DNA of 64,000 nt from Entamoeba invadens IP1 (Eukaryota; Evosea; Mastigamoebida; Endamoebidae). The first letter of the stretch is position 1. Each line of letters starts with the position of its first letter. Location of the stretch: assembly GCF_000330505.1 (NCBI RefSeq), contig NW_004443648.1, positions 217,930 to 281,929 on the forward strand, in the 5' to 3' direction. Below the pieces are notes generated by a model. It did no database searches. It saw only the letters and a program-made list of their open reading frames with translations, and had not been told where the DNA came from. Shown piece after piece: positions 1 through 64,000 of the stretch. A program made the position numbers and the translations under genes.

Positions 1-827
1 TAAAATTTTTAGTCTTTTTTACAGGGAAAGGGCGTGCAAGACTAAATTTTAGTTGAAAAACATTTTATTAAAAAATGTTATTCGTTTCCAAATTGTTTCA
101 CAAAACACACAACCCTTTGGTGCTTGAATTAATAAACTACAAAAAGCAAATTAATTAATAAAAATTGGGTTATGGTTTGTCTATGTGTTTAATGTAAAAA
201 CAATTTTGTTTCAAGACGTGAATAAATGTCGATGTCTCTTGTGTCAGCGTAATTCAAAGTGACAAGAAAAGGTGTAATAAACTTTATGTTTTTCTCTGTG
301 CCATTTTATAGCAAACAATAACAAATAGTCTGTTTAATAGGTGCAGTTCATTGTCTCAAATCGATGTGCACTGTTGTCCAGAACTGGTCCTTCGATAATT
401 TCCATTGGGTCGCTTTCCCGAAATTGTTGCTTAATTTATTGTATTCGAAGTGTGAAAGTTAAAAATTGCAACGTCACAAGGTGTGCAAGTTAAAGTATAG
501 TTTAGTAATNNNNNNNNNNNNNNNNNNNNNNNNNNNNNNNNNNNNNNNNNNNNNNNNNNNNNNNNNNNNNNNNNNNNNNNNNNNNNNNNNNNNNNNNNNN
601 NNNNNNNNNACCCGATATTGTCAATAGAAACAACCCTACAATTTAAACAATTAATTTGACTCTTTTCAACATAATTATCGTGTTCCAATGGATTTTTCAA
701 AAACAAGATTAGTGTTACATTATTCACAATATTTAACACTATATGGTTAATTGAATACAATTTTGCCCTGTAATAAAACTTTCAAAGTTATTGAACTTGT
801 TCGAACTCGAAAAAGAAAGTGGGTCAT
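1..827. other. Left-edge noncoding region with assembly gap
   Basis: AT-rich sequence upstream of the first gene. Positions 510-609 are N, an assembly gap. On the minus strand, a reading frame ending with TGA at 348-350 stays open for about 34 codons and contains FGKATQWKLSKDQFWTTVHI. Its composition is protein-like, and it could be the last exon of a minus-strand gene broken by the gap, but I recognise no family. No start codon or splice site can be assigned. The short segment just before the first gene carries two GAAC words (793-796 and 802-805), which resemble the GAAC promoter element described in Entamoeba. Confidence 0.5.
510..609. other. Assembly gap (100 N)
   Basis: A run of exactly 100 undefined bases, the usual placeholder for a gap of unknown size. 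Anything that appears to read through it has no support. Confidence 0.98.
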
Positions 828-3800
828 ATGATCAAAACCAACAAAAATGATGTGGTCCAAAGTAAAGCAATATCAAACTGGGTATCGGTCATAATCAAAG
901 AACCCCCAATCGACATCATTTCACTGACAATTAATGCGATGGTCACATTATTGGAAACATTAAGTGGGACTAAATGCCCTTACAAATATGATAAAAACCC
1001 CAAAACAAAGTTTTCGCATATTGGCAATTTGGATTGTTTTGTTCAATTTGCAATTTCTCTGGGTGTCAAGGTGTATGGCATCAATGGTACAGATTTAATG
1101 GATAAAAATATTCGGACATATTTGGCTTTGTACAACGGCATTATAAATCGCTTTGTCATGATCAACGCAAAGGAACTTAAAATCATTCACCAGTGGTTTG
1201 GTAACTTAATAGGGCAACCCATTCGATCAACAAAAGACTGGGGAAATAAGAAAACACTAACTAAATTATTAAGGTGTGACACCCCATTTCAGAGACTTAC
1301 TGAAATTGGAGTGCCCACAATTGTCGAAGAACAAGACTTTGGAAAGGACGACTTCTCAATGAATTTGTTGCTTGTCTACATCTATGAAAAAAGAATTAAC
1401 ATTGATGTGATGCACAAAGAAATGTTCATTGATTTCACTGGAGATAAACGCATAGTTGAAGGCACTGTCGAAGAACTCAAGATCATTAAAACTGGAACTT
1501 TGATTAAACCCACTTTAATTGATGCAACAAAAAACACTCCAGTTGTTGTCGAGGAAAAGGAAAGTGAATTGAAGTCTCAAGTCACAAAACTCAGTCAGAA
1601 AGACTCGACATCCACTTTTAGTTCAAGTGAAGAGGATGACAATTCCCCACGATATATTGAAGATGAATCAAATGAGAAAATTAAGAAGGAAGAAAGGAAG
1701 AAAAACGTTGGACATCATTCAAAAGAGAAAAATTTATTAAACACTCAGCGCATAAGTAACAATCAAACACTGAACACTGTCCAACCAAAAGTCGAGAAAA
1801 TTGAAATTATTCCGCCAAAGAATTTAACAAAAGAAATCAAAGAAAGTGATATTAAACTTGTTGAAACAAACATTCAACCTCCTATAGAGAAAAATGAAGT
1901 AAAGCCAATTTCAGAGACAAACAGAAAAGAGAATTTCATTCGAGAAAATTTACTGATAGCAAGAAATCTGCATCAAAACGAAATAGCACATAAATCCCTT
2001 CCAAATATTTTGCATTTGGTAGAACCAATAAAACACACTGAAGTGGAACAGAATCGCCAATTAGTCGAACAAAAAGTCTTGGACGAAGTCGAAACACCAC
2101 AAGAAGTTTTTCATGAAAAAGAAGAAATACCAAAACTAAGTGAAAAAGAAATTGAGAAGGTAATAACAAAAGATGAAGAAATGCAACAAAACGTCATTGA
2201 AAAACAAGAAGATATAATTCTTGTGGAAAAAGAACAACACAAAGAAATTCAAGAAGATGTAAACTTTACAATTATAGAAGAAACAAAAGAAATCCCAAAT
2301 AAGAAAAATCCATTAACTTTTAATGAAGAAAATTTACACCACGAAGTAACTGAAAAGGAATTGCCACCACCTCCAGTGTTGGATTCTTCATATTTAGAGA
2401 GTCTAAATAACGAAGAGGAAGTCAAATACACTCCATTGGGGTTACCTCCTCAAATTCCACAGGAATGTCACAAAGAGGAACAAAAGGCGCTTCAAAAAGA
2501 GATAGTGAACACCAGAGTTGAAACACAAGTTGAAACTCCTGTTGTTTGTGAGAAAGAAAGTGGTACAAAAACAGTGCCTGAAACAATCAAACAAATAAGA
2601 GAAGGTGAGAAACTAGACACTTTTTCAACACAAACGGATGTATCACAAGAGTGTACAATTGCACCACAAATTGAAGAGATAAAAACACCCAAAGAGGTCA
2701 TTGAAACAAAACCAATTGAAGTTCCTATTGCACCACAAAAGACGGTTACAGTCGAAGGTTCGCCGACCGTGAAAGCAATTGTGAATCCAATTCATATTCC
2801 CCCTCTATTGACACAAGAGAACCATTTAAAAGACGATGAGTACTTGGAACAAGACGAAGACTTCATTAAAGAGACTGAACAACAAATAACTGGTCGTCAA
2901 AAATCACACGTGTCGACCTCAAGCGATTCATATACTGTATCAGCCATCGCACAATTGGCTATCTCAAAAAGTGCGCAAGATGTCACAAAGTGTAATCCAC
3001 TCAATACCGACAAAACAGAGGAGGTGTCGCCAGTAATGATCACTATAGTCCCACAAAACACAAACGGAAAAGAGGAAGAATTAGCAAAGAAGAAAAAGAT
3101 CAAAAAGATCGACTTTACACGACCAAGAATATTGGCGATGTCTCAAGACACTATGCCAGACAGTCCCGGAAGAAATCGGATTGCTTCACTCGGGAACTCT
3201 TCCCCAAGAAATACAGACACCGGTAAATTCAAGGCTGCAGGAGCTCTTTCTTGTATTCAACGACAACGGAATAACACCTATTTAAAGGAAGAATATATCA
3301 ATCCCTCAATTCTGACTACGCCACGTGGAATGCTATTAAAAGACCAACGTGTTGAAGGGGATCGACTCTTCAAAATGGAAGTGGAGAATAAAATTCGAAT
3401 GGAACACGACATGGCGAAGATCAGAACATTTGAGGAGAAGAAGAATGAGTTTTTGAGGTCTGTTGATCCAAATTATCTGATCAAGTCGTATTTCGACGAG
3501 TTGAAAGGGTGGGTCGGCAAAGAGGAATTTACTATTGTGTTTGATTCAATGAAAACAAATGCATTTGATCCTGCGGGGTTATCTGACTTAATGGTCATTT
3601 GTGTTGGTAAGAATATGAATATCTTCGGGTGGTACAATTCAAAAGTTTGTTTTAATTGCTTCAATTATATTTATAATAAATATCATTTATAATAATTATA
3701 GTAATTATAATAATAACATATAGAAAGTGCCCGAAAGTGGATTTATTAAAAACGACCCAAAACACTTTATGTTCACCCTTCAAAATCAACTCAATGTGCA

Positions 3801-4032
3801 ACCGTCACAAATCTTCCCAATGAAAAAGCGTTGTTTCACGTTTGGTGTTGACGACGCGCCTTCATTTTATTTAAAAAAGACATTAAAGGTCATGAAGAAA
3901 GAAAAGGTGTATGTGGTCGAAATGGGAATGAAGTTCAAACAAAGATATAAAGACTTTACACTTGCGGGAGATGGTCTTTTTATAAACAAAGACAACGTCC
4001 TTGAAAAGGTGATAATTGTTCAGTGGAAATAA
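828..4032 (+). CDS. Tandem calponin-homology / TLDc domain protein (2 exons)
   Basis: Two exons, 828-3644 and 3724-4032, separated by a 79-bp intron that starts GTTTGT and ends ATAG. Splicing in phase 0 gives about 1041 residues. Residues about 8-105 and 112-215 look like two calponin-homology domains (SNWVSVIIKEPPID; IIHQWFGNLIGQP), the pair that forms an actin-binding unit. A long acidic, Lys/Glu-rich, probably disordered linker with predicted helices follows, to about residue 850. The C-terminus is a TLDc domain (LKGWVGKEEFTIVFDS ... IFGWYNSK, then KVPESGF ... VIIVQWK), which is only complete across the splice. The ATG at 828 is the first one in frame. TLDc proteins act in oxidative-stress resistance and V-ATPase regulation in other eukaryotes; a link to actin here is inferred from the CH pair. 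Without splicing, the TLDc domain would be cut in half. Confidence 0.85.
3645..3723 (+). other. Intron of the CH/TLDc gene
   Basis: 79 bp, GTTTGT donor and ATAG acceptor, very AT-rich, in-frame stop inside. It lies between the TLDc strand ending YNSK and the next residue K, the same place as the intron in the TLDc gene at 28486-29416. Confidence 0.85.
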
Positions 4033-4437
4033 TTTGTTATATGTTGTATTCTTGGTATTTAAATGTTATTTATAACATTTTCCTGATTTTTGTTATATAA
4101 AAATCAAAACTACAATATGTGAACTACAAAATAAAATTCACAAATTCTTCATCTCTAATTTGAGGTGTTTCAGACATAGTCTAATAATAATATAGTTCAA
4201 TAAACTATACATTTTGTTGAAATATCTAAATTTATACCTTCTTCTTACTTATTTCGAAGAAAAAGAACGCAGAATCGTCTTGAAATATCCAAAAATAGAA
4301 TGTGATTATTGTCGAGTTTTTATGGTTTCAAAAGTATTATAAATATATTATAATCTTATTAAAAAGAGAAAATGACGAACCAGAATAGGGGGGTATAAAA
4401 GAGTTCCAAAATCGAAAACTTCACCGCAGAAAAAGAG
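4033..4437. other. Spacer with a TATA-like element
   Basis: About 400 bp of AT-rich DNA between two genes on the same strand. A TATA-like word sits at about 4393-4400, roughly 40 bp before the next ATG. A 17-codon minus-strand frame (4124-4177, MSETPQIRDEEF) has a protein-like composition but no splice donor and is too short to call. Confidence 0.5.
4391..4401 (+). promoter_or_regulatory. TATA-like core promoter element
   Basis: GGGTATAAAAG lies about 38-47 bp before the ATG at 4438. Entamoeba genes have very short 5' leaders and a TATA-like box near -30, so spacing and sequence fit. The G-run before it stands out in this AT-rich spacer. Confidence 0.5.
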
Positions 4438-5133
4438 ATGGAAAGCACGCCCCACACATCAGAACGAGATAATATGAAAGCTCGGAAGTATAGTTCAGTT
4501 GCTAATGAAAATAGAAAAGAGATGATCTTAGTTAGTGTATTAAACTATTTAGGATATTCCTTTCTCTTTCAAAAACCCAAGAAATTCACTGTTCATACTT
4601 CTCTTCCTTTTATTAATATAGAAAAGTGCTTTGATCAAACAAACAATGTTGTTCTCTCTTATGAAGAATTAAGAGCGGAGGCTTTATCTCTTAAAGTTGG
4701 TGAAGGGAGAAATGACAAAGAGAGGAGAATCACGCAGTTCATCAGAAACAAAACGGTGAATCGACTTGTTGACATCCTCCAAACACTTCCTTTTGTTACA
4801 GTAGAAGAGAAGAAATCAACAAAACAAATCACAGTCAACACATCCACTCCAATCACTCGGAAGTTGAAATCTATTAGCTTAACTGACCAAGTCGGTAATA
4901 TCTTTGTCATCAACTTGAAAAAGGAATCGATGATAACTTACGTCGACCAATTGCATTCTTCAGTGTTCCAACAAGCCATTAACTTGGATCTTTATCTTCA
5001 ACAATACACAATCGATATCAATTCATTTGTTGAAGTTCTTCAGTCGCCAGAGGCGGTTTCCTGTACCAATTCTAATTCTTTTGAATTAGAACAACAAATA
5101 ACACCTCAAAACTATTACTATTGCATTTATTAA
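4438..5133 (+). CDS. Hypothetical protein, 231 aa
   Basis: Intact intronless frame with an ATG start and a TATA-like element just upstream. The protein is soluble, with no signal peptide or membrane span. The middle is basic (RNDKERRITQFIRNKTVNRL) and followed by a Thr/Ser-rich segment (TVNTSTPITRKLKSISLT); the C-terminus is Gln/Asn/Tyr-rich. I do not recognise a family. Codon use looks like the neighbouring genes, so it is probably real and Entamoeba-specific. A DNA- or RNA-binding role could be guessed from the basic helix but nothing shows it. Confidence 0.65.
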   Translation: MESTPHTSERDNMKARKYSSVANENRKEMILVSVLNYLGYSFLFQKPKKFTVHTSLPFINIEKCFDQTNNVVLSYEELRAEALSLKVGEGRNDKERRITQFIRNKTVNRLVDILQTLPFVTVEEKKSTKQITVNTSTPITRKLKSISLTDQVGNIFVINLKKESMITYVDQLHSSVFQQAINLDLYLQQYTIDINSFVEVLQSPEAVSCTNSNSFELEQQITPQNYYYCIY

Positions 5134-6138
5134 ATATGTTTACTTAATTTTATGATTTCTTATGAAACTTCAATTTATAGTAGTTGATACTAAACTGTTT
5201 TTCAAAAGTCGGTACCGAAAGGACCCGACTTTTTGAAGTAAATGATTCCAAATATTTTTCATTTTGTTTGACATCGTTTTTTTGCTTATTTTTTTCCCTC
5301 TTATTTTTTAAAAAACAAACTTGACTGAACCTTGAATTTAGACCAAGCTAAAAAATTAAATAAAAAATAACAAGGAAAATATCAAATAACTTACTTCTTC
5401 AAAAATTTTGCTTGACCATATGGTTGTTTTTGCCGTGAGTAAAACCGACTTTTTCTCTTTTCAAAAGAAAATGTTAATGATCCAACAAATAATAAAAATC
5501 TTTCAATTTCATTAACACTTACAACACAAAGAAAAGATTATTGAAAATAAAAATAACCATTTAATATGTGTAGTGTTTCAAAGTTTGTTTTTTTTAAAGA
5601 GACAACCATAAAATAACAACAAGTTAGAACGATTTATTGTGTATTTTGAAGTGGGGGAGAGTCGTAATGTGAGAGGTAAAATACGGTTATCTCACCCATT
5701 CAAACTACTCGTCCATTACCAAAAGGCAAAAATGCCGATTTTTTGAGAATCTCAACAGTGAAAAAGACTGAATAACAGTCTCAGAAAATCGGACAAGTTT
5801 GTTCTAATTTTTTGTTAAAATCCCGAAATTTTAATTGAAATTTATAACTGTATTGGTTTTGAGGGTTAAAAAGTCGGTACTGTTTTTTCTTTTTTTCAAA
5901 TGGAAATTATAAATGAAAACAACAAAAAAACTTTAAAAAACGGGAATTTATTATAAAAGGGTTTCCACTAATAATTGGTAAAGTACCGACTTTTGGCATA
6001 CAGTTTAGTAATTAATTTCCATACTCAAGACTAGTAATAATTAATATTAATAGTTTCAAATTAATTTACTCGTTATAATAAAATACTATAATAAAATACT
6101 ATAATAGAACCCAAATGATGTTCTTAATTACGAATACC
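5134..6138. repeat. Spacer with a family of inverted AAAGTCGG words
   Basis: One kb of noncoding DNA carrying at least six copies, in both orientations, of an A(n)GTCGG(TAC) or closely related word: 5204-5215, 5224-5235 (reverse), 5443-5454 (reverse), 5735-5747 and 5780-5792 (the ATCGG variant, facing each other), 5868-5880 and 5983-5994 (reverse). Copies pair as hairpins at 5201-5237 and 5735-5792 and as a wide inverted pair at 5868-5994. No open frame of interest. Confidence 0.6.
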
Positions 6139-7755
6139 TCAACTCATTTTGAGGAGCTTTCCAACACCTTCAAGCCCAGAAAGTATTTCAAAGTATTCCT
6201 GTGGCATTGAAGACTCAGTGCAAAATTGTGAAAAGTTCGTTTCTCCAATTTCATTAGCTATGATATTCAGATTGTCTATTGCTTTTTGGTTCTTATTATA
6301 CTTATCAAGTGATTTGAACCCATACTTCTCTCTATATTTCGATACAAGAAATAGAACCACATTCCTCAGTTTTTTCTCTTGTTCTTCTTCTTGCATTTCG
6401 TTCCGAACATTTTCGACGATTTCAACGATGTCAAACATCGGGTCGTCTTCGACTAAATATTCAATTTCAAAGCCATTCGCTGTTTCAAAGTAAATGTAAT
6501 CATTCACATCCCACTCATCCATCCCGATGTTATTAATGCTCCTTTCCTTAATACCTTGTCGAAGATACAAATCCCTCTCCATTGAAATCTCAATATTCGA
6601 ACACTTTTGAACAACATCAGAAGTTTTGTATGACCTCCCAGTCACATTATCTTCCACCTGTAGTATTCCACCGTCACACTCAAAGTGTTGTAATAGCAAA
6701 ACTCCACATCGCGTCATCTCACTTTGAGATGGAAACTTCATTTGCTGGTCAATTCCATTCTGTTTGTAATATATAGTGAACCGTTCTTTGTCGACTTTCT
6801 GTTCGACTTTGACTATCCGAATGGCATTCTGATCTTTGTCGATTAGGTCTGTGACAATTCTCCCTATGAAACAACACCCCGCAGCTACTGTTGGCTCGTT
6901 CTTACATGTTAAAAGTAGTTTATACTCGTTGGACTTGAATATCTTTTGAAAGCCAAGTGGAGCAGCTCCACGCCCGGTAATAACACAATCACACGTCCCT
7001 TGAAGTTTTCTGGTGTTCATGTCTTCAATAAGAGCAACAGCACTCTCAGTCACTGTTTTATCATATATCTCATAGAATTCAGTTTCAGTGATTTTGATCT
7101 GAGTCATTGTAATGTCGTTGTCGATACACAAATCGCACCACTGCGCATTCGACTGGAATAAATTTTTGACCTTCTGAACCGCCTCTTTGACTGAGTCGGT
7201 GAAGAATTTGTTTCGCTCGAGAGAAATTGTGTCGTCCGACTTTTGAATGATCAACTTCTCCAATTCCGTTTCGAACGTGGTGGTCTCGTTGATGGATTTT
7301 TTAAAGACGCTGTCGATGGTAACAACATTGTTTTCGTACGACACACACCACTGAGTTATATGCGTATGGCCAACATCGAAAAATGCGACGTTTTGTTTAG
7401 TTGGGTGGTTCAACTTGAAGTTGAAATAAAACATTGAAACGGCAACATGTGAAGGTACAAAGAGTGTGTTGATCCCCAAGTACTCTGCAATCGTTGTAAA
7501 ATAAGGCGCATAAGCTTCATCTTCACAAGAGATGATTAAATAATACAGTGTAGTATGAACTGCTTGTAAGTCCAACACCAGTTTCGCGAACTGTTTGCAA
7601 TTCTCATTCAAAAATTCAATGCTCTTTGTTTTACTTGGAATATAATGTGATGGAAGAATTTTTGTTTTGAAGGAGAATTTATCGACTACACAAACCGTTG
7701 TTTGTGTTGCTCCCAGGTCTACACCAATTATATACTTTTCAGGTTGCTGTGCCAT
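6139..7755 (-). CDS. Divergent Hsp70-family (actin-fold ATPase) protein
   Basis: 538 residues, ATG start. The N-terminus has the phosphate-1 loop of the Hsp70/actin ATPase fold (YIIGVDLGATQTTVCVV). A weak phosphate-2 motif (VAFFDVGHTHITQW) lies near residue 125, and a weak adenosine loop (CVITGRGAAPLGFQKIF) near 258, followed by EPTVAAGCCFIG. These match the order in Hsp70 nucleotide-binding domains, but several conserved residues are replaced. The C-terminal 200 residues show no clear substrate-binding domain and end in an acidic helical region. It is shorter than a canonical Hsp70 (about 640) and is not a standard cytosolic or ER form. It resembles the Hsp70-like regulatory proteins often expanded in amoebae. 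Chaperone activity is not assured. Confidence 0.75.
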   Translation of the reverse strand: MAQQPEKYIIGVDLGATQTTVCVVDKFSFKTKILPSHYIPSKTKSIEFLNENCKQFAKLVLDLQAVHTTLYYLIISCEDEAYAPYFTTIAEYLGINTLFVPSHVAVSMFYFNFKLNHPTKQNVAFFDVGHTHITQWCVSYENNVVTIDSVFKKSINETTTFETELEKLIIQKSDDTISLERNKFFTDSVKEAVQKVKNLFQSNAQWCDLCIDNDITMTQIKITETEFYEIYDKTVTESAVALIEDMNTRKLQGTCDCVITGRGAAPLGFQKIFKSNEYKLLLTCKNEPTVAAGCCFIGRIVTDLIDKDQNAIRIVKVEQKVDKERFTIYYKQNGIDQQMKFPSQSEMTRCGVLLLQHFECDGGILQVEDNVTGRSYKTSDVVQKCSNIEISMERDLYLRQGIKERSINNIGMDEWDVNDYIYFETANGFEIEYLVEDDPMFDIVEIVENVRNEMQEEEQEKKLRNVVLFLVSKYREKYGFKSLDKYNKNQKAIDNLNIIANEIGETNFSQFCTESSMPQEYFEILSGLEGVGKLLKMS

Positions 7756-8121
7756 TCACTCTTTTTTAAAGTTTTTTTGGTATCTATTTGTCTCTTCAAA
7801 TGATGTTTGTCAAATTTCTATTGAATAATTTGTTTATAATTTATGTACTAATAAACAGTGAATTTAAAAATTGAACTTTTGGCTATATTTGATAGTTTTT
7901 ATTTGAATGAATTCAAATTGAAATGAAATTTAAAGCATTATGGAAAAAAAAAAACAAAGGAAATAATACAAAATAAAACATCTGGTTTAAAAAAAAATAA
8001 AAAAGCCATTCATTAATAATAAATAAATTAAATAAAAACAATAAAAAATAAAATGGATGAAAATAAAACGACAGTTAAAGAAACAGCATTTGTTTGATGT
8101 AAAGAACTAAAAAACAATAAT
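7756..8121. other. Divergent AT-rich intergenic region
   Basis: About 365 bp between two divergently transcribed genes, so it must hold both promoters. It is dominated by A-rich and T-rich runs; I see no clear TATA or GAAC element and no frame. Confidence 0.5.
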
Positions 8122-8793
8122 ATGACGGATACTCCAGACCTTCATTTGACTCCAAATAGCTTTAAGCCGTCACATCCATCAATGTTCCACAGAATATTTA
8201 GCGCTGTATTTGACCAACCTTTCAATGTGATTGAGCCGTACTACCTTAGAAATTTGATCTTTGAGAAGAACTTTGACCTCTATATTTTCGATTGTAGGTA
8301 CAATTACGAGTATAATGGGGGTCATATTTACTCTGCTGTGCCTTGCCCTTCTCTCTCACAAATTATTGAAATGTTTTTTGGAAAGAAGAAGGAAAACGTT
8401 ATCATTGTATTCCACTGCGAATTCTCTCAGAAGAGAGCCCCCGAACTCTGGATGAAATTTAGAGATTTAGATCGATCTGTTAATAAGGAACATTACCCAG
8501 AGCTTTGGTACCCAGATATATATGTTCTTAATGGTGGGTATAGGCTTTTCAGAGAGATCTACCCTGTTTGTTCTATTCTATTATTAGATATTATAAAGTA
8601 TAATAATAGAATATTATTATAATATTTATTTTATAAATTAACTAGTTAGGAGTGTTGTGGTGGATATGTCAAAATGGAAGACAGGCCACTTGGTTCTTCT
8701 CCGAACACGAAAGCAAAAATCAGCTACTGCAAACGGTCCACAGACAGAGAACACGGGTGGGATGATTCTCCTCTCCTCCCTCACAAACGTTAA
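8122..8793 (+). CDS. Cdc25-like dual-specificity phosphatase (2 exons)
   Basis: Exons 8122-8565 and 8650-8793 are joined across an 84-bp GTTTGT...TAG intron in phase 0, giving 195 residues. It has a Cdc25/rhodanese fold: DLYIFDCRYNYEYNGGHI (the D-C-R-x-x-Y-E-x-x-G-G-H-I signature), then the catalytic loop VFHCEFSQKRAP, a CX5R motif. WYPDIYVLNGGYRLF is the Cdc25 stretch before the last helix. The spliced second exon adds CCGGYVKMEDRPL, which matches the Cdc25 C-terminal GGYxxM segment and supports the splice. It is a catalytic domain with almost no regulatory N-terminus. It probably removes inhibitory phosphates from cyclin-dependent kinases. A longer paralogue is at 42885-43763. Confidence 0.88.
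8566..8649 (+). other. Intron of the short Cdc25-like gene
   Basis: 84 bp, GTTTGT donor, TTAG acceptor. The acceptor four bases earlier (TAG ending at 8645) would break the reading frame. Confidence 0.8.
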
Positions 8794-8868
8794 ATGTTTT
8801 TTTGTATTTTGAGCTATTAACATAGTTCTTAAAATGAAAGATTATAACACCAACTTGAATCATTAAAA

Positions 8869-9579
8869 TCATTTGGAGTAAGTGGCTAGATCTTGATAAT
8901 ACTTCTCAAGTAAAATATCAAGATCTCCCTCTGGCAAAGCAGGACGTTGAACACCATCGTCATCAGTTATTTTCCCTTGAAGAACATCATTAAATTTCTG
9001 ATCTAACATGGGGTTAATACCTTTGAAGGACTCAACTACTTTACACGACCAGACAAAGTATCCCTGAGCTATACAATATGGTTTACTATTGATTAATATA
9101 TAATACAGGTCATATTGAGTATAGTAATTTTTATAATAAAAATATTATATATATGGTACAGAGAATACAAACAAAGCACAAGGAATGTCTGTGATGAGGT
9201 TGTTAAGGTTGTGTATCTTGTCAGCATACTTGACATACTTTGCACCAAGTGAACACGTTTTCGCATGTTCTACTTGGAGTTTTTTACGTGTGATTTTTGG
9301 GAGAGACTTATCATCAGTCACTTCTCGAACTATATCAGAAACTTCCTTTCCAAAAGTTGTTTCTATTTCTTCGAAAGTAGTGTGTGTGTCCTCCACAGTA
9401 TCATGAAGAAGCGCTGCTTGAAGAGCTTTTATGTCTGTTATTCCACACTCGATCAAGATTTTACTAACGCCAATTGGGTGTACCAAATACGTCACACCAT
9501 CTTTTCGACGCTGGTCTTGATGTTTCACTGTTGCGAAAAGTAAAGCGTCGATGTATTGTCCGAGTTGTAATTGGTTCAT
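8869..9579 (-). CDS. MESH1: MESH1/HDDC3-type (p)ppGpp or NADPH phosphohydrolase (2 exons)
   Basis: Exon 1 is 9173-9579 and exon 2 is 8869-9085; the 87-bp intron (GTTTGT...AATAG) splices in phase 2 and gives 207 residues. It belongs to the HD superfamily, SpoT-like hydrolase branch: HPIGVSKIL, then ALLHDTVEDT (the HD metal site and ED catalytic pair), and KYADKIHNLNNL. The spliced exon adds QGYFVWSCKVVESFKG, matching the helix after the family's EGW...YFxW segment. The metazoan enzyme removes the 3'-pyrophosphate of ppGpp and also dephosphorylates NADPH. No synthetase domain is present. The start chosen is the first ATG in frame (9579). Confidence 0.87.
9086..9172 (-). other. Intron of the MESH1-like gene
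   Basis: 87 bp with a GTTTGT donor and an AATAG acceptor. Later AG sites (after GTATAG or CTCAG) put the downstream exon out of frame, so this acceptor is the one that keeps the protein intact. Confidence 0.75.
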
Positions 9580-9756
9580 ATGGCTTTTTAAGGTTAAATT
9601 GTTTTTCGACAATTTGTAAAAATGAGAACTATGAGGAATTAGAATTATTAGATAGAAGATTTGAGATCAAAAGAAACAACAATAAACACACAATTAAAGC
9701 TAAAGAAAAAGCGCATCGACTTATTATTAGATATATATAAAAAGAACGTGTGAGAT

Positions 9757-10257
9757 TTATTTGTGTTTCTTTGTCATATGTTTGAGCCATTCAAGTCCAT
9801 CTTTAAGACCATCCCCTTTAAATGCATCACACTCGATTAATGTCACCTTATCATTTAAAAGTGACTCAAGACCATCAACATGTCCTTTATTTGCCCAAAT
9901 TAATACAGGAAAATGTAATCCCTTAGCATCGTTGACTAACTCTATTAAAGCAGTCTTCGCATCACTAAGTCGTTCCTTGTCAGTGGCATCAATGACAAAG
10001 GCAAAACATATGACATTACTGTAATAAGTTTTCCAGAGTCTTTGAAACTGTTGTTGCCCACAAACATCCCAAAATATCCATTTGATGTGTTTGACCCCTT
10101 TCACTTTGGCTTCAACTGAATTAAACCCACGCGTCGGCTTGGGAGGAAATATGGCAGGATCAAGCCCATTCAATTTGAGTGTTATTGCTGTCTTCCCAGC
10201 TCCATTCAGTCCACAAAGAAGAACATTAACATGTCGACTATGGAAAAAGAAACCCAT
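9757..10257 (-). CDS. ARF-like small GTPase with altered guanine-binding loop
   Basis: 166 residues starting MGFFF, with Gly2 as in N-myristoylated ARF/ARL proteins. The P-loop is GLNGAGKT, switch I PTRGFN, and switch II WDVCGQQQFQRLW, where the usual Gly-Gly is Cys-Gly. The G4 loop reads ANKGHVD where the family has ANKQD, so the Asp that reads guanine is replaced or displaced. G5 is CDAFKGDGL instead of C/S-A-x-x-G. Length is slightly below the usual 180. It is clearly of the ARF/ARL family and likely membrane-associated through myristate, but nucleotide preference may differ. The gene is intact and in ordinary coding sequence, so this is divergence, not decay. Confidence 0.85.
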   Translation of the reverse strand: MGFFFHSRHVNVLLCGLNGAGKTAITLKLNGLDPAIFPPKPTRGFNSVEAKVKGVKHIKWIFWDVCGQQQFQRLWKTYYSNVICFAFVIDATDKERLSDAKTALIELVNDAKGLHFPVLIWANKGHVDGLESLLNDKVTLIECDAFKGDGLKDGLEWLKHMTKKHK

Positions 10258-11565
10258 CGTTTGAATTTGATGTTTGAAATCTTCATTTTTATATCGAGAA
10301 TTGTAGAACTTCCAAGTGACGCTATTTTTAACTTATTTTATTAGTAAAAGTTCTATCGAATATGAAATTTGTTATTGTAAATTGCCATGCTGTTTTTTGT
10401 ATTTTTGTTTATGAATTGTTTGTCATTTTTCAATATCTTTTACTTAATAATGAAGGAAAATAAAAAAAAAAATAGATTTTTTTATTTTTAAAAAATATCT
10501 TAAAATAACATTTTATTCTAATGACACGAAATTAACATTAAAAATTTATGATAAATATACTAAAAAATCGTTATAAAATTACATTAAATTATTAATAAAA
10601 AGAATGTCATTTTGTAGTTTGTTATAATTTATTTTACTTTTAATTATTATAATTATATTTTTTTTACCTTTTCATTTCTTCATTTGAGATTATTTTATTT
10701 GGAAAAGCCAGAAAAATTACATTTTAATACTGGATATTGTTGTTATATTTAACACTTAAGCTATTGTTTTCTAAAGTTATAAGTTATAAGTTATAACTTT
10801 AATTATTTAAAATAATACAATAGTTTATTTATAAAACAGAAACCAATTTGAATGATAATTAATTATTAAAATTAAAATCAATACATTTTATTATTAATTT
10901 TATAAAAAAGTTAAAAACACACAATTAAATACTGAACTTTAATCTTGTAAACTTATTTATAAAATATGTGATAATTTCGCTTTTGTACGGAACCTTCATC
11001 ATTTAATGTAAATACCATCACGATGACAAACGTATTCTTTTTGTTTATCTAAATCTTATTATTATGTTCATTTGATGTTCGTTAAAACTAATTTCCAAGT
11101 TTCAATTACTATAATTTACTATTTTTTGGTTAAAATTTGTAATTTACAATATTTTAATAATAACATTGCTTATAACATAATATTAAAAAAATAAAACTTA
11201 TTATCTAACTTAAATTGTTGTATTTTTTTTAATAGTTTATAAAGTGTTTAGTTATTATTATATTTATGATTAATTGTTTTATTTATTATTAAGATACTAA
11301 AAATAAAAACAAATTATTGAATGGATTAAATTTTGGGATATTATGAAACAAGAAAAACAATTCCTGATTCCACAAACAATTCTAATAAAAATTAATTAAT
11401 ACAAATAATTCAAGTAAACTATACGAAAAACGTTGAAAAGTATCGTTGAAAATTCGTTGTTATTTTAAAAATTATATTTTAACAATATAATAATTATTAA
11501 AAAACTATATTTCTTAATCGTTTTTGTGAGAGTAAAAAAGACTAAAAAAACTCAGATTTCAATTT
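10258..11565. other. AT-rich intergenic region, 1.3 kb
   Basis: Very AT-rich with no frame of note. Positions 10773-10800 contain three direct copies of AGTTATA ending in an inverted copy, able to fold on themselves. Otherwise nothing recognisable: no transposon ends, tRNA or repeat array. Confidence 0.5.
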
Positions 11566-14500
11566 ATGTTACTCATATCTCTTCTACTCATTTTCTATGT
11601 TCGAAGTGCTCCAGAGAACTGTGTCGAGTACATATCAGAGAACCATTGTGTCCAATGTAGTGATGGGTATTACCTTCAAATGGTGGACAATCCAACCACA
11701 GGGATTCCCTCTCTTCTCTGTGTTCAAAAGGGAACAATTGCGAATTGTGATGCTGAAGACTCTGGTCAGTGTGTCCGATGTCAGTCTGGGTACTACTTAA
11801 AGAATAATCAATGTGTTGGTTGTACCACTGGGTGTAACTACTGCGATGAGAACCATTGCTTCCAGTGTGGGTCTGTAGATGGTGTTCAGTTATACCTTTC
11901 TACCGATGAAACGCAATGCGTCGATTGTAGTAAATCAATCAATGATGAAGCTTGTGGAAGATGTTCGTCTGGGACGTACTTCGATACCACCACAAAGTCT
12001 TGCGCAAAGTGTTTCGACAGTTGCGCGTTATGTACGGAAGCAACGAACTGTTTCCAGTGTTCTGAAAAGTTACTTGAAAAGCACGCGGGCACTGCAGCCG
12101 ACCCAGACAAATGTGTTGACATAGTACATTGTTCGACTGGTAAGAATGATGATCACTGTGAGTCGTGTGATGCTGGCTATCGTCTTGAAGGTGGTAACTG
12201 TGTTCCATGCAATTCCAATTGCACGTTGTGTTATAAGAAAGATGACGGAAAGACACAGTGCACCAAATGTGATGAAGGTTTTGTTCTGAACAAAGGAGAG
12301 TGTCAAACGAAAGACTCATTAAATTGTGAAGTTGGGAGTGTCACTTATGGGTGTTTGCAGTGCAAGACTGGGTATTTCTTTGATAGCAATTTGGAGTGTG
12401 CAGAATGTTCTTCTGACTGTGGGTCGTGTGTTTCCGAAGCAAGTAATTGCTTGTCGTGTTCCAAAGACCATTACTTCAAGAGTGGGACAACCACGTGTAC
12501 AATGAAAGATGGAAATTGTTCGTTAGTTGATCAAGCTGGATGTAAAGAATGTGCGAACGACTTGAGTGGTGAAGGGTTGAAAAAGACTGGATACTATGTT
12601 CCGCCTGGGAAACAAGAGTGCGAAGAATGTGAAAAGAATTGTAAGCTCTGTGAAGGTGATAAAACGCATTGTACGGCATGTGTCACCAATTATGTGTTAA
12701 AAAAGAATGGCGATCATTATGAATGTTACAACAAAAGTGAGACATGTATTGCCACTGGTTTGTTGTTTTCCGTGACTTATTGAAAAGAAATACTAACTGA
12801 ATAGAAATGGGGTATTGCACTGAATGCGAGAAAGGATATTTCATCGAAGCTAATGAAAACCAAGACTGCATCAAATGTGATCCGTCATGCGGTACTTGTA
12901 AAGACAAAGACAACTGTTTGACATGCGCAAGAGACTATTACTTGCCTAAGAATATGTCGTCTGTTGAAATGAAAGGGTTCTGTCGCCCTCAAAGTGAAAT
13001 TAATTCCGTGTGTCAAGCGAACGTGAACGGATGCGAGAAGTGCAAGGAAGGGTTCTACATCAATAGCAAAGACCCAACCCAATACAACTGTACAAAATGC
13101 ACAGATGAGTGTAAAGATTGTGATTGGCTCTCAGAGGATGGGACTGATGTCACGAAAGGTCATGTCATTTGCACGTCATGTCCGACGGAATTTGGGTATG
13201 TCAATGACGAAGGCCATTGTGTGCCCTGTTCCGGGCTAAAGAATTGTGCGACGTGTGATAAAGACAAATGCGCGACATGCAATGACGGATACAAGATGGA
13301 TCCTGGATCGAAGTCATGCTCGAAAACCAATTGGGCGTTAATTATTCCCCTTGTGATCTTGGGTGTTATCATAATTGTCATTATCTTGGTACTGCTCATA
13401 GCCTTTGTGTGGTGGAGAAGAACAAAAAGCGTCAAAGCGGAGACTGCAGCGATTAAACCGTTCCACGTCTCTTCTGATCTGGAGTTGATTCTCCTTGGCG
13501 CTGATAACGAAAAGTTCCCATTGAAGACGGAGAAGTGGGAGCTGACATTCAACCTTGCGAAGTCGAAGGCTGTTGTTGATCAAGAGTATACAGAAACGTT
13601 TAACTTGGCGAATATGTCAAAGAAAGAATATTACTTTGAGTTCCATTTCACGCCAAGTCACAAATACGACTTAGATATCACACCAAAAAGTGCGACACTG
13701 AAACCATCCACTGCTGTTCCCATAACTTTCAAAATTAAGATGTTGTGCACGGCTTCAGTGAGTGACAATATTGGTATCTCGGCGATGGATATTGATGATC
13801 AGAACAAAGAAACCGCGAAATTCACGATTGTGGTTGAATCCGACTTATCTCTTAAATTGGACCACACTGAATTAAAGCCAATGATGCCGCCAATTGGTGA
13901 AGGTGCATTTGGGATGGTATTCAGAGGGACGTACAGAGGTAGAGATGTCGCCATTAAGAAAATGAAAGCGAGAAATTTGACACAAGAACAAGAGAAGGAG
14001 TTCAATCACGAAGTTTCGATGATGACACAGTTGCGCCACAGCTGTGTTGTTGAGTTGATTGGAGCAGTCTACACGGAAGGAGAAATATCTATAGTCACTG
14101 AGTTTGCTGAATATGGATCTCTGAGTAAAGTGTGGGGAAAGCACCCAATTACGTACCAACTCAAAGTGAAGATATTGGACGATATGGCTGTTGCGTTAGC
14201 TTACTTGCATCAGAACACCATTATTCATCGTGATGTCAAAGGCGAGAATTTGTTGTTGTTTTCACTCAACCCCCGTTCGCCAGTCTGCGCGAAGTTAACA
14301 GACTTTGGGACGTGCAGAAACGTATCTGAGAGAAACTTGGCATCAAAGGCGTTATCACAAGGGATTGGAACGCCAACGTACATGCCGCCAGAGTGTTTGC
14401 AGAACTCTTCGGAGTACAGTTACCCCGTCGATGTGTATGCTTACGGTATGGTTTTGTATGAGACATACACCGAGAAGAACGCGTATGAAAATGATGAGCG

Positions 14501-14867
14501 ATTCAATCAGCCGTGGATGATTCCACAGTTTGTCATTGAAGGTAACAGACTTGACAAACCCAGTGGTGTTCCAGAGAATTACTGGGACTTGACCACAAAG
14601 TGTTGGTCACAGAATCCAGAGGACAGACCGACATTTGCTGAGGTTCTCACAAAAATCGAAGGGTGGGGTGAAGACATCAAATATGCTCTGAAGAACGACG
14701 GTGACAAGCATGTGGAAGAGTCCGATGTCTCAAGTAGTTCCACTCCATCTTCCCAAAGCAAAGACATGAGTAAAGGACAAAGCAAGCAACATGAAAACGT
14801 CCCCACTGAAGCTGATGGAGTGGACAAGAGTATATCCTCGAAGAGTTCGAGTGATGATAAGCACTAA
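11566..14867 (+). CDS. Transmembrane receptor-like kinase (TMK) with CXXC-rich ectodomain (2 exons)
   Basis: Exons 11566-12757 and 12805-14867 join across a 47-bp intron in phase 1, giving 1084 residues. A signal peptide (MLLISLLLIFYVRSA) is followed by about 560 residues of cysteine-rich repeats with many CXXC pairs, as in Entamoeba TMKs and furin-like repeats. One membrane span lies at about 574-599 (ALIIPLVILGVIIIVIILVL). A beta-rich cytosolic segment at about 620-750 resembles an MSP-like fold. A kinase domain at about 758-1035 has GEGAFGMVFRG, VAIKKM, IHRDVKGENLL, LTDFG and GTPTYMPPE. All catalytic residues are present, and it groups with tyrosine-kinase-like (TKL) serine/threonine kinases. 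The tail is Ser/Lys-rich. Likely a surface sensor; ligand unknown. The in-frame stop at 12781 is inside the intron and is not a mutation. Confidence 0.92.
12758..12804 (+). other. 47-bp intron with a TACTAAC branch-site-like word
   Basis: GTTTGT donor, AATAG acceptor, and TACTAAC at 12791-12797, seven bases before the acceptor. Splicing keeps the CXXC periodicity (…SETCIAT-E-MGYCTEC…). Confidence 0.85.
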
Positions 14868-14980
14868 TTGAATGAGCACTGCGTTTCTAATTCAATTGTT
14901 TGAGGAATTAGGTTTTCCACAATTTGTGGACAGTTGTGGTGTTGCAATAAAAAAAAGACCTTGAATCATAGAAAAATGGA

Positions 14981-15631
14981 TTAAACGAAGGAGGCGTACT
15001 CTGACTCATCTTTTGGCTTGAAGAAGAACGACAAGACGACAGCGGACGCCATTGCAATGGTCTGGAACATAGAGCCGAAGAGATGTAAAAGGAATCCCGA
15101 CCCGACTCCTCGTGAGAATTTACTTTGTTTTGCCTCGTCTTCGAATCCAGCACTCGCAGCAGCGCCGATTCCGATGAACGTTGCAATGTAAAAGAAGAAC
15201 GAAACGGCGAAGAACGCGATGTAGACGTAAAGGGAGAATTTGAACATTTTGTCGGCTTGTTTTAAGACAAAAGCTTTCTGTCTGATGTCCAAGAAAGTGT
15301 ATCCGATAGTTCCTAAGAGATAGATAAATTGAATGCACACAAAGCCACAAATGCATTGAAGACTTGCAGACGCATAGTTGTAATTCTTGTCCGCCGTTTC
15401 TTGGAAGTACACCGATGACCCGACATATCGAATAAAAGTCTCCATCGTGTATGTTCCCATATCATTCTGAATCCCGTAATAAGTCAACCCACCGACGTGG
15501 CGGATGCGTAATGAATCCGCCACGTCATATGTGTTTGTGGTCCACTCGTTGAACAACGACGACCCCACCAATATTGCCGCCAAAATCGACAAAGAGAGTG
15601 GGACATATTTCACGTATAATGAACAGTCCAT
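14981..15631 (-). CDS. Four-pass membrane protein, 216 aa
   Basis: Intact, ATG start. Hydrophobic segments lie at about residues 8-25 (VPLSLSILAAILVGSSLF), 90-110 (LQCICGFVCIQFIYLLGTIGY), 130-155 (YVYIAFFAVSFFFYIATFIG) and 185-207 (LHLFGSMFQTIAMASAVVLS). A roughly 65-residue loop follows the first span. This is the claudin/tetraspan-like topology: a large first outer loop, with a Lys-rich C-terminus (FFFKPKDESEYASFV). No family signature such as the claudin W-GLW-C-C or the tetraspanin CCG is seen. Possibly a surface or vesicle protein. Its 3' end faces the kinase gene (convergent). Confidence 0.75.
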   Translation of the reverse strand: MDCSLYVKYVPLSLSILAAILVGSSLFNEWTTNTYDVADSLRIRHVGGLTYYGIQNDMGTYTMETFIRYVGSSVYFQETADKNYNYASASLQCICGFVCIQFIYLLGTIGYTFLDIRQKAFVLKQADKMFKFSLYVYIAFFAVSFFFYIATFIGIGAAASAGFEDEAKQSKFSRGVGSGFLLHLFGSMFQTIAMASAVVLSFFFKPKDESEYASFV

Positions 15632-15878
15632 CTTATGATTTTTGAGTTCGTCACATGCAAATTTTGAAGAACTGAAAAGTTGTCAGCTGAAGAGGTTTCT
15701 TTTTTTTCTTTCAAAAATGTTTTTTTAATGGCGGTTTATTACTATAATATATAGTTTATTGAACTAGTAAACAGTTAGAGTATTAATAACATTTTTTGGT
15801 AAAAAAACAAACTGTTATTCGAATTTATATGAAAAATCGACGATGCGAGAAAGTAAAATGCTCAATCAAAAATTACAA

Positions 15879-16205
15879 TTACAGAAAGACGCAACCGTCT
15901 TGCGTGTTGGGTTGGAAGATTTGTTCATCGGTTGGTGTGTCAACCCTTCCGTCCTTGAATTTATATTCGACATTCTCTTCCTCGCCAATATCGTCTTGAT
16001 ATGTTTCGAGTAGGGATTCGTCGTCAAGCCACTTTTTAGCAGTTGGGAGGTAAAGTCCAATTCCGTCTTCGGGTAACATGTGGAGTTGACCTGCTATGAA
16101 TTGAACGGAATCTTTTACGGACATGTCGCCGTCGACACGAAGAGTCTTGTATATGATTGGAAATGAGATTGGAAATTTAATGCGCATAGTAACGACTCGG
16201 CTCAT
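15879..16205 (-). CDS. Small ubiquitin/FERM-F0-like protein ending in a CAAX box
   Basis: 108 residues from the first in-frame ATG. The body has a ubiquitin-like beta-grasp pattern: IYKTLRVDGDMSVKDSVQFI, then a helix, then GIGLYLPTAKKWLDDESLLE and VEYKFKDG. The last part resembles the ubiquitin-fold F0 region of talin/FERM proteins (GLxL...KxWLDD..L..Y). The C-terminus is CVFL, a CAAX box of the geranylgeranyl type. Together this looks like a prenylated, membrane-bound ubiquitin-fold protein, the design of plant MUB proteins, though I see no specific sequence link to them. No Gly-Gly end, so not a conjugating modifier. Confidence 0.72.
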   Translation of the reverse strand: MSRVVTMRIKFPISFPIIYKTLRVDGDMSVKDSVQFIAGQLHMLPEDGIGLYLPTAKKWLDDESLLETYQDDIGEEENVEYKFKDGRVDTPTDEQIFQPNTQDGCVFL

Positions 16206-16819
16206 CAGTTGCAATGGAATGTATTTGATAATTTCCAGTTTGTCTGTTATTTTGAGTATTTTTTGTTTTTGGTTTAATTTCTATATTCCCGGTTTTGTTC
16301 CAACTTTTGAAGGTAGATTGACAAGTAATGATTTGTGTTTTTGTGATTTGAAAATAGTCTTATTTTGGATTATTAGCAAAAAAAAGTAAAAAAAAGAATT
16401 GGGTGGCTATTTATTTTCTGAATTAGTGGAAATAAAAGAATTGTTTTGTTTAATAATTTGTAATATATTTTTTTATTTTTTTTTGTTCTGTAATATAACT
16501 TATTATAAATTTTTAATAAAAATTATAAAATAAAAATTTAATTAAATATAAAATATAATAATATTAATAAAACACATAAATATAAAAACATTCATAATGT
16601 TATGTAAAAATATGTTTTTTATCGGTTAATTATATTTAATTATCAGTAAATACTAATATATAATAATACCTTGTATTATAAAAAACAACAACACATTAAT
16701 TATTCCGTTAAAACCCGAAAAAATGTTTTTTTTCTGAACTTGGCCTTATGTAAAAAAAGTCAATCTTGAAATATGTTGGAATAAACTTTATTGGTCTTTG
16801 AACTTAAAATTTCAACCCG
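16206..16819. other. Divergent AT-rich promoter region
   Basis: About 610 bp between divergent genes. It is extremely AT-rich from 16430 to 16690. A-run/ATG/T-run sequence occurs at about 16721-16733, and GAACTT plus AAAATTTCA lie just before the ankyrin gene's ATG. No coding frame. Confidence 0.5.
16796..16819 (+). promoter_or_regulatory. GAAC and initiator-like elements
   Basis: GAACTT (16800-16805) and AAAATTTCA (16806-16814) sit just before the ATG at 16820. They resemble the GAAC box and the AAAAATTCA initiator of Entamoeba core promoters. The GAAC word is closer to the ATG than usual. Confidence 0.35.
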
Positions 16820-18934
16820 ATGGAATCATTAAAATCTCCATACTCTGTGGGACTTTTTCCAACGCTTTACCAACGTCGAATCTTTCCAACTTCGAAACCT
16901 CAACAAAATGGTGATATAATCACGCCACTTCACGTTTCGGTTTTTTTAAATCACCCCGAATTTATAGAAAGTTTAATAAATGATTATAGTATCAATGTTA
17001 ATTCCCAAGACTCGTTTGGCAACACACCACTCATTTTAGCAGCTCAAGTTGGTAACATGGAAACGACAAAAATCTTGATGTCACACACACCATCAAATTC
17101 GCTGACAAATCAATATGGACAAACGCCCATTCTCGTAGCTCTTCGATTCAATCATCCGGAGATTGCGCTTGAGATTGTCAAATCAATAAAAAATGCATTT
17201 CAAATCTTGAATACTCCAGACAACTGTGGGTACACCGTATTACACTACGCAGCTTTCTGTAACGACGAGAAAGTTCTTTCCGCGATCGAACAAATTTGTT
17301 TTGTTGATGACATCATTGAGAATTCCATCAACCCGACATGCTCGACTCCGCTCCATATCGCTGCTCTGAATGGTTCGTACGTGACTTTAAAATGGTTACT
17401 CACCAAAGGCGCCAATCCAAATGCGGAGAATTGTATGGGGCAGAGTCCATTGTTGCTTGCTATCAAACACAAACACATTGAATGTATCAATTTGTTAATA
17501 GAAAAGACTCTCTTAAACGTGCCAGATAATTACGGACAATTGGCACTTCACTATGCTGCTGCTGTCGGATGTCCCGTTGATATTATACAGAAACTCTGTG
17601 ACAAGTACCCCGATGCTTTGAATAAAATGGACGCAAATGGAAACTACCCTTTCCACCATGCAGTGAAGTCTAACACCCTCGTACTCCTCCAATTCTTCTT
17701 TAAAGATGGGAAGTTACTTAAAAAGAGAAACTCGAATGGGCTCACCCCTATTATGTTGGCTGTCGCTTGTGGGGCTACGACTTCATTTGCATTCTTAATA
17801 AGACTCGGAGATGATACATACGGAAGATCACTCAGTGGGACGTCTGTGTTCATGTTGGCGTGCGCTTACAATCAACTGGAAATAGCAAGGGCTCTCTTCC
17901 AAGAAGACCCTTCTGTCATTTCAGATGTCGACAATAACGGAAATACAGCAGCTCATTATGCTGTGCAGAACAATCGTGTTGAAGTCCTCAAGTGGATCAA
18001 AAGCATTGCTTGCGAAATTGTGAAAAAGCCAAATGTCGTAGGAGAGACACCACTCCACATCGCGTGTTTGTGTGGGTACCAACAAATCACCGAAATATTG
18101 TTGGTCTTTGGGTTGACTATGACAGATACGACGACGATGGGAAGGACTCCCTTCCATTATTGTGTCCTCGGAGGCCATTTGCAATTGGTCAAGTTGTTAC
18201 GACGCAACGCGGAGACCGGGTGCTTTGTAGGAGATAAGAACAAACTGACACCGTTACACTACTGTTGCTTGTATGGGATGGTTCATCTGATGGACGATTT
18301 ACTCTCTGCGTGTCCTGTTCTTTTAAATAGTCGAGACGGCTGCGGAAGGACACCACTTCATGTTGCTGTTGTTATGAATGATGCATTGAGTGTTAAAAAG
18401 TTGTTAGAACATGGTGCTGATACGACACAGATTGACATTCGAAAGATGTCTGCACTTCAGTCGTCGATCAACCGAGGATACATTCATTGTTATGAGCTAA
18501 TAGCGAAAAAGGAGAGTTACACGACAATCAAAAAAGTGAAAATGGTCAACGACTTTTTGCGGGACGAGGATTACTTCCTCCGAGTAAAAAAAGACGACAT
18601 TGTCAATGTTTTTTGGGAGCATAAAAAGGGGTGGGCGTTAGGTATGGCTCGTGGGAAATATGGGATCTTTCCGATAACGAGGAGTATTGTAGTTTCACTT
18701 GAAAAAGATGAGCTCGACAAAATAGCGGAGATATTGATCAACAAAAAGATGGTGGAAAAAGGAGTTGATAAGAAGAATAGGTCGGCATCTGTGGCGACAA
18801 AAGAACCGGAGAAAAAGAAGTTTAAAGCATACAGCCCAGTCGAACCGACAGAAATACTTGCGAATAAACAAATGCAAGAAGTCAAAAAGAAACAGAAGAC
18901 AATATCTAAGTCTAAGACTCCTAAGGAATTTTAA
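16820..18934 (+). CDS. Ankyrin-repeat protein with C-terminal SH3 domain
   Basis: 704 residues. Ankyrin repeats run almost without break from about residue 28 to 570, roughly 15-17 units, with repeated TPLHxAA..G....xLL words (TPLHIAALNGSYVTLKWLL, TPLHIACLCGYQQITEILL, TPLHVAVVMNDALSVKKLL). A beta-rich SH3-like domain at about 575-630 (DYFLRVKKDDIVNVFW ... GWALGMARGKYGIFPITRS) carries the GW and G-x-FP marks of SH3 domains. The last 70 residues are Lys-rich and disordered. Likely a scaffold in signalling or the cytoskeleton, with SH3 for proline-rich partners. SH3-ankyrin combinations occur in osteoclast-stimulating-factor-type proteins, but in the reverse order. Confidence 0.88.
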   Translation: MESLKSPYSVGLFPTLYQRRIFPTSKPQQNGDIITPLHVSVFLNHPEFIESLINDYSINVNSQDSFGNTPLILAAQVGNMETTKILMSHTPSNSLTNQYGQTPILVALRFNHPEIALEIVKSIKNAFQILNTPDNCGYTVLHYAAFCNDEKVLSAIEQICFVDDIIENSINPTCSTPLHIAALNGSYVTLKWLLTKGANPNAENCMGQSPLLLAIKHKHIECINLLIEKTLLNVPDNYGQLALHYAAAVGCPVDIIQKLCDKYPDALNKMDANGNYPFHHAVKSNTLVLLQFFFKDGKLLKKRNSNGLTPIMLAVACGATTSFAFLIRLGDDTYGRSLSGTSVFMLACAYNQLEIARALFQEDPSVISDVDNNGNTAAHYAVQNNRVEVLKWIKSIACEIVKKPNVVGETPLHIACLCGYQQITEILLVFGLTMTDTTTMGRTPFHYCVLGGHLQLVKLLRRNAETGCFVGDKNKLTPLHYCCLYGMVHLMDDLLSACPVLLNSRDGCGRTPLHVAVVMNDALSVKKLLEHGADTTQIDIRKMSALQSSINRGYIHCYELIAKKESYTTIKKVKMVNDFLRDEDYFLRVKKDDIVNVFWEHKKGWALGMARGKYGIFPITRSIVVSLEKDELDKIAEILINKKMVEKGVDKKNRSASVATKEPEKKKFKAYSPVEPTEILANKQMQEVKKKQKTISKSKTPKEF

Positions 18935-19006
18935 CATCAATTTATCTTTTGTTATCAATGCTTTGTTGTTGAATGGATGTGACGAATTGGGATGAAATAA
19001 AGCAAA

Positions 19007-19252
19007 TTAATTTAAACGACGGATACATTGAGCATATGCCTTTTGTGGAGATGAGTCCCGACCATTCACTGATTTACCATTGACTTTTACGTTCGCTAGA
19101 TACTCTTTCATATACCCTGCCATATATTCTGTCGCACTATATGTATAGGTCACACCATTAACTGTTGCTACACCACTTAGGCCACTAAAGTGCGAAGCTA
19201 TAGTCGCAGCTTCATCTTGAGGACTATTCGTAAAGTGTGGATGTCCGATCAT
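19007..19252 (-). CDS. Small hypothetical protein, 81 aa
   Basis: Complete ATG-to-stop frame, MIGHPHFTNSPQDE..., with composition and base content like real genes (about 45% GC, against under 25% in the spacers). No signal peptide, membrane span or recognised motif; Gly/Ala/Tyr-rich with a basic end (IRRLN). It lies tail-to-tail with the ankyrin gene. I do not recognise it. Confidence 0.6.
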   Translation of the reverse strand: MIGHPHFTNSPQDEAATIASHFSGLSGVATVNGVTYTYSATEYMAGYMKEYLANVKVNGKSVNGRDSSPQKAYAQCIRRLN

Positions 19253-20416
19253 GTTGATTGAAATGGTTTGTTCGTTTGTTTTTATTTGACTTTCACAAAA
19301 GTCTCTTCAAATCGGGAATATATACTTCAACATTTCTTAGTTCTTATTAACTAAAAATGAAAGATTTATTCTAATTATAAGTGAGACTTAAAAATATTTT
19401 TTTAATAAGAATAAACTAATTAAAATATATGTTTAGATTGGGTCAGGCTTATTCCACCACCACCTCTAAAAATAGACTATTTTTACTATTTGATATAATA
19501 TTCAAATTAAAATTATAGTAAATAGGAAACTGGGAAGATATTAGGTCTGGTTCCCGAATTCAAGAAATGCCGAAAATTCACCTTGATTTAGTGGAAACCG
19601 AGTGAGACGGAGCATTGAAAAGAAGGCTCTGAAGACACACTCAAACAGTCTGTTTGTGCACCGTTTCACCCACTTTCCAAGTCCTCCCTTGGCGCGGAAC
19701 CCCCCTGACCCCCCCCGCAAGCGGGGGGGGGGGAACCACATCCGCGTCCACACAGTACGGACAAGGAAAGTGGGTGACATGGGGACGCACAAACAGTGGC
19801 TGAAAAATGGACTTCCTTCAAAAAACACTCGCGGCAAATATTTTTTTTGGTAAAGGTGGTGGTGGAAAAAGCCGGTCCCGTTTAGATTTTGAAGTTAATT
19901 TTTTCATAACTTATTATTAAGTTATTATTGTTTTAATTGATAATTATATTTTAACTTTAGAAAAAATCTAACAATTAATTAATTTTTTTTCTATTCCAAA
20001 AGTAAAAACAATTATTTTTTTTTCATTTTGATAAAAAGTGTAGTTTTAAAAACAATTTTTAATAGTAAAAATATTAATAGAATGATAAACACAGTTTGAA
20101 AGTATTTTTTGTAAAAAAATAACATTTTTTTAAAAGTTACACTGAAAAGTAATTTGCCAAATATTCAGTACAAAAAAGTATTAAATACCAAATTATCTAA
20201 TATACTTAAAAAACCTAAAAATAAAGGATAACACAAAACAATTTTTCTTCCGTTTCCTTTCATTAATTTCTTTTAGTTAATATTAGCTAACACAATACAA
20301 AAATAGATGGCAATTCTTATACTGTCTCAATGCACAACATTTTTTGTGTTTTTATATGATGAAAAACAACTTTTTTATTGTTTTATCCCAATTCGAATAG
20401 AATCTTCAAAAGCTTA
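19253..20416. other. Intergenic region carrying a MITE
   Basis: About 1.16 kb between two divergent genes. The first 180 bp and the last 530 bp are AT-rich. The middle is the 440-bp terminal-inverted-repeat element described separately. No gene. Confidence 0.6.
19440..19879. mobile_element. Mutator-type MITE, 440 bp, with 9-bp target duplication
   Basis: Imperfect terminal inverted repeats of 26 bp at 19440-19465 and 19854-19879 match at 23 of 26 positions; they share GGCTTNTTCCACCACCACCT. The element is bounded by an exact 9-bp direct repeat, GTTTAGATT, at 19431-19439 and 19880-19888. A 9-bp duplication is the mark of Mutator-like elements, which are known from Entamoeba. There is no transposase; the frames inside are low-complexity. 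The core is GC-rich, unlike the surroundings, and is itself a long inverted repeat (19651-19678 with 19765-19795) around a C8-GCAA-G8 type hairpin. It is a non-autonomous, fold-back derivative. The intact duplication and 88% matching ends suggest it is not ancient. Confidence 0.85.
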
Positions 20417-21847
20417 ATGGATCAATTATTGGAGGATTTACGTGTTTGTTTTGTTGCCTCTAACTTTGTTTGTGTGATAAAACGTTGACAGACAGCAGTG
20501 TAAAGACCCTCAGTCAATTGTGGACTTCCCCGAATTAAAACCGGAGTACTTAGAACAACTCTCCACTTTTCAACCAAAAGGTGATGTGGTGAACTGTGTT
20601 ATCTCCACTTTGAATCAGAATAAGTCCTCCCTTCATTATTCAAATTTGCGAGAAGACCGTATTACTCAACCAGGTCTGACTGTCCAAACGAAGTCGAATT
20701 ATCCATTCACCGAAATTGGCAGTAAAGACAAAGTTGGGCAACCTACTGCCGATGCCTATTGTGTATGGCGTTGTGCAAATTTCATGGTGTTCTGCGTGTG
20801 TGATGGGTGCGGTTTGCTTCTTAGATAACACAATTTTCAACGTTACAAGTGTATAGACATGATAAGTATAACAAATAGGATGGGGTCAAGACTCAAGTTA
20901 CGTGGCGCGAGTTGCCAGTGCGGTCTTTGTCAGTTACATGCAAAAATATATTCAAGAGAATGAAAACGCGATGACCACAAAGTCGATGATCGAGCACGTC
21001 AAAAAAGCTGTAGCAATTGCGCACCAAATTGGGTCAACAACGTACTTCATTCAAGGCAAAAACATAGGGAGTTGCACATTATGTGGTGGTGTTGTAGTTC
21101 CACTCGTCCCCGAAGAAGAGTTAAAAGGCCTTCAAGTGAATGAGAGTGACATGGTAGACTCAAAGAGTGCTTTAAGACACCGTGTCGATGAATACAAACA
21201 TACAACCAAGACTGACAAAATGACAGAGAAGTATCAATACATAGGGGTGAGTGTAGGAGACTGTAAAGCGTATTTTGTCGATCGTAGTCTTCCCAAGCAT
21301 AATTGTGTTGATTTAACATATGGAAGTCGTTTGAAATCAAAAATTGGGAATGACCCGGGAGGACGTATAGGGAAGACCAAAGAAGAGTTAACAAAGATGG
21401 ACTTACGCAATGGGATCTACTTTGCTCAGATGATGCATTGGAACGATTATTTAATCGTCTGTTCCGATGGTATTCACGACAACTTAGAGCCAAAAACTCG
21501 AGGAATGAGTGTCGAAGAAGTTTTACCCACCAAAAAGGGAGTGAAATGGAACGCATTGACTTCCGAAGACGTCGAACTGATTAACAAAAATTATAGGTTT
21601 GTTATTAATAGTTATATAGTTCATGCATGCAACAAGAAAATAACTCCATAGTCTCGCGTTTCTCGAGGAAATGGAATCGCACGCCGTTAGTGTCCACCAG
21701 TTCCATCAAATCATTATGGACTCTGTCGAAGGAGTCGTTAAAGATATTAGAGACTTCTCGGAAAAGTACCCCCTCGAAGCTATTCCTTCTCAATTCTCCG
21801 GTAAACTCGACCACGCCACTTTACTTGTTGCTCGTCCCGCGATGTGA
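20417..21847 (+). CDS. PP2C-like protein phosphatase (4 exons)
   Basis: Proposed exons: 20417-20443, 20514-20811, 20879-21596 and 21652-21847, total 412 residues. Introns 2 (67 bp) and 3 (55 bp) have GTTTG[C/T] donors and TAG acceptors and restore family motifs: VCDGCGWGQDSS across intron 2, and a C-terminus KLDHATLLVARPA after intron 3. Intron 1 (70 bp, CAG acceptor) is less sure; it supplies the only usable ATG (MDQLLEDLR). PP2C marks are the VCDGxG metal motif, TLCGGVVVPL, YIGVSVGDCKAYFVD and IVCSDGIHDN. The first acidic motif is modified, and the final DN is LDH, so metal binding may be weakened. Likely a divergent metal-dependent serine/threonine phosphatase. Confidence 0.75.
20812..20878 (+). 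other. Intron 2 of the PP2C-like gene
   Basis: 67 bp, GTTTGC donor (one base off the usual GTTTGT) and AATAG acceptor; splits a Gly codon in the DGCG-WGQD motif. Confidence 0.8.
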
Positions 21848-21910
21848 TCTAATTGATTTTTTGAACCATTTGTGAACCATTTTTATTTTATAGAAAACTT
21901 TTAATTGCAA

Positions 21911-22393
21911 ATGGAAAAGTTAACATCGTTAGACCACGATATCCACATGGACATCGAAAAAATCATTCACGAGACAGAACAACCAAAACGTGACCCAAAA
22001 ACAATCAAACCAAACGAAAAAACAGTCGTCTGTTCACATTGGCTCCGTGGCTCATGCAAACTTGGTAACAACTGTGGGTACCTTCATGAGTACGACTTGG
22101 ACAAAACCCCAATGTGCAACCATTTCGAGAAATACGGAAAATGTGATAAGCCGGAGTGCCCTTTCCGTCATGAAGCTCCAAGTAACAGTCCAAAGTGTGA
22201 GTGGTACATCAGAGGGTTTTGTTCCCGTGGGAAGAAGTGTCACAACTTACATCCAAAGAAGTTGTTATGTCCTTTATATTTCATGGGATTTTGTCCATAT
22301 GGAAAGCAATGCAAATACTCACACCCATCCCCGGCTCCTATGAGAGATAATGATCGCCCAAAAATGCCAAATAAAGAACAACAACAACAGTGA
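21911..22393 (+). CDS. CPSF4: CPSF30/Yth1 CCCH zinc-finger polyadenylation factor
   Basis: 160 residues from the ATG at 21911. Four CCCH zinc fingers lie in tandem: CSHWLRGSCKLGNNCGYLH, CNHFEKYGKCDKPECPFRH, CEWYIRGFCSRGKKCHNLH and CPLYFMGFCPYGKQCKYSH, with C-X7/8-C-X4/5-C-X3-H spacing. The order and the short basic linkers match CPSF30 (CPSF4/Yth1), which binds the poly(A) signal and Fip1 in the nuclear 3'-end processing complex. The family usually has five fingers; only four are visible, with an acidic N-terminal arm in place of the first. The end is a poly-Gln stretch. It starts about 60 bp after the PP2C-like gene on the same strand. Confidence 0.9.
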   Translation: MEKLTSLDHDIHMDIEKIIHETEQPKRDPKTIKPNEKTVVCSHWLRGSCKLGNNCGYLHEYDLDKTPMCNHFEKYGKCDKPECPFRHEAPSNSPKCEWYIRGFCSRGKKCHNLHPKKLLCPLYFMGFCPYGKQCKYSHPSPAPMRDNDRPKMPNKEQQQQ

Positions 22394-22475
22394 ATTGTAC
22401 TTCTTTTCTTTTTATCAGTTATGCCCGTTATAATACTATAATTATAATAAAATTATAATAAAACTATGGTTCTAA

Positions 22476-23996
22476 TTACGAGAAGAAGAAATCTGCAGGA
22501 TGGTCGGGATCTGTAAGCCCTTCTTTGTCTTTAGCAACGTCGACTTGAGCAACTTCTACCTTGTCGTCTTCTTTCACAACGTCTTCAGTTGTTTCCACCA
22601 CCTCTTTTTGACTCGCAGCTTTTTCAATTTTCATTTCTTTATCCTTTTCAAGTGGTTTCTCATCTTGTGAAACTTCTTTTGGAACGTCTTGTTTACCTTC
22701 CTCTTTAACAGTCTTTTTGCCACTCTTTTTAGACCAAGCAGAAATTTTTGAGGCAAAGTCGTTAAATGCTACAGTTGATCCGATGGTGAAGTCATTATTA
22801 AAGAAGGACTTCAAGTTCTCTTCAACGGACGTGGAAATGCCTTCTTCAAATGAGGGGTGTACCCTTTCAAATGACTTCCCTTCCATTCCAACATTCGTCA
22901 TCTTTTCTCTCCAGTTATGGAAACAATTCGTCTGTAAGAAAGCTCGTACAAAGGCCTCGCCAAAGTCGACAAACACTTCTTCTAATGCACTCGTAAATCT
23001 GAATGGCTTCTTTGTGAAGAGTTCCTTGTTTCTGGCAAGTCCATGCAACAACGCCATAATGTAATTCACTAACTCTCTGAAAACCCAGTTGTCCGTTCCT
23101 TTCTCAACGTTTGTTGTCGACATGGCGTTCACTCTGATCTCCTTTTTGACATTGAAAATAAAGACCTTGTCAGTTTTAGTCAAAGAGCAATCCATTTCGA
23201 CGTTCTTGTCGCGATACAAAATTTTACCAGTGGAGACATCAACAACGGCGTCATAATCCGGTGACTTCTGTAATACAACATTGGTGGAGACAGCAGCAAT
23301 AACGCCGTTGCCATTTCCAATTCTATCGAAATTGTTAATCGAGAGGTGTAAGTACACTTCTCTCTCTTCAGTATTCAACGAAAGTGGTAATTGTAGTAAG
23401 TCCACCTCTTTCAAATTGGGTTTTGTGAAGAAGACACCGGGTACCAGTGACAACAAAAATAAGACCGTTTCACTAGCCAACAGTGCTTGTTCGCGTGAAG
23501 CGACGACCAACACTCTCTTCTCGAGTAAAAAGAGTTTGAGCAAGCATAGTACGTTGGTGTCGAGTCTGTTAACAAGGGCGGTTGCTGTTGGTGCCGATGT
23601 ATATATTGGTGAGAAAGCGTAATTAGCCACAGTCAGCATATGGCCGATCAATGTCACGTTGATCTCTTCCACTTGCGTGATATAAGCATTAGCCAAAGGT
23701 AATAATATGTGTACGATCTGATGGAGATATGGTACAGTAACAAAGGCAACGATGGCATATTTCTTATACTTCCATTCCTTCCTCCCATTGAAGACCACCG
23801 AAACTCCAAAAGTCTTTCCGTTGTTAAAGTAAACGTAGTCGGGCAGTTTAGTTTCTTGGTCTGGAAAAGCGGTTGTCATCATGAAAGTCTCATCAGTCGT
23901 ATTTAACTCTCCGGTAGTGTGGAGGAGGACTGGGGTATTCTCTCCGTTCTTTCCCAAAAGAACTAAATGGGTGATAGCGTCTTGTGTTTGTGTCAT
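22476..23996 (-). CDS. AVL9/DENN-family trafficking protein
   Basis: 506 residues. The N-terminal 230 residues follow the DENN module of AVL9/DENND6-type proteins: FPDQETKLPDYVYF, NGKTFGVSVVFNGRKEW, the helix YLHQIVHILLPLANAYI, then LLKLFLLEKRVLVVASREQA and LLSLVPGVFF. A longin-like u-DENN part comes first. DENN proteins are Rab exchange factors, and AVL9 acts in late secretory transport. The last 110 residues are a Lys/Glu-rich disordered tail (KKTVKEEGKQDVPKEVSQDE). No membrane span. The subfamily call is from overall resemblance. Confidence 0.75.
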   Translation of the reverse strand: MTQTQDAITHLVLLGKNGENTPVLLHTTGELNTTDETFMMTTAFPDQETKLPDYVYFNNGKTFGVSVVFNGRKEWKYKKYAIVAFVTVPYLHQIVHILLPLANAYITQVEEINVTLIGHMLTVANYAFSPIYTSAPTATALVNRLDTNVLCLLKLFLLEKRVLVVASREQALLASETVLFLLSLVPGVFFTKPNLKEVDLLQLPLSLNTEEREVYLHLSINNFDRIGNGNGVIAAVSTNVVLQKSPDYDAVVDVSTGKILYRDKNVEMDCSLTKTDKVFIFNVKKEIRVNAMSTTNVEKGTDNWVFRELVNYIMALLHGLARNKELFTKKPFRFTSALEEVFVDFGEAFVRAFLQTNCFHNWREKMTNVGMEGKSFERVHPSFEEGISTSVEENLKSFFNNDFTIGSTVAFNDFASKISAWSKKSGKKTVKEEGKQDVPKEVSQDEKPLEKDKEMKIEKAASQKEVVETTEDVVKEDDKVEVAQVDVAKDKEGLTDPDHPADFFFS

Positions 23997-24290
23997 TTGT
24001 TTGTTTTTGCTAGTTCTTCAGTTAATCTTTTTAGTCATTTTTTGACGTTTCTGTTCCTCTTTTGATTTCTCATAAATAACATTTTCGTTTTTCTTTTTTT
24101 TAAATGTTTTTTAAATGTTGTTGTTGCCAAGTAAATATGTATTATAATTAAAATATTTATACTAGTATTACTATTTATGTATTATTAAAAACAATAAAAT
24201 AAACAAGAATAAGAACAGTACTAAATAATATAGTTTCAATTAATAATTAATAATTCAAAAGTAGAATGATGTTAAACTAACAAACATACT

Positions 24291-25868
24291 ATGGAAAGTG
24301 ATTTCAATGAAATAACCGATGAGCAATTAAAGGAATCTGTCGAGAGAATGAAGACGTATGAGGAACTTTTAAAAGCAGCAACTTCACGCCAAAAATACAA
24401 ACAACTTCCCGAATATTCAATTTTAGAGGAACTTTTGACCATCGAGGCGGCGGAAAAGATCGAAGATGTCGAATTAGTCTTTGTCGTTGAGTCGAACAAA
24501 GAAAAGCGAGTGAACGAAATCATAGCGAAAATGAACTCCCTGCAACGTCGATTTCCGTTAATCCGACTTGGCCTCTTACACTTTTATACAGACAAAGGGA
24601 CTCTCTGTTATTCCCAATGCAAATTCTTTGCTCCAACTTCATCGATATCGGAGTTAGTCAACTTAAGTTGGTCATACACTGATTACAAAGCCGTCACAGT
24701 GAACTTCGACGATCTAATCACAAACATTTCATACATCGATTGGCAACGCAAGTTGAAGAACGTCTTTGTGATCTTGAATCAAGGCATAGTCACAAAAAAT
24801 CCAATTAAGCCACAACTTGAATTCTTCAACCACGTCTTTGTGACGTCCACCGCACTGTATAATGGAAGTGAACAACAGTCTTTAGATCAATTAGTTCTTT
24901 TGAGTAAGAAGTGTTCACACATTTTTTACAGTCGAGTCAATTTGTTCTCCCCGTTCATTACCAATGGTATTTGGTTCAATCAATTACTCCCAATAGAATT
25001 GAATGCACTCACAATGGAAGATAAAATCGCCGCGTTAAGACAACTCGAGCAGAACCCAAACTTCGACGATGTCCAGAGACTCAAGGGCGTCGTTGTGACA
25101 GTACCAACTAACTACACCAGTGGAGATTCGTGTTTGTATACATTTGGCGTCAGTCCGACTTTATCAACAAAGCAAAGTGTGATAGAAATAAACCCTCAGA
25201 TCGAGCACCACGGAGCTTTCAAAGTCATGATGAAAGGGATTATAGATGGCGAGAATGTCGCAGTGAAGTACGATCATGACCTTGTTAATAATACTTTTGA
25301 TAATTACGTTGGCATCTTAGAGGGTTATTCCGTCACACAGAAGCTTTTAGATGAGTTCAACACGATGAATGAACGTCAGGTGAAATGTGTCGATTGTAAA
25401 CTCTTCATCGCAGACATTACTTTGCCAGATGGGATCTATCCAGTCTCACATTTACGACACTTAGCTGAAGGAAAGATGCTCTTTCTAGTCGAGACACTCC
25501 TCACAGACTCGTTTATTAAGTGGAATTCAAACAATGGAGACGTCAACTTCACGAACTATTCTGCAACATTAAATTGCTTCAGTCATTATTCCTTCATTCG
25601 TTCCGCTAAACGGTTACTAGTTGCTGATATCCAAGGGTGTCTCCACAACGATGTGTACTTAATCACAGACATGGCAATTCATCATGAAATGCTCTGTCGA
25701 TTTGGTGCGAGTGGCGATAATAGTAGAGGCGTTGGGATGGTCCACTTCTTAAAGACGCATGTCTGCAACCAAAGTTGTATAAAATTGGGTCTCGACAAGG
25801 TTTTCATCTGTGATAAAGACGAAGAAATGGTGACACAGGCGGTATTGCCTGTTATAACCGTGAAGTAA
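24291..25868 (+). CDS. Alpha-kinase with N-terminal vWA-like domain
   Basis: 525 residues. A helical N-terminus (about 1-50) precedes a von Willebrand A-like segment (about 60-235: VELVFVVESNKEKRVNEII, FPLIRLGLLHFYTD). The C-terminal 220 residues are an alpha-kinase domain of the MHCK/eEF2K type: FKVMMKGIIDGENVAVKYD (catalytic Lys), MLFLVETLL (core Glu), LLVADIQGCLHNDVYLITD and GMVHFLKTHVCNQSCIKLGL, with the HxCN...C zinc site. The vWA plus alpha-kinase plan is that of Dictyostelium VwkA, which regulates myosin II and vacuoles. Key residues look present. The usual DLQG is DIQG. Confidence 0.88.
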   Translation: MESDFNEITDEQLKESVERMKTYEELLKAATSRQKYKQLPEYSILEELLTIEAAEKIEDVELVFVVESNKEKRVNEIIAKMNSLQRRFPLIRLGLLHFYTDKGTLCYSQCKFFAPTSSISELVNLSWSYTDYKAVTVNFDDLITNISYIDWQRKLKNVFVILNQGIVTKNPIKPQLEFFNHVFVTSTALYNGSEQQSLDQLVLLSKKCSHIFYSRVNLFSPFITNGIWFNQLLPIELNALTMEDKIAALRQLEQNPNFDDVQRLKGVVVTVPTNYTSGDSCLYTFGVSPTLSTKQSVIEINPQIEHHGAFKVMMKGIIDGENVAVKYDHDLVNNTFDNYVGILEGYSVTQKLLDEFNTMNERQVKCVDCKLFIADITLPDGIYPVSHLRHLAEGKMLFLVETLLTDSFIKWNSNNGDVNFTNYSATLNCFSHYSFIRSAKRLLVADIQGCLHNDVYLITDMAIHHEMLCRFGASGDNSRGVGMVHFLKTHVCNQSCIKLGLDKVFICDKDEEMVTQAVLPVITVK

Positions 25869-25993
25869 CTGAGTTGGTGTTTCATTTATAACAACTATCA
25901 TTTAATAATTAAAAAACTAATTATCATAGTTTTAATAATACTTGAGAACATTCATATTATACAATAATTGCTTTTGCTTGAAGCTTTTTCGAC

Positions 25994-26031
25994 AATGAGG
26001 GTGAGTGAATTTGTTATTACTCACCCTCATT
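25994..26031. repeat. Perfect 13-bp inverted repeat (hairpin)
   Basis: AATGAGGGTGAGT at 25994-26006 and its exact reverse complement at 26019-26031, with a 12-bp AT-rich loop. It lies about 125 bp after the alpha-kinase stop. Could be a 3'-end processing signal or the relic of a small element. Confidence 0.7.
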
Positions 26032-26094
26032 AATTATTATTTTATAATATTAGAAACCACTAAGTATAGTTTTAACTATTATTAGTTTTTTGTA

Positions 26095-26370
26095 ATGGTT
26101 TCTTATTATTTAATGAACCATGTAAAGGGTTTCTATATTAAGGATGCAACGCCAGAATGGCATTATTTAAGTGCCGAACTTGAAAAAATAATCCAGCGCT
26201 TTAAACTTTACAGGTGCACATATGTACAACTGATATACAAGGCGCTAGAAATCAATTTCGGTCAGCAACTGCGTTATTCGCAGCATGTTAATTGGAAATT
26301 AACATTTATTAGACTCTATATAAGTCACTCTTGTTCTATTTATATACATTTTAAAACCATAATTGAATAA
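26095..26370 (+). CDS. Doubtful small ORF, 91 aa
   Basis: ATG-to-stop frame with moderate GC in its middle (LSAELEKIIQRFKLYRC, ALEINFGQQLRYSQ) but an AT-rich tail typical of spacer DNA. No family recognised. It could be a small gene, or the first exon of one whose end I cannot find. Confidence 0.3.
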   Translation: MVSYYLMNHVKGFYIKDATPEWHYLSAELEKIIQRFKLYRCTYVQLIYKALEINFGQQLRYSQHVNWKLTFIRLYISHSCSIYIHFKTIIE

Positions 26371-26499
26371 TTACTTATAATCTATTTAACTATTTTAATA
26401 TAGTTTGATATAGTTAAATATTGTACTATATAATAGTAAAGAATAGTTATATTCTCTTCTATTTTAAAAGACCAATTAAAAAGAACTTATTTATTACTA

Positions 26500-27435
26500 A
26501 TGCCTCTCATACAAATAGAGCATTTAGTAAACAACGGGATCATCAATGTCGTCTCTTCTTTCTCACCAGACCAAACATTTTTTGGGACCAAAATGGATGA
26601 AGCTGATAACAAAGAGTTATATGAAAAACATCACCATGTGGATACCGTCGAAGTCAAAAAAGAAGGGAACACATTGCCGGAAAGAAGACGAGACAAAGAG
26701 AAGTGCGAAATTGACAAGAAGAGTGAGGCGGACATTTTAGAGATGATAAAAAAGACGGTGATAGGGGATGAGAATATCGACGGTGTCACCACAGAAGTGT
26801 CGACCCTCAAAAAGCGCATCGAAGAGTTTAACAACAACGTTGCGATATACGACGACATGTTGCGCGAAGAGGAATTGAGTCGTGTGTGTGGTGAAGGTAT
26901 TGAGAATGGGTGGGTGACGTCCTTAGAGAAGTGGACTGGATGTGATTCGTGTCGTGTCATCTACGACTCAACGAATGGGTTTACTGCTGACACGTTATGG
27001 GGTGCTTTACGGTTAGCCAATTCCGTTGCTCTCATTGTAGAAACGACTGAGAATGATGTCTTTGGGTCATTTCATGGAGTCATTCCGATGCACCAACATT
27101 TCAATGTGAGTGTCGACTCGTCGCATTTCCTCTTCACCTTTTCAAACAAATTCAACACGGGCCACGTCAAGTTTCCCGTCTTACCGACAAACACGAAGAT
27201 GTTAGATGTCTTTAAAGGATATAATTCGTGGGTGTATGGCATCGAAAAAGGATTTTGGATCCACGCACAACACAATAAGAGTTACGTCTGTTCGACTTCT
27301 GCGAATGGACCATTGACGGATGGGTATGAAGACCCGACATTAATGGGAGGAGTGGTATTTACAGGGTCGGTCTATCCTCAACGGTTTACAACAAAGAGAA
27401 TAATTGGGCTTGAGATGATACTTGAGCAAGAATAG
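26500..27435 (+). CDS. TLDc-domain protein, array gene 1
   Basis: 311 residues, intronless. The N-terminal 140 residues are charged and helical (KEGNTLPERRRDKEKCEIDK; a coiled-coil-like stretch around VSTLKKRIEEFNNNV). The TLDc domain runs from about 148 to the end: SLEKWTGCDSCRVIYDS, ADTLWGALRLANSVALIVE, NDVFGSFHGVI, HFLFTFSNKF, and the closing TTKRIIGLEMILEQ. TLDc domains are found in OXR1, NCOA7 and TLDC proteins linked to oxidative stress and V-ATPase control. The function of the Entamoeba expansion is unknown. First of five such genes in 9 kb. Confidence 0.82.
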   Translation: MPLIQIEHLVNNGIINVVSSFSPDQTFFGTKMDEADNKELYEKHHHVDTVEVKKEGNTLPERRRDKEKCEIDKKSEADILEMIKKTVIGDENIDGVTTEVSTLKKRIEEFNNNVAIYDDMLREEELSRVCGEGIENGWVTSLEKWTGCDSCRVIYDSTNGFTADTLWGALRLANSVALIVETTENDVFGSFHGVIPMHQHFNVSVDSSHFLFTFSNKFNTGHVKFPVLPTNTKMLDVFKGYNSWVYGIEKGFWIHAQHNKSYVCSTSANGPLTDGYEDPTLMGGVVFTGSVYPQRFTTKRIIGLEMILEQE

Positions 27436-27549
27436 AGGCGACATGAATGATTCGATTTGATGTGTTACTATAAATTATTAAATTTTTTGTTGTTGTTCTC
27501 CTTATGCAAAATGAAAGAACTTGTTAATGGAACGGAAAAATAAAGAATC

Positions 27550-28293
27550 ATGGAAGAGATCCAGGAGGCACTTAAGAGCATCAAGCAAATCAAAAACAGT
27601 CTCACGGAAGACACCGTCATTTTCAATTTGACAAAATCGATATACACTGTTTTAGACAAGATCGTCACACGCGTCTTTCAAGAACATTTCCCTTCTCTCC
27701 CAACGGCGCAGAGTCTTCAAGAGTGTAAAGAGCACAAACACATTTTAAATATCGAAAATGTTTATGAACAAAAGGACAAAGAAATAATGAGCGAGTTGTT
27801 CTATTTGGAAGAGTGGACCGGCCAACACGAGTTTCGTATTATGTATGACACAGACATCCATCCGTATACCAAAAACACTCTCATCGAAACATTAAACGGT
27901 AAACGGAATTTGACTCTTCTCTTCCAAACAAAAAATTCCGACTTGTTTGGATGTTACTTAGAAGCTCCAGTGAATATCAATGAGTATGGCTATAGCGAGG
28001 ATTTCGACATTTTCATTTTCTCATTAAAAAGCCCTTATTTGCTCAAGCCAACTAAATACACTAAACTCCGCTCATTCGCAGACCTTTGTCACTTCTCGTT
28101 GTATTTCTCAGATAACGAGGAGGACGTTCTAGAAGTCGATGGCGCGTTCACTCTACGATTCCCTCTTTTAGATGAAGTCTGCGAAATTTCAACCGAAATA
28201 TCACTCTCGTTCAAAAATGCAAGTGTAAAAGACTTCATCGGAGGGTATAACACTTTCGCTCTCAAACGGTTACTTGTCTTGGAATCCTATTAA
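27550..28293 (+). CDS. TLDc-domain protein, array gene 2
   Basis: 247 residues, intronless, 114 bp after array gene 1 on the same strand, but its sequence is quite different from that neighbour. A helical N-terminus of 85 residues precedes TLDc: YLEEWTGQHEFRIMYDT, LIETLNGKRNLTLLFQTK, SDLFGCYLEAPV, DIFIFSLKSP and a closing FALKRLLVLE. The W-T-G and IMYD positions match those of gene 1. The low identity argues against very recent tandem duplication. Confidence 0.82.
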   Translation: MEEIQEALKSIKQIKNSLTEDTVIFNLTKSIYTVLDKIVTRVFQEHFPSLPTAQSLQECKEHKHILNIENVYEQKDKEIMSELFYLEEWTGQHEFRIMYDTDIHPYTKNTLIETLNGKRNLTLLFQTKNSDLFGCYLEAPVNINEYGYSEDFDIFIFSLKSPYLLKPTKYTKLRSFADLCHFSLYFSDNEEDVLEVDGAFTLRFPLLDEVCEISTEISLSFKNASVKDFIGGYNTFALKRLLVLESY

Positions 28294-28485
28294 GCATTAC
28301 AATTGTCCCAGAGCAAGACAAATTCTATACGCTATAGTTCTTTTATTACATAAAAAATCATACCGAGACCATCACTTTTATGTCTCGAAATTATAACTGT
28401 TCTATTGTTCTTATTACTTATGGTTTGATGGGTGGAATTATATTTTCTAATAAAACAAACTAAAAACAAAACAAAGATATACAAA

Positions 28486-29416
28486 TTAATACCATCTAAC
28501 TGCAACGACACGGTGAATATCGAAGGTGGATTCGTTGGTAAAGTAGTAAAAGCCCTTACCGGAGTCGTCAGTGAATTGCTTTTTGAATTGAGTGTGGAAA
28601 AAGGACTTAGAACCTACAGGTCCCGACGGGTTCTTGATTTTCATGAACCGTTTTGTAGTGATGGAATAAGTCTCCTCCAGGTTTGGCCAGATACATAGAG
28701 ATTTTCCATGGTGTTTTGGTTTGAATTTTTTTGGTTCCGGACTGTTAGGGCTTCTCAATGAGAATGCGAAATACTTCTTGTCGAATTTGATGTATTTGTA
28801 TGACTTCCCCGCTTTAGGTATTTTCTATCTATAAATTTGTTTAACTATATTTTATAATAAAAGAATTAGAAATGTATAGTATATGTATATTACAAACTTT
28901 ATGATTGTAGCAGCCGAAGGAATAGCCTTCGGACGAAATCACTACTATCATTACATCAGTTAACCCACAGATGTTCGAGTTAATATCACGGGCCATCTTC
29001 CCGTCTTCATCGCTGTCATATACGATATCGTAATAATTAAGACCAACCCAAGAGGATAAAGTATTGTAGAAAGTTGTTAACGTGAGCAAGACGTCCAAGT
29101 TTCTTAAACGCACTTCACTCTTTGAAAAGTCGTTCAGGCGACTTTGTGAAGGGACAGCACCACCACGTTGTGGAGAATAAAAGAACCCACTTTGCTCTCG
29201 ACGGGCTTCGTTAATGCGTGTTAACTCATTTTGCTTCTTCTTAATATCCTCGAGCCTGTCGCGCTCTGTTTTGTCGATGAAGTCTTCATCATAAGATACG
29301 ATTTGTGCGGAGTCAATGCGATTAATGATGTAATCCAAAGTGAATTGTGGACTACACCCGATATTGTTCAGGTCAGTCGTGGATGACGACACACTTGTCG
29401 AGTCGGCTTTATCCAT
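28486..29416 (-). CDS. TLDc-domain protein, array gene 3 (2 exons)
   Basis: Exon 1 is 28898-29416 and exon 2 is 28486-28824, joined across a 73-bp GTTTGT...GATAG intron in phase 0, total 285 residues. The Ser-rich N-terminus and a charged helical part (DKTERDRLEDIKKKQNELTR) precede TLDc: LSSWVGLNYYDIVYDS, MIVVISSEGYSFGCYNHK, then KIPKAGKSY...YFAFSLRSP and VVAVRWY. The intron falls exactly where the CH/TLDc gene is interrupted (YNSK in that gene, YNHK here). Orientation is opposite to genes 1 and 2. Confidence 0.83.
28825..28897 (-). other. Intron of TLDc array gene 3
   Basis: 73 bp, GTTTGT donor, GATAG acceptor, phase 0, in-frame stop inside. Confidence 0.8.
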
Positions 29417-29562
29417 CGTATCGTATTCTAATCAACACAGTTCTTCTTTATATTTGATTTTACTATAGTTAAAGTATTATATTTGAATAGTATAGGGTTA
29501 TAGAAGTCAAAAAATCAAATTGATCGGCATATCCTTGAAAATAAACTGGTTTTTGAAATTGC

Positions 29563-29766
29563 ATGGAAAATGTGAATGTAGTGGAAAACAAAATAACAGT
29601 AAAAAAGAATTGCCGCTTGAACCGCAAAAAAAGAATTGGAGAATTTTTTGTTTTCGGCGAAAAGATAAGTTCAATTGGGAATTTGAGAACAAAAACAATC
29701 GACTATTTTGAGTCGCTTAAAAGTTCTTCGGAATCTGAAGTTCATTTTCAATACTTCCCTTATTGA
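29563..29766 (+). CDS. Doubtful small ORF, 67 aa
   Basis: Begins MENVNVVENKITVKKN and contains a basic stretch and GEKISSIGNLRTKTIDYF, which faintly recalls the phasing of Entamoeba leucine-rich-repeat proteins. Higher GC than the flanks. It could be a fragment of a lost gene; too short to judge. Confidence 0.25.
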   Translation: MENVNVVENKITVKKNCRLNRKKRIGEFFVFGEKISSIGNLRTKTIDYFESLKSSSESEVHFQYFPY

Positions 29767-29905
29767 AAAACAAATCAGTGTGTAAGACGATGTTCCCGGT
29801 TTTCAGGATAATTTTAAACTGTCAGTAAAGTTTTTTTTTAATTATTACGTGAAATACTTTGGACGCAAATTATTGGGAGGTGTATATATATTATATATTA
29901 TTATT

Positions 29906-29952
29906 ATAATATTCCATACAGAAATATTACATATTTCGGTATGGAATATTAT
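29906..29952. repeat. 47-bp near-perfect palindrome
   Basis: Arms of 22 bp (29906-29927 and 29931-29952) pair at 21 of 22 positions around a 3-base centre; each arm contains ATATTCCATAC or its complement. Long enough to form a cruciform or RNA hairpin. Confidence 0.7.
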
Positions 29953-30334
29953 ACGAAACTTAATAAATAAATTTAATTAAAAAAAACTAATTATATAGTT
30001 GTATAATTTGAATCAAAAGTCCAAAAACAGTATTATTATCTAACCATTATAATGGTTTCTATCAATTATAATTCAATTAATAAAAATAACATAAAAAATA
30101 GTAATCAATTTGATTTTTTCTGTAGCAATTTTCATTAATGGTGAAATAATAGAACAAAAAATAACAACGAGTCAAAAATCAACTTTATTATAACATTTTC
30201 TATAATAGATAATTTATTTGTTATATATTATTTAATAAAAAGATCTAAAGAGATAAAAAAAAACATTAAAAAAAGAAAAAAATAATCAATTGCAAATTAC
30301 TAAAAATGCCGTCGAGTAAGAATAATTTGTCAAA

Positions 30335-30385
30335 AAAAAATGAAGTATAAATTATTAACAAATAATAATTTATATTTCATTTTTT
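30335..30385. repeat. Inverted repeat, 23-bp arms
   Basis: Arms at 30335-30357 and 30363-30385 match at 22 of 23 positions with a 5-base loop; core TATAAATTATTA. An outer GTCGA/TCGAC pair (about 30311 and 30404) may extend the fold. Confidence 0.6.
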
Positions 30386-30589
30386 AAAAGAAAAAAAAAT
30401 TCGACGAACTAAAAATAACCTATTTTTAGTAAAATAATTTATAGTTTTATTATAAAAAGAAGCAACTATAATAATTAAAATTATTTATTAACTTCCTTTG
30501 ACTTTCCAAAAAATTCCTTTTTAGATTTAATTGAAACTAATAATTATAATAAAATAAATTAGAACGAATAGTAATAACACCATACACAA

Positions 30590-31336
30590 TTACTCCATTT
30601 GAATGACAACAATTCTCATTACTTTAAAATGATTTTCCGTCTTGTCGAACTCGCACTCTCCGCACTCAAAAGTTTCTCCCAAGCTTTCAATTTTGCTATT
30701 CAAGCCAGTCTTAGCGACGGTAATATTTCCGTAGTAATCCCCAAATTGGAACAAATTATTTCCGTTAATCCAGACATAGAGTCCGCAGTCCAACTTGAAC
30801 TCTTCATTCTTCAAATTGAACTTTTTCATCGATTTCTGTGTAATTTTGAAAATGAAAGAGTTTGGGTCTTTCACTCGTTCTCCATGTTCCGTCACGTTTT
30901 TGGAACAATACCCGCCATATACCGGCCCTTTCTGTGTCCCAACAAAGAAGTACAAATTCTTTTTGCCGTAAATCTTCGAGAAGAATTCCTTATTGGATTG
31001 CCCACCAAAAGTATTTGTGTCATAGATAACACTATACCCTTTCTTCATCGAACTCCACTCTTCTAATGTTTTCAGACGCTTATCTATAAAAGAAAACCCA
31101 CTCTCTATAAACGTGTCTTTGGGGATATTCTGTAAGACTACACGTGGCTGGGAGACACTGTAATCCCTCAATGAAAATAAGTCATTGTTCGAGTCAATTC
31201 GAAGTAATGGATCAATTTTACGTGAGTTACCTATTATAACCTTTTCAATTAGACAAGATATCTGCGTTAAAGCCTTTCTAGTGACTAAGTCTGTGACGTT
31301 CTTAATCGTTAATTGAAGTTCTTCAATCACGTCCAT
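30590..31336 (-). CDS. TLDc-domain protein, array gene 4
   Basis: 248 residues, intronless, ATG start. A 90-residue helical N-terminus precedes TLDc: LKTLEEWSSMKKGYSVIYDT, KIYGKKNLYFFVGTQKG, VYGGYCSKNV, SFIFKITQKS, ECGECEFDKTENHF and the closing VMRIVVIQME. The intron found at GWYNSK in related genes is absent here (GGYCSKNVTEH is continuous). Minus strand, like array genes 3 and 5. Confidence 0.82.
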   Translation of the reverse strand: MDVIEELQLTIKNVTDLVTRKALTQISCLIEKVIIGNSRKIDPLLRIDSNNDLFSLRDYSVSQPRVVLQNIPKDTFIESGFSFIDKRLKTLEEWSSMKKGYSVIYDTNTFGGQSNKEFFSKIYGKKNLYFFVGTQKGPVYGGYCSKNVTEHGERVKDPNSFIFKITQKSMKKFNLKNEEFKLDCGLYVWINGNNLFQFGDYYGNITVAKTGLNSKIESLGETFECGECEFDKTENHFKVMRIVVIQME

Positions 31337-31939
31337 TGTATGTGTGTCGACTTACAAGTTGAGCTTTTATCGCTGTTTCAATCCAAAAGTAGAGTGTTCT
31401 ATTTCCTTTGCGATTTTTCTTAAGAATCAATTTACAAATAAAATGGTTGTTTTTATTATAATTTATACTATTCGATCGACGAAAAAGAAGAGAATTTTCC
31501 TGATCTTTTTTTTTGTTCTTTTTCCAAAAAAAAATCAAAAAACCCGTTTTTTCTGTCGTAAACCGATATCTTCCCTTTATTTAAAGATTAACTTGAACGA
31601 ATTATCGTTTTAATTGAACAGTTTTAAAAATCAAAGGTCTTAATAAAATAATATCTAGAGTTCTCTAATTTTATTTCTATTATTTTAACTATAAATCTTG
31701 GTTTCAAAATACTATTTGACTAATAATTGTCTGACAATAATTATAAAATAAAAGAAAAAATAACAAAACTGTTAAAAACTGTTAATGTGTTTCATATATA
31801 TAGATATTCGTTTAAATACTATAATTATATTATATATTTCGTATTGTTTACAATGAATTATAATTTTGGTAATCATTAGCGATAATTGTTATATTAAAAG
31901 AGTATATAAAAACATTGGAAGTTGTGATTCAATATTATA

Positions 31940-32944
31940 CAGTCAATATTCGATATAAGGATTTATTCGATATAAGGGAGAAAAATAAGAGGAAGCCCTT
32001 ATATCGAATAATAGAAAAAAAAATAAAAAAAAAGAAATTTATGTGTTTGCTTTTTGTTGGTTATTTCAATTTAAAACCCCCAAAATGGTAATAATTGGAT
32101 TAATTTGTCACTAAGTTAAAAAGTCAATTAAATTAAATTAATATAAAAACTATGTTTTATTATATTTTTAATTGAACATTTTTAATTAAAATAAACAAAA
32201 TACAATAATTATAATAAAAATAGATAAACAAGTAAATTATATTTTGAAATAATACAATGAATGTATTTGCATTCTTTTAAAAAGTATACTTTTCTTGACA
32301 ACATATAATAATCAATTGGTATTCCCGCTTTACGAACTTAATGTAACCAATTGATCATTGCTTCCTCAAGTTCCAGGTTTTGTAGTTTCTTATTCATTTA
32401 TACGAGGATAAAAAAATATCAATGTTTCTTTAGAAATTGAACGCAAATGATAAACTTGCTTTGGAGAAATTACTATTTTCAGTTGTTGTCCGACAACTTT
32501 GATTACTTTTTGTGAATTTTGATAAGGATCAATGAATTCAATAATTTTTATTTTGTCTCGTAACATCAATGATATTCTTATATTAACACATTTAGATTGC
32601 ATTAAAACTTAATGATTTAACAGATTTATTTGAAGTTTTTAAGTCAAAACAAAATTAGATACAAAAGTTTTATTTATTATGTTAATTGTGTTAATATATT
32701 CGTCTTTGTTTTTTGATTTATTATAAAATTAATTATTTATTTAAGATAAAAATAATTGCCAATTGTTTTCAAAACATAGGCAAAGTGTTTATTTTGGTTA
32801 GAAAAAAATAATAATCAAAAAAAAATAATTTTTGTGACAAAAAACAAACCGAGGTATTTTTTTGTTAATTATATAATTCCTCATTTTTTCCCTTATATCG
32901 AATAACATTGGTACACGGTATTCCCTTATATCGAATAATGACTG
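31940..32944. mobile_element. Decayed Tc1/mariner-pogo-like element, 1005 bp
   Basis: Terminal inverted repeats start CAGTCA at both ends; the outer 21 bp match at 20 positions (core TATTCGATATAAGG) and the element is flanked by TA at 31938-31939 and 32945-32946. The TATTCGATATAAGG word recurs inside each end: 31964-31977, an inverted copy at 31997-32010, and 32891-32904. CAGT ends with a TA duplication are typical of the Tc1/mariner/pogo superfamily. The interior holds a broken transposase remnant with two recognisable DNA-binding helix-turn-helix parts. Most of the catalytic region is missing. Confidence 0.83.
32281..32602 (-). pseudogene. Broken pogo/CENP-B-type transposase N-terminus
   Basis: The first part (32390-32602) reads RISLMLRDKIKIIEFID ... 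SPKQVYHL, like the first helix-turn-helix of pogo/Tigger/CENP-B transposases. A frameshift near 32390-32397 moves to a second frame reading LELEEAMINWLH, then a stop at 32338-32340, then VRKAGIPIDYYMLSRKVYF. This matches the second CENP-B-type DNA-binding domain (L..W....R..G.P....L...A). So there is one frameshift and one nonsense codon, and nothing recognisable of the DDE catalytic domain. It is inactive. Confidence 0.75.
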
Positions 32945-33279
32945 TATCAATATATATAAAAGCGATTTCGGCCGGGCTGCATGCCCTAACCGTAACATCT
33001 ATTTTTGGTTTTCAATATAGTTAAATAGAAATAAAAACAACTATTTTATAGTTAATTTGTTACCGTTTTCAATTGACAGGGTTGAAAAATATGTGGAAAA
33101 ATACAAAAAATGATAAAACAACTATAAATTAAACATATAATTTATTCTAATATATAGTAAATAATAAAAATATAAAAATAGAAGCAAAATTTATGGAACA
33201 AAAAAATATGGCAGATGATCGTTTTTGAATTATATTTAAAAATCATAAATTATGGATTAAATTATTACATAAAAGGACG

Positions 33280-33382
33280 CAAACATCATTAATTTGATGT
33301 TTGTGTATTAAAAAGTAATATGAACATCATATTTACGTCGTTTGTAATCAAAAGGAAATACGAACATCATAAATATGATGTT
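33280..33382. repeat. Cluster of AACATCAT inverted repeats
   Basis: CAAACATCA faces TGATGTTTG (33280-33303, 6-bp loop), a lone AACATCAT sits at 33323-33330, and AACATCATA faces TATGATGTT (33363-33382, 2-bp loop). The word occurs five times within 103 bp in alternating orientation. Confidence 0.6.
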
Positions 33383-33736
33383 TGTATAAATTTTTGTAAA
33401 ATTAACTAAAAAAATATTTAATAGTTTACAAATGATTAAAATGAACATCTAATTTATATTTTTAGATAAGTCTTTTTGCACCCATATTAATCGTAGGAAG
33501 GAAAATCTAATAAAAATAATAAAAATTATAGTTTTTTTACATCTACTTTTTTTTTAATTATGAAAAAAAGAGATTTTGATTAAATATAATTAACTAGAGA
33601 GACAGGACGGACATAGGGACGAAGGACGGGGAAATGGGCCAAATTACTTCTTTTGTGGTTTAGGGATGTCCTCCCGCTATAAAGGGCGCGTTTTCAAAAC
33701 TATATAAGGAATCATATTTTTACAATGAATATACTA

Positions 33737-33974
33737 CAGTTAACGGAAAAAGTGGGATGCTGAGAAAAAGGGGGATGCTCATTTTAATATTAATTAATTT
33801 AATATTATTAATAATAAATAATTAATATAAATTTGTTCAGTTTTTTCATTTTATTAATTTTTTGATTAATAATTTATATTAAAATTAATAGTAAATTTAT
33901 TGTTTTTCAATTGAAATTCACCAATAGTTACGAGCATCCTCCTTTTTCGAGCATCCCCATATTTCCTCCTACTG
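33737..33974. mobile_element. Non-autonomous TIR element (MITE), 238 bp, TA-flanked
   Basis: Left end 33737-33780 and right end 33932-33974 are imperfect inverted repeats that begin CAGT and share GGGATGCT followed by GAAAAAGG and GGATGCTC, so each end holds the GGATGCT word twice. TA lies on both outer sides (33735-33736 and 33975-33976). The interior is AT-rich with no coding capacity. The end structure fits a Tc1/mariner-pogo type MITE. The repeats differ in their outer 10 bases, so it is probably old. Confidence 0.7.
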
Positions 33975-34240
33975 TAATATTTATATAGCTTTAGCTTAAT
34001 TTTTCTTTGTTTGGGTCACTTTTATTGGTGATTGTCTTATTTTAATTAAGAATCTGTTATTATTTTACTGTTTTGGGGGTCCCCGCCACTTGGTGGTGGG
34101 GTGAATCCTTGTATTAATATAATTGAATTATATGAATAACTATTACACTCAATAAAGAAATAAAAATGTATTATATAATATAACAAAAATATTAAAATAA
34201 CTGGTACACTATTGCACCCATAACAATAAACCAAAAGTAT

Positions 34241-35299
34241 TTAATTCCACTGAATAGAGTATATAGACAACACCTCAAATCCGTTTCTTAATCCGGTTTT
34301 GAAGGGGAGTGGTTTTCCATTCTTTTCAGTATAAAAGTTGGGCATTTCGTTATGGAAATAGCACTTCAGCATTCTTGTGTTCATAAATTCGTTAATAACT
34401 GCAAAAAAGACGGTGAACCCTTTTTGGGCTACAACGACACTATCTGCCTTTTTATCGGAAACCAATACGGTCTCGCCTATCCCCTCTTTTTTCGAGTAAC
34501 ACAACACATCCTTTCCCGATGTCACAAAAACAAAGAAGGACTGGTCGTCGGTGCAAAAGGAATTTTTAGTGATTTTCTTTTCGGAGTACAACCCGAAGAA
34601 GAGTGAAGAGTTTGTCGTTCTGAAGACTAACATGATGTTTTCCTTGCCTTCGATTGCGTTCACCAATTTGGAGATATTCAATTGATTCTGGAAATATACG
34701 ACACACGGATTTTGACGAACAACATATTCTGAAAGAGACGCTATATGCTCAAATCGTAAGATCTCTTCTAATCGCTGAAATTCGATGGTCCGAGCGGATA
34801 ACGGACGCTCAAAAGTGATGTCATCACTCTTCTTCGATTTAATACTCTGAACCTCTCGCTCACGTTTGGAAGTCATTTCTCTCCGAAGCTCTACAATCTT
34901 CTTCCGATAAAGACCTAAGTTTGTGATGACATCTTTCATCACATTGTTCCTCTCAGGATTACCTTCGACGGATGTGATGTACTGCTCAATACATGTCATC
35001 TCTTCCCCGCGCATTTTGGCCACTGCAGCTATCACCAGGGGTGGAATATCTTCGCGATACAATTCACAGTACGTCGTCGTGTCTTCCACAAAGACTTTTG
35101 CTAACGAAATCTCAGAAACATCGATTTTGAAGATCCTGACGATGTCTTGATCGATGTTTTGCGAATTCATTAAATACAAAAACGCGTTAAGTTTCGTACC
35201 ATATTTTTGAAGCACTCGCAAGTCTTTAATTTGCATACGAAGGTTCTTTATCTCACTGCGTATTTCAGTGATATTGGGGTCAACCAAAGTCGATGACAT
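34241..35299 (-). CDS. TLDc-like protein, array gene 5 (divergent)
   Basis: 352 residues, intronless. A long helical N-terminus (about 1-180, EIRSEIKNLRMQIKDLRVLQ; ELRREMTSKREREVQSIKSK) is followed by a weak TLDc domain: NPCVVYFQNQLNISKLVNAI, EGKENIMLVFRTTNSSLFFG, LYSEKKITKN, SFFVFVTSGKD and a final EVLSIYSIQW. The opening W and YDS positions are replaced. Most divergent member of the array; identified by the middle strands and position. Confidence 0.72.
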   Translation of the reverse strand: MSSTLVDPNITEIRSEIKNLRMQIKDLRVLQKYGTKLNAFLYLMNSQNIDQDIVRIFKIDVSEISLAKVFVEDTTTYCELYREDIPPLVIAAVAKMRGEEMTCIEQYITSVEGNPERNNVMKDVITNLGLYRKKIVELRREMTSKREREVQSIKSKKSDDITFERPLSARTIEFQRLEEILRFEHIASLSEYVVRQNPCVVYFQNQLNISKLVNAIEGKENIMLVFRTTNSSLFFGLYSEKKITKNSFCTDDQSFFVFVTSGKDVLCYSKKEGIGETVLVSDKKADSVVVAQKGFTVFFAVINEFMNTRMLKCYFHNEMPNFYTEKNGKPLPFKTGLRNGFEVLSIYSIQWN

Positions 35300-35456
35300 T
35301 ATAATTATTTAATAGTTGTTTTTTTATCATATTATAGAATATTATTCCAATCTATATTTATTATAATATCTTATTAATAATACTATTATATTATTAATAT
35401 TATTATAATATCTTAATAGTAAGAAGAAGTAACACGTAACACGAGGAATTGATCAC

Positions 35457-36227
35457 TTAGAAAATGATATCCTCATCGTCGTCGACAATACTTGTCGGTT
35501 TTCCGTCTCCCTTTGAGTCTGTAGTAGTATTTTTCTTCTTTAAAGCGGCCGCTGCAATTGCGCGTTGTTCGAGCTCTTTTTCCTTCTTCTCGATGACTTT
35601 CTTCTTCTTTTTCTGAACCATTTTCAATCGGAAGAATTCCTCACGCTCGGATTCGTCGAGTTCAGTTTCGATGTATTTGATTGTTGCTTTAGTCATTGGG
35701 ATGACGACGTGTTCGAGAGCATTCACACGACGATTAGTGATTTTAATGACCGTGTCGAGTGTTAAGAAAGCTGTTTGAAGACTTGCGAGTCTAACAAGAG
35801 AATCAAGGGCTTTAATGTATTGTTGACGTGCATTTGAGACGGACTGACCACCTTTAGAAAGACCAGTTAAGTCTTGGAGTCGAACTTCTTGATGGGATTG
35901 GGAGAAGACGGGTAACTTAATACCTGCAATATTCTCTTGTGTCAACTTCACCTTATAAGTCGCGTTTTTGACATTTTGGACAACAACGTGAGAAAACTCA
36001 CCCGCAGTGTATTTGGCTGATACCAAAGAAAACGACGACGCTTTCATATAGTCACGCATGGCCATTTTTTCATCAATGATCTTCTTCAAAATCGACTTGA
36101 ACTTTTGATTCAACGCATCAGACTTCCTCTTCAACAAATCGTGGCCAAGTTGTGCGCCTATCAACTTGCTTTTGTAAGTCGTCATTTGCATACGCGTAGG
36201 GAAGACGGTGTATCTCTTATCTGACAT
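35457..36227 (-). CDS. VMA8: V-type ATPase subunit D
   Basis: 256 residues starting MSDKRYTVFPTRMQ, the conserved N-terminus of V1 subunit D; an ATG 57 bp further upstream is in frame but adds unrelated residues. Family marks are GAQLGHDLLKRKSDALNQKF, the LVSAKYTAG segment and NALEHVVIPMTKATIKYIE near residue 180. Subunit D is the central rotor shaft of the V1 sector, coupling ATP hydrolysis to proton pumping into lysosomes, phagosomes and other acidic vesicles. The C-terminus is Lys-rich then acidic (DDDEDIIF). It lies next to the TLDc array; TLDc proteins bind V-ATPase in other eukaryotes, but adjacency alone proves nothing. Confidence 0.95.
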   Translation of the reverse strand: MSDKRYTVFPTRMQMTTYKSKLIGAQLGHDLLKRKSDALNQKFKSILKKIIDEKMAMRDYMKASSFSLVSAKYTAGEFSHVVVQNVKNATYKVKLTQENIAGIKLPVFSQSHQEVRLQDLTGLSKGGQSVSNARQQYIKALDSLVRLASLQTAFLTLDTVIKITNRRVNALEHVVIPMTKATIKYIETELDESEREEFFRLKMVQKKKKKVIEKKEKELEQRAIAAAALKKKNTTTDSKGDGKPTSIVDDDEDIIF

Positions 36228-36514
36228 GTGTTTGCTTTCGAGTTTCTTTTGCAGAAAAACACAGCATTTTTGGTGATGGACCATCTAGTATTTTGTATAA
36301 TATATTTACTATTATCGTATAGTTTGAATAGTAAAGTATTTTAATTTTTGGTTGATTAATTATTATAGTAAAAATACTATAAATATAGGTCGATAAAAAC
36401 AAAAATGAATCAGAAGAAAAACAAGGAAGATATGATAATGTTATATATAACATTTACTCAGTTAAAAACTCAGAAACAAAAAAAGTCAAAAAAAAGAAAC
36501 TTGAAATTTCAAAA

Positions 36515-37458
36515 ATGTGTGCAAAATCGTCACCTCACATTGTGATGGGGTGTTTTAAAGTCGTTTGTTTTGACGCAAGTAACATAAAAGAACTTGGAAA
36601 AAACACAGAACTTAAAAATAGAATGTTGGGGAGGATAAAGTGACTGAGGTACTAAGTAAGTATGTTGAGGTTGCTTCTGTCGATATCAGGTGCGATACCG
36701 CAAATGGAAAGTCCCTTGGTGTTGCTATAGTTACGTTGAAGAACTCAAAAGACCTTCAAAGCGTTCTGAAAGTGTTGAACGAGACTAAGGACTTGTTTCC
36801 ACCGGAGATGATGAAGGAAAAGACTTTCTTCCAAGAATGGTCTCCACAACGGGAAACAGAATTGATTGTTGATTATGGTGATTTCTCACGTTCTTCTTCC
36901 AAAATTCAATACTCCTCATTACTTAAGTTTGTTGGCCTTCCTCGATTATTCAACCTCTTATGTCGTGTCATTCCAATCTCGGGGTTCATTATTTTTACTA
37001 TTCAAATTACCATTTTTTTACTATATTTTATAGTTATTCCTAATCAATATTTATATAAATAGAGCACTGTTTTAATTCATCGTTTAAGTTATAATAGTAA
37101 ATTGGTTTATAATTATGGAACGAACAGACTTATAAGAAGAAAAGATAGAAAGAATGAAAGTCGTGGTCGTGAGAAAGATAAGGGAAAAGATCATGATAGG
37201 GATGATGACAGAGACAGAAAAAGAAGATCTCGTTCGAAATCTCACTCCCGTTCAAGGTCTCGGTCTAAATATCACCATGAACATACCAAAGATAGGTTTG
37301 ACAGAAGAGGAAACCGCGACAAAAGAAGTCGTAGCTCAAGCCGAGAAAGAAGAAGACGAAGTAACTCCAGAGAAAGGAGAAGAGATCGCAGCGATTCTCG
37401 TGGCAGACGTCGAGACACCAAAGACAAAGAGAAGAACTCGAGCCGCCCCAAGAAATGA
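36515..37458 (+). CDS. SR-type RNA-binding protein, RRM plus RS domain (3 exons)
   Basis: Proposed exons 36515-36562, 36622-36926 and 37098-37458, total 237 residues. The first intron (59 bp, GTTTGT...AATAG, phase 0) joins IVMGCFKV to NVGEDKVTEVLSKYVEVASV, giving an RRM start; GKSLGVAIVTLKNSKDLQSVL is the RNP-1 region. The third exon is an Arg/Ser/Asp-rich RS domain (RRSRSKSHSRSRSRSK; RERRRRSNSRERRRD). Such proteins act in pre-mRNA splicing in the nucleus. The second intron (171 bp, GTTTGT donor, AATAG acceptor, phase 2) is less sure: its first 70 bases look coding, so exon 2 may be longer or spliced in another way. Confidence 0.68.
36563..36621 (+). other. Intron 1 of the SR-type gene
   Basis: 59 bp, GTTTGT donor, AATAG acceptor, phase 0. 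It supplies the only sensible ATG for this gene. Confidence 0.65.
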
Positions 37459-37666
37459 TTGAGTTTTCTGTTTTCTAGTTAAAAAATAATATCTTTATTC
37501 TATATCATTCAATAATAGAATAGTAATTAAATTATTATTCTATTATAATTCGTATTCTAATCACATATAATAGTATTATATAATAATAATAATATTATCA
37601 ATTGACAGTGCAAGGGTTTATCATACTGAATAGTAAAAAAACCATAACAAAAATGCAACCAACAGC

Positions 37667-38554
37667 TTAGTTCTTCTTAGTAGCAGCAACCTTCTTAGCA
37701 CCCTTAGCAATACCAGAGACGGCCTTAGCGATGTTCTTTTGTCTCTTAAGGATAGCAACTGCGTTGTTCTGTTGCATACCCTTAGTGAGTTTAGCAGTCT
37801 CAAGCTTCTGCTTCTTCTCGAGAGGAATAACAGCGTTCGGGTCCATAACTCTCTTAGTGCACTCGACGGCTTTGACTGGGAGTCTGAAGACTCTGTTAGC
37901 GAGTTCCATGTACTTCTTGTGATCCTTCTTGACGTTCTTCTTGAATTCCTTTTGTGCGGCAATCCAAGCCTTAGAGCAAGCCTTCAATTCCTTTCCCTTC
38001 TCAATGGTCTTGTTGGCCAAATACTCCTTCTTCAAGGCAATAACCTTAGCCTTGAGGTCTCTCACCTTCTTGTTGTGGTCGTCGAGGAACTTCTTAATGG
38101 CTTCGGCCTTCTTCTTTCTGCTCTCAGCTTCTTTAATGTCCTTCTGTGCTCTCATAGCCTTAGCTGATTTGTGCATTGGTAAGACGGTGAGTCTGGCCAT
38201 ATAGGATTCAAGTCGCGATTTGTTTCTGTTCACAGACTCTTGGGAGAGATTTCTTCTCTTTCTATCTACGGCAATCCCGATGGTTGGCGCCAATCTCGCG
38301 TCAATGTGTGCGGCTCTCAACTCAGCAAGAGTGAACCCTTTCCCGAGTCTCAATTTGTAGTTGTATTTCTGTCCCATGCAGTGGACGGCCGGGCGCAACA
38401 TCTTGATTGGATTTGGGAAACTTTGGCGAGCCTTAGTCACACGGACTTGGTGGCGGCGGACTGCGCGGAATGGCTGTTTGAACCAGGTGTGTACTTTTGT
38501 CTCCCAGTGTGCTTTTCTGAAGTGGTTGTTCTGTAACGCCTGGTTATGTCTCAT
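37667..38554 (-). CDS. RPL13: 60S ribosomal protein L13 (eL13)
   Basis: 295 residues from the ATG at 38554, giving MRHNQALQNNHFRKAHW, the conserved eL13 N-terminus; 29 residues of upstream open frame are not part of the family. It continues with VRRHQVRVTKARQSFPNP, LRPAVHCMGQKYNYKLRLGK, GFTLAELRAAHID, APTIGIAVDRKRRN and NRNKSRLESYMARL, all eL13 features. The protein is part of the large ribosomal subunit. The C-terminal 80 residues, Lys/Ala-rich (NAVAILKRQKNIAKAVSGIA), extend beyond the usual ~210-residue family length and look lineage-specific. Confidence 0.95.
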   Translation of the reverse strand: MRHNQALQNNHFRKAHWETKVHTWFKQPFRAVRRHQVRVTKARQSFPNPIKMLRPAVHCMGQKYNYKLRLGKGFTLAELRAAHIDARLAPTIGIAVDRKRRNLSQESVNRNKSRLESYMARLTVLPMHKSAKAMRAQKDIKEAESRKKKAEAIKKFLDDHNKKVRDLKAKVIALKKEYLANKTIEKGKELKACSKAWIAAQKEFKKNVKKDHKKYMELANRVFRLPVKAVECTKRVMDPNAVIPLEKKQKLETAKLTKGMQQNNAVAILKRQKNIAKAVSGIAKGAKKVAATKKN

Positions 38555-38855
38555 CTGATGGCAAAAATTAGATGTTGCTGTCCCCTTTTGACCTAACCCT
38601 TTTCCTCTTATTCTTCGTTTTATTGTTGATTTGTATTTCACCTATTCTTTTGGGTTTTTCATCCTTTTAGTATTTTTACTAGTTTCTCTTCATTTATTTA
38701 CTATCAGTTGTGTTTTACTAGTAATGTATAGTTGTTTAATATTGTTTTCTAGTTCAATCGAAAGAAATTTGAAAATTTTATCGGTTATTCAAATAAGACC
38801 AAATTCAAATAAATAAGTTGTGTTTCTTTCCGATAAAAATCAAATGAAAATTACT

Positions 38856-41800
38856 TTATTCATCACTCAACTCGTTACCACTGTTGCTGTGCTTCTCTTC
38901 TTTCTCTTCACTCGAACTTTCTTCCTTCGTTTCTTCTTTCTTCTTACTCGACTTTTTGACAAACTTTTCTTTTGGCCTCTGTTTTTCTTTCTCCTCGTCT
39001 TCTTTTTTCTTTGCTCTCTCTTTCTTCACGACTTTTCCAGACTTAACAGTCCGGGATTTTTTAGTCGTCTTTCGTGGTTTTCTCTCTTTCTTTTCTTTAA
39101 CAACAGACTTCTCAGTGCTCTCCTCGTCCTCTTCACCTTTTAAAACTGAAATTTCCGAACTCTTCTTCTTAGGCTCCATATTCATAAACGGATTGACTTT
39201 CTTTGGTATGGTATACCCATAGGGCAATATTGCACTGATTGTTTCATTCTTGTCTCTCAGCTCAAACAAAGCTTTTGAAACACATCCGGCATTCTCCGAA
39301 ACAATGTACTTCTTCCCTTTACTACAATTGTCCAAAACCATTTCGCCAATGGAAACCGCTGCTTGGAGTTTGCTGTTAATTTTTGCAACAGTCTCTTCGT
39401 TCTCTTCTTTACCAACTTTATCTTTACTCTCCTTCACGCCAATTGCGTCTTTCGACAATTTAATGATTGAAAGCTGATTTTGTAACACAGTGATTGCGTC
39501 GTTGTGATTCTCGATTAAACACTCAATCATCGCTTCGATGACTCGGGCAGCTCCATCAAAATCGCCGTCGTCCATTGCAGAAGTGTGCGCGTAATAACTT
39601 AACATGTATTGAAACGAATACTCTGGAATTATGACAACGGCGTTCTCTGTTGTTAGTTTCTGGGCATTCATTTGGTAGAGTTTTCTCCTTGCCATTACAG
39701 CTCTGACCAAAATCGTTTTCGATAATTTCATCAGTCTGGGTTGTTGCGACATGAGTGCTGGAATGATGAAATATCGAAGTGGAAGTTGTTTTAAAATTTT
39801 ATTAAGCACCTCACAGTACTTCCTGTGGTGATTAGTGTGTTTAATGAGTTGTCCACAAAATGCGAAGAAGTCGTTCTGGCTCAAAATCGCGTCGTAAATC
39901 CTCATCGACACTATTTCTAGAAGAACAGCAAGCGAAAGTCCTCTCACAAAATTTTCGTTTTCGATTAGATTGATGTTGTCGTTTTCCATTGGGTGGATAG
40001 AGAAGTTAATTAAGAAATAGACGATGTCGTCTTGAGCTGGCGCGCTCTTCACTAGTTTGCCGTTCTTGAGTAAATACGTTTTGACCAGTTTAAACACTCT
40101 CTCAACAAATTCTTTCTCTTTCACCTCTAGAATCATTTCCGGTATTATTTCGCTCATAACCAACCCAATGATCTCTTTACTTTCGCTGCGTTGTGAATAC
40201 ACGCCTTGGTATTGAATCACGTGTTTTATTATACAAAACGCATTCATTTCCTCTTGAAGGTGCCTTGCTTTGTCATTTGCGTTCTTCCTGTTTTTGATTG
40301 TTTCAACACCTTTCATAAACAGTTCGTCATAGTACCCTCTTTCATCGTCTTTCCACAATGAATGCAATAAAAACATGGCATCTTTCGTAATCTGCCACTC
40401 GCCAAGTAAACAATTTGATTTCAACTTCTCTTTCAACTCGTCGTCGATCAAATTCTTTGGAATGTACTTAAACCCCTCTCGCAATATTTCCATCAAATCA
40501 TTTGTGTCGTCTTCTTTCAATTTGATGATTCTCTCGATATTTTCGTCAAGCACTTTCCCATAGTACTTCGCGATAATAGCAAAGCGTTCGTTCATTTGGT
40601 CATACAGTTCTTCGTCCTTGAGAATGTACTTGAAGACTTCCTTACTCAATATTTCAACAGTGAACTTGTCTACTATTTTGTTTGTGAATTCTTCGCTCTT
40701 TGTCTTCCTTTTCACATCGATCTCTCCAATTATCTTTCGCGCTGCGCGCCAATATTCATCAAATGGCAACTCATCATCGTTCATTTTCAACATGATTTTC
40801 ACGGTCTTTTTACTCATCCCCTCAAGGAGTTGTTTCGCAAACTTCTTGCTTCCCTCAAACGTTGGGAAAGGCATCATTTTTGCAAACAAAATCACTAACT
40901 CGTCTTCTGTCTTCTGGTTTTTAGCCTCGTCCCAATTCTTCAACTTCTCGCAAACAATTTTTCTCTCTTCGTGGAACGCGGCGCACGTCTTCATTAAAAT
41001 TTCAAATTGTGGGTTCTTCAGAACTGAAGAAAACAACACAAATCGCTTTGCTCGCAATTTTAAATACTCTTTCAGCTTCTTTTCATTCAATTCTCTGTTG
41101 TTAATGTCGCCCAACACAGTAAAACAAATGAGTCCAAGTACTCTTGTTCTGTCGTCCTCTATTCTCACATCGTCGAGCACTTCAACAAGTGCATTTGAAT
41201 ACCTGATGACCAATTTTTTTTGCACGTTATTTTCTCCCTCCAGAAATCTATTTAAAAAGTTTCCCACAAAGTTCTGTGCGGCGTCTCTCACAATTTCCTT
41301 CTTGTCTTTCATTCGTGTCCCGATCTCTTCCATCACTTTCGTTGGGATTTCTTTCTCTTCGTCATCGAAGAACATTTTCTCAATTTCTCGAATAGTATTT
41401 GCTCGGATCATTGGTTCAATATCAGTGAGTCTTTCAATCAACGTATCAGTATAATCAACACCATCTTCGTTCATTTCGGCTGGTGCTTTTAACACATAAT
41501 TCCCAACCGCTGCTCTGATGAGTCCGCTCTTATCCTTTCCTCGTTGTGTTATTGCCATATTCAATTGAATCAATTTGGCTGGTGGTAATTGACAATTAAG
41601 AACGTAGTACGACACTATTTTAACCATTCTCAGTCGTTCCTCGTCCACTGGTATCAGTAACAATCGCTCCAAATAGTTCTCGTCATTTTCAAGAACTTGA
41701 CAGTCAAATTGGACGATCTTCGCCAAAACAGTTGTGAATATGTGGACTTCCGCTATGCGTTGATTTCTCCCCTCTTTCTCGCCGTCGTCGTTCTCGTTTT

Positions 41801-42500
41801 CACTCTCTTCGAAATCGAAGTTCTTGACACTCTCGACTATCCCGAAGAATCCGTTTTTCAAATTATTCAATGCGTCACTGCTTATCCCAAACAACTTCTC
41901 GATCGCGTCGCCTTCTCTTTTAATTCTTCCCGAAAAGGTGGTGATGTCTTTATCGTGGAACAGTGGCGCTTCTGTGGTTGCAAAAGGGCGAAGGATCGAC
42001 AGACACACCGCATTTTGTTGATCGGGGCATTCGATTAGAAGTGAATCAATCATCGGAGTAAGTAAATCAAAAGAGACTTTGGAGTCCTTTGGTGCCGAGA
42101 GAGTGGCTTCGATAAGACACTCGACAAATGTGAGGGTTGCGGTGATGTCGACGTCTATCATTAATAACAAAAACTTGGTCGCTGTCAAAAGGTCGATAAA
42201 TTTGACGTGCAACTCACTCAAATCGCTTTTTGAAACCTTGACCGTTCTGGCAAAAAGATCTGGAAGACTCTTTAAATCATCTTCGGTGTGTGGCGGAACA
42301 GGCGCAGTGATACGCAAAATCTGGAGATGGCAAAGTGAAAGGTATATAAGTAAGTCATCGTTTTGAGGAATTTCCTTTAAAAGCTCAAGGCTCTTGGCAG
42401 GCAATTCACTTTTTTGTGGAAGTGCCTCGAGCTGTTCGCTCAGGGCTCTCAGCTTCTCAATCTCGGCAGACGGTAAAACACTCTTTTTCGACTTGGGCAT
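38856..42500 (-). CDS. PDS5: PDS5-like sister-chromatid cohesion factor
   Basis: 1214 residues from the ATG at 42500 (MPKSKKSVLP). Mostly alpha-helical HEAT-type repeats. The N-terminal signature DDLLIYLSLCHLQILRITAP, then PHTEDDLKSLPDLF, corresponds to the PDS5 block L...CLADI.RI.AP.AP....L..IF. Other HEAT-like units are RLTDIEPMIRANTIREIEKM and DKKEIVRDAAQNFVGNFLNR. The last 100 residues alternate Lys- and Glu-rich (KEKKERKPRKTTKKSRTVKS), as in PDS5 tails. PDS5 binds cohesin and controls its loading and release. It is not a condensin or SCC2 subunit, judging by the N-terminal match. Confidence 0.85.
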   Translation of the reverse strand: MPKSKKSVLPSAEIEKLRALSEQLEALPQKSELPAKSLELLKEIPQNDDLLIYLSLCHLQILRITAPVPPHTEDDLKSLPDLFARTVKVSKSDLSELHVKFIDLLTATKFLLLMIDVDITATLTFVECLIEATLSAPKDSKVSFDLLTPMIDSLLIECPDQQNAVCLSILRPFATTEAPLFHDKDITTFSGRIKREGDAIEKLFGISSDALNNLKNGFFGIVESVKNFDFEESENENDDGEKEGRNQRIAEVHIFTTVLAKIVQFDCQVLENDENYLERLLLIPVDEERLRMVKIVSYYVLNCQLPPAKLIQLNMAITQRGKDKSGLIRAAVGNYVLKAPAEMNEDGVDYTDTLIERLTDIEPMIRANTIREIEKMFFDDEEKEIPTKVMEEIGTRMKDKKEIVRDAAQNFVGNFLNRFLEGENNVQKKLVIRYSNALVEVLDDVRIEDDRTRVLGLICFTVLGDINNRELNEKKLKEYLKLRAKRFVLFSSVLKNPQFEILMKTCAAFHEERKIVCEKLKNWDEAKNQKTEDELVILFAKMMPFPTFEGSKKFAKQLLEGMSKKTVKIMLKMNDDELPFDEYWRAARKIIGEIDVKRKTKSEEFTNKIVDKFTVEILSKEVFKYILKDEELYDQMNERFAIIAKYYGKVLDENIERIIKLKEDDTNDLMEILREGFKYIPKNLIDDELKEKLKSNCLLGEWQITKDAMFLLHSLWKDDERGYYDELFMKGVETIKNRKNANDKARHLQEEMNAFCIIKHVIQYQGVYSQRSESKEIIGLVMSEIIPEMILEVKEKEFVERVFKLVKTYLLKNGKLVKSAPAQDDIVYFLINFSIHPMENDNINLIENENFVRGLSLAVLLEIVSMRIYDAILSQNDFFAFCGQLIKHTNHHRKYCEVLNKILKQLPLRYFIIPALMSQQPRLMKLSKTILVRAVMARRKLYQMNAQKLTTENAVVIIPEYSFQYMLSYYAHTSAMDDGDFDGAARVIEAMIECLIENHNDAITVLQNQLSIIKLSKDAIGVKESKDKVGKEENEETVAKINSKLQAAVSIGEMVLDNCSKGKKYIVSENAGCVSKALFELRDKNETISAILPYGYTIPKKVNPFMNMEPKKKSSEISVLKGEEDEESTEKSVVKEKKERKPRKTTKKSRTVKSGKVVKKERAKKKEDEEKEKQRPKEKFVKKSSKKKEETKEESSSEEKEEKHSNSGNELSDE

Positions 42501-42884
42501 TTTGACTTTCCAAGAAAAAAACAAAAAAGAAAAATGTTTTTTATTTTATTTATTGATTAGAATTATATTATTAGTAAACCAATATAAATAATATATTTGT
42601 TTTCTCTTTTTTACCGATTTGATCTAATATATTAAAATAGTTCGATATGTCATCTTTTGCAAATAGAACAGTTCTATAATTAAATAAAAAAACTAGCAAT
42701 CAAAACCATTTGAAACTATAATACTGTTAATAAAAATAGAAAAATAATCAATTATTTCTCAAATAAACAAGAGCGTTATTTTTACAAATGAAACAGAACT
42801 ATTAAGTAAAAGTAACAAAATTTGAAACAAAAAGCAATTCAAACCATAAATATGAAATGATTAGATTAAAAATTGTTGAATAGA
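42501..42884. other. AT-rich intergenic region
   Basis: About 380 bp between two minus-strand genes. An AAAAATGTTTTTT word lies about 35 bp before the PDS5 start (42532-42544). Nothing else recognised. Confidence 0.45.
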
Positions 42885-43763
42885 TTACATATAAAGAGGT
42901 GTTATTTGAGGGGAATTATTGAAGACTGGGCACCGTGGTCTAGTTTTTATCTGAGTTGCATAGTTTCTTAAGTCTTCTATGTTAGAGCTGTTAATATTTC
43001 TCATCGAGATATATTTTCCCGTGCAAAGCTCGTTAACATTCTCGTAGAAATATTTGAACCCTCCTTCGAGCAAGTAGACTTCTGGGAAGTTAAGTTCCGA
43101 TAACCCGAGCGACTCCATTCTAATGAAATCCATTTCTTGAAGGAGATTTGCTATCTTTGGTCCCCGAGTTTTAGAGAATTCGCAATAGACAACAACAACA
43201 CGGTTTTCCTCGGAGCACCAAGTGTCGAATGGCTTCATTTGTTGAGCGAGAGTTGTGTCGTTCCAGACATTAATTGAGTTAATGATATGTCCTTGTTCGT
43301 ATTCAAAAGGGAATCTTGCGTCCAAAATGATAAGATTTTTGTTCTTCTCCATCAAGCTTTTAAACTGGTCTGGGGAGATAGTCTCCGTCGCCTGTTTTCT
43401 TGGTGATATTTTCGGAGAGCGTCGGGGGGTGTCTCGCGAGGACTCAAAAATACACTCAGAGCTTTTCTGGATGTTTCTTCTCATCTGAGAACCCTTTAGT
43501 TTCTCTTTGCGACGCCTATCGGGGAAAGAACTTACAACGGGACTTGTTGAAATGACAGGAGTCATACAACAGACGTCTTCAAGAGGGTTTGGAGAAAGAG
43601 AGGAACACGGGGAGTCACAATTAGAGAAACTCTGTCGTGGCGAATTTATAGGGGTGAAAGACCGGAATGGGATTTGTGAGACAAAGAATGAGTTTCCACA
43701 GAACGACGAGGTGCGTGTAAAATTCCTCAATCGCTTGATGGGTTGTGCCTCACAATTTTCCAT
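42885..43763 (-). CDS. Cdc25-like dual-specificity phosphatase, long form
   Basis: 292 residues, intronless. The N-terminal 130 residues are Ser/Pro/Arg-rich with many SP sites (FTPINSPRQSF, SPCSSLSPNP, RRSPKISPRK), the type of region that CDKs phosphorylate in Cdc25. The catalytic half has NLIILDARFPFEYEQGHI, the CX5R loop VVYCEFSKTRGPKIANLL, and then NFPEVYLLEGGFKYFYE and GKYISM. All catalytic features are present, so it should activate cyclin-dependent kinases. The paralogue at 8122-8793 lacks the regulatory arm and has one intron. Confidence 0.9.
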   Translation of the reverse strand: MENCEAQPIKRLRNFTRTSSFCGNSFFVSQIPFRSFTPINSPRQSFSNCDSPCSSLSPNPLEDVCCMTPVISTSPVVSSFPDRRRKEKLKGSQMRRNIQKSSECIFESSRDTPRRSPKISPRKQATETISPDQFKSLMEKNKNLIILDARFPFEYEQGHIINSINVWNDTTLAQQMKPFDTWCSEENRVVVVYCEFSKTRGPKIANLLQEMDFIRMESLGLSELNFPEVYLLEGGFKYFYENVNELCTGKYISMRNINSSNIEDLRNYATQIKTRPRCPVFNNSPQITPLYM

Positions 43764-45754
43764 CGAATTATATTAACGTGTTTTGGAATAGAATTCAAAC
43801 ACGAGATTAAGCGAATCATATTTGAGAGAACATTTGGAGGTTTTCAGAGTAAAAAAAAAGTTGTGACTCAGTGATAGGTGTTTATCATTGAACGACTGCT
43901 TTTACAAAAGTCAGTCTTATTTTTTATAGGAAAATGGCAAAATTGTGATTTGGTTGGTTGTGTTTGTGGCCTTCATTGCCAATTCTCGTTATTTTAATTA
44001 TGAAAAAAATGTTTTTGGTTTCCGCTGTATTTTTTGCTTTAAACTTTTTTTTTGGATAAATAACTTCGATGTGTCTATTTTGACTTGTCACAAATTTCCC
44101 GTTTTATGAATTTTGTTCTGTGTAAAATTCCATTGTTATTTGTTGCTAATACAACAAGTTTGAAAATAATAAAAATACAAAAGTCAAATTTCTGAGTTTT
44201 GTTATAAACGCCTTTTTTATCTAATTAGTCGGGTTTCTTCCCACTAAAACTACTCATCCTGTTTTTTAAAAACACTGATATTAAAACAACTTCCCAAAAC
44301 CCGTGACTATCACTATTGCATCGCTTGTCATTTCGCACTTTTTTTCTCGGTATTTCCCGTTTTTATGAAGAATAATTGACTTTTTTTAAATGGATTTTTT
44401 AATGTGCAAATTTACGTGTTTTTTGGTATTTGAACGACAACGAGATATAACAAATAATTGTAACGAGTTTTATAAAACAGTATTAAAACATGTAGAAAAT
44501 TAAGTTTACTTATAATTTTCAATCTATATTTAAATAGTTAAAAAATGCGCACGACGTTGCCGATATGCAATTATGAATTGAATGGTTGTTTATTTTCATT
44601 TTATTTTCCAGTTCAACGTTTTGTGAAGAAAGTAATGAACAACTTTTTGAACAGTGGTTTCATAATTAGGGCAATATCACACATTTGTTCTGTTTTAAGT
44701 CTAATATAACGGGGTTCATATAAAATAGAATCAAATGGTAAACATTTGTCCAATTTACAAATGTTTGGAAATGAAAAAAAAATATAAATAAATATAAAAA
44801 AGGGTATTTTGTGTCTATTCTACCATTAACTTATTTATGTCATAAAAAAATGTGTTGTTAACGCAAAAATTTTATTATTTGTACCAAATGAAACCCTGGT
44901 TTCCTTATTTCTTAAACTCAAAGGATAATAGGCTATTTTTAGGTTGTTTTTAGTTTTTTGTTGGAAATTATTTTTATTTTTTCTTTTGGGTAATTGTAAA
45001 AAGATAGCTAATTTAATTATATTTTATCTAATTTTAGAAATAAAAATGATTATCTAATTATTTACTAATGTCAACTATTGTTTCAATTTAAAATATAAAC
45101 TAAAATATATTAAATGATTGTATGATGTTACTATACAAATTTGTGAATGCGTAGAATTTAACTTTTTTACTAAAATGAATATTTTTTTTATTTATAAAAT
45201 TTTCTCAAATTAAAAACAAAAACATATTTGTCGGTGTAAAAAAAAAATGATAATAATAAAAAACTATCAAATATATAATATAATTTGTAATTATTTGAAT
45301 TGTTTACAAATCTTATAAAAAATAAATTTTTATTTAATAAATCTAAATAAAAAAAAAATTCAAAGTTAACTTTTTTATATACAAAACAAGTGTTTTTGAT
45401 TAAAATTTATATAATTTGTTTAATTATAATATGTAGTAAAGTTTTAACAATTTTTTTTTTCAATTTTTTATAAATATTAAAAAGTTTGTTTGTCTGTTTG
45501 TTATTAATTATATTAATAAATTTTTTTTACTTATAATGTTTGTTTTATTATTGTAAAATAACTTATTTTGTTTTATAATAACATTATAGTTTATTTTAAT
45601 TGTTTTGTAATTGTATGGTTTTTTTAATGATTGTAAAATGTGTAAAAAAAAATGAAGCTTTAAATCAATAATAAATAATTTATTATTGAAAAGCCAATAA
45701 TATTTAACCAGTAAAAAAATAAATTAACCGAAAAAACCGAAACGGCAAAATTCG
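43764..45754. other. 2-kb AT-rich intergenic region
   Basis: Divergent promoters for the Cdc25-like and Beclin genes at its two ends. The first 900 bp are less AT-rich (including AAAAAAATGTTTTTGG near 44000) and the rest is almost pure A/T. I see no frame, tRNA, transposon end or tandem repeat. Confidence 0.5.
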
Positions 45755-46969
45755 ATGGAATATGTTGTGAGGTGTTCATGTTCACGACGAGTGTATCTAA
45801 ACGAACAGTTCGATCACCTTCTTCCCGAGTCATTCACGTCTCCCGTCGAATACCGTCCTTCTTTCAGCCGTCCTTCCGATGATATAGAAAACGCAGAAAT
45901 CTTGAAAACAAGGACAAAAAGAATACCAGTTCCCACACAACGCAGTAATTCTGCGAATGTGATTGGGCCTGTTTTTATTCAGAGCTCATCATTGCCAAGC
46001 CATATGCACACGCATACAGCCGTCTCACCAACGTCGAAACAAAAACAAGCAGTCGACATCACAAACACATCAGAATTCATCGCCTTCCAAAACGTATTTG
46101 AAGAACAACTCTCTGCAAAAATACCATGGTGCCCAGTTTGCCTCAAGAAAAGCCAAAGCAGTCTTAGTGAGACGTTGGTGCGGTGCTTTAAACAGAGGAA
46201 GGTAGAAACTGAAAAGCTTGAGGAGCTCCAAACGCTCAGCGAAATCATCGATTCAGAAATTCGAGCAGAGGAAGAACAACTCAAACAACTGGAGAGTGAC
46301 ATCCTGTTTTTGCACGAGAAGAACAGTCTGGTGGTTTACGTCTACTCGGAGCTGTGCAATGACTTGAGGCTGTTCAGAACAACTTCAAGCACACACTTTT
46401 CACAAATAGCTTGCCTTGAAAAGGTGGTGCTCAAAAGTTCTGTCGTTCCGGATTTGTCACTTCTCAATCTGCAGATTGAGAGGTTGCAGAACGATCGAAG
46501 AATTTGGGGTGATATTTTTGAAGTCAGTTGGACCGACGGAGGTGTTACGATCTGTGGTGTTAACCCCGTCGAAAGCATCAAAGCCAAAAATTACACAGAA
46601 GTCCAGGCTTCGTTTGGGATGATCATTTCATTGATCAAAAAAGTCGCGTTTTATTCTGGTGCCTTCCTCCAAAAGACTTGCATCGATGGGTTTGGGTATG
46701 GTGGATTTGTGGTCAACCACACAGACTTTTCGAACGTGAGTCGGTCGAAGTTCAAAAATGGGTTGAAGGGGGTTCTCGTTGCGTTTGAGGAAGTTTCGAC
46801 GTTTTTATCCGAGACCACAAACTTCGAGCTACCATTTCCGATAACGAAAAGTGAGTACTTCCAAATATACTCGTTCACCGATACAAGTAATCTCGATCAA
46901 TGGGCGGTGGCGCTGAAATTCTTTGTGTCTGACTTGGGGTACATGTTTTCATATGTGTTTTTTAATTAA
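45755..46969 (+). CDS. ATG6: Beclin 1 / Atg6 autophagy protein
   Basis: 404 residues, ATG start, intronless. A Cys pair at the start (RCSCSRRVYLNEQF) and CPVC in IPWCPVCLKKSQSS are followed by a coiled coil at about 145-195 (LEELQTLSEIIDSEIRAEEE). The evolutionarily conserved beta-alpha domain of Beclin occupies about 215-404: IWGDIFEVSW, GVTICGVNPVES, NYTEVQASFGMIISLIKKVA, LKGVLVAFEEVSTFL and LDQWAVALKFFVSDLGYMFS. It is a subunit of the Vps34 PI3-kinase complex for autophagy and endosome sorting. No clear BH3 motif, and the protein is shorter than animal Beclin. Confidence 0.88.
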   Translation: MEYVVRCSCSRRVYLNEQFDHLLPESFTSPVEYRPSFSRPSDDIENAEILKTRTKRIPVPTQRSNSANVIGPVFIQSSSLPSHMHTHTAVSPTSKQKQAVDITNTSEFIAFQNVFEEQLSAKIPWCPVCLKKSQSSLSETLVRCFKQRKVETEKLEELQTLSEIIDSEIRAEEEQLKQLESDILFLHEKNSLVVYVYSELCNDLRLFRTTSSTHFSQIACLEKVVLKSSVVPDLSLLNLQIERLQNDRRIWGDIFEVSWTDGGVTICGVNPVESIKAKNYTEVQASFGMIISLIKKVAFYSGAFLQKTCIDGFGYGGFVVNHTDFSNVSRSKFKNGLKGVLVAFEEVSTFLSETTNFELPFPITKSEYFQIYSFTDTSNLDQWAVALKFFVSDLGYMFSYVFFN

Positions 46970-47242
46970 CTGTTTCAATTCAGCCAGGTTTTCATTTTTT
47001 TTGCTTGTGTTATAAATTGTTTCTTCTCAAAACAATGAGAAATTTGTGGTTTTGTGAATCATCACCGAATGAAGGTCGAATTGTTTAATTTTTATTATTG
47101 AAAAGATCACAAAGTATTCATGACTCATGTTTCAAAGATATCAATATCACATCAATAGTATTTATGGTTTATATATTAACACTTCTGGTATTATTTTAAT
47201 AGTTGTTTGGATGATTTTGAATTATAACAATTCTTTACTAAT

Positions 47243-47291
47243 ATCATTGATACTTTATGATTATAAATTATAATCATAAAGTATCAATGAT
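47243..47291. repeat. Perfect 49-bp palindrome
   Basis: 24-bp arms (47243-47266, 47268-47291) are exact reverse complements around a single base; each holds ATTGATACTTTATGATTATAA or its complement in part. No target duplication is visible at its edges. Confidence 0.8.
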
Positions 47292-47803
47292 CGCCACAAA
47301 TTAGTTGTTTTTGTTCCATTAAAATATTATTGTGTAACCATTAAAAATTATTTATATCTAATAAAATATACTATTATTTGTTTCAACAAAATAAACCACA
47401 AATCGCACTGATCTATTTTCCCCTCAGAAAAAGAATTTATTTTTCATGTGATTTTTATGGAAAAAAAAAGAAAAACATACCACAAAGCAACTAATCGATG
47501 AATTTGTACAGAAAAAAGAGACAAACCCGACAATAGATAACTATATGCAACCCTGCATTAAAAAAGCCGTCTAAAAATAAATCAGAGAAGGTTGAAAAAT
47601 CACGGAATTCCCAAACCTCATCTTTGTTGAATATTCCCGTTATTAAGCCCCTAAATATTCTATAATTCTCTTTTTAATTACAGAACCAAATAAATTTTAT
47701 ACGTTTTTGTTTTTAAAATTCAAAACGAATTTCGGAATCAGGACAAAGAAAATACCATCTGTTATATATTGCTTTTTTTCTTTTTAACAATATTTTTATA
47801 CAA

Positions 47804-47833
47804 TTTATAATAATAATAATAATAATAATAATT
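47804..47833. repeat. TAA trinucleotide microsatellite
   Basis: About nine to ten uninterrupted TAA units. Confidence 0.7.
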
Positions 47834-48295
47834 TATTAATTATTTGATGACTTTACAAAAAACTTTTAATACAAGTGGCATTTTTAAAAATAATTTACCA
47901 ACGAAAAACCCCAAAAAGAAATAGAATCTTCCAACCCACAAAAACGTATTAAAATTATAATACAGAATACCATATTTTAATTATACGATAAAAAAAAAAG
48001 AAAAAAAGAACTTTTTTTTGAGTTTGGCTGTTTCACGAATCATTAATAGTATAGTTGTAGTAACATTATAATAATATAATAGTACAACAAAGTCATGTTG
48101 TTGTTTAAAAAAATTTGCCAGGTGGACTTTAACAGAATTTTCGAACAAAAAGCGCGACATGTTTTGTGTTATTAAAAAAATTGGTGGCGGTCATGGGAAA
48201 CATCGGGCTTTTTTTTCGAAATGAAGAAAGACAAACCGAAAAGAAACGGATAGAATATAAGGAAACTGAACTTTAAAAAAAAACACACGAAAAGC

Positions 48296-48595
48296 ATGAA
48301 CATAATCAACCCCATTCCAAAACGATTGTGTGTGATGAGCGATCTCGATGATTCATTGAGTTCATGTGACAGCTCCTATGGTGAAGGAAGAGCTGATACT
48401 TTCCGTCCTAATAATTTGAATTGGGATTATCCACAAAGGGGATTCTCACCGATACCAGACCAATGCAATGAAAATGTTGAAAATCAAATGGATGTGATGG
48501 ACGAGTCATTCGATGAAATATTCGAGGACAACACAAATCAAATCATTAAAGGAAGTCCAGTCTATCAGGACTCTCTCTTCAACTACGAATTTTAA
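48296..48595 (+). CDS. Small acidic hypothetical protein, 99 aa
   Basis: ATG start shortly after a TATA-like word and GAAC. Acidic and Ser/Asp-rich: MSDLDDSLSSCDSSYGEG and DVMDESFDEIFEDN, with possible phosphorylation sites. No domain or membrane span. GC content drops sharply at its stop, as for real genes here. I do not recognise it; probably a disordered regulatory or adaptor protein. Confidence 0.6.
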   Translation: MNIINPIPKRLCVMSDLDDSLSSCDSSYGEGRADTFRPNNLNWDYPQRGFSPIPDQCNENVENQMDVMDESFDEIFEDNTNQIIKGSPVYQDSLFNYEF

Positions 48596-48885
48596 TTGTA
48601 TACTATATTTCCTTTATAGTTGTTTTTATAGTATTGTTATCATTATATATATAATAAAATATAAAATAGTTTTTTTGTTTTGACTTCAATTTATATATAT
48701 TAATTTTTTAATTATTAAAATATAATATTGCATCTAGTTAAATTATAATAATTAATACTAATAAAAATTAAAACAATCTTTTTAAGAACAATACTATTAC
48801 TCAAATTAATTTATTTTTTATGTTTTTTTGCAATAACATTTTTTAAATTATTAAAAAGAATTAAAACTGTTATTATAATTAAGAG

Positions 48886-49620
48886 ATGGAGAGGGAACAC
48901 ATCAATCAATTGATCACATGTATATCAACACTACCAGATGATGACAAATACAAACAAATATTTTTTGCATTTGCAGAGTGTTTAAACGACTTGACCAAAC
49001 CGAGTTGCTTTGACGAGAACGATAAAGTTAATACACCTCCACAACACCACAATGAAAGGGATAAAAATTGTAGTTTAAAACCTTCACTTAATGACACAAA
49101 AGGTATTCCAAAGAAAATTGAACACGAAGTACCAACAATTGAGATTAACGCATTGGACTTACTTTCAGGATCAACACCGATGATCACACACATTCATACC
49201 GTCTTAACTTTTGTTCAGTTGAAGACATACAAAGTTGTTTGTGATACAACTTCTAACACACAAAAGGATTTGGTCAATTTTTTAAAGCAAACACAGACGT
49301 CTTCATTATACTTCGAGACAGACTCGGGCCGCACTTTCTCGATATTTTTCTCAAAGCCACAAAAGAAGATACTGTTTATTACACACAACGAAAAACCTCA
49401 ATGCATCTCTCCAATTGGCGATTGTGATCTGAAGTATTCCAATTCGGAAGACGTCATCATGACATTTGGAAATGATACCAATTTCCTTCGCGTTGGCACT
49501 TTAGGCAAAGCAAAGAGTTTTGCGTACTTCTTCGACAACCTCTTTCCAATGAACAATCCTTATTTTGTCAACATATCTAAGTTCAGAACAAATCGAATAG
49601 TTCTCTTCGACTTGAATTAA
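48886..49620 (+). CDS. TLDc-like protein (isolated copy)
   Basis: 244 residues, intronless. A helical N-terminus and Ser/Lys linker precede a weak TLDc domain: TFVQLKTYKVVCDT (in place of the usual W...IYDS), LVNFLKQTQTSSLYFETDSG, FSIFFSKPQKKILFITHN and a final FRTNRIVLFDLN. It lies 13.6 kb from the end of the TLDc array. Its low resemblance makes this a fold-level call from the strand order and the closing RIVLF motif. Confidence 0.65.
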   Translation: MEREHINQLITCISTLPDDDKYKQIFFAFAECLNDLTKPSCFDENDKVNTPPQHHNERDKNCSLKPSLNDTKGIPKKIEHEVPTIEINALDLLSGSTPMITHIHTVLTFVQLKTYKVVCDTTSNTQKDLVNFLKQTQTSSLYFETDSGRTFSIFFSKPQKKILFITHNEKPQCISPIGDCDLKYSNSEDVIMTFGNDTNFLRVGTLGKAKSFAYFFDNLFPMNNPYFVNISKFRTNRIVLFDLN

Positions 49621-49758
49621 TTTCAGTGGTATATTATTATGAAGTTAAAATGTGTTTTATTGAAACTCGTTGTATTATATAATATCATATAATACTCTTC
49701 TGTATGTCATTCATTACAAAAAAATATAAAATTAAAAGTGACTTGAATCCTCTGTTCC

Positions 49759-52563
49759 TTAATCCTCGTGCTTTTTCTCTGCCTTCTGCACATCACCAGT
49801 ATACGTGTCGACATCCTTTCTGATATAATAAAGCACATACGCACTCTTCGAGACTATAGATGCCTCTCCTATTTTGGAAGTCGATGAATCGTTGAAATCA
49901 TACCAGTCTTTCCCAACACGCGCAGAAGCAACATAGTGTCCGCCCCCAAGGGAACCAGAGTGATTGCTGACGGCATACAAGTTGTAGATTGGGGGTGTCT
50001 TTGGATCATACTTTTTCACGTATTGTGTTAAGTCAAGGTCATAAATTGGGAAGTCGACAAGTGTTGAGATCTTGTCTCTAACACTTCCGCCAACACTCCC
50101 AAACCGCTTCAAATGAATAACTAATATCTCGTTAGTGCTCCATATATCCATCTTTTTCTTGCATGTTTGGTGTGTCTTACAAGTTGAGCAGTAGACAGTA
50201 TTGTCTCCTGTTAAGTGTTCTTCTTCTTCAAACAACTCGAAACATTCATATAAGGTGACTGGATCCGTTTCTTCTGTGTTGTAGTATGAGGAATATGGTT
50301 GAATGATGTATCTGTACCCTTCTTTGGCAATATTCACAGCTTGGACAATACCACTAGAAACAGCCTTGTATTCAAACGCATTAATATACTTCTCTTCTTT
50401 CTTTTGGATCTGTTCTTCTTCTTTTTTTGATACTTCTTTCTTCTCATCATCTTTCTCGGCATTCTTAGCAGCGTCTGCGTTGGTCATGTTGTTGTTGGAA
50501 GATTCTTTCTCCTTATTGTTGTTGCTAACAACAACTTCTTTTGTTTCGTTGTTCTCTGTTTTGGCATTCGAAATAGTTTCTGTGTTTTTTGTTCCAGTTG
50601 GAGGAGTGGTATCACCTTTCTTTTCATCTTTCTTCTCTTCCTTCTTTTCGTTGGTTTCAGTTCTGTTGTAATAAGAGTATGAACTCACCTTGTAATCATC
50701 TTTGAACAACACAACAAGTGCCTTATCTACTTCTTCAAGACTCTTTTTCTTATCAAAAACGACTGGCATTCTGAAGTCTCGATACGACGAGTAATTCACT
50801 TTAGTATCATACACGACAAATTCCTCACACTTGTCCTGTTTTTCTACAATCCCATACTCACACCCAATTTGAATCGGAGTGTCTTTATCCACAACACCTT
50901 TCACTTCATTTCCATATCCAAGTTCAACAACAATAAAGTCTTTTGGGTCTTGTGTGAACGATGCACTCTTCAGTCCTTCCTCAACTATTTGTTCAAACGT
51001 CTTTCCCTTGACTGAAACTTTCGCCTTCTTCGAGTGCCTGAATTCTTTGTCATACACGTTGAATGATACGGTCGACATTTTGTTTGGTAATTGCAAACTG
51101 ATGAACACATATGGATCAAATCTCAAATTGACGTGTTTACAGACATCACACACAACATTCGACTTAAACTGCCCGGCAAAGAGTGTTGTGATGATCGAGT
51201 CGTTTCTCATCTTGTATCTCTTCCACTCTTCTTGTGCCCAAACTTCATCCCCTTCGCCATTGTAATCCGGAATTTCAACATAGGGTTTCTTCTTCACTTT
51301 ATTGAGATCTTCGTGTATCCCATCAACCAAGAACGACAGTAACTCTTGTGAGTCTTGTTGCTGATACCCACTGAACTGTGGCGCAAATTCTCCAATCGCA
51401 CTTTTGAACTCTCTTGGAGACAAAACCGAGTACCCACCCCAGTACTTGTCCAAAAGCACTTTCCACGCATTCACGAGCTTTCCTCCAGTCCCAAGAGGGT
51501 TGTCTGTATTAATATCATCACTCCAATTTGCGGTGTTGAAAAATTCGTTGAGTGGCATTGTATGGAGTAGACACTGCAATGCGCTATTCATGAAACATGT
51601 ATTTCCCAAATTGCGAAGACCACACACACCCTTTGTTCCGTCCTTTGTCTTCTCGTCATCGTAGTAGTTTCTGTAACTTGATGAAGTGTACTTATTATAA
51701 TTGGACGAGGTGTATTTGTTATAATCTGTAGCAGTACAACTCGAACTATAAGCTGAAAGAGATGGTGCGGCATCTTCGACACCGTGTGACGGGTATAAAT
51801 CGGTTTCAGGCTCTGGATCCGGGAATGTCGGTTTAGCCTTTTCTTCGATCACCGCAGTTAGAGTGTGAGTATTTCCAATAATACTTTTGACTGTTTTGTT
51901 GGTGTCGACCACTTTGTCGCCGTCAGTCACGACAACGTCGTAGTTCTCGAAGATGATTTCTGCTTTGAACAGTTTCTTCAGCTTCTTGATAGTGGTTTGA
52001 AGTGACACACAGGTGAACAACTTGACTTTGCGTTCTTCTTCACGTTGAGTCCCGTCGAGAGCTTTCACCGTCAATTTCAAAATGACTTCGTCCTTCTCTG
52101 TGTATCGCGCAAATGAGTTTTGGAGCTTTTCAATGTAAACAACAGGAAGTGCTGGGAATCGAGTGTTTGGTCTGACGTACAAGTAAATTTTCTTCATGAA
52201 GTCAAAGTTCTTCTTTGAGAGTAAAACATAGTCTACACCTTCTTTGTAGTCATCTTTGATATGATCGGAGTCGTCGATTAACCCAGTCGAGTCGTCGATA
52301 TCGGGTAATTTCATTTCGTCTTCCATGTGACTTCTCTCTGTAATAGATATCTTGTCTAAATAGTTCCCCGCACACTTTTGAACTTGATCGGAAAATTGTT
52401 TGGGGACGGCGCGGAACTTCTCGATGTGATTTGGCGTCAGTTCTTTGCGGTAGTCTTGTGGAAACTTCTCGCACTTCTTTGCGTGGAAAATAGCAGTCAT
52501 GAAATCGTTTTCTTGGACCATGGTCGTTTCATTGAATTGGTTTGGGTCCTTAGTTGGCAACAT
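49759..52563 (-). CDS. Ubiquitin-specific protease (USP4/15-like)
   Basis: 934 residues. The N-terminus (to about 250) has a DUSP/ubiquitin-like plan as in USP4/11/15 (FMKKIYLYVRPNTRFPALPV; ILKLTVKALDG). The Cys box is GLRNLGNTCFMNSALQCL with catalytic Cys near residue 323; the His box is NHSGSLGGGHYVASAR, then WYDFNDSSTSKI. CDVCKHVNL and YCSTCKTHQTCKKK are the zinc-ribbon pairs in the finger subdomain. A roughly 95-residue Lys/Glu/Asn-rich insertion lies in the middle of the catalytic domain, where USP4/15 also have a long insert. It should cleave ubiquitin from substrates. All catalytic residues are present. Confidence 0.93.
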   Translation of the reverse strand: MLPTKDPNQFNETTMVQENDFMTAIFHAKKCEKFPQDYRKELTPNHIEKFRAVPKQFSDQVQKCAGNYLDKISITERSHMEDEMKLPDIDDSTGLIDDSDHIKDDYKEGVDYVLLSKKNFDFMKKIYLYVRPNTRFPALPVVYIEKLQNSFARYTEKDEVILKLTVKALDGTQREEERKVKLFTCVSLQTTIKKLKKLFKAEIIFENYDVVVTDGDKVVDTNKTVKSIIGNTHTLTAVIEEKAKPTFPDPEPETDLYPSHGVEDAAPSLSAYSSSCTATDYNKYTSSNYNKYTSSSYRNYYDDEKTKDGTKGVCGLRNLGNTCFMNSALQCLLHTMPLNEFFNTANWSDDINTDNPLGTGGKLVNAWKVLLDKYWGGYSVLSPREFKSAIGEFAPQFSGYQQQDSQELLSFLVDGIHEDLNKVKKKPYVEIPDYNGEGDEVWAQEEWKRYKMRNDSIITTLFAGQFKSNVVCDVCKHVNLRFDPYVFISLQLPNKMSTVSFNVYDKEFRHSKKAKVSVKGKTFEQIVEEGLKSASFTQDPKDFIVVELGYGNEVKGVVDKDTPIQIGCEYGIVEKQDKCEEFVVYDTKVNYSSYRDFRMPVVFDKKKSLEEVDKALVVLFKDDYKVSSYSYYNRTETNEKKEEKKDEKKGDTTPPTGTKNTETISNAKTENNETKEVVVSNNNKEKESSNNNMTNADAAKNAEKDDEKKEVSKKEEEQIQKKEEKYINAFEYKAVSSGIVQAVNIAKEGYRYIIQPYSSYYNTEETDPVTLYECFELFEEEEHLTGDNTVYCSTCKTHQTCKKKMDIWSTNEILVIHLKRFGSVGGSVRDKISTLVDFPIYDLDLTQYVKKYDPKTPPIYNLYAVSNHSGSLGGGHYVASARVGKDWYDFNDSSTSKIGEASIVSKSAYVLYYIRKDVDTYTGDVQKAEKKHED

Positions 52564-53174
52564 ACACCTTTGAGGTTTTACAGTTCAAGATAATAACTTA
52601 AGAGGTTCGGTGAGTCTTTTTAAATTGTGTTATTTTTCTTTTTGTATGCTGTTCTTTTTGTTGCAAATAATCTTGTTATTTTTTTGAATTTTTGAACTAT
52701 TTTTATGGTTTTTATTTAGTATTATGCAGAATTTAAATTTACACCCAACGCATTTTTGGATCATCTCAATTAATCATCAATAAATTTTAGTTTTTTGCAT
52801 TTATCAAGTAATGAGGTTTATTAATTTTTTTTTATAATTTATTAAATTTAAAATTAACTGCTTTTATTATAATAATATAATAAAAATACCTATTAAAAAT
52901 TATAATTTTTATGAAAACAACATCTGAAATATATAAAAAAATACAATAAGATAACAATTTCTGCTCAAATATTTATTTTAACTATTTATTAATTGAAATT
53001 ACTTAAAAATTATTATTACTTGTATAATTGATGATTAATAAATAAATTAAAAAATAATAATACATTTATAAATAGACTTTTGTTATAAACAACAATAAAA
53101 AAATAATACTTCAAAATGTTATTAATTGAAAGAAAAAACGAAGAAATAAAAAAAAAACAATAAAACCAAAAGTG
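52564..53174. other. AT-rich divergent intergenic region
   Basis: About 610 bp, nearly all A/T, between divergent genes. A 12-bp inverted pair (ATTAATCATCAA near 52770 and its complement near 53030) is the only structure seen. Confidence 0.45.
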
Positions 53175-55946
53175 ATGAATGAGATTGAGATGGATGAACT
53201 TGCAACAGATAATTCTTTATCTGTTGGACCAAAAGACGTACCTCTCAATTCAAATCCGACGACAGTCGAGTCTCATTCCGTATTAACGCCACCTGTAAAT
53301 AAAAAGCACAATTGGTATAAACGACTTGCCTCTACGGCAGTGTTTGTTATCCTTCTTTTTAGTTATCTCTTTTGTTACATCTCGTTAGAAGACGTTGAAG
53401 AGATGGAAGTGTTTAAGAAGGGTATAGTAGGTGGGTTTGTCCTCATTCTATTGATTATTATGTTCTTCACCTTTCAAGCCATTTTACTCTTACCAACCAT
53501 CCAACGACTTATTCACCGGATTCCTTATTTGGACCGTGTTATGGCGTTCTTTTACAAGAATTACAATCACCAAACCTTTGTATTCAAATTGCCGAACTTG
53601 GACAAAATGATCGAGCGAATCCACAACGATCCCCCTGTCGAAAAGGTCAATCGGACTCCGATTAATACGATCATCCACTCGTACAGATCATTTATTAAAA
53701 CACACACAACAACTATCAAAATATTCACCGTGACACTCTCGATCGTGGCAATTTGTTTTTCCCTCGCGCTCATATATCTTGTCGTACAACAAACAGAAAC
53801 ATTTAGAAATGCTTACATACAAACATTCATCATATCCGCTTTGATCATTTCGTACGTTCTAATTTGCTTAATTGTGCAGATCAAAATTGTCGAAATTATC
53901 GTTATCGTGTTACATTCACTATTTTACGTGTTTTACAAACGAATCGTCGTCGCCCCATCAATCTTTATTGCGTTATCTATGCTCTCCGTCTCGACGGCTT
54001 TGTTCCTTTCAAAAGTCCCAACAACATCAACAACAGTTTTGGAATGGTTCCACACAGCAATTTATTCGTCGACGTTTGCAGTGACCATGCTACTCTTTAC
54101 ATTGTTTGTGGTGGGATTTGTGTTGTTTCAAAGTCGATTCAAATGTTCTGACTTTGGGAAAGTTATGCGGAAGTATTTGCGCTCGATATTTATCACGCAT
54201 TGGTGCGCAACGTTGACATACACGACATTCTTATTACTGTTTTTGATCAGTGCGGCCAGCTCTTGGTGTTTAACTGTTATGACCTTCAGTAAACTGAACG
54301 TCCCAAATTCATTCAACTCCATCGAAAACACTAACACAATTAATATCGAAAATGTGCCAGTTATAACAAGACCACTCTCACAAATCACTTTTGGCTGTGG
54401 AATTGACAATTACTACCGAGCTGAATACACTAAACCGACTATTCTAACACCAACAATGGACTTTTCAAACTATTTGCAGTTGTCAGTTACATCACAAGAT
54501 TACTACCACATCACAAGTTCACATATTCCAATGAATGGCGTTATTTTGTTCCCTTCAGATATTTTGGAAGAGAAGAATAAGACGAAACAATACCGCGTTG
54601 TTGCTATATTACCCGAGCATTTGGGCAATTTGGTGAGTGGCGATATTGGATATCGATATCTCCAGGAAACCTTTGCGCAAAACGATTTGATTGCGATTTC
54701 AATCGACTCGACATTTTTCGATAAAGACGCCAGTGGTAACTGGATTGTTGTTAAAAACAGCAACGCAACACAACGCGAGAGATACATAGAAGTAAGGAGT
54801 TTACTTGCACTCAACACACTCAATTACTTAGAAACAGAACTGAACAAGTATTTCAATGTTACCATTTGGGTCGAAAAATTTGGGCTGTTTGGTGATAGAA
54901 CGGGCGGGAGTGTTGGGATCAAAATGGTGGAGACGCTCAAAGACAACGTCGCATATCCTTTGTTATACAAAAATGCGATTCAAAAGAACTTACAAGTGGT
55001 TTCATTCAGTGGCCTTTCAATACAAGAAATTATCAACAAAACGTTATTCAGTGACATCTGTTCATATTTTATCGAAGTTGTGCCTTCAATTCCAGCATAT
55101 CCAAAACCATTTTTGGTGAGTTACAGTCACTTCCCAGAACAGGATATAAATCTCCACAATGAGACCACTGAAAGTAGCGAAAACATTTTAAAAAATGAAG
55201 TGACTTTGTTATATACAGGGGCTTTGATAATCCAACGTGGGAATGCAAACAACTATAATAGCGAATATGTCGAGGAGGACAGTGGCATTTTAATCGACAA
55301 AATATTCCCTTCTACACAGCACTATATGGAAAAAGAGGAGTTGCAATACACAGTTTCTCTCTTTGTGGGGAGCCACTTCATTTGCAATTTGAACGAGCGG
55401 TGTTTCAATTATCAAATGTTAAGAGACTTTAAAATAGCAGACGAAGTGCTTCCAACGACGTCGGCGTATTTCAACACGTACAAAAGTAACAAAGACATTT
55501 TACTCGACTCGAATGGAACACTTTTCCACAACGTCACATCGTCCACAAATGCGGAATTCGTTGGGTTGTTTTACCAAAATGCGTACCAACAATTACATCG
55601 AAACATGAAGTGCCAAACTCTGTGTAAGTACACTTTAACTTTAGGAAACAAAATAAGCGCCTTAGGACTGAAATTCGACTTTTTCCAAAACAACGCATCT
55701 TCAGAATTTAACAACTACTTGTATATCAGGTATAACACAGACACTATTGTTGAGCTTTCAAAGTTTAAGTACGTTGGCATTCCTCAAGACGATGAGAGCA
55801 CGGCCAAATTCAAGTTGGGGAAATTGCACTTTTTGCAGACGTTTGAGTTCGACGTTTTTGAAAATGAAACGAGTGTTTACATCGACGAGATAACGTTAGT
55901 ATTTGTTGGGGAGGTCTTGCTTGACAACGTCGCTATTTACAACTAG
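53175..55946 (+). CDS. Large polytopic membrane protein with hydrolase-like luminal domain
   Basis: 923 residues from the ATG at 53175. Seven or eight membrane spans fall in the first 365 residues (ASTAVFVILLFSYLFCYISL, GGFVLILLIIMFFTFQAI, TFIISALIISYVLICLIV, FAVTMLLFTLFVVGFVLF, TTFLLLFLISAASSW). A soluble region of about 550 residues follows, with at least nine N-glycosylation sequons (NKT, NAT, NVT, NKT, NET, NGT, NVT, NAS, NET), so it is probably outside the cell or in the lumen. Part of it recalls an alpha/beta-hydrolase: RVVAILPEHLGNLVSGD ... QNDLIAISIDSTFFD, then FGLFGDRTGGSVGIK at the nucleophile elbow, where the Ser of G-x-S-x-G would be Arg. No named family recognised. Confidence 0.7.
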   Translation: MNEIEMDELATDNSLSVGPKDVPLNSNPTTVESHSVLTPPVNKKHNWYKRLASTAVFVILLFSYLFCYISLEDVEEMEVFKKGIVGGFVLILLIIMFFTFQAILLLPTIQRLIHRIPYLDRVMAFFYKNYNHQTFVFKLPNLDKMIERIHNDPPVEKVNRTPINTIIHSYRSFIKTHTTTIKIFTVTLSIVAICFSLALIYLVVQQTETFRNAYIQTFIISALIISYVLICLIVQIKIVEIIVIVLHSLFYVFYKRIVVAPSIFIALSMLSVSTALFLSKVPTTSTTVLEWFHTAIYSSTFAVTMLLFTLFVVGFVLFQSRFKCSDFGKVMRKYLRSIFITHWCATLTYTTFLLLFLISAASSWCLTVMTFSKLNVPNSFNSIENTNTINIENVPVITRPLSQITFGCGIDNYYRAEYTKPTILTPTMDFSNYLQLSVTSQDYYHITSSHIPMNGVILFPSDILEEKNKTKQYRVVAILPEHLGNLVSGDIGYRYLQETFAQNDLIAISIDSTFFDKDASGNWIVVKNSNATQRERYIEVRSLLALNTLNYLETELNKYFNVTIWVEKFGLFGDRTGGSVGIKMVETLKDNVAYPLLYKNAIQKNLQVVSFSGLSIQEIINKTLFSDICSYFIEVVPSIPAYPKPFLVSYSHFPEQDINLHNETTESSENILKNEVTLLYTGALIIQRGNANNYNSEYVEEDSGILIDKIFPSTQHYMEKEELQYTVSLFVGSHFICNLNERCFNYQMLRDFKIADEVLPTTSAYFNTYKSNKDILLDSNGTLFHNVTSSTNAEFVGLFYQNAYQQLHRNMKCQTLCKYTLTLGNKISALGLKFDFFQNNASSEFNNYLYIRYNTDTIVELSKFKYVGIPQDDESTAKFKLGKLHFLQTFEFDVFENETSVYIDEITLVFVGEVLLDNVAIYN

Positions 55947-56033
55947 CCGCCAGCCTTTGAAAGACATTTGTTATTAATTTAATTCTTTATTAATAAAATA
56001 ATAGTTCATGGAAATTAACAAACTTCTAATTTG

Positions 56034-56076
56034 TTATTAAAAAATGTTATTCGAAGGGTTAGAATATAAAGAAGAC
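56034..56076 (+). promoter_or_regulatory. Promoter region of the NOP9 gene
   Basis: Contains AAAAAATGTTATTCG (56039-56053) and a TATA-like AGAATATAAAG (56061-56071) about 26-36 bp before the ATG at 56097. A 20-bp stretch covering the first word also occurs exactly at 65-84. Confidence 0.4.
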
Positions 56077-56096
56077 TGAAAAAAGTCTTTCTAGAG

Positions 56097-57527
56097 ATGG
56101 CGGAGAGTTGTAAGTATTTAAAAGAAATGTCGTACGCTCTTGTGAACGATCCGGATAACAAGGAGAGTATAGTAGAAAACACATTAAAAGGGATTGAAGG
56201 TGATGAAGTCTTGTTATTGACGCACCCAAGAGGGTCACTGTTGTTTGAGAAATTTATACCCTATTTTACTAAAGACCAAATCAATGCACTTTTTGGGAAC
56301 ATTCGCGAGAAACTGATAGAGATAATAGTCGACTCATACGCTTCACGTGTTTTAGAGGACTTGTACAAACACTATGAGGTCTTACTTCCAAGTATTGCGC
56401 ACGACGAAATAACGAAGGTGTTGGGAATAGTGACCGACCCATTTCTGGAAAAGGACGTGAACCTCTCGCAAATTTTCGAAGCGTCCACGGGGGCACATGC
56501 ATTTGCGGCGTTACTCCGCATGATCAGACCGTACTCTTCAGATGTCAAAAACTTCATCAATAAAGTGACTGATTGTGTGTTACCGGAAGGCAGTAAAGAA
56601 ATTGCGGTTGAAGAGATTCCAATAGCGATTGAGTTAATGAAGATACCTGAATCGAGGATTCGAAGCGTCTTACTCCCAGTAATAGCGAATAAGGTACCAA
56701 TAACTGATAAGGACTGGTCGATATTGGTCGAAGGTGCATTGACTGTAATGGACCAAGCGACGTTACAGACGTTTGGAGAGAAGCAAATCACTGAGGAGAA
56801 TGTAGTCGACCCCGTTGGGAATCATGTTGTACAAAAGTATTTAGAAATATCGGAGAACCCTAAAAAGGCGTTACAAGTGTGTTACAAATGTATCGCAGAA
56901 ATAGTGAAAAATAGGTATCACATGTTATTAGTCCAAATGCTGAAAGCGTCACAGAAGTGTGATAAAACTGTACGACAAGAGTTGGTTGAGAGAATAGAAG
57001 GGGAGATCTGTGGGAGAGGAAATGTGTTTGAAGAAGGCCGGAAAGAGTGGATGAAGAACCAGAAGAATTTTATCGACTATGGCTTCTCCGTGGTCTTTCA
57101 AGAAATTTTTGTGACACCGTGTAAAGCTTCACAGAGTGTCGTACAGAAATTCACCGATTTAAAAATAGAAACCATGTTGAAATATTTCTGCGATCCGATG
57201 GGGAGTCGATTAAGTGAGGCTTATATCTCCGTATTACCGAGAAATACCGTCGGTGAATTATTGAAGACTTTATCGGGGAGGTTGAGAGAAATCGCCTGTA
57301 ACAAAAGTGGGTCGCATATCGTGGATAAGATATTTGAGAAGTGTGACATTAAAGACAAAGAGGCGATGGTCAAAGAATATATGGTGGACTACTCTGTGAT
57401 GGAAAAGGATTTCTTTGGACGAAAGGTACTTATTAATGCAAAAGTAACGGATTATAGGACAGATGCGTCGAAGTGGAAGTCTCGAATTAATGTTAAGGAA
57501 AAGTTTAAGAAGGAATTTTCTAAGTGA
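56097..57527 (+). CDS. NOP9: NOP9-like Pumilio-repeat nucleolar protein
   Basis: 476 residues of Puf-type helical repeats: LLLTHPRGSLLFEKFIPYF, EIIVDSYASRVLEDLYKHY, NVVDPVGNHVVQKYLEI, YFCDPMGSRLSEAYIS and IACNKSGSHIVDKIFEKC. The end, EKDFFGRKVLINAKVTDYRT followed by a W, matches the NOP9 terminal block (D.WG.KV......Y..R...W). NOP9 binds pre-rRNA in the nucleolus and controls 20S pre-rRNA cleavage for 40S assembly. The spread of repeats at both ends with a spacer between them fits NOP9 better than classical Pumilio proteins. Confidence 0.82.
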   Translation: MAESCKYLKEMSYALVNDPDNKESIVENTLKGIEGDEVLLLTHPRGSLLFEKFIPYFTKDQINALFGNIREKLIEIIVDSYASRVLEDLYKHYEVLLPSIAHDEITKVLGIVTDPFLEKDVNLSQIFEASTGAHAFAALLRMIRPYSSDVKNFINKVTDCVLPEGSKEIAVEEIPIAIELMKIPESRIRSVLLPVIANKVPITDKDWSILVEGALTVMDQATLQTFGEKQITEENVVDPVGNHVVQKYLEISENPKKALQVCYKCIAEIVKNRYHMLLVQMLKASQKCDKTVRQELVERIEGEICGRGNVFEEGRKEWMKNQKNFIDYGFSVVFQEIFVTPCKASQSVVQKFTDLKIETMLKYFCDPMGSRLSEAYISVLPRNTVGELLKTLSGRLREIACNKSGSHIVDKIFEKCDIKDKEAMVKEYMVDYSVMEKDFFGRKVLINAKVTDYRTDASKWKSRINVKEKFKKEFSK

Positions 57528-57708
57528 TTGTTGTGGTAAAGTTCATCGAATATTATTAATTATATTCTATTATTAATATACTATTAGTAAAAGTTGCTAA
57601 TAGAAATTACTCAAATTCACGAACTTGGGAACAAAAGATACGTGTTTTGGAGTTTCAATGAGAAAACACAAACTCAAACTATTCGATAATAATAAAAGGT
57701 GTGTCGCT

Positions 57709-58050
57709 TTATGGTGGTGAACACGCGACATCATCGTCACCACTTTTTAACATGTGTTTCAAAATATCTTCTCCAAGTGAACTATTCTATGTGTCATTTT
57801 TCATGTTAATTTCATATATTGTAAATATGTGTGAACAAACATCTTTGGGTATTTGTTGTGGCTTTGTAATAGCTATTGGGATCTCACACTTTTCATCGTC
57901 GAAGTCGCGCTCCTCTGCGGTCCCCGGAGTGGCACCTTTTGGCATCTCGATGTTTATCTTTTTAAAGAAAGAAGACTTAATATCGGAGTAGCTCTCTTTT
58001 GACGAGTCGTTTAAGTATTCTCCTTCGTATAACTCGTTAGATTTGTCCAT
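57709..58050 (-). CDS. Small hypothetical protein, 95 aa (2 exons)
   Basis: Exon 1 57841-58050 and exon 2 57709-57786, joined across a 54-bp GTTTGT...CATAG intron in phase 0. It begins MDKSNELYEGEYLNDSSKE; the middle has GATPGTAEERDFDDEKCEIP; the end is acidic, GEDILKHMLKSGDDDVACSP. Without splicing, the frame runs into an AT-rich, non-protein-like tail. No domain recognised, soluble, probably disordered with one C-terminal helix. Confidence 0.65.
57787..57840 (-). other. Intron of the 95-aa gene
   Basis: 54 bp, GTTTGT donor, ACATAG acceptor; a second TAG five bases later would shift the frame. Confidence 0.7.
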
Positions 58051-58667
58051 TGCTTTTGCCAACGGTAGATATCTTTTTATTCTTTTTCTTCTTGTTAAAA
58101 AACCTACTCTGGCACTCCCTTTTTCCCTCTTTTTTTAATCATTTTCGTATCTGTTGAAATTCATTAAAAAATCTTATAACCTTTTTATTTTAAAAACTAT
58201 TTTTTTGAAGTTTCTTCATTAGATCATTTAAAATTGAGTGAATGATTCACAAATTATAGTCACTGAAACTATTAAGTAGCTACGTTATGAACTACGAGTT
58301 AATCACAATATCAAGTAAATACTAATTCAGTTTTTTAATTAACAACTTAATTATTTTAACTACATTCAAAGTTTTTTATACACAATAATTGGATAGTATA
58401 CAAGTAAAAGAGTTATAAATAGTGTTAAAAAGATTGTTTTTAACGGTTAATTTGTAAAATGTTTTATATAACATTTTCAAAAAACTTCTACAAAAAAATT
58501 TCTCTGAACCTTTTTTCTTTATTATTAAATAATAGTATAAAACTAATTAAATACTCAAACAATATTAAATAGTAAATTTAATTAAAAGTAGTCTATTACA
58601 AACATGAAAAAATGTTTTAAAAATGTTTTAAAAATGTTTTAAAAAATGTTTTTCAAATAAAGACGAA
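58051..58667. other. AT-rich spacer ending in an AAAAATGTTTT tandem array
   Basis: About 615 bp with no frame of note. The last 60 bp before the coiled-coil gene's stop hold four tandem copies of the 11-bp word AAAAATGTTTT. Confidence 0.55.
58606..58653. repeat. Four tandem copies of AAAAATGTTTT
   Basis: Period 11, with small length differences in the A and T runs in the first and last copies. Each unit is close to palindromic. The same word occurs singly before several genes in the window. Confidence 0.75.
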
Positions 58668-59531
58668 TTAACTTGTGTCATACATTTTACGAACAAAGTT
58701 GTTCCACGAAGCAACTGGAATTTTTTTGGTCCTAAAGTCCGACAAAAGTTCTTTAGAATCAACTTCCAGTACATTTCCCGTTAAGTGCGAGTAGAGTGCA
58801 ATTAAGGAATTGACATAGACAGTTTGCTCTTCGACTCCAGCCAACATGAGGTGCGAATAATTTGGGACATCTTCAAATTGATTATGAGGGAAGTTGATCA
58901 ATTCGGTTTGTGTTGCTTCGAGTTGGCTATTTGCAATGTTCACATCGCCTTGAAGGTTCTTTACTTTGGTTTTCAAAACACTGATTTCCTTTTCAAGTAC
59001 ACAGATCGCACCTTTGCGTTTTTCGATTGTTGTCATTACCACTGATAACTCCGCCTCGTTTTGAGTCACTTCATCTCCAAGCGTCTTATTCTCCTTTTCG
59101 ATTGTTTCGAGTGACTTTTTGGCAGAACCCAACTGGACAGACAAGTAGTCGGACGTGTTCTGAAGAGAAGATTGAATTTGGGAATTCTCGGTCTCCATTT
59201 TCGTCAAGTCGCTGCTTATCCCATCAAACACCTCTTTTTGTTTTAAAGTGACTTGGCGCTGTTTCATAGTTATTGTATTGAAAGAATCAAAAAGTAATTC
59301 AAGTTGACGCTCTTGACTCTCGATCGCCGATTTGAATCGAAAGAGCTTTGCAGAGAACTCAGTGTTTTCGTTCGTTGATTGGTCACAGCGCTCGGAAAGG
59401 CCATTTTTTGTTAAAGATGAGTCAACAACGCAGGGGAATAATGTCGAAAGGTCAGAGAGCTCTTTGTCACACGCAGACTCCTCTTCGACAAGTCGGGCAA
59501 GCTCCGCTTCAAGTTCGTCAGTCTTCGACAT
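58668..59531 (-). CDS. Coiled-coil protein, 287 aa
   Basis: ATG start, intact. Long heptad regions: about 1-25, 60-135 (RFKSAIESQERQLELLFDSF) and 135-215 (KKSLETIEKENKTLGDEVTQ; LEKEISVLKTKVKNLQGDVN). A short globular C-terminus follows (GVEEQTVYVNSLIALYSHLT; IPVASWNNFVRKMYD). The plan, a coiled coil with a small C-terminal head, is that of several kinetochore, SNARE-tether and septum proteins, e.g. Spc24/Spc25-like, but no motif settles it. It is divergent from the homeobox gene, with about 190 bp between the two ATGs. Confidence 0.72.
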   Translation of the reverse strand: MSKTDELEAELARLVEEESACDKELSDLSTLFPCVVDSSLTKNGLSERCDQSTNENTEFSAKLFRFKSAIESQERQLELLFDSFNTITMKQRQVTLKQKEVFDGISSDLTKMETENSQIQSSLQNTSDYLSVQLGSAKKSLETIEKENKTLGDEVTQNEAELSVVMTTIEKRKGAICVLEKEISVLKTKVKNLQGDVNIANSQLEATQTELINFPHNQFEDVPNYSHLMLAGVEEQTVYVNSLIALYSHLTGNVLEVDSKELLSDFRTKKIPVASWNNFVRKMYDTS

Positions 59532-59719
59532 TTCTCAAATATAAAAACATTTTTTTAGTTTATCTCAAAATGTTTTTCAAATTGCGAAAAAGCAAAAAAA
59601 TTTAAAAAATCTGGACATTGTTTTTTTTAACATTTGAAAAAAAATGTTTAATCAAAACGAAAGTGTGATCGAAACGAATAATTCGAAATGTGAAAAGACA
59701 CGATCTTTACAACTCAAAG
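59532..59719. promoter_or_regulatory. Shared divergent promoter, coiled-coil and homeobox genes
   Basis: 188 bp separate the two ATGs. It holds three copies of an A-run/ATGTT/T-run word in either orientation (about 59547-59557, 59567-59577 and 59638-59650). No clear TATA box. Confidence 0.45.
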
Positions 59720-60466
59720 ATGGAACCAACTCAGGAAGTTCAAAAAGTGCTTACTGAGTGCGTCAATAAGACTATCGACTTCGACCAATATTTAAAATGC
59801 TTCGAGCAGTCGTTGGTTCGACCAAGTGGAGACATCTCAGATCAGTCATTGATGGAGAAAGTTCAACACGTTGCAGATCTCGTGACTGGAGAGAAGTTGT
59901 TGCGCCTCAACGAATTAGTCCAAATTTTCAACTCACAGGCAGAAGTGCTTTATCTGTATTACACAAGTTATTATACTCAACTTGTCTCACTTCTTGATTC
60001 GCAGTCCCAAAAAAGGATAGTGACACAAGACGAACGAAGTTATAAAATATCATGTCTTCGAGCTCTTTTTGGAAATATTTATTCACACCTAAAACTCATG
60101 TTTGGCTCAAATGTTTCGAGTTTGGCGCCTCGGGAACGCAAAATCCCCACTTTTTTATCCCCCCAAATATCTGTTCATTCCATCACTTCTCAATCTCAAC
60201 CATTGTCAAAAATCACTTGCAAAAATTCTCTTGTATTGTCATCGACAAAGCCAACAAAACCAATTTTCAAGATTGACAAGATAAAAACTCAAAGTCCTAA
60301 AACCCAAAAAATCAAACCTCTTCTTGACTGGTTTGTCCTTCACTCAAATCATCCATATCCAACTGAAGAACAAAAAGAACGTCTTGGGTCCGAGTGTGGG
60401 ATGTCTCCCAAACAGGTTGGTACTTGGTTCTCGAACAAAAGAAACAGAAACAAGAACCAAAACTAA
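59720..60466 (+). CDS. TALE-type homeobox transcription factor
   Basis: 248 residues from the ATG at 59720; an upstream extension of the frame has no ATG. The last 50 residues are a TALE homeodomain: LLDWFVLHSNHPYPTEEQKE, then LGSECGMSPKQVGTWFSNKRNRNK, including the extra Pro-Tyr-Pro in the loop between helices 1 and 2 and the WF-N-KR recognition helix (the usual WFIN is WFSN). The N-terminal 130 residues are helical (VQHVADLVTGEKLLRLNELV) and may mediate dimerisation, as in MEIS/KNOX/PBC proteins. A basic Ser/Lys linker precedes the homeodomain. Nuclear DNA-binding regulator. Confidence 0.87.
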   Translation: MEPTQEVQKVLTECVNKTIDFDQYLKCFEQSLVRPSGDISDQSLMEKVQHVADLVTGEKLLRLNELVQIFNSQAEVLYLYYTSYYTQLVSLLDSQSQKRIVTQDERSYKISCLRALFGNIYSHLKLMFGSNVSSLAPRERKIPTFLSPQISVHSITSQSQPLSKITCKNSLVLSSTKPTKPIFKIDKIKTQSPKTQKIKPLLDWFVLHSNHPYPTEEQKERLGSECGMSPKQVGTWFSNKRNRNKNQN

Positions 60467-60594
60467 TAAATTATTTGTATAGTTATTTTTATTATATATT
60501 TTAGATCAATTATAACTATAAATATAATTATTTAATTATTATATTGAATTATACAGATTAAACTATAAAATAACAAAAATAAACTATATTGCGC

Positions 60595-62812
60595 CTAATC
60601 TTTTTTTTCGTTCTTTGAAAAATTGAAAAAAAAGTGTTTTTTCTTTTCGGTTGGTTGTTCTGACTTTGTAGGAGATTTAGAAATGTTTTTTGGGGAATCT
60701 TCTCTGTGAATAGTTGACATTTGTATTTCGCTATTTGCTCGTTTGAACCAACTTCTTGGATTAATCAAGTGTTTTACTTCTCGTTCCGCCTTCTCTGTTT
60801 CAGATTTTTTCTTTTTGTCAAGTTTTTTTTCTTTCATTAAAATCTTTGCTCGTTCTCGTTCCACTTTTTCCTCCATGATTGACAACTTGACTTTTCGACT
60901 CACTTCGTCTGAGCGATTTCGTGGCGAAGATATCAACGAACTTGGCAACGACTTGACTTTTTCCGTACTTTCAATTTTGATTCGAAATCTTGAATTTACC
61001 AGTTGGCATGTCTTTGCGTCAAAGTGTCTTGGCACAGAATTTTGTTTTTCTTTAAGTTTTTCTATTTTTTTGAAAGTCCAGTCGCCAATCACCCCGTCGA
61101 GGAGTGGCGGGGTGATTCCCTCTATTTTGTTGAATTTTGACAAGATGTTAATTACAAAACCCTTTTTTAAAGCGCCTTGAAAATATAAAAAGTACTTTTG
61201 ATAGTTAAAATGAGTATTTGACAACTCACAAAATGGTTCTGAGATTTCGTCTGGGACTGTTTGCACGAATTTTGTGTTTTCACAAAACGGCAATTTCCGT
61301 TTTGGAATCGTATAATTAGTCATATCACATCCCACTATAAAAGGATGTGTAATAGCTTGGTCTGGTGTCATTCTTTCTTTTGGGTCAAATGTCAAACATC
61401 TTTTTAAAAAGTCAAGTAAAGCGTTTTGTGTTTCTGCACCGAAAAATTGTTCGCCACTCGTTTTATTCTTCAAAACTAAATCTTCCAATTTTTCGTATTT
61501 AAAATATTCTTGATCTTGGGGAAGAGTAGTGTTATTATCTTTCTCATATTCTTGAATAGTTTTGAAACGAAATGTATTATTTTCTTTAATAAAATACTTT
61601 AAAGTTTTAGTACCTTTTTCTAACATAGTGTCTGGTATTGGACCTAATGTGGAAACCATTCTACGTAACAAGCTATATTCGCTCTTTGTTGAAAAAAGTG
61701 GAACGCCAAAGTAAAACACGGCCGTTAAACATCCAAGACTCCACATATCTATTGCACATGAATATGGTATACCTAATGCCACCTCGGGTGATCTATAATA
61801 CCGCGATTGAATGTATTGATAAAACGTGTGATTCTCAAAACATGCACTTCCAAAATCAATGAGCTTGACTGTAGAAGAATGGTTCACTATTAACACGTTT
61901 TCAGGTTTGATGTCACAATGAATGATGTTACCACGAGAGAGTATTTCTAACGAATTAATGATTTGTTTTAAGAATTTCCGGATGATCTGAATTTTGAAGC
62001 CATGGTTACTGTTTCGATATAATAACTCACATAAGTCGATACTAGATAGTCATTTCAATGTTATAATATATGTATTAATAATAAATAATATAATATAATA
62101 CTATTCAAGAATAATTGGATATTATATATATGTTAAGTTATAATAACAAACCCAAGAAATTCAGTCACTATACAGATATGATTATAAAACATAAAGTAAT
62201 CGATCATTTGAAGAATGTTGGACCTTTCAGATGATTCAAGATATTCATTCACCTTTGTGTTACTCCATTCTACTTCTCTTAGTCGTCTAAACTATAATAT
62301 ACTATATTATTATTATTAACATTAATAAAATATAAAAAGTTATATGTATTCTATTATTTATTATAAATAATCTATAAAATAAAACAAACAATTTGTAAGA
62401 CGGTAGTCTCAATAAGAGACTGTTTAAAGTACGATGGTATGCTTTTTAATACTTTAACGGCAACATATTGGTTTGTGTTTAAATCAACACACTTCACAAC
62501 TTGCCCAAAATTCCCTTTACCGAGCAATTGGACTATTTTATATCTACTCAGTGTAATACCATCAAACGAGAATTGCGGTCCTTCTAAAGATGTTGCAGTG
62601 CCCAACACCTCGTCGACATGAATGATTAAGTCGAAAGCTTCATTGTCTCTATAATTGTTTTGAGTTGCTTCTTTTGGGGTTGTAATGATTTGTGAAGAAG
62701 TATACTTACACCTCTTAAGAACATTGTTGTAACACATCGTCGCATTTTTAGTCTTATTTTCTATTCGGTCGGTGAATGTGTTGTTTTGAATGGTTGGACT
62801 AAAACAACTCAT
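60595..62812 (-). CDS. DYRK-family protein kinase (3 exons)
   Basis: Exons 62390-62812, 62152-62291 and 60595-62041, with 98-bp and 110-bp introns (both GTTTGT...TAG, phases 0 and 2), total 669 residues. Kinase marks: LGKGNFGQVVKCVD, YVAVKVLKSI, ILQMIDYFMFYNHICIVTEF across exon 2, IIHCDIKPENVLIVN (the HCD of DYRKs), LIDFGSACFE, and the activation loop YQYIQSRYYRSPEVALG with the YxY that DYRKs autophosphorylate. CMGC insert and C-lobe follow, then a Lys/Glu- and Ser-rich tail of about 200 residues. All catalytic residues are present. DYRKs act in growth arrest, differentiation and splicing control. Confidence 0.93.
62042..62151 (-). other. Intron 2 of the DYRK gene
   Basis: 110 bp, GTTTGT donor, CTAG acceptor, phase 2 (splits a Gly codon between EFLG and IDLCEL). 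Confidence 0.85.
62292..62389 (-). other. Intron 1 of the DYRK gene
   Basis: 98 bp, GTTTGT donor, TATAG acceptor, phase 0; joins TTVLQI to FRRLREVEW. Confidence 0.85.
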
Positions 62813-63285
62813 CCACTGCTTTTATCCCTTTCAGATTAGTTAATAGTATTGTTTTTAACTATATATACCAATAACATTTTTTTGTTCCTTTCCATATTAA
62901 AAACTATTGATGTTTTATAATTAATAAACTTTTTTAAAAGTATTGTTGTTTTGTGAATTATTTCTGTGTCGATCTTTTTACTATAATTAACCATTCAAAG
63001 AGTTAAACATTAATATAATTTAAAAAAAGAACAATCAAAGTAGCTTTGAAAAAGTTTTTTGTATTATTAAAAAAACATTTTTTATTACATATATAAAACA
63101 TTATTATTGTATTTTTAAATTATTGATTCTTTAAAAATAATTATTTTTGAACTTCCCAAAAACTATTAAAATTAATTTGGAAAATAACTTTTATTTTTTT
63201 TTAAATAATAAAAACAATAGTAAAATTATAATTTTTTTTACTTAAACTACTTTAGTAACAGAGTATAGTATAACAAATAGTTCAT
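62813..63285. other. AT-rich intergenic region
   Basis: About 470 bp between two minus-strand genes. It has an AACATTTTTTTG word about 60 bp before the DYRK start and AAAAAACATTTTTT near 63070. Nothing else seen. Confidence 0.45.
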
Positions 63286-64000
63286 TTAATCTGGTTCTAT
63301 ATAAGCTTCCTCTTCTTTTGCTGTGTCGTTCCTCTTTTCCTTTACTTCTTTTTGTTCTTCGTCATCAAATTGGATGAAGTGTTCTTCCTCTTTTTGATCG
63401 ACTTTTGCTTCCTCTAGAATTTCTTCTTTCACAGTATGAACGACGTCTTGGCTCACAATGTTTTCTTTTTCAGTCTTATCACTTTCTTTACATCCGTCTA
63501 CCAATTTTTTAATAAGAGTCTCTTGCACAACAAGTCTTTCATTTAAAGACTTCACTGTGTCTTTCAGAGTTTTTACTTTATGTTCCTGTTTTTTCAATTT
63601 CTTTTTCAATTCTTCGATTTCGGTGTCTTTCTCTGTTTTAGTCTCCAATTGTTTTTCCAATGGTTTTTGGCCTAATTTCTCGACTGGTTTCTCTTTCTTG
63701 TTGCCCAAACTCTTTCTGCTTTCTGTCTTGTCCTTCTTCTCTTTTTTAGCAAAAGTAAATGAAAGTTTTCGTTCGACTTTTTCTCCTTTACTTTCTCCCT
63801 TCTCCTTCTTCTCTTTTTTCTCTTTCTTTTCAGTCTTCTCTTTCATATCCTTTTGTTCTACTTTTTCCGTCTTGACGACTTGTGACGGGGTTCCTCTAGG
63901 ACTCAAACTTAAATTCGCTATCTCGACTTTACGTTTCACCATTTCAGTGCTATCCTTGGCTTCTTCAGATGGTTTTTGCTTAAATAAAGTGAGTCGACGG
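63286..64000 (-). CDS. Lys/Glu-rich coiled-coil protein, 5' end beyond window
   Basis: The frame is open to the window edge, so the start lies outside; an internal Met codon at 63942 could be a start but the open frame upstream (KQKPSEEAKDSTE) has the same composition. At least 237 residues. Strings of KEK/EKK (KEKTEKKEKKEKKEKGESKG), a coiled coil at about 120-165 (IEELKKKLKKQEHKVKTLKD), and an acidic C-terminus (EEEAYIEPD). No catalytic domain. Could be a cytoskeletal or chromatin-linked protein; function unknown. Confidence 0.75.
   Translation of the reverse strand, partial: RRLTLFKQKPSEEAKDSTEMVKRKVEIANLSLSPRGTPSQVVKTEKVEQKDMKEKTEKKEKKEKKEKGESKGEKVERKLSFTFAKKEKKDKTESRKSLGNKKEKPVEKLGQKPLEKQLETKTEKDTEIEELKKKLKKQEHKVKTLKDTVKSLNERLVVQETLIKKLVDGCKESDKTEKENIVSQDVVHTVKEEILEEAKVDQKEEEHFIQFDDEEQKEVKEKRNDTAKEEEAYIEPD

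What the first reader, a model, noticed from the sequence alone, without database searches (positions are those of the whole stretch)
26500..35299. Array of five TLDc-domain genes in 9 kb
Five adjacent genes encode a variable helical N-terminus plus a TLDc domain, in orientations + + - - -. Two more TLDc genes lie in the same window (828-4032 and 48886-49620). Most eukaryotes have only a handful of TLDc genes in the whole genome. The copies share strand order and a few positions (W-x-G, IYDS/T, YG/FG) but little sequence, so the array is old or fast-evolving. Known TLDc proteins act in oxidative-stress defence and V-ATPase regulation; a large diversified set may reflect a lineage-specific signalling or protection system.
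Basis: partly seen in the sequence, partly recalled or inferred. Interest (0 to 1): 0.75.

Follow-up and report, generated by a model that had tools for sequence, protein, structure and literature searches.

The report
Five-gene TLDc cluster in Entamoeba invadens
Five neighbouring genes of a reptile-infecting amoeba carry the TLDc fold that regulates the cell's acid pump in yeast and animals; they are divergent members of a family of roughly two hundred such gene matches in this genome, and most of the ones sampled lack residues that a mouse relative needs to bind the pump.

Summary
The source is Entamoeba invadens: gene 3 equals NCBI protein EIN_053490, and EIN_251800 is contained in another genome frame. 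The array does not look like a recent tandem duplication: each member's best relative found lies elsewhere in the genome, and genes 1 and 2 have likely orthologs in E. nuttalli (51% and 45% over full length; E. dispar 59% over part of gene 1), closer than any paralog found. Four loci keep residues whose mutation weakens or abolishes V-ATPase binding in mouse Ncoa7; in 70 other sampled domains (not a random sample) only the FG glycine is universal (70/70), while the positions of G896 and E938 are kept in 14/70 and 0/70. V-ATPase genes lie somewhat nearer TLDc genes than uniform placement predicts, but the sample is tiny and a larger test did not complete. Function is inferred. No paper found describes the expansion.

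The parts
26500..27435 (+). Array gene 1: 311 aa, N-terminal region + TLDc domain (residues ~140-306)
   Evidence: Pfam 21.3 bits, below cut-off 24.5; leave-out profile E 2e-26; likely orthologs P0035 E. nuttalli 51% full length and P0034 E. dispar 59% over residues 79-311
27550..28293 (+). Array gene 2: 247 aa, TLDc domain (residues ~84-245)
   Evidence: Pfam 38.8 bits; E 8.9e-28; likely ortholog P0002 E. nuttalli 45% full length
28486..29416 (-). Array gene 3: 285 aa, two exons (29416-28898, 28824-28486), intron 28825-28897; equals EIN_053490
   Evidence: Splice model; identity with P0032; leave-out profile E 3.5e-34
30590..31336 (-). Array gene 4: 248 aa, TLDc domain (residues ~88-247)
   Evidence: Pfam 34.8 bits; E 1.8e-24
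34241..35299 (-). Array gene 5: 352 aa, long helical N-terminus + divergent TLDc domain (residues ~186-351)
35457..36284 (-). V-ATPase subunit D gene (only PF01813 match in the assembly), 157 bp upstream of gene 5 on the same strand
   Evidence: PF01813 204.1 bits; one match in the genome
828..4032 (+). Further TLDc gene of the window: weak CH-like N-terminus, long charged middle, C-terminal TLDc; intron 3645-3723 at the matching place in the domain as in gene 3
   Evidence: leave-out profile E 2.5e-15; CH 19.6 bits, below cut-off 26
48886..49620 (+). Further gene with a predicted TLDc fold but no sequence-profile match

Best explanation
The array is a chance or recombination-driven gathering of five old, separately maintained members of a very large Entamoeba TLDc family (201 merged match intervals in this genome), not a recent local tandem expansion. 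Shown: TLDc domains; best relatives found elsewhere; likely orthologs in other Entamoeba species for genes 1 and 2; several canonical residues missing in most sampled family members. Inferred: each protein is a non-enzymatic docking protein in which the variable helical (or, in some paralogs, myristoylation-signal) N-terminus chooses location or partner and the TLDc beta-sandwich binds a protein surface. The most likely surface is the V1 part of V-ATPase or a neighbouring endo-lysosomal machine, with paralogs specialised by compartment or stage. If V1 is the target, binding must tolerate the loss of residues that matter in Ncoa7.
For: Domain and fold. Dispersal: best relatives found for genes 1-5 are C72:1083020 (38%), C83:99168 (39%), C72:78465 (33%), C72:293610 (38%) and C83:99147 (30%; C100:46273 at 32% scores about the same); in a tree of 74 sampled domains no two array genes are sisters and their pairwise distances (3.1-5.0) lie around the family median 4.0. 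Age and maintenance: genes 1 and 2. Size: 201 merged intervals from six searches. Two tiers. V-ATPase link, weak: subunit D gene beside the array; nearest TLDc match 0.3, 15.9, 26.8, 4.6 and 2.0 kb from the D, C and three full a-subunit loci, Fisher p 0.0024 for these five and 0.022 for the four looked up after the idea arose; one E. histolytica TLDc protein was in a Rab8A pull-down band that also held a V-ATPase subunit (PMC6321534, passages).
Against: Residues whose alanine mutants in mouse Ncoa7 lose V-ATPase binding (PMC8608904, passages) are mostly not kept in the 70 sampled domains: G815 24/70, G896 14/70, E938 (weakened binding) 0/70. In the same paper the isolated TLDc domains of Tbc1d24 and Tldc1 did not pull down V-ATPase. 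The proximity test: I left out a broken fourth a-subunit match (C213) with no TLDc match on its contig; counting it at p = 1 gives 0.007 for all and 0.057 for those looked up afterwards, and with TLDc density 1.5 times the mean 0.024 and 0.13. A search for subunits A/B found none. No matched gene control. In the pull-down paper the binding of these proteins was said to remain open. No expression or binding data. Low tree support for genes 1, 3 and 4 (0.38-0.75).
Confidence: 0.48

Rival explanations
1. TLDc was exapted in Entamoeba as a general protein-interaction module (like ankyrin or LRR repeats), with many partners unrelated to V-ATPase; the helical N-termini make scaffolds and the TLDc domain the binding head.
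For: Several residues needed for V-ATPase binding in Ncoa7 are mostly missing while the FG glycine stays in 70/70 sampled domains; varied N-termini, from 15 to about 280 residues before the domain among the expansion frames read, some with myristoylation-like MG starts; a weak CH-like N-terminus in the 828 gene; the isolated TLDc domains of mouse Tbc1d24 and Tldc1 did not pull down V-ATPase (PMC8608904, abstract).
Against: All five mouse family members interacted with V-ATPase in some assay (PMC8608904, abstract); the yeast ones regulate its assembly (PMC11066047 and PMC11094088, passages); V-ATPase genes lie somewhat near TLDc genes here.
Confidence: 0.37
2. The array arose by local tandem duplication followed by strong divergence, so that distant copies only look closer because array genes evolve faster.
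For: Five genes in 9 kb is denser than uniform placement gives; gene 3 and the 828 gene of the same window share the intron position and are each other's best match among window genes (E 6e-16); weak similarity between array genes, e.g. genes 1 and 2 E 7e-7; low tree support for three of five positions.
Against: Each array gene has a better relative elsewhere; genes 1 and 2 were already distinct before the Entamoeba species split.
Confidence: 0.1
3. The oxidative-stress reading: the set protects against reactive oxygen, as OXR1-type proteins do.
For: TLDc proteins are linked to oxidation resistance (PMC5614904, search listing); a TLDc expansion in Paramecium bursaria was read this way (PMC7702705, passage).
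Against: No expression data here; alanine changes at the same six residues also weakened protection by Ncoa7-B (PMC8608904, passage), and several of them are mostly missing in the sampled domains.
Confidence: 0.1

Closest known systems
Canonical TLDc proteins: OXR1/NCOA7/TBC1D24 (animals), Oxr1 (yeast)
   Different: 10-13% identity in those structural alignments; most sampled members lack DG-x-S (4/70 have it), the first glycine of the glycine-rich hairpin (14/70 have it) and the C-terminal glutamate (0/70); no TBC or LysM domain in the array frames scanned (genes 1, 2, 4, 5 and exon 1 of gene 3).
mEAK7 / yeast Rtc5 (N-myristoylated TLDc proteins)
   Same: Helical N-terminus followed by TLDc (gene 5 model); some paralogs elsewhere in the genome start with myristoylation-like MG motifs, as mEAK7 and Rtc5 are myristoylated (PMC9174246, PMC11066047, passages).
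   Different: None of the five array proteins starts with MG; the mEAK7 C-terminal domain that contacts V-ATPase subunit D (PMC9174246, passages) is absent, as array proteins end within 5 residues of the TLDc match.
TLDc gene expansion in Paramecium bursaria
   Same: Protist with a TLDc family reported as highly duplicated (PMC7702705, passage).
   Different: Different lineage; not compared by sequence here.

Membership tests
TLDc domain family (Pfam PF07534) | Profile match over the curated cut-off | tested here: inconclusive
   3 of 5 array genes over 24.5 bits (genes 2, 4, 5), gene 1 at 21.3, exon 1 of gene 3 alone none (spliced gene 3 was not scanned with Pfam); all five found by a leave-out lineage profile.
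TLDc domain family (Pfam PF07534) | TLDc fold | tested here: met
TLDc domain family (Pfam PF07534) | Buried FG glycine (Ncoa7 G845) | tested here: met
   G in 70 of 70 sampled expansion domains and 4 of 4 canonical ones, the five array genes included.
Canonical V-ATPase-binding TLDc proteins (OXR1/NCOA7 type) | DG-x-S loop, glycine-rich hairpin and C-terminal E needed for V-ATPase binding in Ncoa7 | tested here: not met
   Array genes: G815 position G in genes 1, 3, 4; S817 position S in gene 4 only; G896 position G in gene 1 only; E938 position E in none. Depends on the alignment.
Canonical V-ATPase-binding TLDc proteins (OXR1/NCOA7 type) | Physical binding to V-ATPase | not testable with these tools
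   Needs pull-down or structure of a complex.
OXR1-type oxidation resistance proteins | Protection against peroxide stress | not testable with these tools
   No expression or mutant data available here.
mEAK7/Rtc5 group | N-terminal myristoylation glycine | tested here: not met
   Array proteins start MPL, MEE, MDK, MDV, MSS.

The most novel reading that the evidence does not exclude
Entamoeba has turned a usually handful-sized V-ATPase regulator family into a repertoire of about 200 diversified TLDc docking proteins that differ mainly in their targeting arms, so that acidification (or assembly) of different endosomal, phagosomal and cyst-stage compartments is set by different paralogs, with V-ATPase and TLDc genes kept near one another.
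Probability: 0.18. Interest if true: 0.78.

Novelty: new variant of a known kind. Interest (0 to 1): 0.5.

Why it matters
TLDc proteins are few in yeast (two; PMC11066047, passage) and humans (seven; PMC8329711, abstract start in listing). A genome with about 200 TLDc matches, most of the sampled ones without residues known to matter for V-ATPase binding, would show either how a pump regulator can be multiplied and specialised, or that the TLDc fold is a general binding module. Entamoeba feeds by phagocytosis and survives as cysts (recalled), so regulation of acid compartments is a plausible and testable target. Members are already labelled 'TLDc domain-containing protein' in UniProt-derived names, but I found no description of the family's size or its two tiers (searches; in-paper finds).

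Tried and rejected
Recent tandem-duplication origin: disfavoured. A duplicated block was considered because contig C83 holds a gene-2 relative (+) followed by a TLDc gene (-); the second is closest to L028 of the gene-4 clade (32%), too weak to claim block duplication.

Giant TLDc proteins: one search lists open frames of 3000-9085 aa around some matches. In the two loci that I could read this far (L017, L027) the frame runs through 3.7 and 4.3 kb of N, so these are artefacts of unread sequence, not giant proteins; the other large frames were not checked.

V-ATPase A/B genes: Pfam PF00006 found none in the genome; stretches of N may hide them, so nothing is concluded. A larger V-ATPase proximity test with control genes did not complete (see below); uniform placement is the only background. 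TLDc-to-TLDc distances (22.7% within 16 kb, 31.5% within 27 kb) against the uniform expectation suggest a modest density excess.

Papers: TLDc + Entamoeba gave 3 papers, of which 1 names an Entamoeba TLDc protein in the passages read (the other two were seen only in the listing); 'TLD domain' + Entamoeba gave 0; finds in PMC6414313 and PMC2886108 gave no 'TLD'. Searches gave nothing used.

Full report
What is there. The 9-kb stretch holds five genes, + + - - -. Genes 1, 2, 4 and 5 are single open frames. Gene 3 is spliced: a 73-bp intron (28825-28897) with a GTTTGT start joins the listed frame to an exon ending at 28486. The resulting 285-aa protein is identical to NCBI protein EIN_053490 of Entamoeba invadens IP1, and EIN_251800 is contained letter for letter in the frame of locus L028, so the genome is E. 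invadens. The 828-4032 gene has an intron at the matching place in its TLDc domain.

How special is the array? The genome search with PF07534 gave 150 matches, the most the tool scored, out of 247 candidates; all are marked over the cut-off. Searches with each array protein added 51 match intervals, 201 merged in all. Genes 1 and 2 fell into one interval, a protein with two domains counts twice, and the window's 828 and 48886 genes are not among them, so 201 is a rough lower bound; duplicated contigs would lower it. Five genes within 8.8 kb is the densest cluster among these and rarer than uniform placement gives, though Pfam matches alone show no clear clustering.

Origin. No array gene has its best relative in the array, and in a tree of 74 sampled domains none are sisters (supports 0.99 and 0.96 for the partners of genes 2 and 5, 0.38-0.75 for genes 1, 3 and 4). 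Gene 1 aligns over its full length with an E. nuttalli protein (51%) and over residues 79-311 with an E. dispar one (59%), against 38% for its best genome paralog; gene 2 aligns to 45% over its full length with an E. nuttalli protein (54% within the domain, against 39% for its best genome paralog). Among the 74 sampled domains those foreign proteins hit genes 1 and 2 best. These two genes were therefore most likely distinct before those species split and have been kept since. For genes 3-5 no such ortholog came up, but the searches reach only relatives that share five-residue words.

Two tiers. Four loci score 84-131 bits with Pfam, above a gap to 59. These keep DG-x-S, FG and the GGG start of the hairpin in 4 of 4, and the C-terminal E in the 2 whose frame reaches that far. 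The other 70 domains sampled (6 of them from the window; the rest chosen as high Pfam scorers or near relatives of array genes, not at random) keep the FG glycine in 70, G815 in 24, G896 in 14, E938 in 0; DG-x-S occurs in 4, and GG near the hairpin in 6. In mouse Ncoa7 G815A, G845A and G896A abolish and S817A, L926A and E938A reduce V-ATPase binding (PMC8608904, passages). Four of these six residues are buried and their mutants fold badly, so the losses here may reflect a re-packed core rather than loss of binding.

Neighbour. The next gene, 35457-36284, is V-ATPase subunit D (PF01813, 204 bits), one match in the assembly. I then looked up the A/B family (no match), subunit C (1 locus) and subunit a (3 full loci and one broken one, C213). 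Distances from match to match to the nearest TLDc are 0.3 (D), 15.9 (C), 26.8, 4.6 and 2.0 kb (a). Fisher p is 0.0024 for these five and 0.022 for the four found after the idea; with TLDc density 1.5 or 2 times the mean the four give 0.06 and 0.11. C213 carries no TLDc match; counted at p = 1 the values become 0.007 and 0.057. In the 2.0-kb case one other frame lies between the two genes. This is a lead, not a result.

Mechanism. Established elsewhere: the TLDc domain of mEAK7 docks on V-ATPase subunits A, B and E (PMC9174246, passages), and the yeast TLDc proteins promote V-ATPase disassembly (PMC11094088 and PMC11066047, passages). Inferred: the Entamoeba proteins are docking proteins with paralog-specific N-termini. 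Whether the docking surface is still V1 is open; I put the whole statement at 0.48 and the V-ATPase reading of the complete set at 0.18, both lowered a little after adding the C213 row.

Literature. In the held library I found one Entamoeba paper that names a TLDc protein (EHI_134660 in a Rab8A pull-down, PMC6321534, passages) and none that describes the family.

Noticed in passing
window 35457-36284 (-): V-ATPase subunit D gene (only PF01813 match in the assembly) directly beside the TLDc array, 157 bp from gene 5 on the same strand.
   Followed up: partly
window 31937-32947: About 1 kb between genes 4 and 5 bounded by 24-bp inverted repeats (96% complementary, ATACAGTC...GACTGTAT), like a Tc1/mariner-type element (family recalled, not searched); no frame of 100 aa or more is listed in it.
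   Followed up: partly
C23:399709-404617 (L012): A TLDc gene lies 2 kb upstream of a V-ATPase a-subunit gene on the same strand, one frame between them; a second a-subunit (C114) has a TLDc match 4.6 kb away.
   Followed up: partly
window 24291-25868 (+): Alpha-kinase domain protein (PF02816, 93.5 bits) next to the array on the other side.
   Followed up: no
window 9145-9612 (-): Frame that reads like a Mesh1/SpoT-type HD hydrolase (by eye, not searched).
   Followed up: no
window 11566-14867 (+): Cysteine-rich region, transmembrane-like segment and kinase-like region split over two frames with a short gap; could be an intron, a frameshift or a broken copy (by eye, not searched).
   Followed up: no
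G000 loci L009, L011, L018, L021, L024, L025, L017: Of 29 TLDc frames checked, 4 match a simple myristoylation pattern at the first Met (L011, L018, L024 and a minus-strand frame of L017), two more begin MG without matching it (L009, L021) and L025 has it at a later Met; the six in the tree group together with the four canonical loci.
   Followed up: partly
L048 (C216), L050 (C40), L067 (C26): Short-branched group in the tree, so a recently multiplied TLDc subfamily. Separately, 19 of 31 proteins found are labelled E. histolytica; whether they belong to the same subfamily was not compared.
   Followed up: no
window 510-609: Run of 100 N just upstream of the 828 gene, so the true start of that gene or its neighbour may be hidden.
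   Followed up: no
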